A program made the position numbers and the translations under genes. From a virus, in IMG/VR virus record IMGVR_UViG_3300042559_000699, positions 1-45,818 of that record: a stretch of DNA of 45,818 nt. One strand, written 5' to 3'. This document shows, in pieces, positions 1 through 45,818 of the stretch; positions within the stretch are counted from its first letter, which is position 1, and each line of letters starts with the position of its first letter. The notes beneath the pieces were generated by a model, which saw only the letters and a list, made by a program, of their open reading frames with translations, ran no database searches and was not told the origin of the DNA.

Positions 1-127
1 GTTCGTAGGCAAGATGAAGAAGAGCGATGCCAAGAAGTGGGAGACCGCCTTCCTTACCCTTCTGGCCGTCAACAAACCCAAGGCGCCTTACTTCTCTGGT
101 AAGCCGCTACGGATCATTGTGGCCCTG
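1..127. repeat. terminal direct overlap, left copy (circular contig)
   Basis: These 127 bases are identical to the last 127 bases of the window. The copy interrupts a resolvase reading frame that becomes continuous when the two ends are merged, so the window is a closed circle of about 45,691 bases. The length 127 equals a k-mer size commonly used by short-read assemblers, so an assembly overlap is likelier than a physical terminal repeat of the virion DNA. Confidence 0.95.
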
Positions 128-376
128 TTCTACCTGCCGCCTAAGTGCAGACCCTGTAAGGAAATTGAATGGAAGACCACAAAGCCCGATGCGGACAATG
201 TGGTCAAAACCATCTTGGACTGCTTGGTGATCGCTGGCTACATCGAGGCCGACCAGAAGATCGCCGACCTGCGCGTGATGAAACTGGAGTGGGATAAGGG
301 TGGCTTTACCGAAGTGATGATCGATGGGTGCCAGCCCTTCAGCCTCCCTCAGGTAGCCTCTCCGCTGAAGTCGTAG
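1..376 (+). CDS. rusA: RusA-family Holliday junction resolvase, 3' part
   Basis: This is the downstream part of a 153-aa protein that starts at 45606 and crosses the contig junction. RusA enzymes are dimeric nucleases that resolve Holliday junctions and other branched DNA made during phage recombination and replication. The family signature K-P-D-A-D-N is at about residues 90-95 of the joined protein. The three acidic residues expected for metal binding are visible as D92, D94 and D113, and K98 matches the conserved lysine. The length fits the family (about 120-150 aa). The gene ends at 376 and its last 28 bases overlap the end of the convergent helicase-loader gene. The partner recombination genes (exonuclease, annealing protein) lie nearby. 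The assignment is confident; which DNA structure it prefers is inferred. Confidence 0.9.
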   Translation, partial: FVGKMKKSDAKKWETAFLTLLAVNKPKAPYFSGKPLRIIVALFYLPPKCRPCKEIEWKTTKPDADNVVKTILDCLVIAGYIEADQKIADLRVMKLEWDKGGFTEVMIDGCQPFSLPQVASPLKS

Positions 377-1035
377 AACTCTCGGAGTCTGGCCACGAAT
401 GCGGCCCCAGTTTCTGCGTCAGGAAATTTCGCCTTAAGGGTCGCGCCGTCATAGTTCGTGGTCAGCATCGTGGCCCGCTTGTTGGCGGCCCGCTCATCCA
501 CGATCTGGAACAGGCAGGACTGGGTGCGCTCGGTCAACTTCTCCTTGCCTAGGTCATCGATGAACAGGAACGAGTGGCCGCACCAGCGATCAACCACGCG
601 GTGCCAGTCTCCCTTCTGGAAGCCTTCCTGCAACTGGAACTCGATGTCGCGCATCGTAAGGATCTTCACCTTGACGCCGCTGGCATCGAGCCGCTTGCAG
701 ATCTCCCAAGCCGTTCTGGTCTTCCCGATCCGCGTGGTGCCGTGGAGCAGGAGGTTCCCCTTGCCGCTGTGGGGCGTCCAGTTCTTGGCCAAGTACGCCA
801 GACGCGCGGGGAGCCTAGAGCAGTCGGTGTCCTGAAAGACAGGAGGCACGGCCAGACCCTCCCGCTTGATCCGCTTGGCCTCGGCCGCCGCGAAGGCGGC
901 ATCGGCCTTGGCCGTGCATTCAGGGGAAGCGCAGACATCAGGCGCGCCGAACTGGACTGTCTTGCCGCCGATCTCAAACGAGAGGCCAGTGGTCTTGCTC
1001 CCGCAGTGGAGGCAGGTGCCGTGCTTAGAATCCAT
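349..1035 (-). CDS. DnaC/IstB-type helicase loader ATPase
   Basis: This 228-aa AAA+ ATPase should load the host replicative helicase onto phage DNA. The N-terminus has a zinc-binding pattern C8-x2-C11 and C35-x4-C40, as in many DnaC-like phage loaders. The Walker A motif GTTRIGKT is at residues 99-106, Walker B (FLFIDD) at 156-161, and a TTNY sensor-like motif and a late arginine follow. I chose the ATG at 1035 because it overlaps the end of the upstream initiator gene by 11 bases, which suggests translational coupling; a longer upstream frame gives only arginine/proline-rich sequence. It is the last gene of the leftward operon. With the initiator-like neighbour and no phage helicase, the likely role is capturing the host DnaB. 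IstB-type transposition ATPases share the fold, but the context favours replication. Confidence 0.85.
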   Translation of the reverse strand: MDSKHGTCLHCGSKTTGLSFEIGGKTVQFGAPDVCASPECTAKADAAFAAAEAKRIKREGLAVPPVFQDTDCSRLPARLAYLAKNWTPHSGKGNLLLHGTTRIGKTRTAWEICKRLDASGVKVKILTMRDIEFQLQEGFQKGDWHRVVDRWCGHSFLFIDDLGKEKLTERTQSCLFQIVDERAANKRATMLTTNYDGATLKAKFPDAETGAAFVARLREFYDFSGEAT

Positions 1036-1708
1036 TCTTGTGATCCTCGCTGGTGAGCGTCTTCTTGGGCAGGTGCTGGTTGGCCTTGCGGACTGGGAAC
1101 AGTCCGTACCATCCGTTTCTGATCGAGGCATCGATCATCTCCTTGGCGGCCTCCGCGAAGGTCAGGCCGTGCTTGTCAGCCTCGGCCTTCACGACATCAA
1201 CATTGGCTTCCAGTGCGCGCTGGGTGAGCGGGCGCTTGATCTCCAGACGATGGACGATGAACAGGCTGAAGGCTTCCTTAGCCTTGTCTGTGTTCTCGAC
1301 CCTAGCCTTAACGAAAGCCTCAGAAACACATACGCTCTTATTCTTATTATCTTTTACTTTATGTACTACCCTATTGGTGGCAGTTTCCTGCCTAGGGGGG
1401 TGGCAGTTTTCCTCCTCCGAAGACTTGTTCGATGGCTTGGAGTAGGTGCTGGAGATCCTGCGGTTGCCGTCCTGACTCCAGCGCTTGAGTACATTGGCTT
1501 CCTCAAGGCGCGCTAGGTAGTCGCGGATCTGGCGCTCGCCGACCCCTACAGTGTTCGCGAGGTAGGCGTTGGATGCCCAGCATCCATCTCCCCTGTCTAG
1601 GGCGTCTACGACCCCAGCAAGCACCTTCTCGGTGACGCTGAGATCGGGACGGAGCCAGAGATCGCGGGGGATGAAGATGCCGACAAAGCCGAGTGAAGGG
1701 TTTTCCAT
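1025..1708 (-). CDS. replication initiator / DnaD-like winged-helix protein
   Basis: This 227-aa protein has the layout of phage replisome organisers. The N-terminal domain (residues 1-80) starts with a typical G-F-x-x-I-P-R-x-x-W stretch followed by a winged helix (residues about 45-78, with L-A-N-T-V-G-V-G-E-R-Q-I-R). A polar linker (90-125) follows, and the C-terminal helical domain ends in N-G-W-Y-G-L-F-P, close to the N-G-W-x-G motif of phage initiators of the DnaD/DnaT sort. Its start at 1708 lies one base after the TGA of the upstream gene. The loader gene overlaps its 3' end. It probably binds the phage origin and recruits the loader. The family call is good; the exact DNA site is unknown. 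Confidence 0.75.
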   Translation of the reverse strand: MENPSLGFVGIFIPRDLWLRPDLSVTEKVLAGVVDALDRGDGCWASNAYLANTVGVGERQIRDYLARLEEANVLKRWSQDGNRRISSTYSKPSNKSSEEENCHPPRQETATNRVVHKVKDNKNKSVCVSEAFVKARVENTDKAKEAFSLFIVHRLEIKRPLTQRALEANVDVVKAEADKHGLTFAEAAKEMIDASIRNGWYGLFPVRKANQHLPKKTLTSEDHKNGF

Positions 1709-1709
1709 A

Positions 1710-1973
1710 TCAGTTGCTCAGGTAGACCACGCGGTTGCGGCCATCGTACTCGTAGTGGGAGATCAGGCCAGCCTTGCGGAGGGCCGTGATCGCGCCAGTG
1801 ATGTACCGAGGGGTGACGCCGAAGACCATAGCGGCCTCCCTGTTGCTGACGCGGGCGATGCCGTCAACGGATCGCTCCTTGAGGTAGCCGTGGATGATGG
1901 CGAAGAAGCACTGGCCTCCCAGCGCGTTGAGCGCCGAGAGGTCAACAGTGACGGAGTTCGGGAGGTTTTCCAT
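1710..1973 (-). CDS. small winged-helix DNA-binding protein
   Basis: This 87-aa protein is nearly all one winged helix-turn-helix. The likely recognition region is around residues 42-70 (S-N-R-E-A-A-M-V-F-G-V-T-P-R-Y-I), followed by a predicted beta wing (H-Y-E-Y-D-G-R-N-R-V-V-Y). The ATG at 1973 follows the TAA of the exonuclease gene by one base, and its own TGA is one base before the next ATG. This gene and the next both begin ATGGAAAACC, so their starts look alike. A longer upstream reading frame exists but lies inside the exonuclease gene. It may be a replication accessory protein or a regulator of the leftward operon; the sequence does not decide. Confidence 0.7.
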   Translation of the reverse strand: MENLPNSVTVDLSALNALGGQCFFAIIHGYLKERSVDGIARVSNREAAMVFGVTPRYITGAITALRKAGLISHYEYDGRNRVVYLSN

Positions 1974-1974
1974 A

Positions 1975-2775
1975 TTAGGCTTCGATCTCGATGAAGTCGG
2001 AAGAGTAGCAGGGGTAGACGCCGACATTCTCGGCCTTCTCCCACTGCTTGAACAGATCAGCGCGGATCGCATCCCACTTGGCCAAGGTCTCGGCCTTGAT
2101 GGTATAGATCCCCACGGCGTAGGGGGCGACCTTCTCCACGGCGGCAAAGGCGAACTTGGTGTTCTTGTCGCCGAGGCCAGTGCGGCGGGCCAGATCCAGA
2201 TAATGGCTGGCTTGCAGGGCGTATGAATACTTGAACACCTCCTTGCGCCAGCCAAACGGATCGGCCGCGACTGTGGTTTTGATATCCCAGATGATGTTGC
2301 GCTCAGGGTCGAAGAGGTCGAGGCGAGCCTTCATCTGGAGTCCGTTGTCGGACGGAGCGAACAGGCTGATCTCAGGGGTTCCGACTCGGAGCGATCCAGA
2401 GAAGTTCATCGTGTCCTTGAGGGAAGCGGCAACGGAGACGGCGGTCTGGTAGTCCTCGGCGCTCAACAGGTTCTTGCCAGCGTTGGCGGCAACGAACTCC
2501 GCGTAGGCGGCCTTTCCAACAGTGGTTCGGCGATCAATGCCGACAGGCAGGACGGCCCAGTTCTTCAGGAACTTCTCAGGCTCCAGCGTGGCTTCGTGGA
2601 TCGCGGTGCCGAGGAGCATATCCTTGGTCGGCTCTTCCTTCTCAGCCGACAGGTGCGCCTTGAGGTGCGCGGGCGACTTGAGCAGGTGGCCGAGCAGGGA
2701 CTTGCTCAGGCCCGCGCTGGAGTGGTAGGTGGAGGCGTCCAGATCGTAGACGACTTTGGTGATCGGTGTGTTCAT
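1975..2775 (-). CDS. RecE-like PD-(D/E)XK exonuclease
   Basis: This 266-aa nuclease has the motif series of the RecE/RecB-type exonuclease family: G-T-A-I-H at 56-60, E135, then D153 in R-L-D, D164-I-K166 as the metal-binding D-x-K, and a Q-x-x-x-Y motif at 187-191. Such enzymes degrade one DNA strand and hand the remaining strand to an annealing partner. Here the Rad52-like protein at 4855-5652 is the natural partner, although it is in the divergent operon. The protein has about the length of the catalytic domain alone, without the large N-terminal part of E. coli RecE. An 11-base direct repeat (AACACACCGAT) spans the start codon, and no Shine-Dalgarno sequence is visible. Confidence 0.85.
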   Translation of the reverse strand: MNTPITKVVYDLDASTYHSSAGLSKSLLGHLLKSPAHLKAHLSAEKEEPTKDMLLGTAIHEATLEPEKFLKNWAVLPVGIDRRTTVGKAAYAEFVAANAGKNLLSAEDYQTAVSVAASLKDTMNFSGSLRVGTPEISLFAPSDNGLQMKARLDLFDPERNIIWDIKTTVAADPFGWRKEVFKYSYALQASHYLDLARRTGLGDKNTKFAFAAVEKVAPYAVGIYTIKAETLAKWDAIRADLFKQWEKAENVGVYPCYSSDFIEIEA

Positions 2776-2796
2776 CGGTGTGTTGGGGGGAAAGAG

Positions 2797-3015
2797 TTAC
2801 TTGTTCTTCTTCTTGAGGCCGCCCACGAACAGGTAGTGAGCGAGGCCAGCATCGAGGGTCTTGAGACCGCCGTTATGGGTCTGGCAAGCCGCGATGACTT
2901 TGGCTTCGACATACTGGTCGAGCGCGTGGAGGAAAGCGCGGGAGACGCGCTTGCCTTGGGACTTGGCGAGACCACGAATGATGGTCGCCTTCAGGTAGTG
3001 GATCTTGTTGTGCAT
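2797..3015 (-). CDS. histone-fold-like small basic protein (putative)
   Basis: This 72-aa protein is the first gene of the leftward operon. I place the start at 3015 rather than at the upstream in-frame ATG at 3036, because the 3036 codon overlaps the predicted -10 box and would not be transcribed. The 3015 ATG sits three bases after the TCACCC leader motif, as in the other early genes. Residues 8-45 (K-A-T-I-I-R-G-L-A-K-S-Q-G-K-R-V-S, then A-L-D-Q-Y-V-E-A) resemble the short bacterial histone-fold proteins with a K-S-x-G-x-R-V-S loop and an A-L-N/D-x-x-V-E helix. The C-terminus is lysine-rich. The resemblance is from memory of the family pattern and is not a confirmed match. If correct, it may bind or compact phage DNA early in infection. 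Confidence 0.55.
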   Translation of the reverse strand: MHNKIHYLKATIIRGLAKSQGKRVSRAFLHALDQYVEAKVIAACQTHNGGLKTLDAGLAHYLFVGGLKKKNK

Positions 3016-3018
3016 AGT

Positions 3019-3062
3019 GCGGGTGAAGGACTCCATTAGAACAGATCTTCAGGGTAAGTCAA
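3019..3062 (-). promoter_or_regulatory. leftward early promoter with TCACCC initiator motif
   Basis: Reading leftward: -35 TTGACT at 3062-3057, a 16-base spacer, -10 TCTAAT at 3040-3035, 8 bases, then TCACCCGC at 3026-3019, followed by ATG at 3015. Box identity and spacing match the rightward early promoters. It should drive the replication and recombination operon. Confidence 0.75.
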
Positions 3063-3080
3063 GCCACATAAAAACACCTC

Positions 3081-3124
3081 TTGACACTTTGTGCAACATC
3101 CCTACACCTTGAGATCTCACCCAG
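3081..3124 (+). promoter_or_regulatory. rightward early promoter with TCACCC initiator motif
   Basis: -35 TTGACA at 3081-3086, a 16-base spacer, -10 TACACC at 3103-3108, 8 bases, then TCACCCAG at 3117-3124; the first gene starts at 3132. It is back to back with the leftward promoter, so 3016-3131 is the divergent early control region. Confidence 0.75.
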
Positions 3125-3131
3125 TTCACCT

Positions 3132-3560
3132 ATGGAACACCAACCACAAAATAACGCTGTCAGCGTTACGATCCCGATCAACGGAGTCATCGAGTCTATC
3201 GATGGTTCCAAGCGCAAGTTCACTGTACAGGCCGACTTCGTTGTCGTCCTGATCCAGATGATCACCGCTCCTGAGTCTAACTCCGAAGGCGAGATCTTCC
3301 ACGCCACTCGGATCCTCTTCTCGACTAAGTCGTGCGGCTGGATCCGCTGGCAGGATGTGAAGTTCGAAGACGCTGAGGAATTTAAATCCAAGCGCGCCGC
3401 CGATCTGGCCGAGACGGAAATTGCTGGTATGGCCGCAGATCATCAGGACGAGCAGGACGCCAAGTCGGCCGCCGCCCAAGCGATGGCCTACGGCAACAGC
3501 CAGTACGCCCGCGCCGCAGTCATCCAAGCCCTCCTGACCAAATGCGAATTCTCCTTCTAA
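3132..3560 (+). CDS. uncharacterised early protein, 142 aa
   Basis: I do not recognise this protein. It is the first gene of the rightward early operon. The start at 3132 comes 7 bases after the TCACCCAG leader motif; a longer upstream frame would begin inside the promoter. The N-terminal half looks beta-rich (V-S-V-T-I-P-I-N-G-V-I-E, then F-T-V-Q-A-D-F-V-V-V-L). The C-terminal third is an alanine- and acid-rich helix. No signal peptide, membrane segment or catalytic motif is visible. It overlaps the next gene by 19 bases, suggesting coupling. Confidence 0.75.
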   Translation: MEHQPQNNAVSVTIPINGVIESIDGSKRKFTVQADFVVVLIQMITAPESNSEGEIFHATRILFSTKSCGWIRWQDVKFEDAEEFKSKRAADLAETEIAGMAADHQDEQDAKSAAAQAMAYGNSQYARAAVIQALLTKCEFSF

Positions 3561-3979
3561 CTCTGATTTCTGCTACGACTTGCTCGGCCAGCGAGATCGA
3601 CTGGAAATTCGTAACCAGCGTGGCCGTGGCCGAATCGCGGATGCAGAATCTGGCCATCGGCGACAACGGCGCCAGCCGTGGCGCTTGGCAGATGTCCGAG
3701 CGCGCGTGGGATCAGGTTAGCGCCAGCCGCCGCCTACGCGGCGCCGAGGCTTACGACTGGTCTACCTACTGCTCCTACGAGGCCATCGCCCGCGAGTACG
3801 CCACCGAGTACCTGCGCTGGATCGAATCGCGCCTTCGGTGCAATATGGGCCGCCAGCCTACCCGCTCGGAAATTTACGCCGCGTGGAACCTTGGCGTGAC
3901 TGGCTTCGCCCGCGTGGGCTACAGGCTGGCCGCCGTACCCTCCGTCACCAAGCGCGGGATCTCCCGCCTGTCCCGATGA
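3542..3979 (+). CDS. exported lysozyme-like (transglycosylase-type) protein
   Basis: This 145-aa protein begins with a signal peptide (M-R-I-L-L-L-T-L-I-S, probable cleavage after residue 16), followed by a compact lysozyme-like domain. The likely catalytic glutamate is E31 in A-V-A-E-S-R-M. A G-A-W-Q-M-S motif (47-52) corresponds to the G-x-x-Q motif of soluble lytic transglycosylases, and A-A-W-N-L-G (113-118) to their A-Y-N-A-G. It could be the exported endolysin, since I see no other cell-wall hydrolase in the late lysis cassette, or it could remodel the wall early. Its place in the early block, over 39 kb from the holin-like genes, is odd. Its TGA overlaps the ATG of the next gene (ATGA). 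Confidence 0.7.
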   Translation: MRILLLTLISATTCSASEIDWKFVTSVAVAESRMQNLAIGDNGASRGAWQMSERAWDQVSASRRLRGAEAYDWSTYCSYEAIAREYATEYLRWIESRLRCNMGRQPTRSEIYAAWNLGVTGFARVGYRLAAVPSVTKRGISRLSR

Positions 3980-4113
3980 AGCGGATCCACGGCAACTACC
4001 GCCGCAAGCACGGCAAGCGCTCTGGGCGCAAGCCCAACTGGTATGTGGCGATCGCCTACCAGATCGCCTTTATGCAACGAGTCCTGAACAAGTGGGACGC
4101 CCGCCGCCGATGA
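3976..4113 (+). CDS. small basic protein, 45 aa
   Basis: This very basic peptide is rich in Arg/Lys/His at its N-terminus (K-R-I-H-G-N-Y-R-R-K-H-G-K-R) and is followed by an amphipathic helix (V-A-I-A-Y-Q-I-A-F-M-Q-R-V-L). Its ATG overlaps the upstream stop (ATGA), and its TGA overlaps the next ATG in the same way, which argues that it is a real gene in a tightly packed operon. Function unknown; nucleic-acid binding is possible from its charge. Confidence 0.65.
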   Translation: MKRIHGNYRRKHGKRSGRKPNWYVAIAYQIAFMQRVLNKWDARRR

Positions 4114-4568
4114 GCCGCCCGACCTACGAGAACGATGGCCACCTCAGGGATGAGGAGGTCTGCATCGAGGCCGTGGAGGCCGTCTGGGGCGTGGCCTGTG
4201 TGAAGACGCCGCGCTACTACAAGATCGACTACTGCGTGGTGGATCCGAACAACCGCGTGGTCGGCTGGATCGAGATCAGGTGCAAGAACTTCGCCCGATC
4301 CCAGTACAGGACATTCTACACCTCGCTGGAGAAGTACCTGAGCGTCTGCCGCGCGCAGTACGCCACCGCTCGGCCAGCCTTCCTGCTGGTCAAGTGGAGC
4401 GATGGGATCTTCATCTACAGGGTCAACGCTCAGGATCTGGCCCGCCGCGAGATCACTGTCGGCGGCCGCACGGCCAACTCGCGTGGTGACGATCAGGACA
4501 TCGAGCCTGTGATCCACATCCCCATTGCAGAGTTCACCAAACTATCCGACTCTCGGAACCCATTCTGA
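4110..4568 (+). CDS. PD-(D/E)XK-nuclease-like protein (putative)
   Basis: This 152-aa protein starts at 4110 (ATGA overlap). It resembles a family of small phage nuclease-fold proteins with a pattern Y-K-I-D-Y, a short loop, a strand ending in E-x-K/R-C, then Y-x-T-x-x-x-S-L-x-K-Y-L. Here it reads Y-K-I-D-Y at about 38-42, W-I-E-I-R-C-K-N at about 54-61 and S-L-E-K-Y-L at about 73-78. The usual E-x-K is E-I-R in this copy, with a lysine two residues later, so catalytic activity is uncertain. It may be an active DNase with a shifted lysine or a non-catalytic relative. It is coupled to the SWIM-domain gene by a one-base overlap. Confidence 0.5.
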   Translation: MSRPTYENDGHLRDEEVCIEAVEAVWGVACVKTPRYYKIDYCVVDPNNRVVGWIEIRCKNFARSQYRTFYTSLEKYLSVCRAQYATARPAFLLVKWSDGIFIYRVNAQDLARREITVGGRTANSRGDDQDIEPVIHIPIAEFTKLSDSRNPF

Positions 4569-4858
4569 TGAAGAAGAAATTCCAAGTCTACGATCACCCC
4601 ACGCGGTACACGATGCCCTCGTCCAAGAAAGGTCAGGTACACCTGATCGATCTGGCCGCCAACGATATGCTCGGCGAGTGTTCCTGCGAACACTTCCAGT
4701 GCGTTGTCCTACCGCGCTGGCGTCAGGCCAGCGAACTGGAGCGCCAGTGGAAATGGGAGTACAGGTGCAAGCACCTGACGATCATCCGCGAAGAGATCGG
4801 CACGATCTTTGTCGCCGCGCTCAACGCCACCACCGAAATTTCCCCCAACACCAAATGA
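4568..4858 (+). CDS. SWIM zinc-finger protein
   Basis: This 96-aa protein carries a C-x-C-x(n)-C-x-H arrangement: C-S-C-E-H in the middle and R-C-K-H-L about 25 residues later. This is the SWIM zinc-finger pattern, used for DNA or protein binding and often found next to recombination proteins. The start at 4568 shares its first base with the upstream TGA. It lies immediately upstream of, and overlaps, the Rad52-like gene (ATGA), so a recombination accessory role is plausible but inferred. Confidence 0.7.
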   Translation: MKKKFQVYDHPTRYTMPSSKKGQVHLIDLAANDMLGECSCEHFQCVVLPRWRQASELERQWKWEYRCKHLTIIREEIGTIFVAALNATTEISPNTK

Positions 4859-5652
4859 GTAACCTAACACACCTCCGCGCTCCCTTCCCCGCCGACAGGG
4901 TTGAGTGGCGCATCCAGTCCTGCGGCACCAAGAACGATGGATCAGTCTGGGCGCGATGCCTTGCCTACATCGACAACCGCGCCGCGATGGAGCGGCTCGA
5001 TGAAGTCTACGGCGAAGGCTGGAGCCACAAGGAAGAGTTCAAGCAGATCGGCCCCAGCGCAGTTTGCACTGTGACGCTGACCTGCGGTGACCGCACTGTC
5101 TGCGGATCCTGCGAAGTCGAACTGGCCAAGGGCGATGACATCGATCCGTTCAAGAGCGCCGCGTCTGGCGCGATGAAGAGGGCCGTGGTGAACCTAGGGA
5201 TCGGCCGATATCTATACGAGTTGCCTGAGGCTTGGGCCGTGATCACCGACAGCGGCAAGTACCAAGGCAAGACGAAGGACGGCACCAAGTTCAAGTGGAA
5301 CCCGCCTGATCTGGACGCACCTGTCGCGCAGTACTCTACTCAGGTCGCGATTGATCACCTGATGCCGCGCACTCCGATCCACGGATCTGAGGCCACGCGC
5401 GCTCCGAGCGTACAGCCAGCCTCTGGCGGCGACTGGAAGAGCGTGATCATCCCTTTCGGGAAGCAACAGGGCAAGTCGCTTGGATCGTTACCTGCGGCCA
5501 GTTTGAAGTGGTGGCAGGACAACTACCAGCCGAAGCCTTACAAGGGCGCGATCAGCGCGAAGGACAAAGCCTTCCGTGACGCGCTCGATCAGTCGCTCGG
5601 CGTCACCTCCGCTCCCGCAATCGAAGCCCCTGATGACGATGTCCCCTTCTAA
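4855..5652 (+). CDS. Rad52-type single-strand annealing protein with SSB-like tail
   Basis: This 265-aa protein has three parts. Residues 1-130 are a Rad52/Rad22-type annealing domain. Its signature is K-S-A-A-S-G-A-M-K-R-A (100-110) followed by G-I-G-R-Y-L-Y-E-L (115-123). Residues 193-224 (I-I-P-F-G-K-Q-Q-G-K-S-L, then L-K-W-W) resemble the short F-G-K-x-K-G-K / W-L module known as DUF3820. The extreme C-terminus is D-D-D-V-P-F, close to the D-D-D-I-P-F tip of bacterial SSB that docks replication proteins. Known family members anneal complementary single strands after exonuclease resection. The partner here is probably the RecE-like enzyme. I see no separate SSB gene in the window. The family call is strong; the tail function is inferred. 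Confidence 0.85.
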   Translation: MSNLTHLRAPFPADRVEWRIQSCGTKNDGSVWARCLAYIDNRAAMERLDEVYGEGWSHKEEFKQIGPSAVCTVTLTCGDRTVCGSCEVELAKGDDIDPFKSAASGAMKRAVVNLGIGRYLYELPEAWAVITDSGKYQGKTKDGTKFKWNPPDLDAPVAQYSTQVAIDHLMPRTPIHGSEATRAPSVQPASGGDWKSVIIPFGKQQGKSLGSLPAASLKWWQDNYQPKPYKGAISAKDKAFRDALDQSLGVTSAPAIEAPDDDVPF

Positions 5653-5953
5653 GAAATTCAAGAAGCCAGATCACCGCGCGCGCGAGTTCGTGGCCGAGGC
5701 GAATGATGAAGCGTTGTTCCTCGATCCACCTGAGACCTACGATGCGGCGATCATCGGCCGCACCAGCGGATCATTCCCTGTCGCGATCTACGACTACCAG
5801 TTGCTGATCGAGCGCCTGATCGATGTCGAAGAACTGACCGAGGAACAGGCCATCGATCACATCGAGTACAACATCCTCGGATCCATCGGCGCGGAGAACT
5901 TCCCTGTAGTGATGAATCAACTACCGACTGACGATGACGACTCGAAAGTCTAA
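5633..5953 (+). CDS. uncharacterised acidic-tailed early protein, 106 aa
   Basis: I do not recognise this protein. It begins within the end of the Rad52-like gene (20-base overlap); a second in-frame ATG at 5639 is an equally possible start. The N-terminus is basic, the middle is mixed (F-P-V-A-I-Y-D-Y-Q-L-L-I-E-R-L-I-D-V-E) and looks like a small alpha/beta fold, and the C-terminus ends in a run of aspartates. No enzymatic motif is seen. It overlaps the next gene by 20 bases. Confidence 0.65.
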   Translation: MTMSPSKKFKKPDHRAREFVAEANDEALFLDPPETYDAAIIGRTSGSFPVAIYDYQLLIERLIDVEELTEEQAIDHIEYNILGSIGAENFPVVMNQLPTDDDDSKV

Positions 5954-6134
5954 GATCCCCGCGAAGCGCTGGCGCCAGATCAGAGTGCATCCCGAAGAGG
6001 AGGCTCTGATCCGCGAGCGCGCGGAGCGCTACGGCATCTCCTACCCTGTGGCCGTGCGCCAGATCCTCAGGCGCGGCCTTGGCCTGAACAGCGTTTTTTG
6101 CGAAAACCCCAATGAAATGGGGGGTAAAAAATGA
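5934..6134 (+). CDS. ribbon-helix-helix-like DNA-binding protein, 66 aa
   Basis: This short protein has the layout of an Arc/CopG ribbon-helix-helix domain: a beta strand (R-Q-I-R-V-H), a first helix (E-E-A-L-I-R-E-R-A-E-R-Y-G) and a second helix after an I-S-Y-P turn (V-A-V-R-Q-I-L-R-R-G-L). Such dimers are usually transcriptional repressors. It closes the 3132-6134 transcription unit and sits just before a new promoter-like region, so self-regulation of early promoters is a reasonable guess. Confidence 0.65.
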   Translation: MTTRKSKIPAKRWRQIRVHPEEEALIRERAERYGISYPVAVRQILRRGLGLNSVFCENPNEMGGKK

Positions 6135-6136
6135 TG

Positions 6137-6180
6137 TTGCATTTGGCCCCACGCTAGGCATCGTTCAAATCCTCACCCAC
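6137..6180 (+). promoter_or_regulatory. weak early promoter with TCACCC initiator motif
   Basis: TCACCCAC is at 6173-6180, directly before the ATG at 6185. At the geometry seen in the other early promoters lie a degenerate -10 CATCGT (6159-6164) and a -35 TTGCAT (6137-6142), 16 bases apart. The leader matches perfectly but the boxes are poor, so it may be weak or need an activator. Confidence 0.45.
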
Positions 6181-6184
6181 GCAT

Positions 6185-6652
6185 ATGAGCAATAACACCA
6201 AGCAGAACAACACGGCAGAGATCCTCTGCCTCACCCACAAGTCCGAGCGCAACCGCGAGTCCAAGATCTGGGCTGACGGCTCCAAGTACGGCCTCACCTT
6301 CAACATCGAAGGCGTGACCGAACTCGGCCAGCCCTACGCCGCCGATGTCTCCGTCCTGATTCAGGTCTGGACGGACATCAATGATCGCGGCGGCTTCACC
6401 CTGACCTGCGATGCCCGCATCGAAAAGTTCACCGAGGCTGGCGCCTACATTCCGACTCCCGAAGGTCGCGGCGCTGGCTGGAACTACTCGATGCTCACCG
6501 AAGAGCAGATGGAGGCCGAAGAGGCCGCGCAGGAAAAGGCCAACGACATCGTCCAGTCCTACCTTGATCGCGTCTGCTACGAGCCGCAGTTCGAAGCGCT
6601 CCGCAACTCGCTCAAGCAGGAAGCGATCAAGTACCACCTCAACCTCCGATAA
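6185..6652 (+). CDS. uncharacterised early protein, 155 aa
   Basis: I do not recognise this protein. The start at 6185 follows the TCACCCAC leader by four bases. Residues 20-90 look beta-rich (Y-G-L-T-F-N-I-E-G-V, then A-A-D-V-S-V-L-I-Q-V-W and F-T-L-T-C-D-A-R-I). The C-terminal part from about residue 105 is a long charged helix rich in Glu, Gln and Ala. No signal peptide or membrane segment is visible. It heads a three-gene unit (6185-7234). Confidence 0.75.
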   Translation: MSNNTKQNNTAEILCLTHKSERNRESKIWADGSKYGLTFNIEGVTELGQPYAADVSVLIQVWTDINDRGGFTLTCDARIEKFTEAGAYIPTPEGRGAGWNYSMLTEEQMEAEEAAQEKANDIVQSYLDRVCYEPQFEALRNSLKQEAIKYHLNLR

Positions 6653-6656
6653 TCCG

Positions 6657-6845
6657 ATGCGCGTTACCCGCCTCCAGTCCCTGCGCCAGCGATCCCGCGA
6701 TCTCGCTGGCATCCTCAGCGCGCCTCTCGGCGCCGCTGGCGATGACTACCTGACGCCTGATCAGCGCGAGCGCTACGAGATCGAACTGGTGAACCTTCAG
6801 GTGGAGATCGAAGCGGAAATTGCCGCCTCGGAAATTTCCAAATGA
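6657..6845 (+). CDS. small helical early protein, 62 aa
   Basis: This is a short, mostly helical protein (S-L-R-Q-R-S-R-D-L at the N-terminus, and an acidic amphipathic helix V-E-I-E-A-E-I-A-A-S-E at the C-terminus). It starts 4 bases after the preceding stop and its TGA overlaps the next ATG (ATGA). Function unknown. Confidence 0.65.
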   Translation: MRVTRLQSLRQRSRDLAGILSAPLGAAGDDYLTPDQRERYEIELVNLQVEIEAEIAASEISK

Positions 6846-7234
6846 GCGCGATCCAGTTCGAACCCACCCCCGCCCACAGGGGGTACTGGGAGGCGCTCCA
6901 GATGGCGCGCCACTCGATGGCCAAGGACGGCCTCAGCCTAGCCCTCCACCTCGGCGATCACCACCTCGGCGTCATCCCCCGCGTGGACGGCCCGATCTAC
7001 CTGATCGCGGATCCCCAGCGCAAGGTGCTGGCGCTCGGATCCAGTGACGACCTGATGGCTGGCTTCGGCCCGCAGATCTGGACGGCCTTTGAGCGGGCCA
7101 CGCGGATCGGAGACCAGCGCGGCTATGACGGCCGCCCGATCCTGAGCGGGGTGGATCTGGACGGCCACCTAGAGGCCGCCAAGGATCCGATCTACGGCGC
7201 TCCGATCTGGCAGGTGATCGACTGGATCCCCTGA
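6842..7234 (+). CDS. uncharacterised early protein, 130 aa
   Basis: I do not recognise this protein. It starts by ATGA overlap with the gene before. The N-terminus carries a helix (R-G-Y-W-E-A-L-Q-M-A-R-H-S-M-A), followed by beta segments (L-S-L-A-L-H-L-G-D-H-H-L-G-V-I, then P-I-Y-L-I-A-D) and a tryptophan-rich end (I-W-Q-V-I-D-W-I-P). The histidine pair in G-D-H-H-L might bind metal, but nothing else supports an enzyme. Confidence 0.7.
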   Translation: MSAIQFEPTPAHRGYWEALQMARHSMAKDGLSLALHLGDHHLGVIPRVDGPIYLIADPQRKVLALGSSDDLMAGFGPQIWTAFERATRIGDQRGYDGRPILSGVDLDGHLEAAKDPIYGAPIWQVIDWIP

Positions 7235-7260
7235 TCCGCTCGGCCCTCCCAGATCAGGTG

Positions 7261-7305
7261 TTGACACAGGGTAGAACACCTGTTCCACTGCACTCCTTCA
7301 CCCAC
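7261..7305 (+). promoter_or_regulatory. early promoter with TCACCC initiator motif
   Basis: -35 TTGACA at 7261-7266, a 17-base spacer, -10 TCCACT at 7284-7289, 8 bases, then TCACCCAC at 7298-7305. The gene starts at 7324 after an A/C-rich leader (CAAAAACACACACGC) without a Shine-Dalgarno site. The 7235-7323 gap holds only this promoter and leader. Confidence 0.8.
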
Positions 7306-7323
7306 CCAAAAACACACACGCAT

Positions 7324-7914
7324 ATGGCCATCACCATCCAGCCCACCAACGCCGTTCACGAAGTCGCCGAAGCGATCCGCGAACTCAACGCACTCAAGCC
7401 CATCGCGGCCAAGCGCATCGCCCTGATCGAGAAGCGCGTCAACGCCTACAAGGCCGCCTACGAGGCGTACCGCGAAGGATCCAAGGCGCACAGTGACGCC
7501 GCTGTCCGCGCTCTGCTGACGCCCTGCGCGCTCGGCGTCTCCAGCGCGATGATCAGCCGCACTGTGGATCGCGCTTTCGCCGACTTCAAGCGCTCCAGCG
7601 TCTACGCGGATCTGAGCAAGGCCAAGCGCGCCGTGACCTTCGCCCGCAAGACGGCTGACGCCACCGAGGAGAAGATCGGCGATGCCGCGCGGATGCTGGC
7701 CTACCGCCTCGATGACATCCGCTTCACGCTGGAGGCCAACGCCGCTGGCAAGACGATGCTCTTCCGTGGCGAGTGGTCGTCCCGCCTGATGACCGAGGCC
7801 GAGGTCTCCCTGATGACCGCGATGCTGGCCGATGGCGCCAATGTGGCGGCCGATCTCACTGCCCTCAAGGGCGGCGTCTACGGCGCCATCAAGACCACTT
7901 GGGGACTGGTCTAA
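7324..7914 (+). CDS. uncharacterised helical early protein, 196 aa
   Basis: I do not recognise this protein. It is expressed from its own promoter as a single-gene unit, with the start at 7324 in a CATATG context. Nearly the whole sequence is predicted helical, with Ala/Lys/Arg/Glu-rich heptad-like stretches (A-A-K-R-I-A-L-I-E-K-R-V-N-A-Y-K, and later A-K-R-A-V-T-F-A-R-K). No membrane segment is seen. The single-gene promoter suggests a product made early and in quantity, possibly acting on the host. Confidence 0.75.
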   Translation: MAITIQPTNAVHEVAEAIRELNALKPIAAKRIALIEKRVNAYKAAYEAYREGSKAHSDAAVRALLTPCALGVSSAMISRTVDRAFADFKRSSVYADLSKAKRAVTFARKTADATEEKIGDAARMLAYRLDDIRFTLEANAAGKTMLFRGEWSSRLMTEAEVSLMTAMLADGANVAADLTALKGGVYGAIKTTWGLV

Positions 7915-7923
7915 AATACCCCA

Positions 7924-7968
7924 TTGACTCCCACTAGAACTTCTGATCCACTGTCCTCCTTCACCCAG
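7924..7968 (+). promoter_or_regulatory. early promoter with TCACCC initiator motif
   Basis: -35 TTGACT at 7924-7929, a 17-base spacer, -10 TCCACT at 7947-7952, 8 bases, then TCACCCAG at 7961-7968. The gene starts at 8003 after a 34-base A/C-rich leader. The -35 box begins 10 bases after the preceding stop codon. Confidence 0.8.
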
Positions 7969-8002
7969 TACTAACCTACATCAACACCCAATAAAAACGC
8001 AT

Positions 8003-8941
8003 ATGAACCACATCGTCCTCAAGTCCGCTCACCTCCCGAAGTCGAAGATCTCCCTCGGTGGATCCCCCACTGCGGCGATCAACGAGATCATCGCTTCGCT
8101 CACCGCCCTCGCCCCTGCGGGCATCGAGGTGACGCGCGAGATCCGCACCAGCAAGCACCGCCCTTGGTGCAACACCGCCCGCACCACCATCGAGACCGAT
8201 CTGATCAGCCGCGTTCAGGAACTGGTCGTCATCAAGGCCAACCTTTCGGCCCACACTGCGTACTCCGCTTGGACGGCCGCGCGCGTTGACGCCCTCGCCA
8301 AGGGCGCCAAGGAAGACGATCAGTACCTCTGCTGGGGATCGGTTACTGACGCGAATTCCTACGCGGCCTTCGGCGCTGGCCAGACGATCCTGACCTTCTC
8401 GATCGAGTACAAGCCCACCGATGCCGCCCAGCGTGGCGAAGGCCACGGCGAGCGGATCCACGCCGAGATGGCTCCGCTGGCCGCGCTGGCCGAGGCCCGC
8501 GCTCTCTGGGTCAACGCTCAGGTGACGATCAGCAACTGCAAGTTTCGCCGCGCTGGCTACGGCTACTCTTTCGAGCCGCTGAACTGCTCCACTGTCGTGA
8601 AGAACGCGCTGGCTGATCTGGACAGCAACATCGATCGCCTGATCTACCGCTCCGCTGAGGCCGTAAAGCGCGCCGCCGAGATCAGCCCTGATCTGCTCGC
8701 CAAGGAAGCCGCCCGCGTGGAGCGCCAGCGGATCCGCAACGAGCGCCGCGCGGCCGCCTTGGCCAAGGCCAACGATGGCGATAAGTTCGCCTTCTCGCCC
8801 ACGCTCAAGTTGGACTACTCCAGCCTGAAGATCGAGATGAGCCAAGCCCACCTCAGCACCAAGGACATCGAGGCCATCGCCGAGATCATCGTGGCCGCCA
8901 AGGCCCGCCGTGCCGCCAAGGACGCCCAGAAGGCCGCCTAA
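8003..8941 (+). CDS. uncharacterised early protein, 312 aa
   Basis: I do not recognise this protein. It starts at 8003 in a CATATG context and has its own promoter. The N-terminal two thirds are mixed alpha/beta (Q-Y-L-C-W-G-S-V near residue 110, then T-I-L-T-F-S-I-E-Y at about 128). Residues from about 215 form long basic helices (A-A-R-V-E-R-Q-R-I-R-N-E-R-R-A-A-A), and the C-terminus is an Ala/Lys-rich helix. There is no signal peptide, membrane segment or familiar catalytic motif. The basic helix could bind nucleic acid. Confidence 0.75.
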   Translation: MNHIVLKSAHLPKSKISLGGSPTAAINEIIASLTALAPAGIEVTREIRTSKHRPWCNTARTTIETDLISRVQELVVIKANLSAHTAYSAWTAARVDALAKGAKEDDQYLCWGSVTDANSYAAFGAGQTILTFSIEYKPTDAAQRGEGHGERIHAEMAPLAALAEARALWVNAQVTISNCKFRRAGYGYSFEPLNCSTVVKNALADLDSNIDRLIYRSAEAVKRAAEISPDLLAKEAARVERQRIRNERRAAALAKANDGDKFAFSPTLKLDYSSLKIEMSQAHLSTKDIEAIAEIIVAAKARRAAKDAQKAA

Positions 8942-8963
8942 GCCCCTAGGAGACCCGACCCCT

Positions 8964-9110
8964 ATGGACACCCGCCTCATCCTCGACTGCGCCCTCCTGC
9001 TGGGCCTCGGCGCCCTGATCGGCGCCGTGGGCCTCGCGGCCAAACTGATCGGCCGCGCGCTCACCGCGCTGGTCATCGTCTGGGTGCTTGACTCCCAGTC
9101 GAAGAAGTGA
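8964..9110 (+). CDS. small membrane protein, 48 aa (holin-like size)
   Basis: This short protein is dominated by hydrophobic segments: residues 5-29 (L-I-L-D-C-A-L-L-L-G-L-G-A-L-I-G) and 32-43 (A-L-T-A-L-V-I-V-W-V-L), with a basic point between them and a polar K-K end. A GGAGA-like sequence upstream (about 8949) could serve as a ribosome site. It could be a holin-like or superinfection-related membrane peptide; the early position does not favour lysis timing. Its 3' end contains the -35 box of the next promoter. Confidence 0.65.
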   Translation: MDTRLILDCALLLGLGALIGAVGLAAKLIGRALTALVIVWVLDSQSKK

Positions 9111-9132
9111 TCCACTCCCCTTCCTCACCCAC
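9088..9132 (+). promoter_or_regulatory. early promoter inside the end of the preceding gene
   Basis: -35 TTGACT at 9088-9093 lies within the last codons of the small membrane-protein gene. A 17-base spacer leads to -10 TCCACT at 9111-9116, then 8 bases, then TCACCCAC at 9125-9132, with the gene start at 9140. The geometry is the same as in the other early promoters. Confidence 0.75.
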
Positions 9133-9139
9133 CACCACG

Positions 9140-10120
9140 ATGAACATCGATCCCACCAACATCAACGCCCTGATCTCCCTCAAGCCGTCCGCTTTCCGCG
9201 CACTGCCCACGGAGATCCTCACCGCCGCCGCGCCGCACCTGTTCGCGGCCGAGAAGACCGCGATGGCCGCCGCCTGTGTCGCCCGCGATGGCCGCGCGCC
9301 CAGCGCCGAGGTCAACGCCCTGTTCGACAAGACTTGGCTGATCCGTGATCGCGCGGAGATCGCCCAGCGCCTCCCGAAGAAGCGCGCCCTCGATGCCGCC
9401 AAGGCCGAGCGCGCCGCCGCCAAGGCCAGCAAGGCCAAGGCCGAGAAGCAACTGGTCAACCTGCTCACGCCCGCCGTCACGCTGATCCGCGAGACGCTGG
9501 CCGATGCCGAGAAGCAGATCGCCGAGCGCATCGCCGAGCGCTACCTGCGCGACTTCGACTACCTCGTTGCGCTGGTCGCCAAGTACAGCGCCGAAGGCGT
9601 CACGCGCCGCCGCAAGAACGCCGAAGGCGTGATCGAGCCTGTCCTGTGCAAGGCCACCTACTCGGACTTCTACGATCTGGTCGGCGACAACCAGCGCTCG
9701 ATGCCCGCGTGGCGCCTCCTGTTCTCGGACGAGGTCTGCTCGATGACCACGCTCCTGAGCGAGCGCAAGGTTCGTGATCGCGATGTCGCGGCCAAGCGCC
9801 TCGCCAAGGTCGCGGCCGATGAGGCTGATCAGTTCGTGGGCGGCTTCGCGTGGAAGATCGCCACGCGCACGGCCGAGCGCCACTACGCCCACACTGGGAT
9901 GACCGACTCCAAGATCGTGGCCGCCACCAGCAACGGCGCCGTCTGGGAAGGATCCACGATCCACATCAGCGCCACGAACCCCAGCGCCACGAACCCGATG
10001 ACCTACACCTTCGAGACCAAGTGCATCGTGAACTTCAGCAAGTACGGCAAAGCCTTCAACCAGTGGCCGACCCGCGAGATCGCGGCCGTGGGCGAGCGCC
10101 TCACCCCTCCCCTGAACTGA
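9140..10120 (+). CDS. uncharacterised early protein, 326 aa
   Basis: I do not recognise this protein. The start at 9140 follows the TCACCC leader by seven bases. Residues about 70-150 are a strongly charged helical stretch (A-A-K-A-E-R-A-A-A-K-A-S-K-A-K-A-E-K). The C-terminal third is mixed and probably globular (T-G-M-T-D-S-K-I-V-A, then Y-T-F-E-T-K-C-I-V-N-F). All 25 arginine codons are CGC (23) or CGT (2). A strong terminator follows at 10144. It may be a host-takeover or DNA-associated protein; nothing is diagnostic. Confidence 0.75.
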   Translation: MNIDPTNINALISLKPSAFRALPTEILTAAAPHLFAAEKTAMAAACVARDGRAPSAEVNALFDKTWLIRDRAEIAQRLPKKRALDAAKAERAAAKASKAKAEKQLVNLLTPAVTLIRETLADAEKQIAERIAERYLRDFDYLVALVAKYSAEGVTRRRKNAEGVIEPVLCKATYSDFYDLVGDNQRSMPAWRLLFSDEVCSMTTLLSERKVRDRDVAAKRLAKVAADEADQFVGGFAWKIATRTAERHYAHTGMTDSKIVAATSNGAVWEGSTIHISATNPSATNPMTYTFETKCIVNFSKYGKAFNQWPTREIAAVGERLTPPLN

Positions 10121-10143
10121 TCGGCCCGCCAGCCGCCCGCCAC

Positions 10144-10165
10144 GCCCCCGCAAGGGGGCTTTTTG
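10144..10165 (+). terminator. intrinsic terminator with GCAA loop
   Basis: GCCCCC (10144-10149), loop GCAA, GGGGGC (10154-10159), then TTTTTG. It is a perfect six-pair GC stem with a GNRA-type loop and a T run, and it ends the 9140-10120 unit. Confidence 0.85.
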
Positions 10166-10184
10166 TTGGCCGCCCTAGCCCACC

Positions 10185-10225
10185 CCTAGGCCCAGCCCTG
10201 ATCGGGCCTCCTAGGCCGTCCTAGG
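10185..10225. repeat. cluster of three CCTAGG palindromes
   Basis: CCTAGG occurs at 10185, 10210 and 10220, about 20 bases upstream of the next promoter, in a C-rich gap (10166-10243) that codes for nothing visible. The first two can pair as arms of an imperfect inverted repeat (CCTAGG-GCCC with GGGC-CT-CCTAGG). Possible protein-binding sites. Confidence 0.4.
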
Positions 10226-10243
10226 CCACCCCAGAAGAGGGTG

Positions 10244-10287
10244 TTGACAGGGGCTGGTAGATCTGTTCCACTGCGACCCTCACCCAC
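10244..10287 (+). promoter_or_regulatory. early promoter with TCACCC initiator motif
   Basis: -35 TTGACA at 10244-10249, a 17-base spacer, -10 TCCACT at 10267-10272, 7 bases, then TCACCCAC at 10280-10287, and ATG at 10292. The predicted leader is only about 12-15 bases long. Confidence 0.8.
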
Positions 10288-10291
10288 CGCT

Positions 10292-11392
10292 ATGACCACC
10301 ATCCACAATCCCTCCCAGTTCAACCCTCAGGACTACTCCGTGATCGACTACATCGATGCGGGCGAGATCGCTTCGATCTGGTTCGGCTACAACCAACTCG
10401 CCTCCTCGCTCCGCGAGATGGGCGAGATCTCCAGCGATCAGATCCGCGCGGCCTACGCCGCCGCTCAGGCCGATGAGAAGATCTGCCGCGACAAGTACGA
10501 GCGCTACTTCGGCGTCCGCACCTGCCCCACGCAGTGCCAGCACTGCGGCACTGGCCGCGCGCGCTACTTCGCTGTCGCGCTCCACCAGCCCACCAACAAG
10601 CACATCGCTGTCGGCCACATCTGCGCGGATCACCGCCTCGGCATCACGCTCGATCAGTACAAGTTTGATCGCCTGAAGGAGCGCGCCGCCGCGATCCGCA
10701 CCGAGCAGAAGCGCGATGCCGCTCTGGCCAAGTTGGCCGAGACCGATGCCGAACTGGCTGACGCCATCGACAGCGCGAACCGCGATGGCCGCTTCGAAGC
10801 CGCCGCGATCACGCGCGAACAGTTGGCCCTCGGCCTCACCGCCGAATCGCCCGCCGATGAACTCGCCGCTGTCGCGCAGAACTTCACGCGCGGCATCCGT
10901 CTGCTCGCCGACATCTGCGCCTCGATCCGTCACCGCGACTACGCGGCCAGCGAGAAACAGCGCGCCGTGATCCTCAGCGGCCTCGACAAGAGCCGCGAGT
11001 TCGCCGCCCTGTCCCTCGCCCGCGTCCGCGACTCCAAGGCCGTCACCGCCAGCCTCGCCGATCTGCCCGCGCTCACTGGCCGCATCACGATCACTGGCAC
11101 TGTCGTCTCGTCCAAGCACATCAGCAACGACTACGGCACTGTGACCAAGTACCTGATCCGTCTCGCGGACGGCCGCAAGACCTTCGGCTCCCTCCCCGCT
11201 GATCTGGCCGTCACCTACACCCGCAACGCCGCTGGCTCCCTTGAGATGTCCTTCAACCCGATCCAGATCGGCCAGCAGGTCGAGTTCGTGGCCACTGTCG
11301 AACAGTCCGAGCGCGATGCCGCGTTCTACTTCCACAGCCGCCCCACCCTGACCAAGGCCGCCAAGGCCGCCCTCAAGGCCGCCCAAGCCTGA
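10292..11392 (+). CDS. zinc-finger plus OB-fold-like early protein, 366 aa
   Basis: This protein has its own promoter and terminator. Residues about 78-110 contain C-Q-H-C-G and, about 25 residues later, G-H-I-C-A-D-H, a likely zinc-binding knuckle. The middle (130-260) is helical. Residues about 275-350 (G-R-I-T-I-T-G-T-V-V-S, then Y-G-T-V-T-K-Y-L-I, F-G-S-L-P, and V-E-F-V-A-T-V-E-Q-S) match a layout I recall from actinophage proteins of unknown function that look like an OB fold. If it is an OB fold, single-stranded nucleic acid is a plausible ligand. It could stand in for the missing phage SSB, but that is inference. Confidence 0.7.
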   Translation: MTTIHNPSQFNPQDYSVIDYIDAGEIASIWFGYNQLASSLREMGEISSDQIRAAYAAAQADEKICRDKYERYFGVRTCPTQCQHCGTGRARYFAVALHQPTNKHIAVGHICADHRLGITLDQYKFDRLKERAAAIRTEQKRDAALAKLAETDAELADAIDSANRDGRFEAAAITREQLALGLTAESPADELAAVAQNFTRGIRLLADICASIRHRDYAASEKQRAVILSGLDKSREFAALSLARVRDSKAVTASLADLPALTGRITITGTVVSSKHISNDYGTVTKYLIRLADGRKTFGSLPADLAVTYTRNAAGSLEMSFNPIQIGQQVEFVATVEQSERDAAFYFHSRPTLTKAAKAALKAAQA

Positions 11393-11419
11393 TCCAGATC
11401 AGATCGGATCCAGATCCAC

Positions 11420-11447
11420 GGCCCGCCGCAAGGTGGGCCTTCTTGTT
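11420..11447 (+). terminator. intrinsic terminator with GCAA loop
   Basis: GGCCCGCC (11420-11427), loop GCAA, GGTGGGCC (11432-11439), then TTCTTGTT. The stem has eight pairs including one G-T. It closes the rightward early block and shares loop and tail style with the terminator at 10144. Confidence 0.8.
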
Positions 11448-11925
11448 GCCCCAGTCCAGCCAAGCCACCCAGCCGCCCCGCCAAGGCCCGATCAGCCCCC
11501 AGCCTAGCACCCTACAGCCCCAGCCCAGTCCAAGCGCCTCTCAGGCCAAGCCAGCCACCCTAGCGCTCCCCCTAAATCCTCCCCAGCCTGTATCCCCTGA
11601 TCCCCTACGCGGATCACCCAGTCGGTCACCCATCCTTCGGATGCCCCAGATAGCGTGGCAATGGCCCAAAAGAAGAGCGCTGTAGCCCCTCTGAGGCCAG
11701 ATCAGCCCTGACCCAGCCTACCTGCCGTCCAGATCAGCCAAGGCGCCCCAGATCGGCGCCCAGCCAGTTACGCGGATCACCCTCTCGGCCAAGGTTACGG
11801 CACCTCTGTCCCTAGACCCTTCGGCCCTAGGCCCGCCACGGCCAAGCCAGACCCCTAGGATCGGCCAGCCAAGGCCCGCGCGGATTCCACCCAGCCAAGA
11901 CAGGGGGGGAGGGGGTCTTGGAAAT
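11448..11925. other. non-coding C-rich region, candidate origin
   Basis: No credible gene is visible here. The plus strand is strongly C-rich (roughly half C in 11461-11520). GATC(A/G)GCC occurs at 11490, 11700, 11732 and 11859 (GATCGGCG at 11751), and CCAAGGC(C/G)C occurs three times. The stretch ends with a homopurine run, G7-A-G5 (11903-11915), flanked by AAGAC (11897-11901) and GTCTT (11915-11919). An origin or packaging site is possible; neither is shown. Confidence 0.4.
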
Positions 11926-11980
11926 TCGGCCGAAAAATTACGCTTCGCATTCAGTCGTAAGGAATTTTTTGCCAAAAGGC
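11925..11980. promoter_or_regulatory. AT-rich palindrome/hairpin region upstream of late genes
   Basis: TTCGGCCGAA (11925-11934) is a perfect palindrome. AAAAATTACG (11933-11942) can pair with CGTAA (11956-11960) and T6 (11965-11970) with a small interruption. GCC-AAAA-GGC follows at 11971-11980. This abrupt AT-rich block after a C-rich stretch suggests a melting or control element for the late operon. Confidence 0.4.
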
Positions 11981-12012
11981 TTGACGAGGTGTGATTTACT
12001 GACCTAGGAAGG
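11981..12012 (+). promoter_or_regulatory. possible late promoter and Shine-Dalgarno for 12018
   Basis: TTGACG (11981-11986) is a -35-like box, but no good -10 lies 16-17 bases on (CCTAGG/CTAGGA) and the TCACCC motif is absent. AGGAAGG at 12006-12012, five bases before the ATG at 12018, is a clear Shine-Dalgarno, unlike the early genes. Confidence 0.4.
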
Positions 12013-12017
12013 CCGAT

Positions 12018-12479
12018 ATGGAACTGACTGTTATGGCCACGCGCGAAAGCGAACTGGCCAAGGCTATGGGCCTGACGCGGAAGGCGATGACCGATCTGCG
12101 GAACAGTCTGCTTCGCCCCCAAACTGATTGGTACCGCGAGGACACGAAGGCGCCTGAGGCCAAGCGTCCTGTTTGGATCACCCCAGAGGGTATGGTCAAA
12201 CTTTCCGAACACTGGGGCATCAAGGCAGTGCAGGTAGAGGCCGAAAAAAAAATTCTGTCGGCCGCTAACGCGGCCGAGGTAGCCGAGTGTACAGTGCTGA
12301 CTGTCTTCCCCAGAAATCCTCGGCTTGTCGAAGTCCTGCTGAACGGCGCGAAGCGGATGATGAGGGTGAGGGATAATTCCAAATGGGCTAGAGGAATGAA
12401 GGTTGAAGTCCGCACCGAAGGTGGGATGAGCAACTTTCTGATCCCGCTCAGAAACCCCAGATTTAAAGGCAAATTCTAA
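12018..12479 (+). CDS. helix-turn-helix protein at head of late operon, 153 aa
   Basis: The N-terminal part (residues 8-35) is a helix-turn-helix (E-S-E-L-A-K-A-M-G-L-T-R-K-A-M-T-D-L-R), and the residues around W-I-T-P-E-G resemble a small winged element. The C-terminal 60 residues (T-V-F-P-R-N-P-R-L-V, then G-M-K-V-E-V) look like a compact basic domain. The start at 12018 is fixed by AGGAAGG upstream. As first gene before the packaging genes it could be a small terminase subunit or a late-gene activator. I cannot choose; no family is recognised with certainty. Confidence 0.65.
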   Translation: MELTVMATRESELAKAMGLTRKAMTDLRNSLLRPQTDWYREDTKAPEAKRPVWITPEGMVKLSEHWGIKAVQVEAEKKILSAANAAEVAECTVLTVFPRNPRLVEVLLNGAKRMMRVRDNSKWARGMKVEVRTEGGMSNFLIPLRNPRFKGKF

Positions 12480-12493
12480 CTTTTCCCACACAT

Positions 12494-12568
12494 ATGGCTA
12501 AATCCAAATACAAGATGGCTTCCACGAAGGGCGCCAAGAAGTCCACCTCCAAGAAGAAGAAGTGCTAA
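12494..12568 (+). CDS. lysine-rich micro-protein, 24 aa
   Basis: This tiny reading frame starts in a CATATG context and encodes a peptide with ten lysines (M-A-K-S-K-Y-K-M-A-S-T-K-G-A-K-K-S) that ends in K-K-K-K-C. It fills the gap between two genes and stops two bases before the next ATG. Highly basic short peptides near packaging genes can be DNA-associated virion proteins; this is inference. It is too short to be supported by more than position, composition and start context. Confidence 0.5.
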   Translation: MAKSKYKMASTKGAKKSTSKKKKC

Positions 12569-12570
12569 CT

Positions 12571-12753
12571 ATGTGGTACATTCTTACTCTTCTTGTCGGC
12601 ATTGTCCTCGGCGCTGTCGGTGCCGTTTTTGTCGCTCGCAACAATCGATCCAAGATCGACAAGGCTCTCGGCGCCGCCGATGCCGCCAGCGAGAAGTACA
12701 AGAACTATATGACCAAGTGGTCTGACGACATCAAGAAGGACGAACTGAAGTGA
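12571..12753 (+). CDS. single-span membrane protein, 60 aa
   Basis: One hydrophobic segment fills residues 2-22 (W-Y-I-L-T-L-L-V-G-I-V-L-G-A-V-G-A-V), followed by a charged helix (S-K-I-D-K-A-L-G-A-A-D-A-A-S-E-K). The predicted topology is an N-terminal membrane anchor with the rest in cytoplasm or periplasm. It could be a spanin-like or virion membrane protein, but there is no overlapping partner gene in another frame. The ATG at 12571 is preferred over an in-frame GTG nine bases upstream. Confidence 0.65.
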   Translation: MWYILTLLVGIVLGAVGAVFVARNNRSKIDKALGAADAASEKYKNYMTKWSDDIKKDELK

Positions 12754-12941
12754 AGGAAGCGGCCAACAGTTCCCGATCCGCTGTTCGCAGATACGCGAAG
12801 GGCAGTTCGTACTACCAGACGGCCGTCACAAGACAGGTGAGGCGTAAGGGAACTACCCTTGCGTCCTCGCCTAAACTTCCGACCAACAGGGCGTACCACA
12901 GGAACTACAGCAGGAAGCACAGGGCAAGAAACGGAGGCTAA
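12750..12941 (+). CDS. very basic small protein, 63 aa (GTG start)
   Basis: The GTG at 12750 overlaps the upstream TGA (GTGA). The product is rich in Arg, Lys, Ser and Tyr throughout (R-S-A-V-R-R-Y-A-K-G, then N-Y-S-R-K-H-R-A-R-N-G-G). Its last codons contain the GGAGG that serves as ribosome site for the terminase gene. Position and charge suggest a small DNA-binding or head-associated protein; no family is recognised. Confidence 0.6.
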   Translation: MKEAANSSRSAVRRYAKGSSYYQTAVTRQVRRKGTTLASSPKLPTNRAYHRNYSRKHRARNGG

Positions 12942-12942
12942 G

Positions 12943-14550
12943 ATGGCCTCGCTGGCTCTCACTCCGCATCCTGTCCTCCACGCCCCCACAGAGGATGAAA
13001 TCAAGGCTCTCGTCCAGAAAGTCGGCCAAGAAAAGACCCTTGAGATCCTCCAGATCCGCGAGGACAAGATCGAGGCAGAGAAGCGCGACCCATACAGACA
13101 CGGCTATGAGCCTTGGTACTGGAAAGATGCCGATAGAATTCTTGATCAGAATGATGAGATTCTACTTAGCGGTGGTAACCGCGCGGGGAAGACAGAGTAC
13201 GCGGCGAAAAGGGTAGTCTACACCCTGATCAACAAGCCCAACTCGCGCGTATGGTGCCTCCATACGACCAACCAGTCCAGCATCCAGATGCAACAGAGCG
13301 TTGTCTGGAAGTACCTGCCCGCTGAGTTGAAACAGGCAAAAAAGACAAAGATCACCAACATTGCGTACACTCAGAAGAACGGATTCTCTGAGAACTCATT
13401 TGTTCTGCCCAACGGAAGCCAGTGCTTCTTTATGAATTACGCTCAGGAGCGTACTGTGATCGAAGGTGGCGAAACCGACCTGATCTGGTGCGATGAACTT
13501 GTGCCGCTGGACTGGGTCGAGACGCTTAGGTTCCGTAACATCACCAGAAGGGGCAAACTGATCGTAACCTTCACGCCTGTAACAGGCTACACCAATGTGG
13601 TGAAGGACTACCTTGCTGGGTGCAGGATCGTTGAATCCAGACCAGCCAAGTTGCTGGAGGGAACTAACGCCGTGATCGGGTGCAAGTCTGGCGAGATGCC
13701 TTATATCGCCAAGTGCGTCCGAAGGGGCGCTTACGCGCTTTGGTTTTTCTCCGAGTTCAATCCCTACAACCCTTTCGACCACCTTGCCAAGAGCCTGAAG
13801 GGTAGATCCTCCTACGAGATCAAGATCCGTGCCTATGGCTGGGCCGAGTCGCTTCAGGGCAACCAGTTCCCCAGATTCGGAGATGCCAACATCATCGAGG
13901 CGTCTAAGATTCCTGCCAGTGGAACTAACTATCTAGCAGTAGATCCCGCTGGGGCCAGAAACTGGTTTATGCTCTGGATGCGCGTCACCGAGGACGGAAC
14001 CAGATATGTCTATCGCGAGTGGCCTGACGCGGCCGTAGGGGAATGGGCGCTGGCCTCCGATAAGGCCGATGGGAAGATTGGCCCAGCCCAGACTACCAAC
14101 GCTGGCAGAGGCTTGGATGAGTACAAGGAACTGATCAGGCACCTTGAGGGCGGCGAGAACATCGTGGAGCGCTATGTAGACCCCCGCGCGGGCGCGCAAC
14201 AGGCGGCTGGCCGAGATGGCGGCACCTCTATCATTGACCTGTTCCAGCAAGGGGATGAGCCGATGTACCTGATCCAAGCGGCTGGCATCGCCATTGAGGA
14301 GGGCGTAGGGATGATCAACAACTGGCTGTCGTATGATCCGTCCCAGCCGATTAGTTCAATTAACCAGCCCAAGTTGTACATTTCTGAAAACTGCCAGAAT
14401 CTTATTTTCTGCTTGAAGGAGTGGACTGGGCAAGACGGCCAGAAGGGAGCCTCCAAGGATCCCATCGACTGCCTTCGGTACCTCGCGGTTATGAACCCAG
14501 AGTTTGAGAACAACAACACTTACCAAGCCACTAAACCTTTCTCGTACTAA
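12943..14550 (+). CDS. terL: terminase large subunit
   Basis: This 535-aa packaging motor and nuclease cuts phage DNA and pumps it into the prohead through the portal. The N-terminal ATPase has Walker A G-G-N-R-A-G-K-T (77-84), Walker B L-I-W-C-D-E (180-185) and a T-F-T-P coupling motif (209-212). The C-terminal nuclease begins at about 330 with Y-L-A-V-D-P, where D334 is the likely metal ligand. The true start is 12943, six bases after a CGGAGG Shine-Dalgarno; an upstream in-frame ATG at 12859 lies inside the previous gene. The length is typical for tailed phages. The portal follows after one short gene. Confidence 0.95.
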   Translation: MASLALTPHPVLHAPTEDEIKALVQKVGQEKTLEILQIREDKIEAEKRDPYRHGYEPWYWKDADRILDQNDEILLSGGNRAGKTEYAAKRVVYTLINKPNSRVWCLHTTNQSSIQMQQSVVWKYLPAELKQAKKTKITNIAYTQKNGFSENSFVLPNGSQCFFMNYAQERTVIEGGETDLIWCDELVPLDWVETLRFRNITRRGKLIVTFTPVTGYTNVVKDYLAGCRIVESRPAKLLEGTNAVIGCKSGEMPYIAKCVRRGAYALWFFSEFNPYNPFDHLAKSLKGRSSYEIKIRAYGWAESLQGNQFPRFGDANIIEASKIPASGTNYLAVDPAGARNWFMLWMRVTEDGTRYVYREWPDAAVGEWALASDKADGKIGPAQTTNAGRGLDEYKELIRHLEGGENIVERYVDPRAGAQQAAGRDGGTSIIDLFQQGDEPMYLIQAAGIAIEEGVGMINNWLSYDPSQPISSINQPKLYISENCQNLIFCLKEWTGQDGQKGASKDPIDCLRYLAVMNPEFENNNTYQATKPFSY

Positions 14551-14551
14551 A

Positions 14552-14782
14552 ATGACCTACCCTCCCCTTCTCTCCCGCAAGGCCGCTTCTGAAATGACTG
14601 GCTTGTCCGCGCGGTACTTCGATAGGCTTCGCCTAGACGGAAAACTTTCCACCTACAAAACCCTCGGCGGCCAGCACCGCTTCCACCGAGACGAAATCCT
14701 AAAACATATCAATGAAACCCCTACCTTGGAACACGCCCACGACAGATGCTCTGGCGGCGGCGAAGAAGAGTCCAGATCTTGA
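14552..14782 (+). CDS. MerR/excisionase-like HTH protein, 76 aa
   Basis: This protein is a single winged helix of the MerR/BldC/excisionase type: S-R-K-A-A-S-E-M-T-G-L-S-A-R-Y-F-D-R-L followed by G-K-L-S-T-Y-K-T and the G-G-Q-H-R-F-H-R signature. Such proteins bind DNA as regulators or recombination directionality factors. It sits one base after the terminase stop, and its last 71 bases overlap the start of the portal gene in another frame. With no integrase in the window, excision is unlikely; a late regulatory or packaging role is more plausible. Confidence 0.75.
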   Translation: MTYPPLLSRKAASEMTGLSARYFDRLRLDGKLSTYKTLGGQHRFHRDEILKHINETPTLEHAHDRCSGGGEEESRS

Positions 14783-17153
14783 AACGCTCCTAAAGGAGTA
14801 TAACGAGTCGCTTTATAACGGCTCTTCGCTTGAGCGCCTTGCGGCTCTTGACGATATCCGCTACTGCCGCTGGCACGGCCAGTCGGATGACGGCAAGAAG
14901 CACAGCGATCTCAGGCAGGACGGAAATCCCGCGATGCCGTGGGAAGGCGCGTCCGATGTGCGAGTCCGTCTGGTGGACAGAACCATCAACGACATTAGCG
15001 CACTCCTGATCACCGCGTTCCAGCGCAGTCAGTTGCGCGTAAGCGGGGTCACGCTTGATGATGGCGGCCCTGCCACCGCATCCTCCACATTGATGCGCTG
15101 GATCCTAGAGAACAGGCAGAGCAGGGAACTGTACTCCGAGGCTTACCTTGGCGCCCAGTACGCCCTCACATACGGATGGACTGTATTCCACATCACTTGG
15201 GATCAGGAATCTGCGATCAGACGCCAGAAGATCACTATGGACGATCTGATGGCCATTGAAGAGCAGTACAAGGAACAGGCTCCTGATTCCGTCTTGGCCA
15301 ACCTTACGGAGATGATCCAAAGCGGTTCTAACGATGATTATCTCGCGGCTAACCTTTCTCAGTTCCTGAACAACGCCAGCGTTTCTAAGTGCCGAAAGAT
15401 GGTAGTTGCGCTCAGGGAAAAGGGTGAGGCCGAAATCGAAGAGCCTTACATCATCAGGAACCTTCCGTGCGTTACGGCGCTCAAGCCGTATGACGAGATC
15501 ACCTTCCCGCAGGAAACAACGGATCTCCAGAGAGCAAGAGTCATCTATCGCCGCACATTCCTGACAGAAGTCGAACTGCGAGCGATGGAGGTTAACGATG
15601 GCTGGAACAAGGAATTCATCGAGGCGGCCGCCGCTACATTGGGCAGATCGTCTATGTACAACGACCCCAGCCTTACGCCTGTCACCAATGTTCTTACCAC
15701 CAATGTTTGGCGCGGTAAGAATATGATCGAGATTGTGTATGCCTATGCGCGCCAGATCGGCCCTGACGGCATTCCTGCGATCTACTACACTGTGTTCAGC
15801 CCTCAGGTTGGCACCAAACTGTACGCGAAGCACGAAATTCTGGACTACTACCACGGAAAGTATCCCTTCGTTGGCTACGCTAGAGAAGTCACGCGCCGTC
15901 CGATTATGGAGTCTCGCGGCATCCCTGAAGTGTCCAGAACGGATCAGGATGAGATCAAGGCACAGCACGACTCCCTGCGCGACAGAACGGCAATCGAAAC
16001 CCTTCCCCCGATCAAGGTGGCCAAGCGCATTGGCGCCATCAACAGAATCGGCCCTGCCGTCCAGTTGCCTGTCACGACCAAGGATGACTATACATTCCTC
16101 GACCCACCCGCTGGCAACCCTCAGATCGCGTTCTCGATGATCGAGCGCGTGGAGGCTCAACACGCCGCCTATTACGGCCTTACCTCCAAGTATGTGGAAG
16201 ATGTCAGATCCCAGTTGCTCCAGCAGTCCATCGTGAACGGATGGCTTCATTGCTGGACTGAGATCTACCAGCAGGTCTTCACGCTGGCTTTGCAGTACCT
16301 GACGCCCGAAGAGAAGGTTCGTATCTGTGGTATGGATCTTCCCGCGCGCGCGACTGAGATCCACGGCGGCTTCGACTTCATCGTGAAGTTCGATGTTCGC
16401 GAGGTTGATACCAACCTTGTGATGGAGAAACTGGATGCCATCTCTAAGTTTGCCGTCCCGATGGACGCCTCTGGCGTCATTGACAGGAACAAGTTGGTTA
16501 AGGCGATCCTTGAGACAATCTCTCCTGACGCGGCAAAGGATCTCATCGTTGAGACCGAACAGGCTTCTAACAAGATGTTCAGAGATGTTCAGACCGACAT
16601 CGGCCTTATGCTGTTGGGCAATGCCCCGCAATTGGTCGAAAACGATCCGTCCTCTCAGACCAAACTGCAACTCGCCCAGCAGATCCTACAGCAGAATCCG
16701 AAGGCTCAACAGGCGCTTCAGGGAGACGAGATCTTCCAGCAGTTGTTCCAGCAGTATGTCCAGAACTTGCAGATGTCTCTCCAGCAGGAGCAGAATAAGC
16801 AGGTTGGCAGAACTGGCGTTGCTCCTCAGGGGCCGTCTATGGCCGATCAGGTCAAGGGCGTCATCGAACAGGCCAAGGCGGCAAAGACCGCTAAGGACAA
16901 CGGCCAGACATCAGCCAGAGAAGATGTCGGCCAGCAGGTTGCCGCCCAGAGAGGTCAGGAGATGCAGGGCAAGGTTCAGGCTCAGGCTCAAGGCGACCAG
17001 ATGCGCCAGATGGTTATGGAACTGATGTCTCAGGGCGCTTCAGAAGAAGAAGCGATCCAGATGATCCAGCAACAGATGCAGGGCGGCGGCCAGCCTCAGC
17101 AAGGCCAGATGCCACCCGAACAGCAAATGCCTCCTGAAGGTATGCCCCAGTGA
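14712..17153 (+). CDS. portal protein
   Basis: This 813-aa protein forms the ring at the head vertex through which DNA enters and leaves. The stretch around residues 65-95 (N-P-A-M-P-W-E-G-A-S-D-V-R-V-R) is a familiar portal motif in podovirus-like phages, and position (after terminase, before scaffold) and length agree. Residues from about 640 to the end are rich in Gln, Met and Pro and probably disordered or coiled (M-P-P-E-Q-Q-M-P-P-E). The start at 14712 overlaps the upstream HTH gene by 71 bases; I see no alternative ATG before conserved portal sequence. Confidence 0.9.
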   Translation: MKPLPWNTPTTDALAAAKKSPDLETLLKEYNESLYNGSSLERLAALDDIRYCRWHGQSDDGKKHSDLRQDGNPAMPWEGASDVRVRLVDRTINDISALLITAFQRSQLRVSGVTLDDGGPATASSTLMRWILENRQSRELYSEAYLGAQYALTYGWTVFHITWDQESAIRRQKITMDDLMAIEEQYKEQAPDSVLANLTEMIQSGSNDDYLAANLSQFLNNASVSKCRKMVVALREKGEAEIEEPYIIRNLPCVTALKPYDEITFPQETTDLQRARVIYRRTFLTEVELRAMEVNDGWNKEFIEAAAATLGRSSMYNDPSLTPVTNVLTTNVWRGKNMIEIVYAYARQIGPDGIPAIYYTVFSPQVGTKLYAKHEILDYYHGKYPFVGYAREVTRRPIMESRGIPEVSRTDQDEIKAQHDSLRDRTAIETLPPIKVAKRIGAINRIGPAVQLPVTTKDDYTFLDPPAGNPQIAFSMIERVEAQHAAYYGLTSKYVEDVRSQLLQQSIVNGWLHCWTEIYQQVFTLALQYLTPEEKVRICGMDLPARATEIHGGFDFIVKFDVREVDTNLVMEKLDAISKFAVPMDASGVIDRNKLVKAILETISPDAAKDLIVETEQASNKMFRDVQTDIGLMLLGNAPQLVENDPSSQTKLQLAQQILQQNPKAQQALQGDEIFQQLFQQYVQNLQMSLQQEQNKQVGRTGVAPQGPSMADQVKGVIEQAKAAKTAKDNGQTSAREDVGQQVAAQRGQEMQGKVQAQAQGDQMRQMVMELMSQGASEEEAIQMIQQQMQGGGQPQQGQMPPEQQMPPEGMPQ

Positions 17154-17413
17154 GCAATAACCTAGATTTCAAGGCCACAGAGGAAACCCTTCGCAAGTTG
17201 GGTTTCAAAGGCACCAACGAGGCGTTTGACGCGGTTATCGCGTTGCTCGATACCTTCATCTCAATCGAGACTGTTTCCGCAATCGGATCGGAACTATCCA
17301 GCGAGAAGCGTCACCACCAGTGCGGAAGGGTCGAGGCGCTAATCGACTACAAGGCTTACCTGATCGATGCCAGAACACAGGCGATCAGGAAGAACGCTCC
17401 TGATGTGGTATGA
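17150..17413 (+). CDS. small protein after portal, 87 aa (GTG start)
   Basis: The GTG start overlaps the portal TGA (GTGA). The product is a small helical protein (E-A-F-D-A-V-I-A-L-L-D-T-F-I-S, then R-V-E-A-L-I-D-Y-K-A-Y-L). Small helical proteins at this position are common in podovirus-like phages, but I cannot name a function. A hairpin-like inverted repeat and a promoter follow its stop codon. Confidence 0.65.
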   Translation: MSNNLDFKATEETLRKLGFKGTNEAFDAVIALLDTFISIETVSAIGSELSSEKRHHQCGRVEALIDYKAYLIDARTQAIRKNAPDVV

Positions 17414-17418
17414 TCCTT

Positions 17419-17441
17419 GGCAAATCTTGTACAAGTTTGCC
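17419..17441. repeat. inverted repeat between two direct repeats
   Basis: GGCAAA-T-CTTGTACAAG-TTTGCC (17419-17441) contains a perfect 10-base palindrome (17426-17435). The outer arms GGCAAA/TTTGCC also pair, with one bulged T. GATCCTTG flanks it on both sides (17412-17419 and 17442-17449). It could be an operator for the promoter 28 bases downstream or an RNA hairpin after the portal unit. Confidence 0.5.
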
Positions 17442-17468
17442 GATCCTTGCATCGCGCTGGTCACCCTG

Positions 17469-17497
17469 TTGACCTGTCCAAACAATTGGGCCTAACT
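17469..17497 (+). promoter_or_regulatory. possible late promoter before scaffold/capsid genes
   Basis: TTGACC (17469-17474), 17 bases, CTAACT (17492-17497). It lacks the TCACCC motif of the early class. It lies in the only sizeable late-region gap (17414-17555), upstream of the scaffold and capsid genes, where extra transcription would be useful. Confidence 0.5.
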
Positions 17498-17555
17498 GGC
17501 CTTGGTTCTGAGATCCACAAAACTCTGTCGGACTTCTTACAAGTCCTTAAATTGT

Positions 17556-18560
17556 ATGCCCAACGCTAATAAAAACAGTACCGCTGAAAACGCGGAGCCG
17601 CAGGTGGACACCAGCCCCCTGTCGTTAGAAGGACTCGCGTCCTTCATCGAGACATCCTCGCTTTCTGGTGGAGCGCGGACGGATGCTACCGAATCCGATA
17701 CGCAGTCGGTGGAAGACCAGCCAAGACAACTCGACGACCCTCTGGCAGAGGGAATCCAGTCGTCCGTTGGCATTGATAACAGATCGTCAAAGAACTCGGC
17801 AGAGAATGTCGCAGGTAATGACGAGGATGAGGGAAATGGTATCCCTAGCCACATCCAGAAGCGGATCGATAAGATCACAGCCAAGCGCCGCGAGGCCGAG
17901 GCTGAGGCCGAAAGACTCCGTGCTGAACTGGAAGAGGTTAAGACGAAGAGCGCTGAACCAGTCGTCCCGCGCAGTAAGAATCCGTTTGGGAATGTCCTGA
18001 ACGAGGCCGAACTGCAAAAGAAACTGGAACAGGCCCGACAGATCAGAGACTGGTGCGAAGAGAATCCCTATGGTGGCGAAGTCCCCAAGGGCGATGGTAC
18101 AGTCATCCATATGGACGAATCCGAAGTCCGTAAGATGAAGATCAACGCCCTGAAAGACATCGAGACCAACATTCCCGCTCAGGCTCAGTTCATTCAGGCC
18201 CGCCGCCACTTCGATCCCATCGCGGAAAAAGAATATCCGTGGTGGCAGAAAAAGGATACGAAGGAGTACAACACCGCCATTGCGCTCCTTAAGAACTTCC
18301 CCGAACTTGGCGCCTTCCCTGACTACAAATTGGTTATCGGAGACTTTGTCTATGGTATGACCAATCGTCAGATGAGGCAGGTCAAGGAATCCTCGGCTCC
18401 TATCCAGCGCCGTCCTCAATATCAGCCCGCTCGCCCCTCCATTAGCCCATCGGCATCAAACCAAAATACGAATGCCACGGAAATGGAGAAAAGGTTTATT
18501 AAGAGTGGTTCCAGAGATGATCTCGCGTCCCTAATTGAGGCTAGGTTAAAGTCTCGTTAA
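17556..18560 (+). CDS. scaffolding protein (putative)
   Basis: This is a 334-aa acidic protein with a long low-complexity N-terminus rich in Ser, Thr, Asn and Glu (1-100) and a predicted coiled coil at about 105-140 (I-Q-K-R-I-D-K-I-T-A-K-R-R-E-A-E). Helical, proline-containing sequence follows. Composition, coiled coil and location directly before the capsid gene are typical of scaffold proteins that shape the prohead and are absent from the mature particle. The start at 17556 is the first ATG after the promoter; an upstream in-frame ATG at 17502 would lie at the transcription start. Confidence 0.7.
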   Translation: MPNANKNSTAENAEPQVDTSPLSLEGLASFIETSSLSGGARTDATESDTQSVEDQPRQLDDPLAEGIQSSVGIDNRSSKNSAENVAGNDEDEGNGIPSHIQKRIDKITAKRREAEAEAERLRAELEEVKTKSAEPVVPRSKNPFGNVLNEAELQKKLEQARQIRDWCEENPYGGEVPKGDGTVIHMDESEVRKMKINALKDIETNIPAQAQFIQARRHFDPIAEKEYPWWQKKDTKEYNTAIALLKNFPELGAFPDYKLVIGDFVYGMTNRQMRQVKESSAPIQRRPQYQPARPSISPSASNQNTNATEMEKRFIKSGSRDDLASLIEARLKSR

Positions 18561-18589
18561 TCCAAAACCGCCGCAAGGCACCAAATACT

Positions 18590-19759
18590 ATGGCAAGACT
18601 GTTTGAAAGAGATCTTCAGGGCTACAACGCCGCCAATGAAGCCAACCGAGTGGGTCGCCGCGAGGATATCGCGGATATGATCACGCTTGTCGAGGCGAAG
18701 GACACCCCCTTCACCACGATGGCTCGCAAGGGCGCTGAACCCTCCAACACCCTGTTCCAGTGGCAGGTCGATAAGAACCCCGACCCCCGCGTTCAGCCTG
18801 TCATTGACGGCACGGACGAATCCACGACTGGTGACACCGCTGGTGGCGCCAAGATGGAGCAGTTCACCATCGGCTACCGCGCTACGCTGGCCGCCTACCC
18901 GCAGATCTTCCGCAGAAAGTTCCGCGTCTCCAAGTTGACCGAATCCAATATGGTTCGTCTCGCTGGTACGCCCTCGGAACGCTCGCGCCAGATGGCGAAG
19001 GCGATGCTCGCGATCAAGCGCGATGTCGAAGTGGCTCTCACCTCGTCCCAGACCGCTCAGGCTGACAACGGCTCCGTTGGCTACCGCACCCGCGCTCTGG
19101 ATTCGTGGACAAAGACCCAGTGGGAAAAGGACGCCACCCTCCCTGTCCCCGACCAGTATTGCACCCCTGCCGAAAACATCATCGCGGCCTCGGCCACGAA
19201 GACCATCGGCGGTACCAGCCGTACTGTCGCCAACGCGAACACCTGCGCTAATGCCGCCGCGCTCAACGAATCCCACTGTCAGGATATGCTGACCGCCCTG
19301 TACAAGCAGATCGGCCAGAACCGCACTTGGGACGCTCTCGTTGCCGTGAACCTGAAGCGCGCGTTCTCCAACCTCGTCTACACGACCCCGAATGGCGGCC
19401 AGATGTCGTCCTCCCCGATCCGCACGATGCGTGAGGGTGGTGAAACGACCTACAGCCAGTACATCGATGTCTTCCAAGGCGACTTCGGTCAGATCAACCT
19501 CCATATCTCCAACTGGCTTGGCGATATCGACCAGCGTCCGACTGTGAACGGCTCTGATAACCCTGACTTCGGTGAATTCACGCCGAACCTCAACAAGGGC
19601 TTCATCATTCCGTTCGAACACACGGAGATCCGCTACGGCGGCAACATCGCCGAAGTCATCGAACTGACTGACAACGGCGGCGGCCCTGCCAACGCTATCG
19701 AGATGGTTCTGGGTCTTTGCATCCATAACCCGCTCGCCTTCGGCAAGTTCGACCTCTAA
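18590..19759 (+). CDS. major capsid protein, SU10-type HK97 fold
   Basis: This 389-aa protein forms the icosahedral shell. The N-terminal stretch (I-A-D-M-I-T-L-V-E-A-K-D-T-P-F, then N-T-L-F-Q-W-Q-V-D) matches the pattern of SU10-like capsid proteins (DUF5309 group), which have the HK97 fold. The region near residues 90-120 (Y-R-A-T-L-A-A-Y-P-Q-I-F-R) and the C-terminal beta part (E-H-T-E-I-R-Y-G-G-N) also fit. Location after the scaffold and before the connector genes agrees. A weak AAGG lies about 16 bases upstream of the ATG. Its codons look optimised, as expected for the most abundant virion protein. Confidence 0.85.
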   Translation: MARLFERDLQGYNAANEANRVGRREDIADMITLVEAKDTPFTTMARKGAEPSNTLFQWQVDKNPDPRVQPVIDGTDESTTGDTAGGAKMEQFTIGYRATLAAYPQIFRRKFRVSKLTESNMVRLAGTPSERSRQMAKAMLAIKRDVEVALTSSQTAQADNGSVGYRTRALDSWTKTQWEKDATLPVPDQYCTPAENIIAASATKTIGGTSRTVANANTCANAAALNESHCQDMLTALYKQIGQNRTWDALVAVNLKRAFSNLVYTTPNGGQMSSSPIRTMREGGETTYSQYIDVFQGDFGQINLHISNWLGDIDQRPTVNGSDNPDFGEFTPNLNKGFIIPFEHTEIRYGGNIAEVIELTDNGGGPANAIEMVLGLCIHNPLAFGKFDL

Positions 19760-19770
19760 TCCGCGTAACA

Positions 19771-20136
19771 GTGGACATCTCCCGCCAGATCTCGGAAGCA
19801 GTACCTGAGGAACTCCTAAAGGATTTCCACAGGGAGATCCGAACTGGTTGGGAGATGCAGAAGGTCAGAACTCAGCACAACCTCAAGTGGGCGGCGAAAG
19901 CCAACCACAAAGGGGTAGATAAGACTGTGGATGGGATCGGGCAACTTATTGCCCGCATCCCTCCAGAGTCTTACCACTTTTGGGGACAGCACTTCGGCAC
20001 ATATGACTGTTGGAAGGACAAAGGGTTTCTCAGGGAGTTCCTGAAAGACAACCCTGAGTGTATGGTCAATACCGCCAAGAAGAGCCAAATCCTCGTAGAC
20101 AATAAGATCACTGATAGTAGCGGAAAGCCCCTGTGA
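19771..20136 (+). CDS. uncharacterised virion-region protein, 121 aa (GTG start)
   Basis: I do not recognise this protein. It starts with GTG at 19771, eleven bases after the capsid stop. The sequence is soluble, helical and basic at the N-terminus (E-L-L-K-D-F-H-R-E-I-R-T-G-W-E-M), with W-G-Q-H-F-G-T-Y-D-C-W in the middle. It could be a head-completion protein by position. Its stop overlaps the next GTG (GTGA). Confidence 0.65.
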   Translation: MDISRQISEAVPEELLKDFHREIRTGWEMQKVRTQHNLKWAAKANHKGVDKTVDGIGQLIARIPPESYHFWGQHFGTYDCWKDKGFLREFLKDNPECMVNTAKKSQILVDNKITDSSGKPL

Positions 20137-20909
20137 GGACTGCCGACTTCAGCACGATCTTGTTCGATGCGGTCAACCTTTGCGGGTATGACCTTTCGAA
20201 CATTACAGAACAGCAATTCCGCACAGTGCGGCAATTCGCTAATCAGCGCCTCAGGGTCGCTTGGGAGTCGTATCCGTGGTTCTCCCTTACCAGATACGCA
20301 GAAGTGGCCGTGGTAGAGAATACTACTACTGGCCTAAGAACAGTAGCCGTTCCCTCTCTTTCTGGAGAGGTAGTCGGGGTTTACACGATGAACCCCCTTA
20401 CGACAACACAGTCCGTGTATGTGTCGTATGCTCTAACTGAGATCAACAATGTGGAGACTATCATCGTCAACACTCCGATCTCCAAGGTGTGGGTAGAGTA
20501 CAGAATTAAAAGACCTGAATTGTTTGGAGATGTCTGGAACGCCGCAGTAACCTACCGCGCGGGCGCTCAGGTGTACTTCGATTCACAGTCTGGGGAGCCT
20601 AGCCTTATGCCTACCGCTGGGTATGCCCATACGGCCAATTTTTATACCACCTCTTCCACGCTTCCAGTCGGCACTAAGCCGCGCTGGACTGGCGGCGGCG
20701 ACACAAGATGGGTGATCGTCCCGATCCCATATATGTTCGCGTCCTATATCAGCCGCGCCGTCTACGCTGACTTCCTTAGATCTGAACAGCAGTACGAAGA
20801 CGCTGGCAAGGCCGACATCGATGCCGCCGCGATCCTTGAGCAGGAGTACGACAAGGAACTTCGCCAGCAGGGCCAGATCAGACGGATCAACTTTATCGAC
20901 ACTTACTAA
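20133..20909 (+). CDS. head-tail connector/adaptor-like protein, 258 aa
   Basis: The GTG start is translationally coupled (GTGA). The N-terminal helical part (residues 1-50, F-S-T-I-L-F-D-A-V-N-L-C-G-Y) and the C-terminal helices (Y-A-D-F-L-R-S-E-Q-Q-Y-E-D-A) resemble podovirus connector proteins that sit between portal and tail. Position before the tail proteins agrees. Residues about 130-190 look inserted: W-N-A-A-V-T-Y-R-A-G-A-Q-V-Y-F has the look of a small carbohydrate-binding module of the chitin-binding type. The connector call rests mainly on context. Confidence 0.6.
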   Translation: MRTADFSTILFDAVNLCGYDLSNITEQQFRTVRQFANQRLRVAWESYPWFSLTRYAEVAVVENTTTGLRTVAVPSLSGEVVGVYTMNPLTTTQSVYVSYALTEINNVETIIVNTPISKVWVEYRIKRPELFGDVWNAAVTYRAGAQVYFDSQSGEPSLMPTAGYAHTANFYTTSSTLPVGTKPRWTGGGDTRWVIVPIPYMFASYISRAVYADFLRSEQQYEDAGKADIDAAAILEQEYDKELRQQGQIRRINFIDTY

Positions 20910-20910
20910 T

Positions 20911-21210
20911 ATGAGCAAAATCGAATACCAAGGCCCATTCATTAAAGGATATGTCCACGCGGATGTTTCCGTTGGCACATCGGCCGCTGAGTTCCTCCCC
21001 ATTGCCCCCGCTGGCACTCGCCGCGTTGCTCTGGTCATCCAGAACACATCTACCACGGCAACCATTCAGGCCATTCTTGCAAACTCTGGTTCCGTTGGGA
21101 TTCGGATTGCTCCGCTTGGTAGCATCACTCAGGAGAACTACAACGGCCCTGTCCGTCTGATCTCTTCTGCCGCCGCTACACCTGTCCACATTGCTTACGC
21201 CAATTCCTGA
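20911..21210 (+). CDS. small beta-rich virion protein, 99 aa
   Basis: This is a short, probably all-beta protein (A-L-V-I-Q-N-T-S-T-T-A-T-I-Q, then G-I-R-I-A-P-L-G-S-I-T) without charged helices. The pattern of a strand, N-T-S/T and a short strand is common in small capsid-decoration or tail-associated proteins. The start at 20911 follows the upstream stop by one base, and it overlaps the next gene by one base. Function is inferred only from composition and place. Confidence 0.65.
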   Translation: MSKIEYQGPFIKGYVHADVSVGTSAAEFLPIAPAGTRRVALVIQNTSTTATIQAILANSGSVGIRIAPLGSITQENYNGPVRLISSAAATPVHIAYANS

Positions 21211-22001
21211 TGAGCATCACGATCTCAGGCGGTGGCGTAGCAGGGATCACAGTTGAAACTGATCCTACCGCGCTGAAACTTACAGGCGGTACGCTGTCTG
21301 GCAAGTTGTTTACTTCTCCAACTTCTGGTGTTGCTGGTTTTAATATTGGCACTGGAGGAACTGATGCTGGAAGCACAACTGCTGGCGATATGTGGATTGC
21401 TACTGGTGGTGCTACCCTTAATTTCCGTGATGGACTTGGTGCTTGGAGACAATGCCTTAATACCAATACTGCTGGAATAATCCAGACCACCTCTACCGCC
21501 CCCGCCCTTAGAGTCACCCAGATGGGAAATGGTGAGGCATTCCGTGTTGAAGATAGCACAACCCCAGACACTACTGCCTTTGTAATCAGCAATAACGGCA
21601 AGGTTGGCATTGGTGTTGCTCCTGATTCGTCCGCTTGCCTTCGCGTTGACAACACAGGGATTAAATTTGCAGATGGAAGCACTCAAACTACATCTTACTC
21701 GCAAGAGAATCAGCAATCTCTTGCGGATTCAATCTGGCTCGCTCACAACTTCCGCAACTGCTCACTTTCTGGAAGTTACGACAGTTTGTCCAATCGTACG
21801 ACTATTAACTATTCTCATCCAGTTGCAGAAGCGTTGATCAACAACTATAGCGCGGACATTGAGATCCTTAACACAGGGAACGGATATCCTATTCAGTTAA
21901 TAGGTACTGGATTTATAGAGGTTAATGGCGATCAGACAGGCGTCCCACTTCTTCTTAGAATGCGCGGCATTACTCTCACTGGTGGCGAGTTTACCTTGTA
22001 A
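21210..22001 (+). CDS. tail fibre-like protein, 263 aa
   Basis: The low-complexity Gly/Thr/Ser repeats and the motif V-G-I-G-V-A-P-D-S followed by G-I-K-F-A-D-G-S-T-Q-T-T-S (about residues 131-162) are typical of phage tail-fibre shafts that end in a receptor-binding or chaperone part. There is no intramolecular chaperone peptidase, so the C-terminal 95 residues are the likely tip. Local GC is clearly lower than in the neighbours, consistent with recent exchange. It probably contributes to host recognition. Confidence 0.75.
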   Translation: MSITISGGGVAGITVETDPTALKLTGGTLSGKLFTSPTSGVAGFNIGTGGTDAGSTTAGDMWIATGGATLNFRDGLGAWRQCLNTNTAGIIQTTSTAPALRVTQMGNGEAFRVEDSTTPDTTAFVISNNGKVGIGVAPDSSACLRVDNTGIKFADGSTQTTSYSQENQQSLADSIWLAHNFRNCSLSGSYDSLSNRTTINYSHPVAEALINNYSADIEILNTGNGYPIQLIGTGFIEVNGDQTGVPLLLRMRGITLTGGEFTL

Positions 22002-22009
22002 AATGCCTT

Positions 22010-23965
22010 ATGCCCAACCTTCAGTACCAGACGGATCGTGATGGGGGCTTCATCGGGATGGAGTCGCGCACGAATCCTACGCTACTGAAAGAACAGTATC
22101 TTCAGTACGCCAAGAATCTCAGGCTTGAGCGCGGTGTCGCTCAGGCGCGCAATGGGATAAAGCGTATGAACAATGAGGATCTGGATGGCCAGTTTATCAG
22201 GGGTTCGGCCAAATTCGTCACAGTTGGCGGCGATGAAAAGATCGCCGTTCTTACCTCTGACGCGCTCAGGACATACAACCCAGCCACAGACAGTTTTGAT
22301 CTGACAGTGTACTACCCCACTGGCAGGGGCATCTCCGAGACGGATAGCATCGCTGTCGTACAGGCCGTCAACAGGCTGTACATCTTTAGGGGTCTTCCCG
22401 CGCACGAAACTCCTTATTTTGCCAAGTACGATCTGCCTCACAATAACAGCACCCTAGTTACTGTCACTGTTTACAGCGACAGCGAGAGGACTATCCTGAA
22501 GGCCCACGGATACTCGACAGGGGACGAAGTGACGATTGCAGAGTCTGCCGACACTGTATTCAACGGAAACTACATCATCACTAAGATAGACGACAACACC
22601 TTCACTTACGACCTTCCATCCGACCATAACAATGGAGATGGGACTATCGTGACACAGAAGGCCAAGCCTCCGTTTATCTTTGATGGCACTGACATCACAG
22701 TGGCGCCTCAGACTGTACTTAGCGGCGTCTCTGCCTCACTGCCCTCCTCTGACGCGGCGATCTACCAAGGCAATCGGATCATCCTTAAGCAGGGTCGCGA
22801 TAAGTTGGCCGTATCGGATTACCTAGACTTTACCGCGTGGGATCTCACCTTCGGACAGTTCACGATCAACCTTGGATCATACGACCAACTGGTAGGGTTC
22901 ACGCCTTGGCTGGAGAACGAGTTCATCATTTTTCAGCGCAATTCTATCTACAAAGGTAGGGTCGTAAACGCCTCCTATGTCACAGGGGAGAATCCAGATC
23001 AGCAGTCCTACCTGACATCAATCTCCAATTCCTTTGGTTGCGTTGGCAAGAGGGCTATCGTGAATACTGGCAGGTTCGTGTTCTTCCTGTCTGACTCTGG
23101 CATCTTTATGCTAGAGCCGCAGTTGGATCTCAAGACGATCAATACGCTTGAGCCGTTGTCGTCACCGATCAACGACCAGTTTGCCGATGCGAACAGGCAG
23201 TTCATCGACAAGGCGCACGGAGTCTTCTTCGACAACCGACTGTTTATGGCCGTGCCGTGCGGCAACGATATAGACGGCAACCCCCACACGCGGCCTAACA
23301 GGGTGTTCGTGTACAACATTCTGAACAAGGCTTGGGAGAGCATCGATACATACCCCACGCGCGTTGAAGGGTCTGCAGGATCTAGAGACTTCTATGTAGA
23401 TGACTTTTGCATCGTTAACTACGGATCAAGGAAAAGACTGTTCTTGGTCAATTACGGCGGCGGCCTTGTGACGAACACAGCCGCGTCTTCTGGTGGCGTG
23501 TTCCTTACCGAAGAACACATCTTCGGAGACGAGACAGATAATCTTGGAACTCCTGTTCTCCCATTTTCACTAATCGAGGACGACCCTTCGACTGCCCCCA
23601 TTGAGTATGGCGCTTGGCTTGGCGAGTCTGAGGTAAGAGTGACGCCGACAGATACTCGTATGGTCACGCGGCGCTTTACTCTAGGGAGCCTTTACGAAAA
23701 ACGATTTTCCGCAGTCAATACGGATATGTCCCTTCCGAATGGAGGGGCTATCCTGACCACAGTAAAGATCATCAACCCTGATCGAGAGATCCTCGTAGAT
23801 CGTCACCAGACGCTACCTGAGCCAGACACCTCGCGCAGAGTGCCGATTGCCCTCAGGGGTTACGCGGCCCAGATCGAGTATCAGATGATCACTGGCCAGC
23901 CTTCCGTCAGGGGGGTTACTATTGACGCTACGCTCACTGGAAGAAATGTAGTGAGCAAAGACTAA
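22010..23965 (+). CDS. tail nozzle/tubular protein B-like, 651 aa
   Basis: The N-terminus (G-G-F-I-G-M-E-S-R-T-N-P-T-L, then Y-A-K-N-L-R-L-E-R-G-V-A-Q-A-R) is the usual opening of podovirus tail tube or nozzle proteins with a beta-propeller body. Residues about 164-200 hold an inserted small beta domain with H-G-Y-S-T-G-D and N-T-F-T-Y. Two more copies occur in the next protein. The protein should form the distal tail tube that contacts the cell surface. Length is close to T7-type tubular protein B (about 790 aa) but shorter. Confidence 0.75.
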   Translation: MPNLQYQTDRDGGFIGMESRTNPTLLKEQYLQYAKNLRLERGVAQARNGIKRMNNEDLDGQFIRGSAKFVTVGGDEKIAVLTSDALRTYNPATDSFDLTVYYPTGRGISETDSIAVVQAVNRLYIFRGLPAHETPYFAKYDLPHNNSTLVTVTVYSDSERTILKAHGYSTGDEVTIAESADTVFNGNYIITKIDDNTFTYDLPSDHNNGDGTIVTQKAKPPFIFDGTDITVAPQTVLSGVSASLPSSDAAIYQGNRIILKQGRDKLAVSDYLDFTAWDLTFGQFTINLGSYDQLVGFTPWLENEFIIFQRNSIYKGRVVNASYVTGENPDQQSYLTSISNSFGCVGKRAIVNTGRFVFFLSDSGIFMLEPQLDLKTINTLEPLSSPINDQFADANRQFIDKAHGVFFDNRLFMAVPCGNDIDGNPHTRPNRVFVYNILNKAWESIDTYPTRVEGSAGSRDFYVDDFCIVNYGSRKRLFLVNYGGGLVTNTAASSGGVFLTEEHIFGDETDNLGTPVLPFSLIEDDPSTAPIEYGAWLGESEVRVTPTDTRMVTRRFTLGSLYEKRFSAVNTDMSLPNGGAILTTVKIINPDREILVDRHQTLPEPDTSRRVPIALRGYAAQIEYQMITGQPSVRGVTIDATLTGRNVVSKD

Positions 23966-23966
23966 T

Positions 23967-25475
23967 ATGCCCGACTTAATCAGAACACAAAACTTCGTAG
24001 ACGGCGACCTAGTCACCGCTCTAAAACTGAAGAACCTGATCGACCAGACGAATATCGACCCTTCGTTTGTATCACGCCAGAACGAGTTGCAGTCCACTAC
24101 TGTCGATGTCAATAACGACACTGTTCTTGTCCACGATGCATCGGCGATCCTGCTCAAAAAGGTAAGGGTCAGGGAACTCCTTAGAGTCCCGATCACGCTT
24201 ACCACCCTGTCTGCGACTACAGTCAAATCCTCAATCTTTGATGCCGAGGCCAACAAGGGTATGCTCCTTACGGCCAACAATGGCGTTTCCGTTACTGGCA
24301 GGAACTGGGTTTCCTCCAATGGCACACTGGTTACTGTGACCTCAACGGCGCACGGCTTGACCACAGGTGCTGTTCTGTCGATCACGGCCAACAACGCGGC
24401 ATATAGCGCGGATACTGCGATCACAGTAACATCGGCAGATTCGTTTACCTATACCCTCCCTGCTTCCGTTTCGAATGTCGCGTGGACTTCGTCCGTAATC
24501 ACAGCCACGCCTCCAGCCTACAATCAGGCTCTGATCACAGTTACTTCCCCTGCCCACGGACTGACCACAGGCACGGCCGTAACGACTACCGCGAGCGATC
24601 CCAATTACAGCGGAGCCAGCGTCACGATCACTGTACTGAACGCCAACCAGTTCACCTACACGCTGTCGTCCTTCCCACCCAGCAGACCTGCCTCGTCTGG
24701 CATCCTTTCCTATACGCCCGCTCGCTTGGCTTCCGCTGGAACCCTTTCCTATGTCCAGATCGGCTTTGCCGTGGTCAACGGCAGGTTCAGGGTCAGCGGA
24801 AACACCGAACTCGCTGGAACTAGGGTTAGCGGAGATCTGAGCGTAACAGGCAATGCCGCCATTGAAGGCACCTCTAGGTTTGCAGGAGCCACATCGTTCT
24901 TGGCACCCGCGACATTCTACAACGATGTGAAAGTCAGGGGTGTCGATATTAAGCCTAGGTTTGATTACTTTGTTCAGACCAGAACACAGTCAGTTCTGAC
25001 TTCTACTTGGGGTGGCGCTCAGAATCCTGCTAACTCTTTAGGGACAAAGATCCCGACACTAGATCTTACATTTACTCCACAGAAGGCTGGAAACAGGGTA
25101 GTTCTTACTTGGACTCTTTTTGCCGAATTTACCGCCTTGGACAAGGCTGTACTTTTTGTTACTAGAACGCCTAACACTGGCGCTGGCGCTGGAGTTGCAG
25201 TTCCGCTTCCTGATTCAGTCGATGCGTCTAACAACACTTGGTCTGGCGTTGCTGTGCCTCACTGGAGTCAGGATGAATCGTCTACTCCAGAACTGACGAC
25301 TATTCGCATTGTCGATAACAATTCTCTAGATGTTAACTGCACCTACTCTTTACATTTTAGAGCATCGAATAACATTATCGTAACAGCGTATATCAACAGG
25401 GCCGCAGGATCTGCTGGTGCGCTTATTTTTGAATCTGGAATGTCGCTTGGCCACGCTCACGAAATCTCCACCTGA
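23967..25475 (+). CDS. tail fibre/spike-like protein, 502 aa
   Basis: The N-terminal part (residues 1-100) looks like a virion-attachment domain. Two tandem beta modules follow at about 128-165 and 196-232, each with H-G-L-T-T-G and F-T-Y-T-L. A shaft (V-S-G-D-L-S-V-T-G-N-A-A-I-E-G-T) and a globular C-terminal domain from about residue 330 come next. The C-terminal domain has visibly lower GC and different codon use, which suggests a swapped tip. It is likely an adsorption protein. The start at 23967 follows the upstream stop by one base. Confidence 0.7.
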   Translation: MPDLIRTQNFVDGDLVTALKLKNLIDQTNIDPSFVSRQNELQSTTVDVNNDTVLVHDASAILLKKVRVRELLRVPITLTTLSATTVKSSIFDAEANKGMLLTANNGVSVTGRNWVSSNGTLVTVTSTAHGLTTGAVLSITANNAAYSADTAITVTSADSFTYTLPASVSNVAWTSSVITATPPAYNQALITVTSPAHGLTTGTAVTTTASDPNYSGASVTITVLNANQFTYTLSSFPPSRPASSGILSYTPARLASAGTLSYVQIGFAVVNGRFRVSGNTELAGTRVSGDLSVTGNAAIEGTSRFAGATSFLAPATFYNDVKVRGVDIKPRFDYFVQTRTQSVLTSTWGGAQNPANSLGTKIPTLDLTFTPQKAGNRVVLTWTLFAEFTALDKAVLFVTRTPNTGAGAGVAVPLPDSVDASNNTWSGVAVPHWSQDESSTPELTTIRIVDNNSLDVNCTYSLHFRASNNIIVTAYINRAAGSAGALIFESGMSLGHAHEIST

Positions 25476-25912
25476 TCACGGCCAATCCAGTCGATGGGAT
25501 CATAGATCTCGTTAAGCGCAGAGTCACTGATCCTGAGTTCTGGGAATCTTCGTTTTCTGACGATAACTACCTGAAGCAGTACATCGCCTTCCATCTGCTT
25601 GGGGGCAATGGAGGGTGGGTTACCAACGATGACGGCCTGATCACAGGCGCGATGATCGCGTATGAATGCGATGAGGAATACGCAAGAAATCGGTTTATCT
25701 GGAAACCTCCTACTGGGAAAACTTGTATCTTTGTTGCACAAGTTGTCGCGGACGATGACGAATCGCGCGATAAACTTGCCCATATGTTCTTAGATATGTT
25801 CCCTACGCGAAAGCCCTGCTACGGACTTCGCAAGGGCGCTTTTACCGCTATGAATGGCCACGATATCGCTATCAAACTGATCGGAAGGAGAACCTCCAAT
25901 GGGCGGCGGTAA
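25472..25912 (+). CDS. uncharacterised virion-region protein, 146 aa (probable CTG start)
   Basis: I do not recognise this protein. The frame is open from the end of the fibre gene, and the conserved-looking part (D-P-E-F-W-E-S-S-F-S-D-D-N-Y-L-K) lies upstream of the first ATG (25652). A CTG at 25472 overlaps the upstream stop as CTGA, in the same way that GTGA junctions start three other late genes here, so I use it. Downstream sequence (I-F-V-A-Q-V-V-A-D-D-D, then M-F-L-D-M-F-P-T-R-K) is alpha/beta and may be acetyltransferase-like, but no motif is decisive. An ATG start would give 86 aa. Confidence 0.55.
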   Translation: MITANPVDGIIDLVKRRVTDPEFWESSFSDDNYLKQYIAFHLLGGNGGWVTNDDGLITGAMIAYECDEEYARNRFIWKPPTGKTCIFVAQVVADDDESRDKLAHMFLDMFPTRKPCYGLRKGAFTAMNGHDIAIKLIGRRTSNGRR

Positions 25913-27236
25913 AGGCCCAGAGACCCCTCCTCCGAGGGACTACTACAAGGAGACCTCCGACTCCCTTAGGGCGCAGGTCAATATGGCCCCGCAGTTGTAC
26001 GCCGCTGAGGCCGCGTTCAGGCCGCAGTACCAGCGCCTTGAACTGGCTGGGTATAGAAACAGCCTCCTAGGCAGAGTTACCACTGACGATCTTAGCGCTA
26101 CGAGTAGGGCCGAATATGATGCGGCCGTGGCTGAAGCCGCTGGCGCAGACGCCAAACTTGCCCAACTACAGAACCAGCGAGCGGCTATCCAGCAAGGCAT
26201 CAGGGTTGGAAGAAAAGGTCAGATCGTCTACGACTCGGCTGGACTCCAGCGCGTTGACGCCGAGATCGACAGACTTAACATTCTAAAGCAGACACCGATT
26301 GACCCTGCCTCGTTCAGCGACAGGGGTCTTATCGACATCCTAGAAAAGGATGTGATGCCCTCTATGGCCCGCGCAGAGGCTATTACCACCTCGCGCCAAA
26401 GAGCGTCTGATATCGCCGATGTAGAGGCTCTAGGCCAGCGGGCGTCCCAAGCCTACCTTGATGCTGATCCTAGATCCAAGGCTCTGATTGAGACCCTTAA
26501 CGCTCAGGCTATGTCTGCCCTCCAGCAGAACGGCGCCCTGACCCCAGAACAGCAGAGATTCGCCCTTCAGACGGCCAGAATCGGTATGGCTGATCGCGGC
26601 CTTGCTATGGGCAATCAGGGTCTTGCGGCCGATGTCCTAGGAACCTACCAGTTAACCGAGGCCCGCCGTACAGCCGCCCAACAGAACGCTGGGGCTGTCC
26701 TTGGCCTAAACAAGCAGTTCACCGCTGATCCGTTCCAAGCGATCCTTGGCCGTCAGGGTCAGGCTTTCAACGCTGGTATGAACCAACAGCAGTTTGCCAG
26801 CGGATTCTCCCAGAGCATCGGCCCGCGCCTGTTCAATCCTGAATCTCAGTACGCGGCTGATCTCAGCAACAGCAACCAGCAGACAGCCGCCGCCTACGCG
26901 GCCGCCCGCGCGCAGGTTCAGTCCGCTACCATCGGCGCCGTTGGATCCGCTATTGGCGGCATCGGTGGAGGTTGGGCGCAAGGTCTTGGAAGTGCGGCTA
27001 AGGCCGCTGGGTCTGGTTGCTGGGTGGCTAGAGAGGTGTACGGAGTTGATAATCCCAAGTGGGTTATCTTCAGAGGATGGATGCTTAACGAGTCTCCTGA
27101 ATGGTTCAGATCTACATACCTTAAGCACGGCGAGAAGTTTGCTGAGTACATCAAGGACAAGCCCCTGCTGAAGGCTGTCATTCAGGAAGGTATGGATCTT
27201 ATCGTCTACCCAAGAATGACCAGAATTTATGCCTGA
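25899..27236 (+). CDS. internal virion protein with CWVAREVYG-type C-terminal domain, 445 aa
   Basis: The long helical body is Ala/Gln-rich (A-E-A-A-G-A-D-A-K-L-A-Q-L). A glycine-rich amphipathic segment follows (G-A-V-G-S-A-I-G-G-I-G-G-G-W). Residues about 373-445 form a domain starting C-W-V-A-R-E-V-Y-G and continuing W-V-I-F-R-G-W-M-L. I recall this C-terminal domain from many phage structural proteins; its function is unknown. With the next two genes it makes the usual podovirus set of three proteins ejected ahead of DNA. It overlaps the following gene by 8 bases. Confidence 0.7.
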   Translation: MGGGKGPETPPPRDYYKETSDSLRAQVNMAPQLYAAEAAFRPQYQRLELAGYRNSLLGRVTTDDLSATSRAEYDAAVAEAAGADAKLAQLQNQRAAIQQGIRVGRKGQIVYDSAGLQRVDAEIDRLNILKQTPIDPASFSDRGLIDILEKDVMPSMARAEAITTSRQRASDIADVEALGQRASQAYLDADPRSKALIETLNAQAMSALQQNGALTPEQQRFALQTARIGMADRGLAMGNQGLAADVLGTYQLTEARRTAAQQNAGAVLGLNKQFTADPFQAILGRQGQAFNAGMNQQQFASGFSQSIGPRLFNPESQYAADLSNSNQQTAAAYAAARAQVQSATIGAVGSAIGGIGGGWAQGLGSAAKAAGSGCWVAREVYGVDNPKWVIFRGWMLNESPEWFRSTYLKHGEKFAEYIKDKPLLKAVIQEGMDLIVYPRMTRIYA

Positions 27237-29604
27237 AGGATCTCGCCCAATCTCCAAGCAGTACGAAGGACAGCGCGTCAGTACTATTCCTGACGGATTT
27301 CTTCAGGCTTACGCTCAGGTAGGCGCCAACATCCAGAACACTGGCAAGGCCATCGGTGAAGGCATTGGTGGTGCTATCGCCGCGTACAAGCAGAACCAGC
27401 AACAGCACGAAATTGCTGACGGAACAGCAAAGGCTCAGTTTGCCAAGGTCGGAGAGATCAATAACTACCTAGACGCTCAGATCAAAAATACCCCTGACGA
27501 TGTCAAGGGTATGGCCACTGACGAAAAGACTACGGATCCTAGGGCGCTTGCTTACCGCGCGATTATGGATGCCAAGGCAACATTGGCAAAAGATGTCGGC
27601 GCTTGGACTGATAAAAGCCTTACCCAGAAGACGGCCGCTCTTGGCCGTATGTCTATCCTGACTAAGTTCGCCGAAGACTTTAAGGACGAAGAAGCAAAGA
27701 GAAACGCCGCGACTGCGGCTGGTGTTCAATGGAAAGCGGAATTTGACAGAAAGACCGCATCGGATGCGCTTGAAAGAGCCAAGTGGTTGGCCTCAACCGC
27801 TGGGATCAGGGGTGCTGATACGCTTGCAGGATCTCTTAATGCTCCAGAACTAGTTACGGCTTCAGAAGGAAAGATCGGGTTGAATCCTGAGTTTGTTAGG
27901 GCTTTTGAAAACGCGAAACAGCAGATCACGGCCGCTATTGCGGCCACACCTGCTACCGAAAAGGACGCCATTGCCGTTCTTAAGAAGCAGGAAGAGGAAC
28001 TCAACGCTAGGTTTGTTCAGGTTTCTGGACAGGCTTCTGGATTCGACAAGGCCGCCAATGATCAGACCGCCGCAGTCAGCGCCGCTCTTCGCGAACCTGC
28101 TCAGGCTAAAAGGTATCTTGCTGAGATCGATGCCAAGATCGCAGATCTTACCGCTGGCAGAGGTGGCGTTGAATTGGCACCTAAGGCAGTTCAGGAAGAA
28201 CTTAAGTTCCTCCAGCAGGAAAAGGATGAACTTCAACAGGCTATTGCGAAGTCCGAGAAAGGCCCGAAGGACTGGCTCGGTGGACAGGCTATTGTCGATT
28301 TCCAGCCTACGACAATCCGCGCAAGATTTGCTAGAGAACTGAACGCCACTAACGCGGCCACTGTCTGGGAGGCTTCTATGAAGTCTCAAAACCTCCCTGT
28401 TACACCTGCGGCAAAGGCTTGGGTTAAGGAACTGGCTCTTTACCACGGAGAATCGACATCTGACGGATGGAGGATCCGAGTCGATGAGAAGACAGGCGGT
28501 ATCACTAGAGAGCGTGATCCAGACTTCGTCAGATGGTATAAGGCCAAGGCAAACGGAGAAAACCTTACTGGTCAGGAACTGGCTGACTTCGAAAAGGCTG
28601 AAGCGGACGCCGCAAGCCGCGCTATGAAGGTTAGCATCCAAACGCTTGGCATCAGAACCCCTGATGGACTTGCACCTAGCCTTGAGATCCACGACAGGCA
28701 CACAGGCGCGTTCAGCATCTATGTGAGAGGACAGATGCTTCTGGATTCTCAGGAATCTATGAAGGTTCGAAAAGAGGTTCAGGACAACAACCAGTTGATG
28801 AATGCTCTTGGAAACCTGAGATCCCTCCTGAGCCAGAGAACTGCCGATGGTAAAGGCATCGTCTACAAGCAGGTGACAAGACCTTCCAGTCCTGAAGAAA
28901 AGGCGGCTGGAAAGGGAGACACGATCACCGAAGACGAAATGAAGGATGGATACAGAGTTCCTGTCCTTAGAAAACTTTCTGATCTGTCCACGCCTGAGAA
29001 ACAACAGTTCACCACTGCTGTCGCTACATTTATCAGAGTTAAGGCTAAGGGACTTGGTGTCTTGTCTAAGACTGACTGGGATTACCTTCGGACGCTGGCC
29101 CCTGATCTTGGCCCACAGTTCTCTGAGAACTTCAACCTAAAGGAGGACAGCGCGATTGCGACAGTCGCACAAGCGATGCTCAGTTCTATGGTCATCAAGT
29201 CTGAGGACTTCGTCTCTCGTATCGATCAGCAGATGGCTGACATTTCCGCTAATATGCGCGTCTACCTTGCTGGCATCCCCGCCAAGGGTACAGCGAGCGG
29301 TAGGCTTGAAGTTAGCGGTGGTGCCGCCCAGCGTGTCGATGGATCTAAGTTGTATGGCCAAGATCTCAGCAACTGGTGGGATATGGTCTCTGCGGCCAAG
29401 ACGGATGGCATTACATACTCAAACGACTGGAATGATATGCGTACCGATATCGCTGTCGCATTCGTAAACAGAAAGAAGCCTGACGGCCCCCAGTCTGGCC
29501 CCGCCTACTACCAGAAGAAGTACGATGAGTTTACTGCCTTCCTATCGCATAAAGGTCTGGATACTCAGCAAATTCAGTTCATCCTTAAAAAGTACAAACA
29601 CTAA
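27229..29604 (+). CDS. internal virion protein, 791 aa
   Basis: This is a large, mostly helical protein with coiled-coil stretches (residues about 150-290, E-E-A-K-R-N-A-A-T-A-A-G, then L-K-K-Q-E-E-E-L-N-A-R-F) and a Gly/Ala amphipathic N-terminal helix (I-G-E-G-I-G-G-A-I-A-A-Y). The second half is more globular. No catalytic motif is visible. Position between the CWVAREVYG protein and the giant protein supports a role in the ejection apparatus, comparable in place to T7 gp15, although no sequence similarity is claimed. It shares one base with the next gene. Confidence 0.65.
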   Translation: MPEGSRPISKQYEGQRVSTIPDGFLQAYAQVGANIQNTGKAIGEGIGGAIAAYKQNQQQHEIADGTAKAQFAKVGEINNYLDAQIKNTPDDVKGMATDEKTTDPRALAYRAIMDAKATLAKDVGAWTDKSLTQKTAALGRMSILTKFAEDFKDEEAKRNAATAAGVQWKAEFDRKTASDALERAKWLASTAGIRGADTLAGSLNAPELVTASEGKIGLNPEFVRAFENAKQQITAAIAATPATEKDAIAVLKKQEEELNARFVQVSGQASGFDKAANDQTAAVSAALREPAQAKRYLAEIDAKIADLTAGRGGVELAPKAVQEELKFLQQEKDELQQAIAKSEKGPKDWLGGQAIVDFQPTTIRARFARELNATNAATVWEASMKSQNLPVTPAAKAWVKELALYHGESTSDGWRIRVDEKTGGITRERDPDFVRWYKAKANGENLTGQELADFEKAEADAASRAMKVSIQTLGIRTPDGLAPSLEIHDRHTGAFSIYVRGQMLLDSQESMKVRKEVQDNNQLMNALGNLRSLLSQRTADGKGIVYKQVTRPSSPEEKAAGKGDTITEDEMKDGYRVPVLRKLSDLSTPEKQQFTTAVATFIRVKAKGLGVLSKTDWDYLRTLAPDLGPQFSENFNLKEDSAIATVAQAMLSSMVIKSEDFVSRIDQQMADISANMRVYLAGIPAKGTASGRLEVSGGAAQRVDGSKLYGQDLSNWWDMVSAAKTDGITYSNDWNDMRTDIAVAFVNRKKPDGPQSGPAYYQKKYDEFTAFLSHKGLDTQQIQFILKKYKH

Positions 29605-32600
29605 TGGCTGATCTTACTTTCAGAGGCTCTGGTGAAATCGATGCTGGGATCAAGCCACCGACCCCAGAGGAGATCAAGAAGAAGGAGGAAGCCGCCGCCG
29701 CTGAAAAGGCAAAGGCTCCTGTTGTGCTTGGAGCATCTACCCTCACTGAGGAAGAAACAAAAGCCAACGAAGCCGAGGCTTATCGCTTTATCCTCACTGG
29801 AGGATCCAAGCCTATCGATCCGACTAAGACTCCTGATGACGCCATTATTAAGGATCTGGTCGATAAGCATTATGACGAGGCTTACAAGGCGTCTAAGGCT
29901 AGGCTCGACAACCTAGCGCCTATCACAGGCCCAGCGGAATTGTCTCCTGAGGACAAAGACAATTACGCAAGAAGACTTTGGCAACAACACGCGGAGGATA
30001 GATCCACGCACAGACTGCTGGATGATCAGCAGAAACTGATAATGATGGAGTTTGCCCTTAAGAACCACTCTGAGGTCGATAGGATCAGAAACACCTACGG
30101 CCAGCACCAGAGCATTATGGATCACATCCAAGGCGGTGCTTGGAGTTATATCAAGTCTGTCAAAGTTCCCGCACTAGGTGGCCTTTCTGCTGGTCAAGTC
30201 ATTGGCATCGGAGACACGGCTAAGGCCAAGCAGTCTCAGTTTGATCAAGTTTACAAGGAACGCGCAGATGGTCTTACTTACTTCTGGGATACGCTGAAGG
30301 AGTTGAAAGAAAACCCTAAGAACTACAGAAAAGAAGTAGTTGATGAAATTATTGCTGAGGTAGAGAAAAATCCCGATCTTCTTACTAAGGATGAGTTGGT
30401 AAAGCACCCTAAGATCGCCGCAAAGATCAAGTCCCTGAATCGAATTGAGTACGCCGACTTTATGTTGGCCCTCAAGCACGAATCTGTTTTCGGAAAATGG
30501 AAGACAGATAGAAGACGAGTCAGAATCACAGACTTTCACCTTGGCGCTTTAGACAAAATCAAGGATTGGGATGACGGATACTATAGCGCCGTAAGTTTCG
30601 ATCACGAAAATACTGTAAACAGCCTTCTCGCTCTTTCAGACCCTGCGCTAGGCGGTATGGGCGCTCTTACTGGAAGGGATCTTGAAAAGTTCAAGGATCC
30701 TGAAACTAAGGCGAAGAACAAACTAGTCTATGAACTAGATAAGGAGGCCAGTGATCTTGATAAGATCAACCCTGCAAGTTTTGCCATTCGCAACTGGGGA
30801 AGAGGAGGGACTGTATTTGCTTACGGAACGACAGAACTTGAGTCTATGGCAAAAGGCATCGCGGGTGTGTACTACAACGCTTCCCCGATGGGTGTTGCTG
30901 ATGCCGCTCTCTCTGGTGCCAATGTCCTAGGCAGACAGATCATCGGTACGCCTCTTGATCCTACAGGCGCTTGGGGACACTTTAAGACAGGCAAGTGGGG
31001 CGACTGGTGGAGAATGATGACAGGCGAAGTAAGCCTTCAGGATCCCAAGGTGATGGTGGCGTCCTTTGACGCCGCGATGAAGAATCAGGACGAGATCGAA
31101 GCCCACAGCAACGGACAGAGATCCGTGCTTGGTTCTAGAATCCTTTCTGCCGTTTCCTCGTACACCACGGAAGAAGTGCAGGCTTCTATGCACAAATACG
31201 GCGCGATGAACGCCGAACTGGTGAATGTCGGTATGATGCGTATTATGCCTTCTGCGCTCGTTGGCCGCGCCAGCGTTGTAGGAAGGGCTGGTATGATCGA
31301 AGGAAGGGGTGTTCTCGGCGCTGTCGGCCAAGGCTTTGATACCCTTGCCAAGAACGGCATCATCAGACTTGCCACCAAAGACGCCATTGCTGGTAGGCTT
31401 GCCCAGTACGGCGGCTACCTAGAAGCCGCTGAAGGCTGGACGCTTGGACTACCTGTTAAGGTCGTAGGCTTTACGCTGAATCGCGGCGGCAAACTTATTG
31501 TCGGCACGATGGGCATTGCTGGCAACTCCATCGTTAAACTTGCAGAGTCTATCTCCAAGAGAACTGGCGCTAACCTTGATCCCGCCTTCATCAAGTCCAC
31601 GATGAAGACAATTGGCATCACTGATGCCTTCCTCGGATTCGGATACGGACGACAGATCGCGGGCATCTTCGGCTTTGGTAAAGGCGCAAAGGAGATCGGC
31701 GGCATTCTTGAGAAGTACGGCTACAGAGATTCCTCCAGAACTGGCGTTGGCCTTGTAAGCACACTTGAGGCCATTGAGGCAGACACGACCCTTACGGCCG
31801 CCACGCGGTCAATTGCTGGCGTAGGATCTAAGTTCCTAGGCCCGCTAACATCAGGCTTCTACGATATGGCCAAGGGGTCTTGGCACGGCGCTGGAGTGGG
31901 CTATGGCCTTGGATTCCTTCAGGATGGTATGCGCGGAGGCATTGATGGTATGTGGGGAGGCGTTGGTATGGGTGGCGCTGGCGCTATCCATATGTCTTGG
32001 GCGCAATACAGATCTGGCGCCAACACTCATAACGGCGCCGTAGCGGAGATCAGGAAACACGCCAAGGGTACTACCAACGAACAGGTCGTAGAGGAGATCA
32101 TCAGAGGTGCTGAGTTTGATAGGGACTGGAACAGAGTCGCTATGCTTGTCGGGGCGCATCGTATGGCCAACGGCATCAACACTAAGATGATCATCCACAG
32201 GGAAGGTGACATCGCTCACATCAACGGAAACATCCTGAAACTTGATCAGGTTCTTGATGCCGACTTCAACATCGGTGGAAGACAGTACCGCGTAAGAGAA
32301 CTTAAGGCTGAGGTCGAAAGGCTTCACAGACAGGCCGAAGCGGAGGCTATGAATGATGCCACGCGGGATAATGCCGCCGAAACAAGAAGGCTTGCTGGCG
32401 AAAGAAACGCGGAACTCCAGTTGGAGATCAACAACTGGCTTTCCGATGTCCGTATGAACGGAACGGCAGAACAGCGCCTAAGAATCAACACCAGACAGAA
32501 CGCTTACAACGGAGTCTTTATTTCTGGTGGCGCGGGCAACGGAACTATCTACATTAACGCCGACAGATCAGGATTGGTTGGCGGTAGCGGATACGCGACC

Positions 32601-35600
32601 AACACAGTTGCCGCGCACGAAGTATTCCACGCCATCCAGAAGGCTATCTTCAGGGAACAGGCCATCTCCCACTTCGCCAACACCCTCTGGGGCATCAGCG
32701 CCGAGGGCGGCAAACTAGTCCTCCAGCGCGGGGCCATCGATGCGAATACCCTAAAGGACTTTGCCGATCTGTACGCAGACCAACTCCATCAGGGAGACCC
32801 TGCTGGCAAGCAGAAGGCTCTGGACGAGATCCAGTCTGCTTGGGATACGATCAATAAGGATACTGCGACTGAACAGCAGGTGTCTGGAGCGCGCGATGTC
32901 CTTAATCACTACGCGGAAGAGTTCGGCGCTTACTACTTCGAATCATACATCTCTCGTCACAAGGCTGACTTTATGTTCCGTGGAGGAAACGGATCTGGCC
33001 TTCGGAGAATTATGAATCAGGTCGAGAACTTCATCGATTTCCAGACGAAGTTGGATCTCAACGGCCAAGGCATTGCTCTTAGAATCAAGGATATCCAAGA
33101 GTCCAGAAACGGAAAGGACGCCAAGGAGACGATCAAGAAACTGTCAGAAGTCAGCAGACTTGGATCTAGAGTCAGGGAAAAGATGGAAGAACTGGTCGTC
33201 AGAAACGCGGACGGCACTATCGCCAAGATCAAGAACGAGGCTTTGTTCGATGCCCTTTCTCGCAAGTTGCAAAGGCTCGGAGCCGACAAGATCGCTCTGG
33301 AAAGAACCCTCAAGAAGTCTGGCGTTGGCGAGATCTTCAGGGACAAGGATGGTAACTACCTAGTTGTCGAGGCCGCTGATCGGATGATGGAAGACCTGAT
33401 GAAGCGCCTTAGCAATAAGGGCGCCAACAACGCTTTCGACCTTTCTACTGTTCCTGCCAACGAACTTCCGTCCATCCTTGCGCGCGCGGGACTTGAACAC
33501 TGGGCAGACTCCAATGGAAGACTTAAGTCTCCTGAGGTGATTGAAAAGGAGAGAGCAGATCGCGGTAAGCGGATGCTTGAGTTCTTCAAGAGCCAGAATC
33601 CTGTCGTCACAGGCATCGTGGTCACTACCGACAAGAACGGCAACGAGCGCGGAACTGGCACCATCACCAACGAAGGTCTCAAGATCCTCAAGGACTCTGG
33701 GATGCTCCTGCCGTCAGAGGTCATCAAACTCGCGGCTATGCGCGATGTGATCAACACTGTGAATGGCATCAACCCCCTTGGCGGCGGCGAAGTGCAGTTC
33801 ATCTACAATGGTCTGACGCACGAATACATCGCTGATGATGGTCAGGTTGATCGCCTGAGAAAGCCCAAGAACATCGTTCTGCCTACATTCCGAAGCGTTG
33901 TTCCGTACAGAATGGAATTCGTTATGACCAGCAAGGATCGTAACGGAAACACTGTCGCGCCTCATTTTGAGGTGATGGTCACGGCCATCGATATGGGTGT
34001 CGTCTTGGAAAGAGCGGCGGCTGAATTCAACAACTCTTACACGCTACCCAGCGGTGAAGTCATCAATGTGGCTGATCTGTTTGGTGGATCGATGGAAGTA
34101 CTGAAGCATCACCTGAGAAGATATACGGAAAACCTTTCCGAAGGCGGCCTTCCCAGCGCTGATCTGTTCGGCGGCGGCGAGAAGGGCGCGGCAGTCAGAG
34201 ACATTATGTTCAGGGTCTTGGGCGCCATCCCGAAAGGTGGCTTCGGCCCTAACGGCGAAGCACTGCTGTACAACAACCCGATCATCAGGCCGTTCCACGC
34301 TTGGGAACGCGGCCCGCAGTTCCCCTTCACTACATTCAGATTGGATCTGATGCAGGACATCAATGTCACCACAGGCAATTTCAGATTCAACGAAACGACT
34401 GGTTACCCAAGAGCCGCTGGAAACTATCAGGCTCCCCAGTTCGGAACAGCCAGAGTCATCGAAAAGGACGGACAAAAACTTAGCGTTATGGAGGCTAAGT
34501 TTGAATTCGATAAGGTCAGAAAGAAGGATGGCATCGTTACGCAGTCTACCGCGCGCTACACGATCACCTCTGACAGCAAGAAGTGGACTGTCGCGGCAAA
34601 CGACTTCGATAAGCCGTATGTATTTTCCACATTGGCTCAGGCAAAGGACTTCATCCACCTTGATTCTCAGAGAAGAAAACTGATCGGTGCGAACCAGTTG
34701 CCCGCTCACCTTATGGGCGGCGAAAGCGGCATCGTTGTGGCCAACATCGAAGGCAACTACCTGCTCATTGATACGACAAAGAAGAACAGGATCATTGCTG
34801 GTAAGCGTTTCACAGGAGAAGTTCAGGCGATCATCGAAGCCTCTAAACTGCACAACAAACTCCTTCTGGATAACCTCAGAGCCTCTAAGCATCCCTCGCT
34901 TAGGCTCTTTGAGGCTCAGATGGCGAACTTCGAACGGATCTCGGCTAATAGCCCTGAACTGCTACCCCCTAGACTTGATATGGCCAAGGATGGTACGCCG
35001 AAGACGGAGGCCATCAAGGACAAGGACGACAAGGAAGTTAAGTATACTGCTGACGATCTTGAAGTTAAGCGCGGCCTCGTAAAGATCGGCGCCACTAAGC
35101 GCGTACTCAAGTTCCAAAAGGTGTCCTACAGCCTGATGGAGGCTCTCCTTGGATCCAGCCACTATCGTATGGGCGATGCCGCCGTAGACGCGGCCGCAGA
35201 GCAGGTCTCACAGCATTTGTACGATGAGGCCATCCTTGCCGCGAAAGATCCTGACAAGAAGAAGGGTCTTGGTTGGTACAGAAATATGGTGCGCGATGGC
35301 TACGGAATCTTCGGATCCGTATATGGTATGTTCGCCGAAAGTCAGGGAGCCACATCTGCCCGCACACCTGTTGCCGAGAACTTCAAGCAAGCCGAAGAGG
35401 CTTTGTCTATGTTCTCCAGAGGCAAGTACAACGACACGCTGTCACGGATCCACCAGCAACTTCAGGCTCTTCACGACAAGTACGGAAGGCAGGATCCAGC
35501 CACTGGCATCTCGGAATTTGAAGCAGAGGCCATCGATCTTCTTCAACAGAAGGAAGCCGCGAAGAGAGCCAATGCCGCCAACCATTCCGAATATGAGTGG

Positions 35601-38600
35601 GACGACATCGTTAACTTCAGGAACCTGAAAGGCGAAGACGCGATCCCTGAGTCTGTCGTCAAAGATTTTCTTGAAGCCTACGCTGAGTTGCAGAATGGCC
35701 CAAGGAAGCGCCTGACAGCCGAGCAACTTTCCGAAGGTCTCAATGCCGCCAAGAGCAAGATCTTCAGAGATCAGGCGAACCTGATGCTCAGAGAGAACGG
35801 AAAGAAGTACAACGCGAACACAGTCAAGGTCGGTCAGGTGATGTACAACATCTGGCACGAACTTACCGAAGGCCCGAAGACTCCTAACTTTGCTGGCAAC
35901 CTTGCTGGCACGACACGCGAAGCCACCATCGATGTGTGGGCGGCCAGAACGCTTCATCGAATCATCAACCAGAAGATCAACGGCCGTCAGATCTGGCGCC
36001 TCAGCGCTGGTATGGAAACTGGCGTTGACTACATCTGGCATAACCACGGAACCGCAGATATGCCCAAGTGGGAGGGCGGCGGTGACTTCTTCTTCGGCCA
36101 GTTGGCCTTTGAGAAGGCGGCGGCCAAACTGAGAGAGTTGGGAGGCGAGTTCGCAGAGATCCAGCCTGACGACCTACAGGCTCTTATCTGGTTCCACGAA
36201 AAGGGAGTCTGGGAAAAGAACGGATGGACTCAGACAATCGGCGCTGAGATGTCGTCCTTCGAAGGCCCGATGGGCCAGTTCTCTGGCGCCAAGGATCCCG
36301 CTCGCATCGATGACTACCAGAACATCAGACGCCTTCTTGCTGGCTTTGCTGGATCCTACGATGCGGTAGGCGTAACTCAGATCAGAGGCGTACCTATGCA
36401 GGTCAGGGGTTCTGGCAGACGCTTTGCCTTCCCTCAGGAAAAGATCGAGCAGATCGGAGGCTTCGTGGCCGATGCGCTTGGTAGCGCCCTTAGAGGATCT
36501 AACATCGGCCAGACCATCGGCGTTACTGGTGGGAAGTCTGAGCATTCTCTTATGTTCGATGTCATCGCGCATAGGGGCAACCTCACCACGCTTGCCAACG
36601 CGCACGGCGTATTGCTCAAGCAAGCCAACAACGAAGCCAGACTTCTTAAGCAGTACTCGGAGCAACTCGCCGCCGAACTTGACTTCAACAAGCGCGGAAT
36701 CCTTGAGAACAAGATCAAGAAGAAAACCAAAGACTTCGACAAGGCCAAGGCCGCCGCCGATAGGGCTGAAGCAAATCTCAAGGCCGAGCAGACGGATCCG
36801 ACCATCAAGAACCAGTTGGGCATCCTTGCAGAGTACCTGATCACACAGGCCAAGAACTATTCCCAGAAGGATGTCTATGTCGCCGAACTGGTAGGAGAGA
36901 ACCATCCCAACGCTAGACCTGCTGGCGATGTTATGTTCGGATCTCACCTGTCTCAGCAGGACGCCCTGATCATCGCCAAGAAACTCTCTGAGGCCCATCC
37001 GTATATCGATGGCTTCACGCTGATCCCTGACCCTCGCAATCCTAACGCCGCTGAGATCTCTAGGCTCACCAACGAGCATTCCAAGTTGGATCCTAACAGC
37101 GAACAGGCCAAGTCGTTACAGAAGAAGATTAATTCGCTCACCAGATACATCGGCGTTCAGGCCGTATGTACTCCTGAACTCACAGCCAGAAACAGAGAGT
37201 TCAGCAAGGTTCCTGAGGTTAAGGAAGGCAAGAGAGACCTGCTTGTCGAAGCCGATGCCAAGTGGTATATGGCCGAATGGCAGAGAGGTCTCAAGGAACT
37301 GATCGACTCTAACTCAAACATCAATGGAACCCAACTCCGACTTAATCCGTTCAATGTCAGCGCAGAAACAGTCCCGCGCGGCGCTTTCGACACCTTCAAC
37401 AGCGCTGAAATCGGCCGAGATGTCCCCCTTGCCGCAAGACTCCAGCGATACAAGAATGGCCTCGAAAGAGAGTCAGCCCTATCCCTCGAAAACGAGAGAA
37501 CAGGAGATCTATTCACCACAGAATCGACAGCCCTCGCGGATAATCGGACGACTTGGTCTCCAACCAGCACCGAGCGCGGGGTCGGGGGTGGAGTCACAGA
37601 TGCTCTGGCAACTGATGCACAAGGACAGGGTGCGGCCAGTCCCAAGGGCAACCTGATCCTGACGGCCGAAAAGGCCACGGAATGGATCAAGGCGAAACTA
37701 CAGAACCCGATCCTTAAGAGCGAAGGCGGCGTGGTCTGGGGTGACAAGAACTACCAGATGACGCAGAAACGCGGCAAGGACGGCAAGTTGACCAATGTCT
37801 TTGAAGTGATCGGCGCCTTCGACAGAAAGCCTGAGATAATCGTTGGCAGAAAACAGGCCGAAGCCCACCTGATGGGCCGCCTTACTGGAGAGATCGCCGC
37901 CAAGGGAGGTGAGCGCATCATCGAGGTGAACGGAGAACAGTTCAAGGTGAACGAGGCCACGAACCCTGTCTTCGCCACCGACAGCGCGGCGCTGGTAAAC
38001 ATTGGCGTCTACCCAGATACATCGAACATCTTCAAGTACCGCCCTGACGACAGCCCGACTGTTGAATTCCACAAGTGGAACAGCAAGACTGTTGAAGAGG
38101 CGTTCCCGAAGAGACGACCTGCTGGATCTGCTCCCCTGCCGTACTCGCACAGAATGGCGAAGTACATCCAGCGTCTGAATGCGCTTGTGAGCAGACTGTC
38201 TAACTCAAGCGGTATGGCGTCCATCGATTTCCAGATGGACACTTACGGAAGCGATACGCCCGCTGGAGTGGGCTACGATTGGGGTACTGGTCATTACAGA
38301 ACATTCGACATTATGATCAAGGCCACAGGGATCGACAATCATCCCGCGTTCCCTACTGGCCGAAGATCAATCACGATTGGACATACGGACGGACAGGTTC
38401 ACGCCGTCACAGTAAAGGATCTTCAGTACTTCCTGACTCAGACAAACCCAAGCCCTCAGCCTAAGGACGCTCCCAACAGAACGGCCGAAGACTATGGCAA
38501 GATCGGCGGCACTGTGGTTATGGAAGGCGCCACATACGGAACTGTAAAGGGGCTTAACCAACTGTTGAGCGATCCTGTGATGCTGGCCGAGTTCAATGCC

Positions 38601-41600
38601 AAGATGGCCGAGGACATCCAGAAGAACGGACAGATCTACGGAGCGTATGGTGAGTACTCTTATCTTATGAGTTGGCTGTCCGAGAAGCAGGTCAAGTTGC
38701 GCTCGGAATATGGCGATAAATTCCAAGATCTCGACAGCAAGGGTCAGGCGTACAATCCAGACGGAACAGAAGCGAGGGAACTTCAGGAGATCAAGGACAA
38801 GAGAATCGTTATCACGAAACTCGTTGATACCTTGTATGGATCCCACAACTTCGCGCATCTCGCGCAGGTGCTGGACATCCCGATCACGATCAAGAACCTG
38901 TACGAACTTGCTTACGAAATTCAGGGCGCTGGCGATGCCGTGAACGCGGAAGCGGGCGCCAGATTCAAGGCGGCTGGCCTGTTCTCTGAGGGATCCAGAG
39001 GTCTATCCTCTTACATCGTCAACAAGACTGGTGCGGTCTTTAAGAACAGACGAAACACCTACGGCGAAGGCAACACTGTGTTCAGAATGCACGATGCCAA
39101 CTCCACTGTGACTAGGGACTCGGCGGCGGCCATTGCGATCAATCAGACTCGCGTCAACGCAGACATCCAGACATTTGTAGATCCAACGCGCAATTTTGCC
39201 GCGTCCAACATTGGATTTGATCGTGCATTCAATGACACAGGAACTAAAGGAAACGGATCTCTGTTCAGTCAGTATGCCGAACATCACCTGCCGAAGAACA
39301 CCAACATCAGGTACCAAGTCGATTCTGCTGGAAACATTTCAGTAGAGGCATCGAACAAGGATACTGGTAACTCCGTGTTCTCGTTTAACATCTCAAAGAA
39401 AAACGAAAGAGGAGAAGTAACAATCAGCGGTGCTTCCGTATCTGAGACTCCTGAATCCATTGCGAAGAAGCGAGAAAGCAAATGGTACAAGGAAGAAACC
39501 GACTCCGAAGGAGTTCTTAGATTCTACAAGAGCGGAAGAAAAATCATCATCGATGAACTTGCAGGACATCCTGATCTGAAGACGGCAGTACTCAGAGAGA
39601 CTATCGAGAGACTTAGACATACAGGAACAAAGAGCGTATTTTACGATGGATTTGACTCCGTAAACATCGAAGGCTTTGTGCGCGATTCGTTTGGTAAGGA
39701 TCCTGAACTAAGCCAACAAGGCTGGGAAGCCGATGAAAGCGGATGGAATATCGATAAGGGGACAAAGTACTCTCCGTCCTTCGTTCCGTTCGAACGCCTG
39801 TTCGATGAGCAGGGTCTGAAGAGCGGCGATCAGTTCTGGAGCAAGACTGCCGCCCGCGAACTTGCTGGAAGATACTCGCTCGACTTCGAACAGGTTAAGG
39901 ACGCCGAACTTCGTGAAGGTATGACTGATGCGCCTATGGGCGCGAACAAGATGAACACGAAGGACTTCCCGATGACATTCATCACGATCAACGACAGCGG
40001 CTACAGAGGTGAATCTGCCGCTGAGTTTTATCTGATGATGAATCGCGAGGCTCCAGAAGGCAGACCTACGGAGACAAGCCAGATGGCCATCCTTCAGATG
40101 CGCCGCAAGGCTGACCACATCACCATTGAGCCGATTATGGGCGCTCTGGCCGAGATCGTTGAACGCCTAAAGATGGCTGGCGTCACTCAACTTTGGATCC
40201 CTAAGGATGGATACACGGCGGCTGATTACAGAAAGTTGACCGATGAGGTTGTCGATGTGTACACCAAGATGTACGAAGGACAATACGATGTAGAAGGCGC
40301 AGACAGGGATTTCGTCACTAATGTAGACGAACACGATGGTCTTAAGATCGTGTTTGCTGGATCTAAGCACGATAAGCCAAGCCCGCTTACTACTAAGAAC
40401 GGCCCTGTTGATGTATGGAGAATCGACAGAAAGCACAGATACAGCGCTTCAAACGCCCCTGACGGAAGTTTCGCGGAGCGGATGATCCAGACGAACATCG
40501 AGAAGTTCGGACTGACACGCGACCCATACGAAGGCGGCTACATCATCGCAAACGGATCTATGCTGGACTTCTCTGGCCGCAGGGACGCATCTGGGTTCAA
40601 GAGGGAAGGCGATTACTTCGTTCCGAGCGGAAGAAAGGGAAGAGACGACTTTGTCGGACAGCGCTACACTGATCACCGCGAAGTAGATCTTCCTGACGGC
40701 GCGGCCGCTCCCCATCAGGATCGGTTCTCAGCAAGCAGGTACAATATGGTTCGCGCTATGCAAGCCGCTGGCGCTATCCGTCTGTCCCACACTGTGGATC
40801 ATACGCTACTCGATATCGGCCTTAAGCCTACATCGTCTCAGTTGTCCGTGATCAAGGATCTGGTTCGCGATTCAAACGAATCCAGAGAGATCACTGTTGA
40901 TCTCAGGGACACAACAAGACCTGACGAGAACGGATGGGAGCGCGAGGCTGGCCTTAGATACCCTGCTGGCACTGATCCGATGAGGATCATCAGAGACATT
41001 AATCGCTTCTACAATGGTCAGGATGTTAAGACTGATTTCAGTCCCTCCAACTTAGGCGCCAACGAATCGATGGCTGGCGCTCAAGCCAAGTACAAGGATA
41101 ACCCCTATATGGTTACTTCCGTGTACTACAGCAACTGGAAGAAGGGCGCGCTTAAGCAGGGAGAAAGTGCTGACTGGTGGTCGTTCTGGGAGCAGAACGG
41201 CGGCACACTTGATGAACTAGTGTTCGTCTGGCAGATGGCTCACGATCCGAAGACGGATACGAGCAGTATCTCGATGATGGACTTGAAGAATATGATCATC
41301 AGGCAGAAGAACGCTGGCAACCTCAGGTACGACAAGATGAGCCTGAAGGAACAGAACGCGATGGATCTGCTTCTGTTTATGGATGCCTTCTCTGGCACGA
41401 CATACGAGAAGGGCGAGAACCCGCTGGCCAGACAGTTGCTGGACTCTCAGGTGAAACTGGATGTCCGCAATGAGAGATCTTCCGCTGAGGCCAATGACGA
41501 ATCTCACCTGATGAGTCAGGGTGGAAAGTGGTTCTCCACAACTCCTGACTTCGGCACGATGATCGAAGAGTGGAACCATATGCTTTATGGTTCTATGATG

Positions 41601-43469
41601 GAGCGCGCTGGTGGAGATCACAGCCGATGGGAAACTCTTCTCAATCCTCCTTCGTTCTTGGAATCCAGAAGGCAGACTTCTGGCTCCAAAACAAACAGAA
41701 GGTTCGTGATGGGAGAAAGCGAAGCCCACGCGGAAGGTCTAAGCCCGATCCCAAGAATGGCGATGTACAAGGACGCGCCGTCTTACATCGCGGCTATGAG
41801 AACGGCTATGGCAGAGCGTATTGCGTTTATGAAGACGCAACACGAAAAGGCCAGCAAGTTTGCCAAGCACGATATGGGGATCGATATCCCCGCCGACTCA
41901 GGTCAGGAACTCGCGCGCGACATCATCCGACAGGCCGCGATGCATACCATCGTTGAGGCTTGGTTGCGTACTCTTGAAGGAACACAGGCCCGCGATATGG
42001 CCTCAATGTCCGACAGCATCTATGTTAGGCGCGCCAGAAAGGATCTCGGAAGAGAGCCTACGGCCGCTGATCTGGCCCTTGGCAGGGCCGATCCGAGCAG
42101 ATTCACTTCGGATGGATACCCGCGCAAGAATCCTCCGTGGGGAACAGCCAATCCTCCGATCAATCCTGTCGGCGCTTCTGGATACAAGTTCTCGCTTGAA
42201 GGCCCGCGCACCTACAACGACCCGAAGGGTACGGCTTGGCACAAGGACTACAACTTCGTCACCATCGTGGAATTCGTGGCTGGTATCCTCAAGTCTCCCC
42301 AGACTCAGGTCTACCTGTCTGATCTTCCCGCGATGGAGAAGTCTCCTCTGGACGATGTGCTTCAGCACCTTGAGCAGAATGGTCAGGGCGAATCCCAGCA
42401 GTACGCCACTGAACTGAACGGACTGTGGAAGAAGTCGGTAAATGTGTTCCAGCAGTTGGTCGCCTCCGTCAGGTTGTACGCTCAGGTGTTCTCTTCGAAG
42501 GGTAACTGGAGAGAGAAGATCAAGCGCGGCGAAGCAGATCCGCGCGTTGAAGCCCTTAACCAGTACGCTGGTAAGCCTGAAAACCATAAGCGCACCCTCC
42601 TCGATGACTCGATCAAGGCCGCGTTTATGATCAGGCCGCGAAGCCTGACCACTGAGACTACCACCTACCAGAGAAGGAACCACGGAACCACGGAGACGGC
42701 CGTCTTCTCTTCGAAGGGTCTTGATGCCGTGGCCAAGGCTTTGCAGGAAGTCAGAACCAAGGCCAGCACTGTGGATGATCAGGGCGTCATCTATCCTAGC
42801 AGTGACACGATCCCTCATTACCTAGAAGCGCGTAAGCACATCAAGGACACAACTGACGCTCTGGCCAGTATGGCCGAGGATGTGAAGAAACAGGCCGCCT
42901 TAGACGCAGAGGCTAAGGTTGGCACCAAGGATACGGAGAAGAAGACACTGCAACTGTATACGCCCAAGAAGCCTGAAAACGCCGTTGTGTTCGTACCTGC
43001 CAGAAAGATGTTCTGGGCGCTTCATAGTGAAGTTGAGATCTTCCACAGGGACGGCCCTTGGGATGGATTTGGTCGTAATCTGAAAGGCAAGTTCAACGCC
43101 ACAGAAGGCAACCACGCGGTTGACTGGAATTCGATGGACACACCTGCGATCAGAGATCTTGTCGCCCTGTACAGACGGACTGTTAGCGAGAACAAGACTG
43201 GATCTATCCCGATGATTGAACTCAGCAGGAATGATATGAGTTACGGATGGCGCGGCCTAGAACACAGCGCATCGCTCATCAAGGATCCGAAAGGATACGC
43301 CGTGTATGTAAGAGATGCTAACCACCCTGAACTCCAGTGGCTCAAGGCGCTCGCGCTCCACGCTCCGAATGAGATGGTTCCGATCCAAGTTCCAAAGGCC
43401 AACGCCGCTTGGTTCAAGAAGCACTTCTCTAAGGATGCCTCGGCGCCACCCCTTAAACCTATCCAATGA
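29604..43469 (+). CDS. giant polyvalent-type virion protein with HExxH metallopeptidase, 4621 aa
   Basis: This one uninterrupted frame spans 30% of the genome. Residues 1-600 are helical, without a recognised domain. Gly-rich hydrophobic helices (about 614-650, 675-705, 750-802) may touch the membrane. The metallopeptidase core is H1005-E-V-F-H1009 with Y-A-E-E-F-G-A-Y-Y-F-E at 1103-1113 supplying a likely third ligand. A K-T-P-x-F-A-x-N-L / T-I-D-V-W module lies at 2092-2112 and L-Q-A-L-I-W-F at 2191-2197. A low-complexity linker is near 2650. A module with G-Y-I-I-A-N-G, L-D-F-S-G and D-H-R is at 3645-3692. Short motifs such as K-Y-S-P-S recur at 3388-4195. Context and architecture suggest injection with the DNA to protect it or act on the host. 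No polymerase signature is seen. Confidence 0.8.
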   Translation: MADLTFRGSGEIDAGIKPPTPEEIKKKEEAAAAEKAKAPVVLGASTLTEEETKANEAEAYRFILTGGSKPIDPTKTPDDAIIKDLVDKHYDEAYKASKARLDNLAPITGPAELSPEDKDNYARRLWQQHAEDRSTHRLLDDQQKLIMMEFALKNHSEVDRIRNTYGQHQSIMDHIQGGAWSYIKSVKVPALGGLSAGQVIGIGDTAKAKQSQFDQVYKERADGLTYFWDTLKELKENPKNYRKEVVDEIIAEVEKNPDLLTKDELVKHPKIAAKIKSLNRIEYADFMLALKHESVFGKWKTDRRRVRITDFHLGALDKIKDWDDGYYSAVSFDHENTVNSLLALSDPALGGMGALTGRDLEKFKDPETKAKNKLVYELDKEASDLDKINPASFAIRNWGRGGTVFAYGTTELESMAKGIAGVYYNASPMGVADAALSGANVLGRQIIGTPLDPTGAWGHFKTGKWGDWWRMMTGEVSLQDPKVMVASFDAAMKNQDEIEAHSNGQRSVLGSRILSAVSSYTTEEVQASMHKYGAMNAELVNVGMMRIMPSALVGRASVVGRAGMIEGRGVLGAVGQGFDTLAKNGIIRLATKDAIAGRLAQYGGYLEAAEGWTLGLPVKVVGFTLNRGGKLIVGTMGIAGNSIVKLAESISKRTGANLDPAFIKSTMKTIGITDAFLGFGYGRQIAGIFGFGKGAKEIGGILEKYGYRDSSRTGVGLVSTLEAIEADTTLTAATRSIAGVGSKFLGPLTSGFYDMAKGSWHGAGVGYGLGFLQDGMRGGIDGMWGGVGMGGAGAIHMSWAQYRSGANTHNGAVAEIRKHAKGTTNEQVVEEIIRGAEFDRDWNRVAMLVGAHRMANGINTKMIIHREGDIAHINGNILKLDQVLDADFNIGGRQYRVRELKAEVERLHRQAEAEAMNDATRDNAAETRRLAGERNAELQLEINNWLSDVRMNGTAEQRLRINTRQNAYNGVFISGGAGNGTIYINADRSGLVGGSGYATNTVAAHEVFHAIQKAIFREQAISHFANTLWGISAEGGKLVLQRGAIDANTLKDFADLYADQLHQGDPAGKQKALDEIQSAWDTINKDTATEQQVSGARDVLNHYAEEFGAYYFESYISRHKADFMFRGGNGSGLRRIMNQVENFIDFQTKLDLNGQGIALRIKDIQESRNGKDAKETIKKLSEVSRLGSRVREKMEELVVRNADGTIAKIKNEALFDALSRKLQRLGADKIALERTLKKSGVGEIFRDKDGNYLVVEAADRMMEDLMKRLSNKGANNAFDLSTVPANELPSILARAGLEHWADSNGRLKSPEVIEKERADRGKRMLEFFKSQNPVVTGIVVTTDKNGNERGTGTITNEGLKILKDSGMLLPSEVIKLAAMRDVINTVNGINPLGGGEVQFIYNGLTHEYIADDGQVDRLRKPKNIVLPTFRSVVPYRMEFVMTSKDRNGNTVAPHFEVMVTAIDMGVVLERAAAEFNNSYTLPSGEVINVADLFGGSMEVLKHHLRRYTENLSEGGLPSADLFGGGEKGAAVRDIMFRVLGAIPKGGFGPNGEALLYNNPIIRPFHAWERGPQFPFTTFRLDLMQDINVTTGNFRFNETTGYPRAAGNYQAPQFGTARVIEKDGQKLSVMEAKFEFDKVRKKDGIVTQSTARYTITSDSKKWTVAANDFDKPYVFSTLAQAKDFIHLDSQRRKLIGANQLPAHLMGGESGIVVANIEGNYLLIDTTKKNRIIAGKRFTGEVQAIIEASKLHNKLLLDNLRASKHPSLRLFEAQMANFERISANSPELLPPRLDMAKDGTPKTEAIKDKDDKEVKYTADDLEVKRGLVKIGATKRVLKFQKVSYSLMEALLGSSHYRMGDAAVDAAAEQVSQHLYDEAILAAKDPDKKKGLGWYRNMVRDGYGIFGSVYGMFAESQGATSARTPVAENFKQAEEALSMFSRGKYNDTLSRIHQQLQALHDKYGRQDPATGISEFEAEAIDLLQQKEAAKRANAANHSEYEWDDIVNFRNLKGEDAIPESVVKDFLEAYAELQNGPRKRLTAEQLSEGLNAAKSKIFRDQANLMLRENGKKYNANTVKVGQVMYNIWHELTEGPKTPNFAGNLAGTTREATIDVWAARTLHRIINQKINGRQIWRLSAGMETGVDYIWHNHGTADMPKWEGGGDFFFGQLAFEKAAAKLRELGGEFAEIQPDDLQALIWFHEKGVWEKNGWTQTIGAEMSSFEGPMGQFSGAKDPARIDDYQNIRRLLAGFAGSYDAVGVTQIRGVPMQVRGSGRRFAFPQEKIEQIGGFVADALGSALRGSNIGQTIGVTGGKSEHSLMFDVIAHRGNLTTLANAHGVLLKQANNEARLLKQYSEQLAAELDFNKRGILENKIKKKTKDFDKAKAAADRAEANLKAEQTDPTIKNQLGILAEYLITQAKNYSQKDVYVAELVGENHPNARPAGDVMFGSHLSQQDALIIAKKLSEAHPYIDGFTLIPDPRNPNAAEISRLTNEHSKLDPNSEQAKSLQKKINSLTRYIGVQAVCTPELTARNREFSKVPEVKEGKRDLLVEADAKWYMAEWQRGLKELIDSNSNINGTQLRLNPFNVSAETVPRGAFDTFNSAEIGRDVPLAARLQRYKNGLERESALSLENERTGDLFTTESTALADNRTTWSPTSTERGVGGGVTDALATDAQGQGAASPKGNLILTAEKATEWIKAKLQNPILKSEGGVVWGDKNYQMTQKRGKDGKLTNVFEVIGAFDRKPEIIVGRKQAEAHLMGRLTGEIAAKGGERIIEVNGEQFKVNEATNPVFATDSAALVNIGVYPDTSNIFKYRPDDSPTVEFHKWNSKTVEEAFPKRRPAGSAPLPYSHRMAKYIQRLNALVSRLSNSSGMASIDFQMDTYGSDTPAGVGYDWGTGHYRTFDIMIKATGIDNHPAFPTGRRSITIGHTDGQVHAVTVKDLQYFLTQTNPSPQPKDAPNRTAEDYGKIGGTVVMEGATYGTVKGLNQLLSDPVMLAEFNAKMAEDIQKNGQIYGAYGEYSYLMSWLSEKQVKLRSEYGDKFQDLDSKGQAYNPDGTEARELQEIKDKRIVITKLVDTLYGSHNFAHLAQVLDIPITIKNLYELAYEIQGAGDAVNAEAGARFKAAGLFSEGSRGLSSYIVNKTGAVFKNRRNTYGEGNTVFRMHDANSTVTRDSAAAIAINQTRVNADIQTFVDPTRNFAASNIGFDRAFNDTGTKGNGSLFSQYAEHHLPKNTNIRYQVDSAGNISVEASNKDTGNSVFSFNISKKNERGEVTISGASVSETPESIAKKRESKWYKEETDSEGVLRFYKSGRKIIIDELAGHPDLKTAVLRETIERLRHTGTKSVFYDGFDSVNIEGFVRDSFGKDPELSQQGWEADESGWNIDKGTKYSPSFVPFERLFDEQGLKSGDQFWSKTAARELAGRYSLDFEQVKDAELREGMTDAPMGANKMNTKDFPMTFITINDSGYRGESAAEFYLMMNREAPEGRPTETSQMAILQMRRKADHITIEPIMGALAEIVERLKMAGVTQLWIPKDGYTAADYRKLTDEVVDVYTKMYEGQYDVEGADRDFVTNVDEHDGLKIVFAGSKHDKPSPLTTKNGPVDVWRIDRKHRYSASNAPDGSFAERMIQTNIEKFGLTRDPYEGGYIIANGSMLDFSGRRDASGFKREGDYFVPSGRKGRDDFVGQRYTDHREVDLPDGAAAPHQDRFSASRYNMVRAMQAAGAIRLSHTVDHTLLDIGLKPTSSQLSVIKDLVRDSNESREITVDLRDTTRPDENGWEREAGLRYPAGTDPMRIIRDINRFYNGQDVKTDFSPSNLGANESMAGAQAKYKDNPYMVTSVYYSNWKKGALKQGESADWWSFWEQNGGTLDELVFVWQMAHDPKTDTSSISMMDLKNMIIRQKNAGNLRYDKMSLKEQNAMDLLLFMDAFSGTTYEKGENPLARQLLDSQVKLDVRNERSSAEANDESHLMSQGGKWFSTTPDFGTMIEEWNHMLYGSMMERAGGDHSRWETLLNPPSFLESRRQTSGSKTNRRFVMGESEAHAEGLSPIPRMAMYKDAPSYIAAMRTAMAERIAFMKTQHEKASKFAKHDMGIDIPADSGQELARDIIRQAAMHTIVEAWLRTLEGTQARDMASMSDSIYVRRARKDLGREPTAADLALGRADPSRFTSDGYPRKNPPWGTANPPINPVGASGYKFSLEGPRTYNDPKGTAWHKDYNFVTIVEFVAGILKSPQTQVYLSDLPAMEKSPLDDVLQHLEQNGQGESQQYATELNGLWKKSVNVFQQLVASVRLYAQVFSSKGNWREKIKRGEADPRVEALNQYAGKPENHKRTLLDDSIKAAFMIRPRSLTTETTTYQRRNHGTTETAVFSSKGLDAVAKALQEVRTKASTVDDQGVIYPSSDTIPHYLEARKHIKDTTDALASMAEDVKKQAALDAEAKVGTKDTEKKTLQLYTPKKPENAVVFVPARKMFWALHSEVEIFHRDGPWDGFGRNLKGKFNATEGNHAVDWNSMDTPAIRDLVALYRRTVSENKTGSIPMIELSRNDMSYGWRGLEHSASLIKDPKGYAVYVRDANHPELQWLKALALHAPNEMVPIQVPKANAAWFKKHFSKDASAPPLKPIQ

Positions 43470-43807
43470 GTACGAACCCTGATTTCGGCGCGGCCGCCGA
43501 GGACTTCAAAAGAGGCGGCTGGGTCGTCTCGTTGCTAGGAGGGGCTGGGATGTTGGCGCGTATGCTGATCACTGATCAGTCGTCTCCGCTCATCATCTGG
43601 ATCAGAAAGACCATAGCCGCTGGCATCATTGGCGTGATCGTCTACTTTGCTTTGCACAGCGTAGACATCTCAGGTCTGTACAAGGCGCTGATACTGGCGT
43701 TCTCTGGTATGGCCTCACCTGAGGTGGTTGAACTAGTTGTATCAAAAGTGAACAATGCGAAAAACCAAAAGCCAGAAAAGCCAAAGCCCAAGCGCAAGCG
43801 CCGCTGA
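43466..43807 (+). CDS. holin-like membrane protein, 113 aa
   Basis: Three hydrophobic segments (about 18-35, 48-63 and 71-93) and a strongly basic C-terminal tail (K-P-K-P-K-R-K-R-R) fit a three-span holin. The opening G-G-W-V-V-S-L-L-G-G-A-G-M-L resembles phage holins of the lambda-like or LydA-like sort. Holins make holes in the inner membrane at a set time and release the endolysin. It overlaps the giant gene by 4 bases and the next gene by 53 bases. It is the best holin candidate in the window. Confidence 0.7.
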   Translation: MSTNPDFGAAAEDFKRGGWVVSLLGGAGMLARMLITDQSSPLIIWIRKTIAAGIIGVIVYFALHSVDISGLYKALILAFSGMASPEVVELVVSKVNNAKNQKPEKPKPKRKRR

Positions 43808-44093
43808 GACTATCATCGCTATTCAAAGCGGTTTCTTGCTCGCCATCGGTATCGCTGGCTTGATGAGCGCCACGACCATCGTGGCTGGATTCAAGGCGAT
43901 CACCAACGCCAATTCCGCAGTGGCCCTGATCACCGACAAGGCCGTCATCACTGATGTGGGGGACAGCATCCCGATTGAGCGCGTGGAAGGGATCATCAAC
44001 AACTTTCAAATCGTATGCGTCATCACACTAGCAATCGGAGGAATCGTGGCTCTGGCATCTGGAGTACGCTTGTTTCTGAAACTCAAAAAATGA
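43755..44093 (+). CDS. two-span membrane protein of lysis cassette, 112 aa
   Basis: The N-terminus is Lys/Ser/Gln-rich and cytoplasmic in the likely topology. One membrane segment lies at 19-46 (I-I-A-I-Q-S-G-F-L-L-A-I-G-I-A-G) and another at 84-106 (F-Q-I-V-C-V-I-T-L-A-I-G-G-I-V-A). It begins inside the 3' end of the holin-like gene in another frame. Possible roles are antiholin or accessory holin. No family is recognised. Confidence 0.6.
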   Translation: MRKTKSQKSQSPSASAAETIIAIQSGFLLAIGIAGLMSATTIVAGFKAITNANSAVALITDKAVITDVGDSIPIERVEGIINNFQIVCVITLAIGGIVALASGVRLFLKLKK

Positions 44094-44097
44094 TCAA

Positions 44098-44838
44098 ATG
44101 GACTTTCGAAAGATTCCGATCCTTCTTGTCGCGCTGGCTCTGATCGCCTGTACGCCCAAGAAGCCTGAAGAGCCAGCAGTGGCTCAGGCTCCTATCGCCG
44201 CATCAGATACCTTTGCCGACAAACAGGACAAGGCCATCGAGCGCGCGGCTGGTTATGTGAAGGTGGCCAAGGATGTGAACGCGAGCGCCGAGCAGACTAA
44301 GCCCACCAAGACTGTAGGCGTACTGCTGGAGGCCGCTGAATCCTACTTGGACAAGCCGAACCAGAAGAACATCGATCACGCCCTTGCGCTGGCTGGAGAC
44401 CACAGCAAACTGGCCAAGGTCAAAGAAGACGCGGACAAGACGATCAAGGAGATCAACGCGGCTTGGGAGGCAGTGGTCAAGGACGCCGAGCGCCGCCGCG
44501 TGGTGGCCGAGCAGAATCTGGCCAAGAAGCATATGGAACTGGAAGCGGCCAATAAGGAGAAGCAGGACACCTACCTGCTGGCCCTAGGCGCTGGCCTGAT
44601 CGCCATCGGCGCCTTCGCCCTGCTCTTCGGCCACTGGGTAGGCATAGGCAAGGTGGGGGCGGTAAGCCTGATGGCCTCTGGCGCTGGCGTGGCGGCCCTT
44701 CCTAGGCTGTTTGACCACCCAGCCTTTATCTGGGTATCCCTTGGACTGATCGGGGTGGCTGGGATCCAAGCCCTGTTTGCCCTGTACCGCCGATTGTTCA
44801 CCAAGGTTGACAAACCTGACCCCGACCCTACGCTCTGA
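44098..44838 (+). CDS. membrane-anchored lipoprotein of lysis cassette, 246 aa
   Basis: The N-terminus is a lipoprotein signal with lipobox L-I-A-C at 15-18, so Cys18 would be lipidated. A charged helical periplasmic part with coiled coil follows (about 105-158, K-T-I-K-E-I-N-A-A-W-E-A). Then come three hydrophobic segments (159-181, 183-203, 210-230) and a short D/P-rich tail. Lipoprotein plus periplasmic coiled coil plus inner-membrane segments recalls a unimolecular spanin that links both membranes, though three spans are more than usual. It is the last late gene before the terminator. Confidence 0.6.
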   Translation: MDFRKIPILLVALALIACTPKKPEEPAVAQAPIAASDTFADKQDKAIERAAGYVKVAKDVNASAEQTKPTKTVGVLLEAAESYLDKPNQKNIDHALALAGDHSKLAKVKEDADKTIKEINAAWEAVVKDAERRRVVAEQNLAKKHMELEAANKEKQDTYLLALGAGLIAIGAFALLFGHWVGIGKVGAVSLMASGAGVAALPRLFDHPAFIWVSLGLIGVAGIQALFALYRRLFTKVDKPDPDPTL

Positions 44839-44888
44839 GGTCTAGCGGATTGTCGTCTGCTGGGTGAAGCAAAAGGCCGACAAGCCTT

Positions 44889-44927
44889 CTCCCCCTGCCG
44901 TAAGAAAGCAGGTGGGAGTTTTGCTTT
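44889..44927 (+). terminator. late-operon intrinsic terminator
   Basis: CTCCCCCTGC (44889-44898) pairs with GCAGG-T-GGGAG (44908-44918) with one bulged T, and TTTTGCTTT follows. It ends the 12018-44838 transcription unit. Confidence 0.9.
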
Positions 44928-44951
44928 AATAAGGGCTAACGCTATTAAAGC
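44923..44951. terminator. second inverted repeat, likely leftward terminator
   Basis: GCTTTAATA (44923-44931) and TATTAAAGC (44943-44951) are perfect 9-base arms around 11 bases. It lies 5 bases after the 3' end of the leftward tRNA genes and overlaps the tail of the rightward terminator, so it may stop leftward transcription. Confidence 0.6.
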
Positions 44952-44955
44952 GAAG

Positions 44956-45030
44956 TGGTGCGGGTGCTGGGAATCGAACCCAGATCAGCCGCTTAGAAGG
45001 CGGCGGTTCTGTCCATTGAACTACACCCAC
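44956..45030 (-). tRNA. tRNA-Arg (anticodon UCU)
   Basis: This is a complete 75-base cloverleaf with encoded CCA. The acceptor stem GTGGGTG/CACCCGC has one G-U pair. The anticodon stem GCCGC/GCGGC holds loop CTTCTAA, giving UCU. The T arm is CTGGG-TTCGAAT-CCCAG. It reads AGA and AGG, which dominate arginine codons in the giant late gene but are nearly absent from early genes. Its first base directly follows the CCA of the tRNA-Thr gene. Confidence 0.95.
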
Positions 45031-45105
45031 TGGAGCCTCAGGCAGGGATCGAACCTGCGACACCCTGTTTACAAAACAGGAGTTCTGCCGCTGAACTACT
45101 GAGGC
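45031..45105 (-). tRNA. tRNA-Thr (anticodon UGU)
   Basis: This is a complete 75-base cloverleaf with encoded CCA. The acceptor GCCTCAG/CTGAGGC is a perfect seven pairs. The anticodon stem CCTGT/ACAGG holds loop TTTGTAA, giving UGU (threonine). The T arm is GCAGG-TTCGATC-CCTGC. Its first 10 bases overlap the end of the upstream gene, whose TAG stop is bases 8-10 of the tRNA. It must be cut from the shared transcript. Confidence 0.95.
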
Positions 45106-45557
45106 GGCAATTCTGGGGGAAGGTCGATGACCTGCCCGCGTAGCATCTTGTCCAGATCATCGTGGCTGATCTTCAGCCTGTGTTCCGTGACAGTGGTCGG
45201 CTGATCGTTCAGGGAGAGCGCTTTGTCTGTGATGATCGCGATGGCCAATGGTAGTTGCGATGGAGACAAGTTATCGACCTCAACCAGCAAGCGCTCTCCC
45301 ATCCGAGCGGCGGCCGCCATCAGGTTGGCGCCGTGGGCTTTCTTCCAAGCGTTGGTATCAACGCCCTTCGTAAGATCGTTCCTGATCGCGGAGACAGTAT
45401 GCTCGGACGATCCGACAGCCTTGGCCGTGGCCACGATGCCTTCGCCAGCCTCAAGGCGCTTCTCGATCTCTTCGCGCTTCTCCTTGGGGATCTTGGTTCC
45501 CTTGTGCCGCGACTTGATGTCGGTGCGGATCCGCTCTGGCTTAGGCTCGTATTCCAT
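45096..45557 (-). CDS. HTH protein, small-terminase-like (putative), 153 aa
   Basis: The N-terminal half contains a helix-turn-helix (I-V-A-T-A-K-A-V-G-S-S-E-H-T-V-S-A-I). The helical C-terminal half (L-P-L-A-I-A-I-I-T-D-K-A-L-S-L) has a pattern I associate with small phage terminase-type or other DNA-binding proteins. The start at 45557 avoids overlap with the divergent RusA gene; a longer frame to 45650 exists but would overlap its start region. The stop codon lies within tRNA-Thr. Small terminase is one possibility, since no clear one exists near the large subunit; a regulator is another. Confidence 0.6.
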   Translation of the reverse strand: MEYEPKPERIRTDIKSRHKGTKIPKEKREEIEKRLEAGEGIVATAKAVGSSEHTVSAIRNDLTKGVDTNAWKKAHGANLMAAAARMGERLLVEVDNLSPSQLPLAIAIITDKALSLNDQPTTVTEHRLKISHDDLDKMLRGQVIDLPPELPPQ

Positions 45558-45563
45558 TCCGTA

Positions 45564-45594
45564 ACTTTGCTCGACTTGTACGAACTGGTCAACT
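45564..45594. promoter_or_regulatory. divergent promoter region between HTH and RusA genes
   Basis: Rightward: TTGCTC (45567-45572), 16 bases, TCAACT (45589-45594) before the ATG at 45606. Leftward: TTGACC (45592-45587), 17 bases, CAAAGT (45569-45564) before the ATG at 45557. Both are imperfect and neither has the TCACCC motif. The two would overlap and could compete. Confidence 0.35.
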
Positions 45595-45605
45595 ACTGAC
45601 GGCGT

Positions 45606-45818
45606 ATGAAAACCCTTCACTTCGACATCGCCCCGCCTGAGACCACCCACCAGTCGGCCCTTAGGATCCTGAAGACCAAGGACGGCCGCCAGTTCGTAGG
45701 CAAGATGAAGAAGAGCGATGCCAAGAAGTGGGAGACCGCCTTCCTTACCCTTCTGGCCGTCAACAAACCCAAGGCGCCTTACTTCTCTGGTAAGCCGCTA
45801 CGGATCATTGTGGCCCTG
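45606..45818 (+). CDS. rusA: RusA-family Holliday junction resolvase, 5' part
   Basis: These are the first 71 codons of the resolvase whose remainder is at the window start. The true ATG is 45606; the ATG at window position 14 is internal (Met34). The N-terminal residues (H-F-D-I-A-P-P, then S-A-L-R-I-L-K-T-K-D-G-R-Q-F-V-G) form the usual RusA beginning. The gene is divergent from the HTH gene with a 48-base gap. Joining both parts gives 153 aa. Confidence 0.9.
   Translation, partial: MKTLHFDIAPPETTHQSALRILKTKDGRQFVGKMKKSDAKKWETAFLTLLAVNKPKAPYFSGKPLRIIVAL
45692..45818. repeat. terminal direct overlap, right copy
   Basis: Identical to bases 1-127; see the left copy. It is redundant sequence in a circular genome. 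Confidence 0.95.

Follow-up and report, generated by a model that had tools for sequence, protein, structure and literature searches.

A 4,621-residue protein, probably an ejected polyvalent protein, takes up 30% of a short-tailed-type phage genome

Our analysis of a viral DNA of 45,818 nucleotides (IMG/VR record IMGVR_UViG_3300042559_000699; this whole stretch is called the window here) suggests that its largest gene (29604..43469, + strand; 4,621 aa) encodes a polyvalent ejection protein that is packaged in the virion, injected, cleaved by a zincin and able to act on the host through its modules. We give this reading as a whole a probability of roughly 0.73. Its parts differ in strength: packaging and injection are likely, processing by the zincin is plausible at slightly under even odds, and any named activity of the modules is doubtful. 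By context, composition and common domains, the protein is best classed as an ejected polyvalent protein of a phage. We favor ejection because the gene closes the virion module and adjoins a holin-like gene, as the DarB-like giants close theirs before the lysis genes, and because its near-absent cysteine resembles that of known ejected giants; we favor a polyvalent protein because the chain carries a zincin motif and domains common to canonical polyvalent proteins.

In the course we propose, the giant would be synthesized late, with the virion genes, and packaged in the head alongside two ejection proteins of 445 and 791 aa. Together with the DNA it would leave by the short tail, its chain unfolded or threaded, and then refold, and such a passage would select against cysteine. 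Inside the host the predicted zincin (HEVFH at residues 1005-1009 plus a distal Glu) would cleave the chain, and the freed modules (a DUF7178 unit, a tandem array and a shared polyvalent domain) would act on macromolecules of the host during the first minutes of infection. If the giant is injected, the phage spends 30% of its genome on a protein used in those first minutes, most of whose modules are unknown.

Results

An earlier note on this DNA, made from the letters alone, described a single intact frame of 13.9 kb that encodes 4621 aa and fills 30% of a 45.7-kb genome, and that description holds. The frame runs uninterrupted from ATG to stop over 13,866 nt (about 512 kDa) and carries, by codon scoring, by far the strongest coding signal of the window. 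The two ends of the window are identical, an exact 127-nt direct repeat (1..127 with 45692-45818) as in a complete circular or terminally redundant assembly; because this repeat is exact at both ends the assembly closes to a genome unit of 45,691 bp, of which the giant gene makes up 30.3%. No classical transmembrane segment was found in the giant protein, including residues 1-790 (29604..31973, + strand), where a fast-evolving N-terminus is followed by a Gly/Ala-rich stretch at about 560-790.

Scans of IMG/VR returned four relatives of the giant, all from uncultivated viruses: 3300042519_001014, 3300003499_000179, 3300044568_001517 and 3300033571_004214, called G001 to G004 in that order. The giant is again one frame in G002 (4,879 aa), G003 (4,883 aa) and G004 (4,096 aa), and in G001 it is cut by the contig end after 3,450 aa. 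Identity to the window protein is 61-63% for G001-G003, from residue 1 to about 3,450-3,616, and 41% for G004, over residues 48-3351, beyond which the C-terminal modules differ. Among 50,697 phage records there was no match to the first 2,400 residues and a single matching record, over about 180 residues, to the remainder; the GTDB species genomes held no relatives of the giant. The G003 contig also repeats its first 127 nt (1-127), at 46208-46334; about 1.1 kb of unrelated sequence comes after the second copy, and the pattern probably reflects an overlap in the assembly graph with an additional branch.

The giant is under purifying selection: a comparison of G001 with G002 over 3,449 codons, throughout the frame, gives a dN/dS of about 0.11. 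The order of its flanking genes is conserved in three relatives. Divergence across the virion genes is uneven: between the window and G002, identity is 99% for TerL, 96% for the capsid and 92% for the portal, compared to 61% for the giant and 57% for the 791-aa protein, whose divergence among relatives equals that of the giant. While the rest of the virion modules is nearly identical, the giant and its 791-aa partner change fast, as expected for host-facing parts, and the two have possibly been exchanged as a block. Near-identical packaging genes beside a 61%-identical giant point to host-driven change, and make the modules of the giant good candidates for new anti-host or anti-defense functions.

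The late genes run in the order TerL, portal, scaffold, capsid, short-tail proteins, giant and holin-like gene. TerL (12943-14550), scaffold (17556-18560) and capsid (18590-19759) were assigned using PHROGs and codon-usage gene calling, and the portal (14712-17153) by similarity to annotated portals. Directly before the giant stand a 445-aa gene with one cysteine (25899..27236, + strand), a proposed internal virion or ejection protein, and a 791-aa gene with none (27229..29604, + strand), a proposed ejection partner that overlaps the giant by 1 nt; upstream of the former lies a protein of 502 aa that shows weak similarity to a beta-helix. The earlier note had called these two genes internal-virion-like. 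They do precede the giant, are conserved and Cys-poor, and keep their order relative to the giant in relatives, but they match no named internal-virion family. The note placed lysis genes after the giant; there, the holin-like gene (43466..43807, + strand), with a weak match to phrog_785 in PHROGs (18.5 bits, E 0.0026), begins inside the stop codon of the giant (ATGA overlap). Beyond the lysis region, adjacent genes for tRNA-Arg(tct) and tRNA-Thr(tgt) lie on the minus strand (44956-45105). Distant from the holin-like gene, a small gene at 3641-3979 resembles a lytic-transglycosylase/lysozyme fragment; its only match in PHROGs is very weak (12.3 bits).

Replication and recombination are represented, by PHROGs matches, by a RusA-like resolvase, a DnaC-like loader, an O-like initiator, an exonuclease VIII-like protein and an Erf-type annealing protein; the genes scanned included no recognizable integrase, DNA polymerase or RNA polymerase. 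The genome is of the short-tailed-phage type, and its gene content bears on whether so long a frame within a late operon could be an ordinary tape-measure or tail/adsorption protein. A tape measure of 4,621 aa would mean a tail several hundred nm long, and the late genes scanned hold a short-tail set, then the holin-like gene, with no tail-tube, chaperone or baseplate genes among them; the giant itself has no tape-measure family match. We rejected the tape measure on gene content and regard it as extremely improbable. As we infer the packaging of the giant, a non-virion late protein, secreted or intracellular and made during infection, also has to be considered. Against it speak the conserved place of the giant beside Cys-poor genes of the ejection type, where the virion module ends, and the precedent of such giants found in virions (PMC9144972), and we think it highly unlikely.

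The composition of the giant agrees with ejection. It has one cysteine in 4621 residues where 49 would be expected from the rest of the phage (90/8475, 1.06%; P 1.9e-20) and 34 from the other virion genes (30/4052; P 4.3e-14), and the three proposed ejection genes together encode 2 cysteines in 5,857 aa. Among the controls, cysteine is absent from N4 vRNAP (0/3500), gp51 (0/644) and gp52 (0/150), from T7 gp15 (0/747) and gp16 (0/1318), from BcepIL02 gp70 (0/4667), gp66, gp68 and gp69, and from Parlo gp81 (0/3764). The DarB-like giants of Skulduggery, ZX1, POI1126 and Itty13 likewise have none, nor does the giant of the distantly related phage C75C1 in its visible 2,524 aa, whereas polymerases and terminases in the control phages contain 0.85-1.7%. 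In the record of Pseudomonas phage Itty13 (NC_070969; L041 3033-15368), the region of its giant, a DarB-like, Cys-free frame of 4,112 codons with an HExxH, is covered by three genes annotated as hypothetical on the other strand.

Absence of cysteine is a correlative marker of ejection and is not exclusive to ejected proteins: no cysteine occurs in the N4 MCP (0/401) or in a head-closure protein of 728 aa from C75C1, and T7 gp13, with 3 cysteines in 138 residues, is a counter-case. Nor is the marker new, because it has been used as a hint toward a vRNAP in phage StenR_269 and was also noted for Zobellviridae (PMC10747016). Threading through a narrow tail may favor the absence of cysteine; a preprint on N4 describes the route of the vRNAP through the tail as unknown and cites an unfolding model (PMC12633501). 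Combined with genome position, near-absent cysteine offers an easily computed marker by which ejected proteins can be recognized in uncultivated phages, one that separates the known ejected giants from polymerases and terminases in the control phages.

The same trait could indicate a divergent N4-type virion RNA polymerase injected for early transcription, as proposed with its help for StenR_269 (PMC10747016); the size of the giant and its N4-like HExxH would fit, as would the lack of another RNA polymerase among the genes scanned. However, four vRNAP Pfam models that match N4 gp50 at 77-326 bits, our positive control, find nothing in the giant, no 400-residue block of the family profile matches N4 vRNAP, and the replication parts (O-like initiator, DnaC-like loader, exonuclease VIII, Erf) are lambda-like and unlike those of N4. 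The Pfam result with its N4 control and the block-profile search led us to reject a vRNAP identity, which we consider very unlikely. The earlier note had reported a lack of RNA-polymerase motifs, which these scans bear out, and had asked whether matches would reveal an ordinary tape measure or virion RNA polymerase; we sought both and found neither.

Residues 876-1160 (32229..33083, + strand) are predicted to form a zincin-type metallopeptidase. HEVFH at 1005-1009 (nt 32616-32630) is preceded by a strand-like GTIYINxDxxG, and an invariant AEEFG, within AEEFGxxYFE, follows about 100 residues downstream. Both the HExxH and AEEFG...YFE motifs are kept in five family members, down to 41% identity, with the form HELAH in G004. 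Since chance alone would give about 0.14 bare HExxH in a protein with this length and composition, it is the conservation and the distal Glu that carry the case. In Pfam the region matched DUF5700 below threshold (17.9 bits, cut-off 25), and a PDB sequence search with it returned nothing useful. HExxH or HExxxH also occurs in N4 vRNAP and in the giants of BcepIL02, Parlo, Rhodobacteraceae phage LS06-2018-MD07 (LS06) and IMG/VR contig L021. Far downstream in the chain, the C-terminal block contains an invariant EEWNH (41565-41579, residues 3988-3992), also found in the L025 giant near GVMLEEIMHSVQ, and the unrelated C-terminus of G004 has EEIMH; these may be degenerate zincins in which Glu stands in place of the first His, or a metal site of another kind.

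Profile searches in slices, which the earlier note had proposed together with structure prediction, added one domain above its cut-off to the DUF5700 match. The C-terminal half of DUF7178 (PF23802; motif GPKTPNFxxNLAG...TIDVWAAR) lies at residues 2069-2118 (35808..35957, + strand) and scores 31.1 bits in a 500-aa slice and 23.3 bits in the whole-protein scan against a cut-off of 27, covering profile positions 92-143 of 193 (52 positions). DUF7178 is found in other polyvalent proteins: in LS06 with a sub-threshold ART-PolyVal and a methyltransferase, in zth2-2 with an ART-PolyVal above cut-off and LPD22, and in Roseobacter phage CRP-738; LPD22 is above cut-off in both L021 and zth2-2. In the LS06 record (OP947163; L010 8521-17673) a CDS labelled 'methyltransferase' in fact encodes a polyvalent protein of 3,102 aa that combines a zincin motif, domain D (described below), the sub-threshold ART-PolyVal, a methyltransferase and DUF7178. 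Some depositors label stand-alone mycobacteriophage copies of DUF7178 'glycosylase', and its conserved Lys and VD motif resemble, by eye, HhH-GPD glycosylases; the profile matched no solved structure in the PDB, and a DNA-glycosylase-like fold for this unit is a guess.

A highly conserved block at residues 1330-1850 (33591..35153, + strand), with no known domain, reaches 76% identity to G004, compared to 41% overall, and predicted long helices or a coiled coil at 2310-2397 (36531..36794, + strand) lie between modules. Further on is an array of two or three units, depending on the phage, bordered by (K/R)(Y/F)SPS-like seams. In the window, unit A (residues 3190-3386; 39171..39761, + strand) is homologous to unit B (3387-3610; 39762..40433, + strand) at an hhalign probability of 92%, with KYSPS at the start of unit B (39765-39779), and an RYSAS seam (40437..40451, + strand) marks the site that lacks the third unit of the relatives. 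That unit, about 256 aa, follows unit B in G002 and G003, and its N-terminus is related to unit B (hhalign 95%); G004 keeps a related first unit (hhalign 96%) and then has other units. Domain D (residues 3630-3812; 40491..41039, + strand), with a DFSPS seam at its end, is common to the polyvalent proteins of LS06 (E 4e-9) and L021 (E 4e-8), and is followed by a conserved C-terminal block (3840-4399; 41121..42800, + strand) that has no known domain and is missing from G004. One G004 unit gave a sub-threshold GNAT match (PF00583, 17.5 bits, cut-off 20.7) and nothing useful in a PDB sequence search; hhalign did not link it to the window units, and a GNAT identity for the window array was dropped.

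These seams raise the idea of a self-processing effector cassette, in which swappable modules with several undescribed folds would be separated after injection by zincin cuts at (K/R)(Y/F)S(P/A)S. If true, the giant would be a modular, evolvable injected toolkit and the seam motif could predict cleavage products in other giants, yet we consider this unlikely. There are five [YF]SPS in G002 and G003 against 0.05 expected, in units that are homologous and copies that are not independent, and six DarB-like giants (BcepIL02 gp70, Parlo gp81, Skulduggery, ZX1, POI1126 and Itty13) contain 20 [KR][YF]S against about 9 expected, an excess that is significant singly only in Parlo. On these two grounds (K/R)(Y/F)S as a general cleavage signal was set aside and kept as a lead. 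In the same six giants [KR][YF]S often falls at zincin-domain borders (about 132-139 residues past HExxH in three of them), and the reversed S[YF][KR] occurs 0 times against about 9 expected.

The earlier note also pointed to large stretches without a recognized domain, and indeed about 4,000 residues have no match in Pfam; the parts scanned in PHROGs and NCBIfam gave nothing useful. Its view of an extreme multi-domain injected protein agrees with the position, the cysteine content, the zincin motif and the common domains, but the 'many effector domains' are largely assumed because those 4,000 residues match nothing in Pfam. Structure prediction did not help, as the AlphaFold2 models of residues 1325-2425 (5 sequences, mean pLDDT 45.7) and 3150-4330 (4 sequences, mean pLDDT 36.5) were both unusable; with the poor first model Foldseek found no match at E <= 0.001 and VIA-align matched only long helices at 2310-2405. 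Because prediction failed with four to five close sequences, 'no known domain' here means no sequence match rather than a new fold.

A mainly structural internal-core or ejectosome protein, a conduit like T7 gp16 with no effector role, would also sit after other ejection-type genes, and would be consistent with the Gly/Ala-rich stretch, the coiled coil and the few recognized enzymatic domains. However, the best-conserved parts are mid-chain blocks rich in invariant charged and polar residues, the C-terminal modules are gained, lost and swapped among relatives, and polyvalent proteins with ART and methyltransferase domains also contain DUF7178, the zincin motif and domain D. We regard a purely structural role as rather unlikely and prefer the polyvalent ejection protein.

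Discussion

Three features by which polyvalent proteins are recognized are seen in the giant: a late virion gene location, seen in the gene order and its conservation in relatives; an HExxH with a distal Glu, at the motif level, in five family members; and, in domain D and DUF7178, domains common to recognized members. As to distinct activities in one chain, it shows a zincin motif and a partial DUF7178 of putative activity, and the remainder is unmatched. The claim of the earlier note that this is an undescribed system does not stand, as virion giants before lysis genes are documented. JC1 gp69 (4,515 aa, 22.1% of its genome) was found in virions by mass spectrometry and is the last virion-module gene save two small reverse-strand genes (PMC9144972), and comparable virion giants include BcepIL02 gp70, that of Parlo (PMC6606913) and the polyvalent-protein class of Iyer et al. 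2017 (PMC5512222). In that class P1 DdrB is processed before packaging, and zincins have been proposed to cut polyvalent chains (PMC5512222).

The DarB-like giants of Bcep22-like phages (BcepIL02 gp70, JC1 gp69, Parlo gp81) are, like the window giant, single proteins of 3,700-4,800 aa, Cys-free in those read, with an HExxH motif and a place as the last virion-module gene before the lysis genes. They differ in showing no detectable sequence relation to it (BcepIL02 gp70 and Parlo gp81 were compared) and in taking about 18-24% of their genomes (22% in JC1) compared to 30% of a smaller genome here. No block of the family profile matched BcepIL02 gp70 or Parlo gp81, and DarB homology was rejected. 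Pfam scans at E 1, in slices covering the whole giant, found no helicase and no methylase that would indicate a SWI2/SNF2 helicase and adenine methylase dyad.

The ejected proteins of N4 and T7 are alike in composition. N4 vRNAP gp50 is an ejected giant without cysteine and with HExxH, as in the window, but its vRNAP domain is missing from the window protein. T7 gp15 and gp16 are Cys-free ejected proteins co-encoded late in the virion module, much smaller and with no sequence relation to the giant; T7 gp16 carries a transglycosylase, and no such domain was found in the giant.

The polyvalent proteins of LS06 (3,102 aa) and L021 (with LPD22) have domain D in common with the giant, and LS06 also DUF7178; both further share the zincin motif, the late-gene context and a lack of cysteine (for LS06, in the part read). 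Their domain order differs, and the window giant has no ART or methyltransferase match and is unmatched over most of its chain. In G001-G004 we see the same giant (41-63% identity) with the same flanks, with three array units instead of two in G002 and G003 and different C-terminal modules in G004. The giant is unusual for its modular C-terminal array and its very large unannotated portion, and is not a new kind of system. Judged by sequence, it appears to be a new, isolated family among the giant ejected polyvalent proteins, following a strategy known from Bcep22-like phages, N4 and P1.
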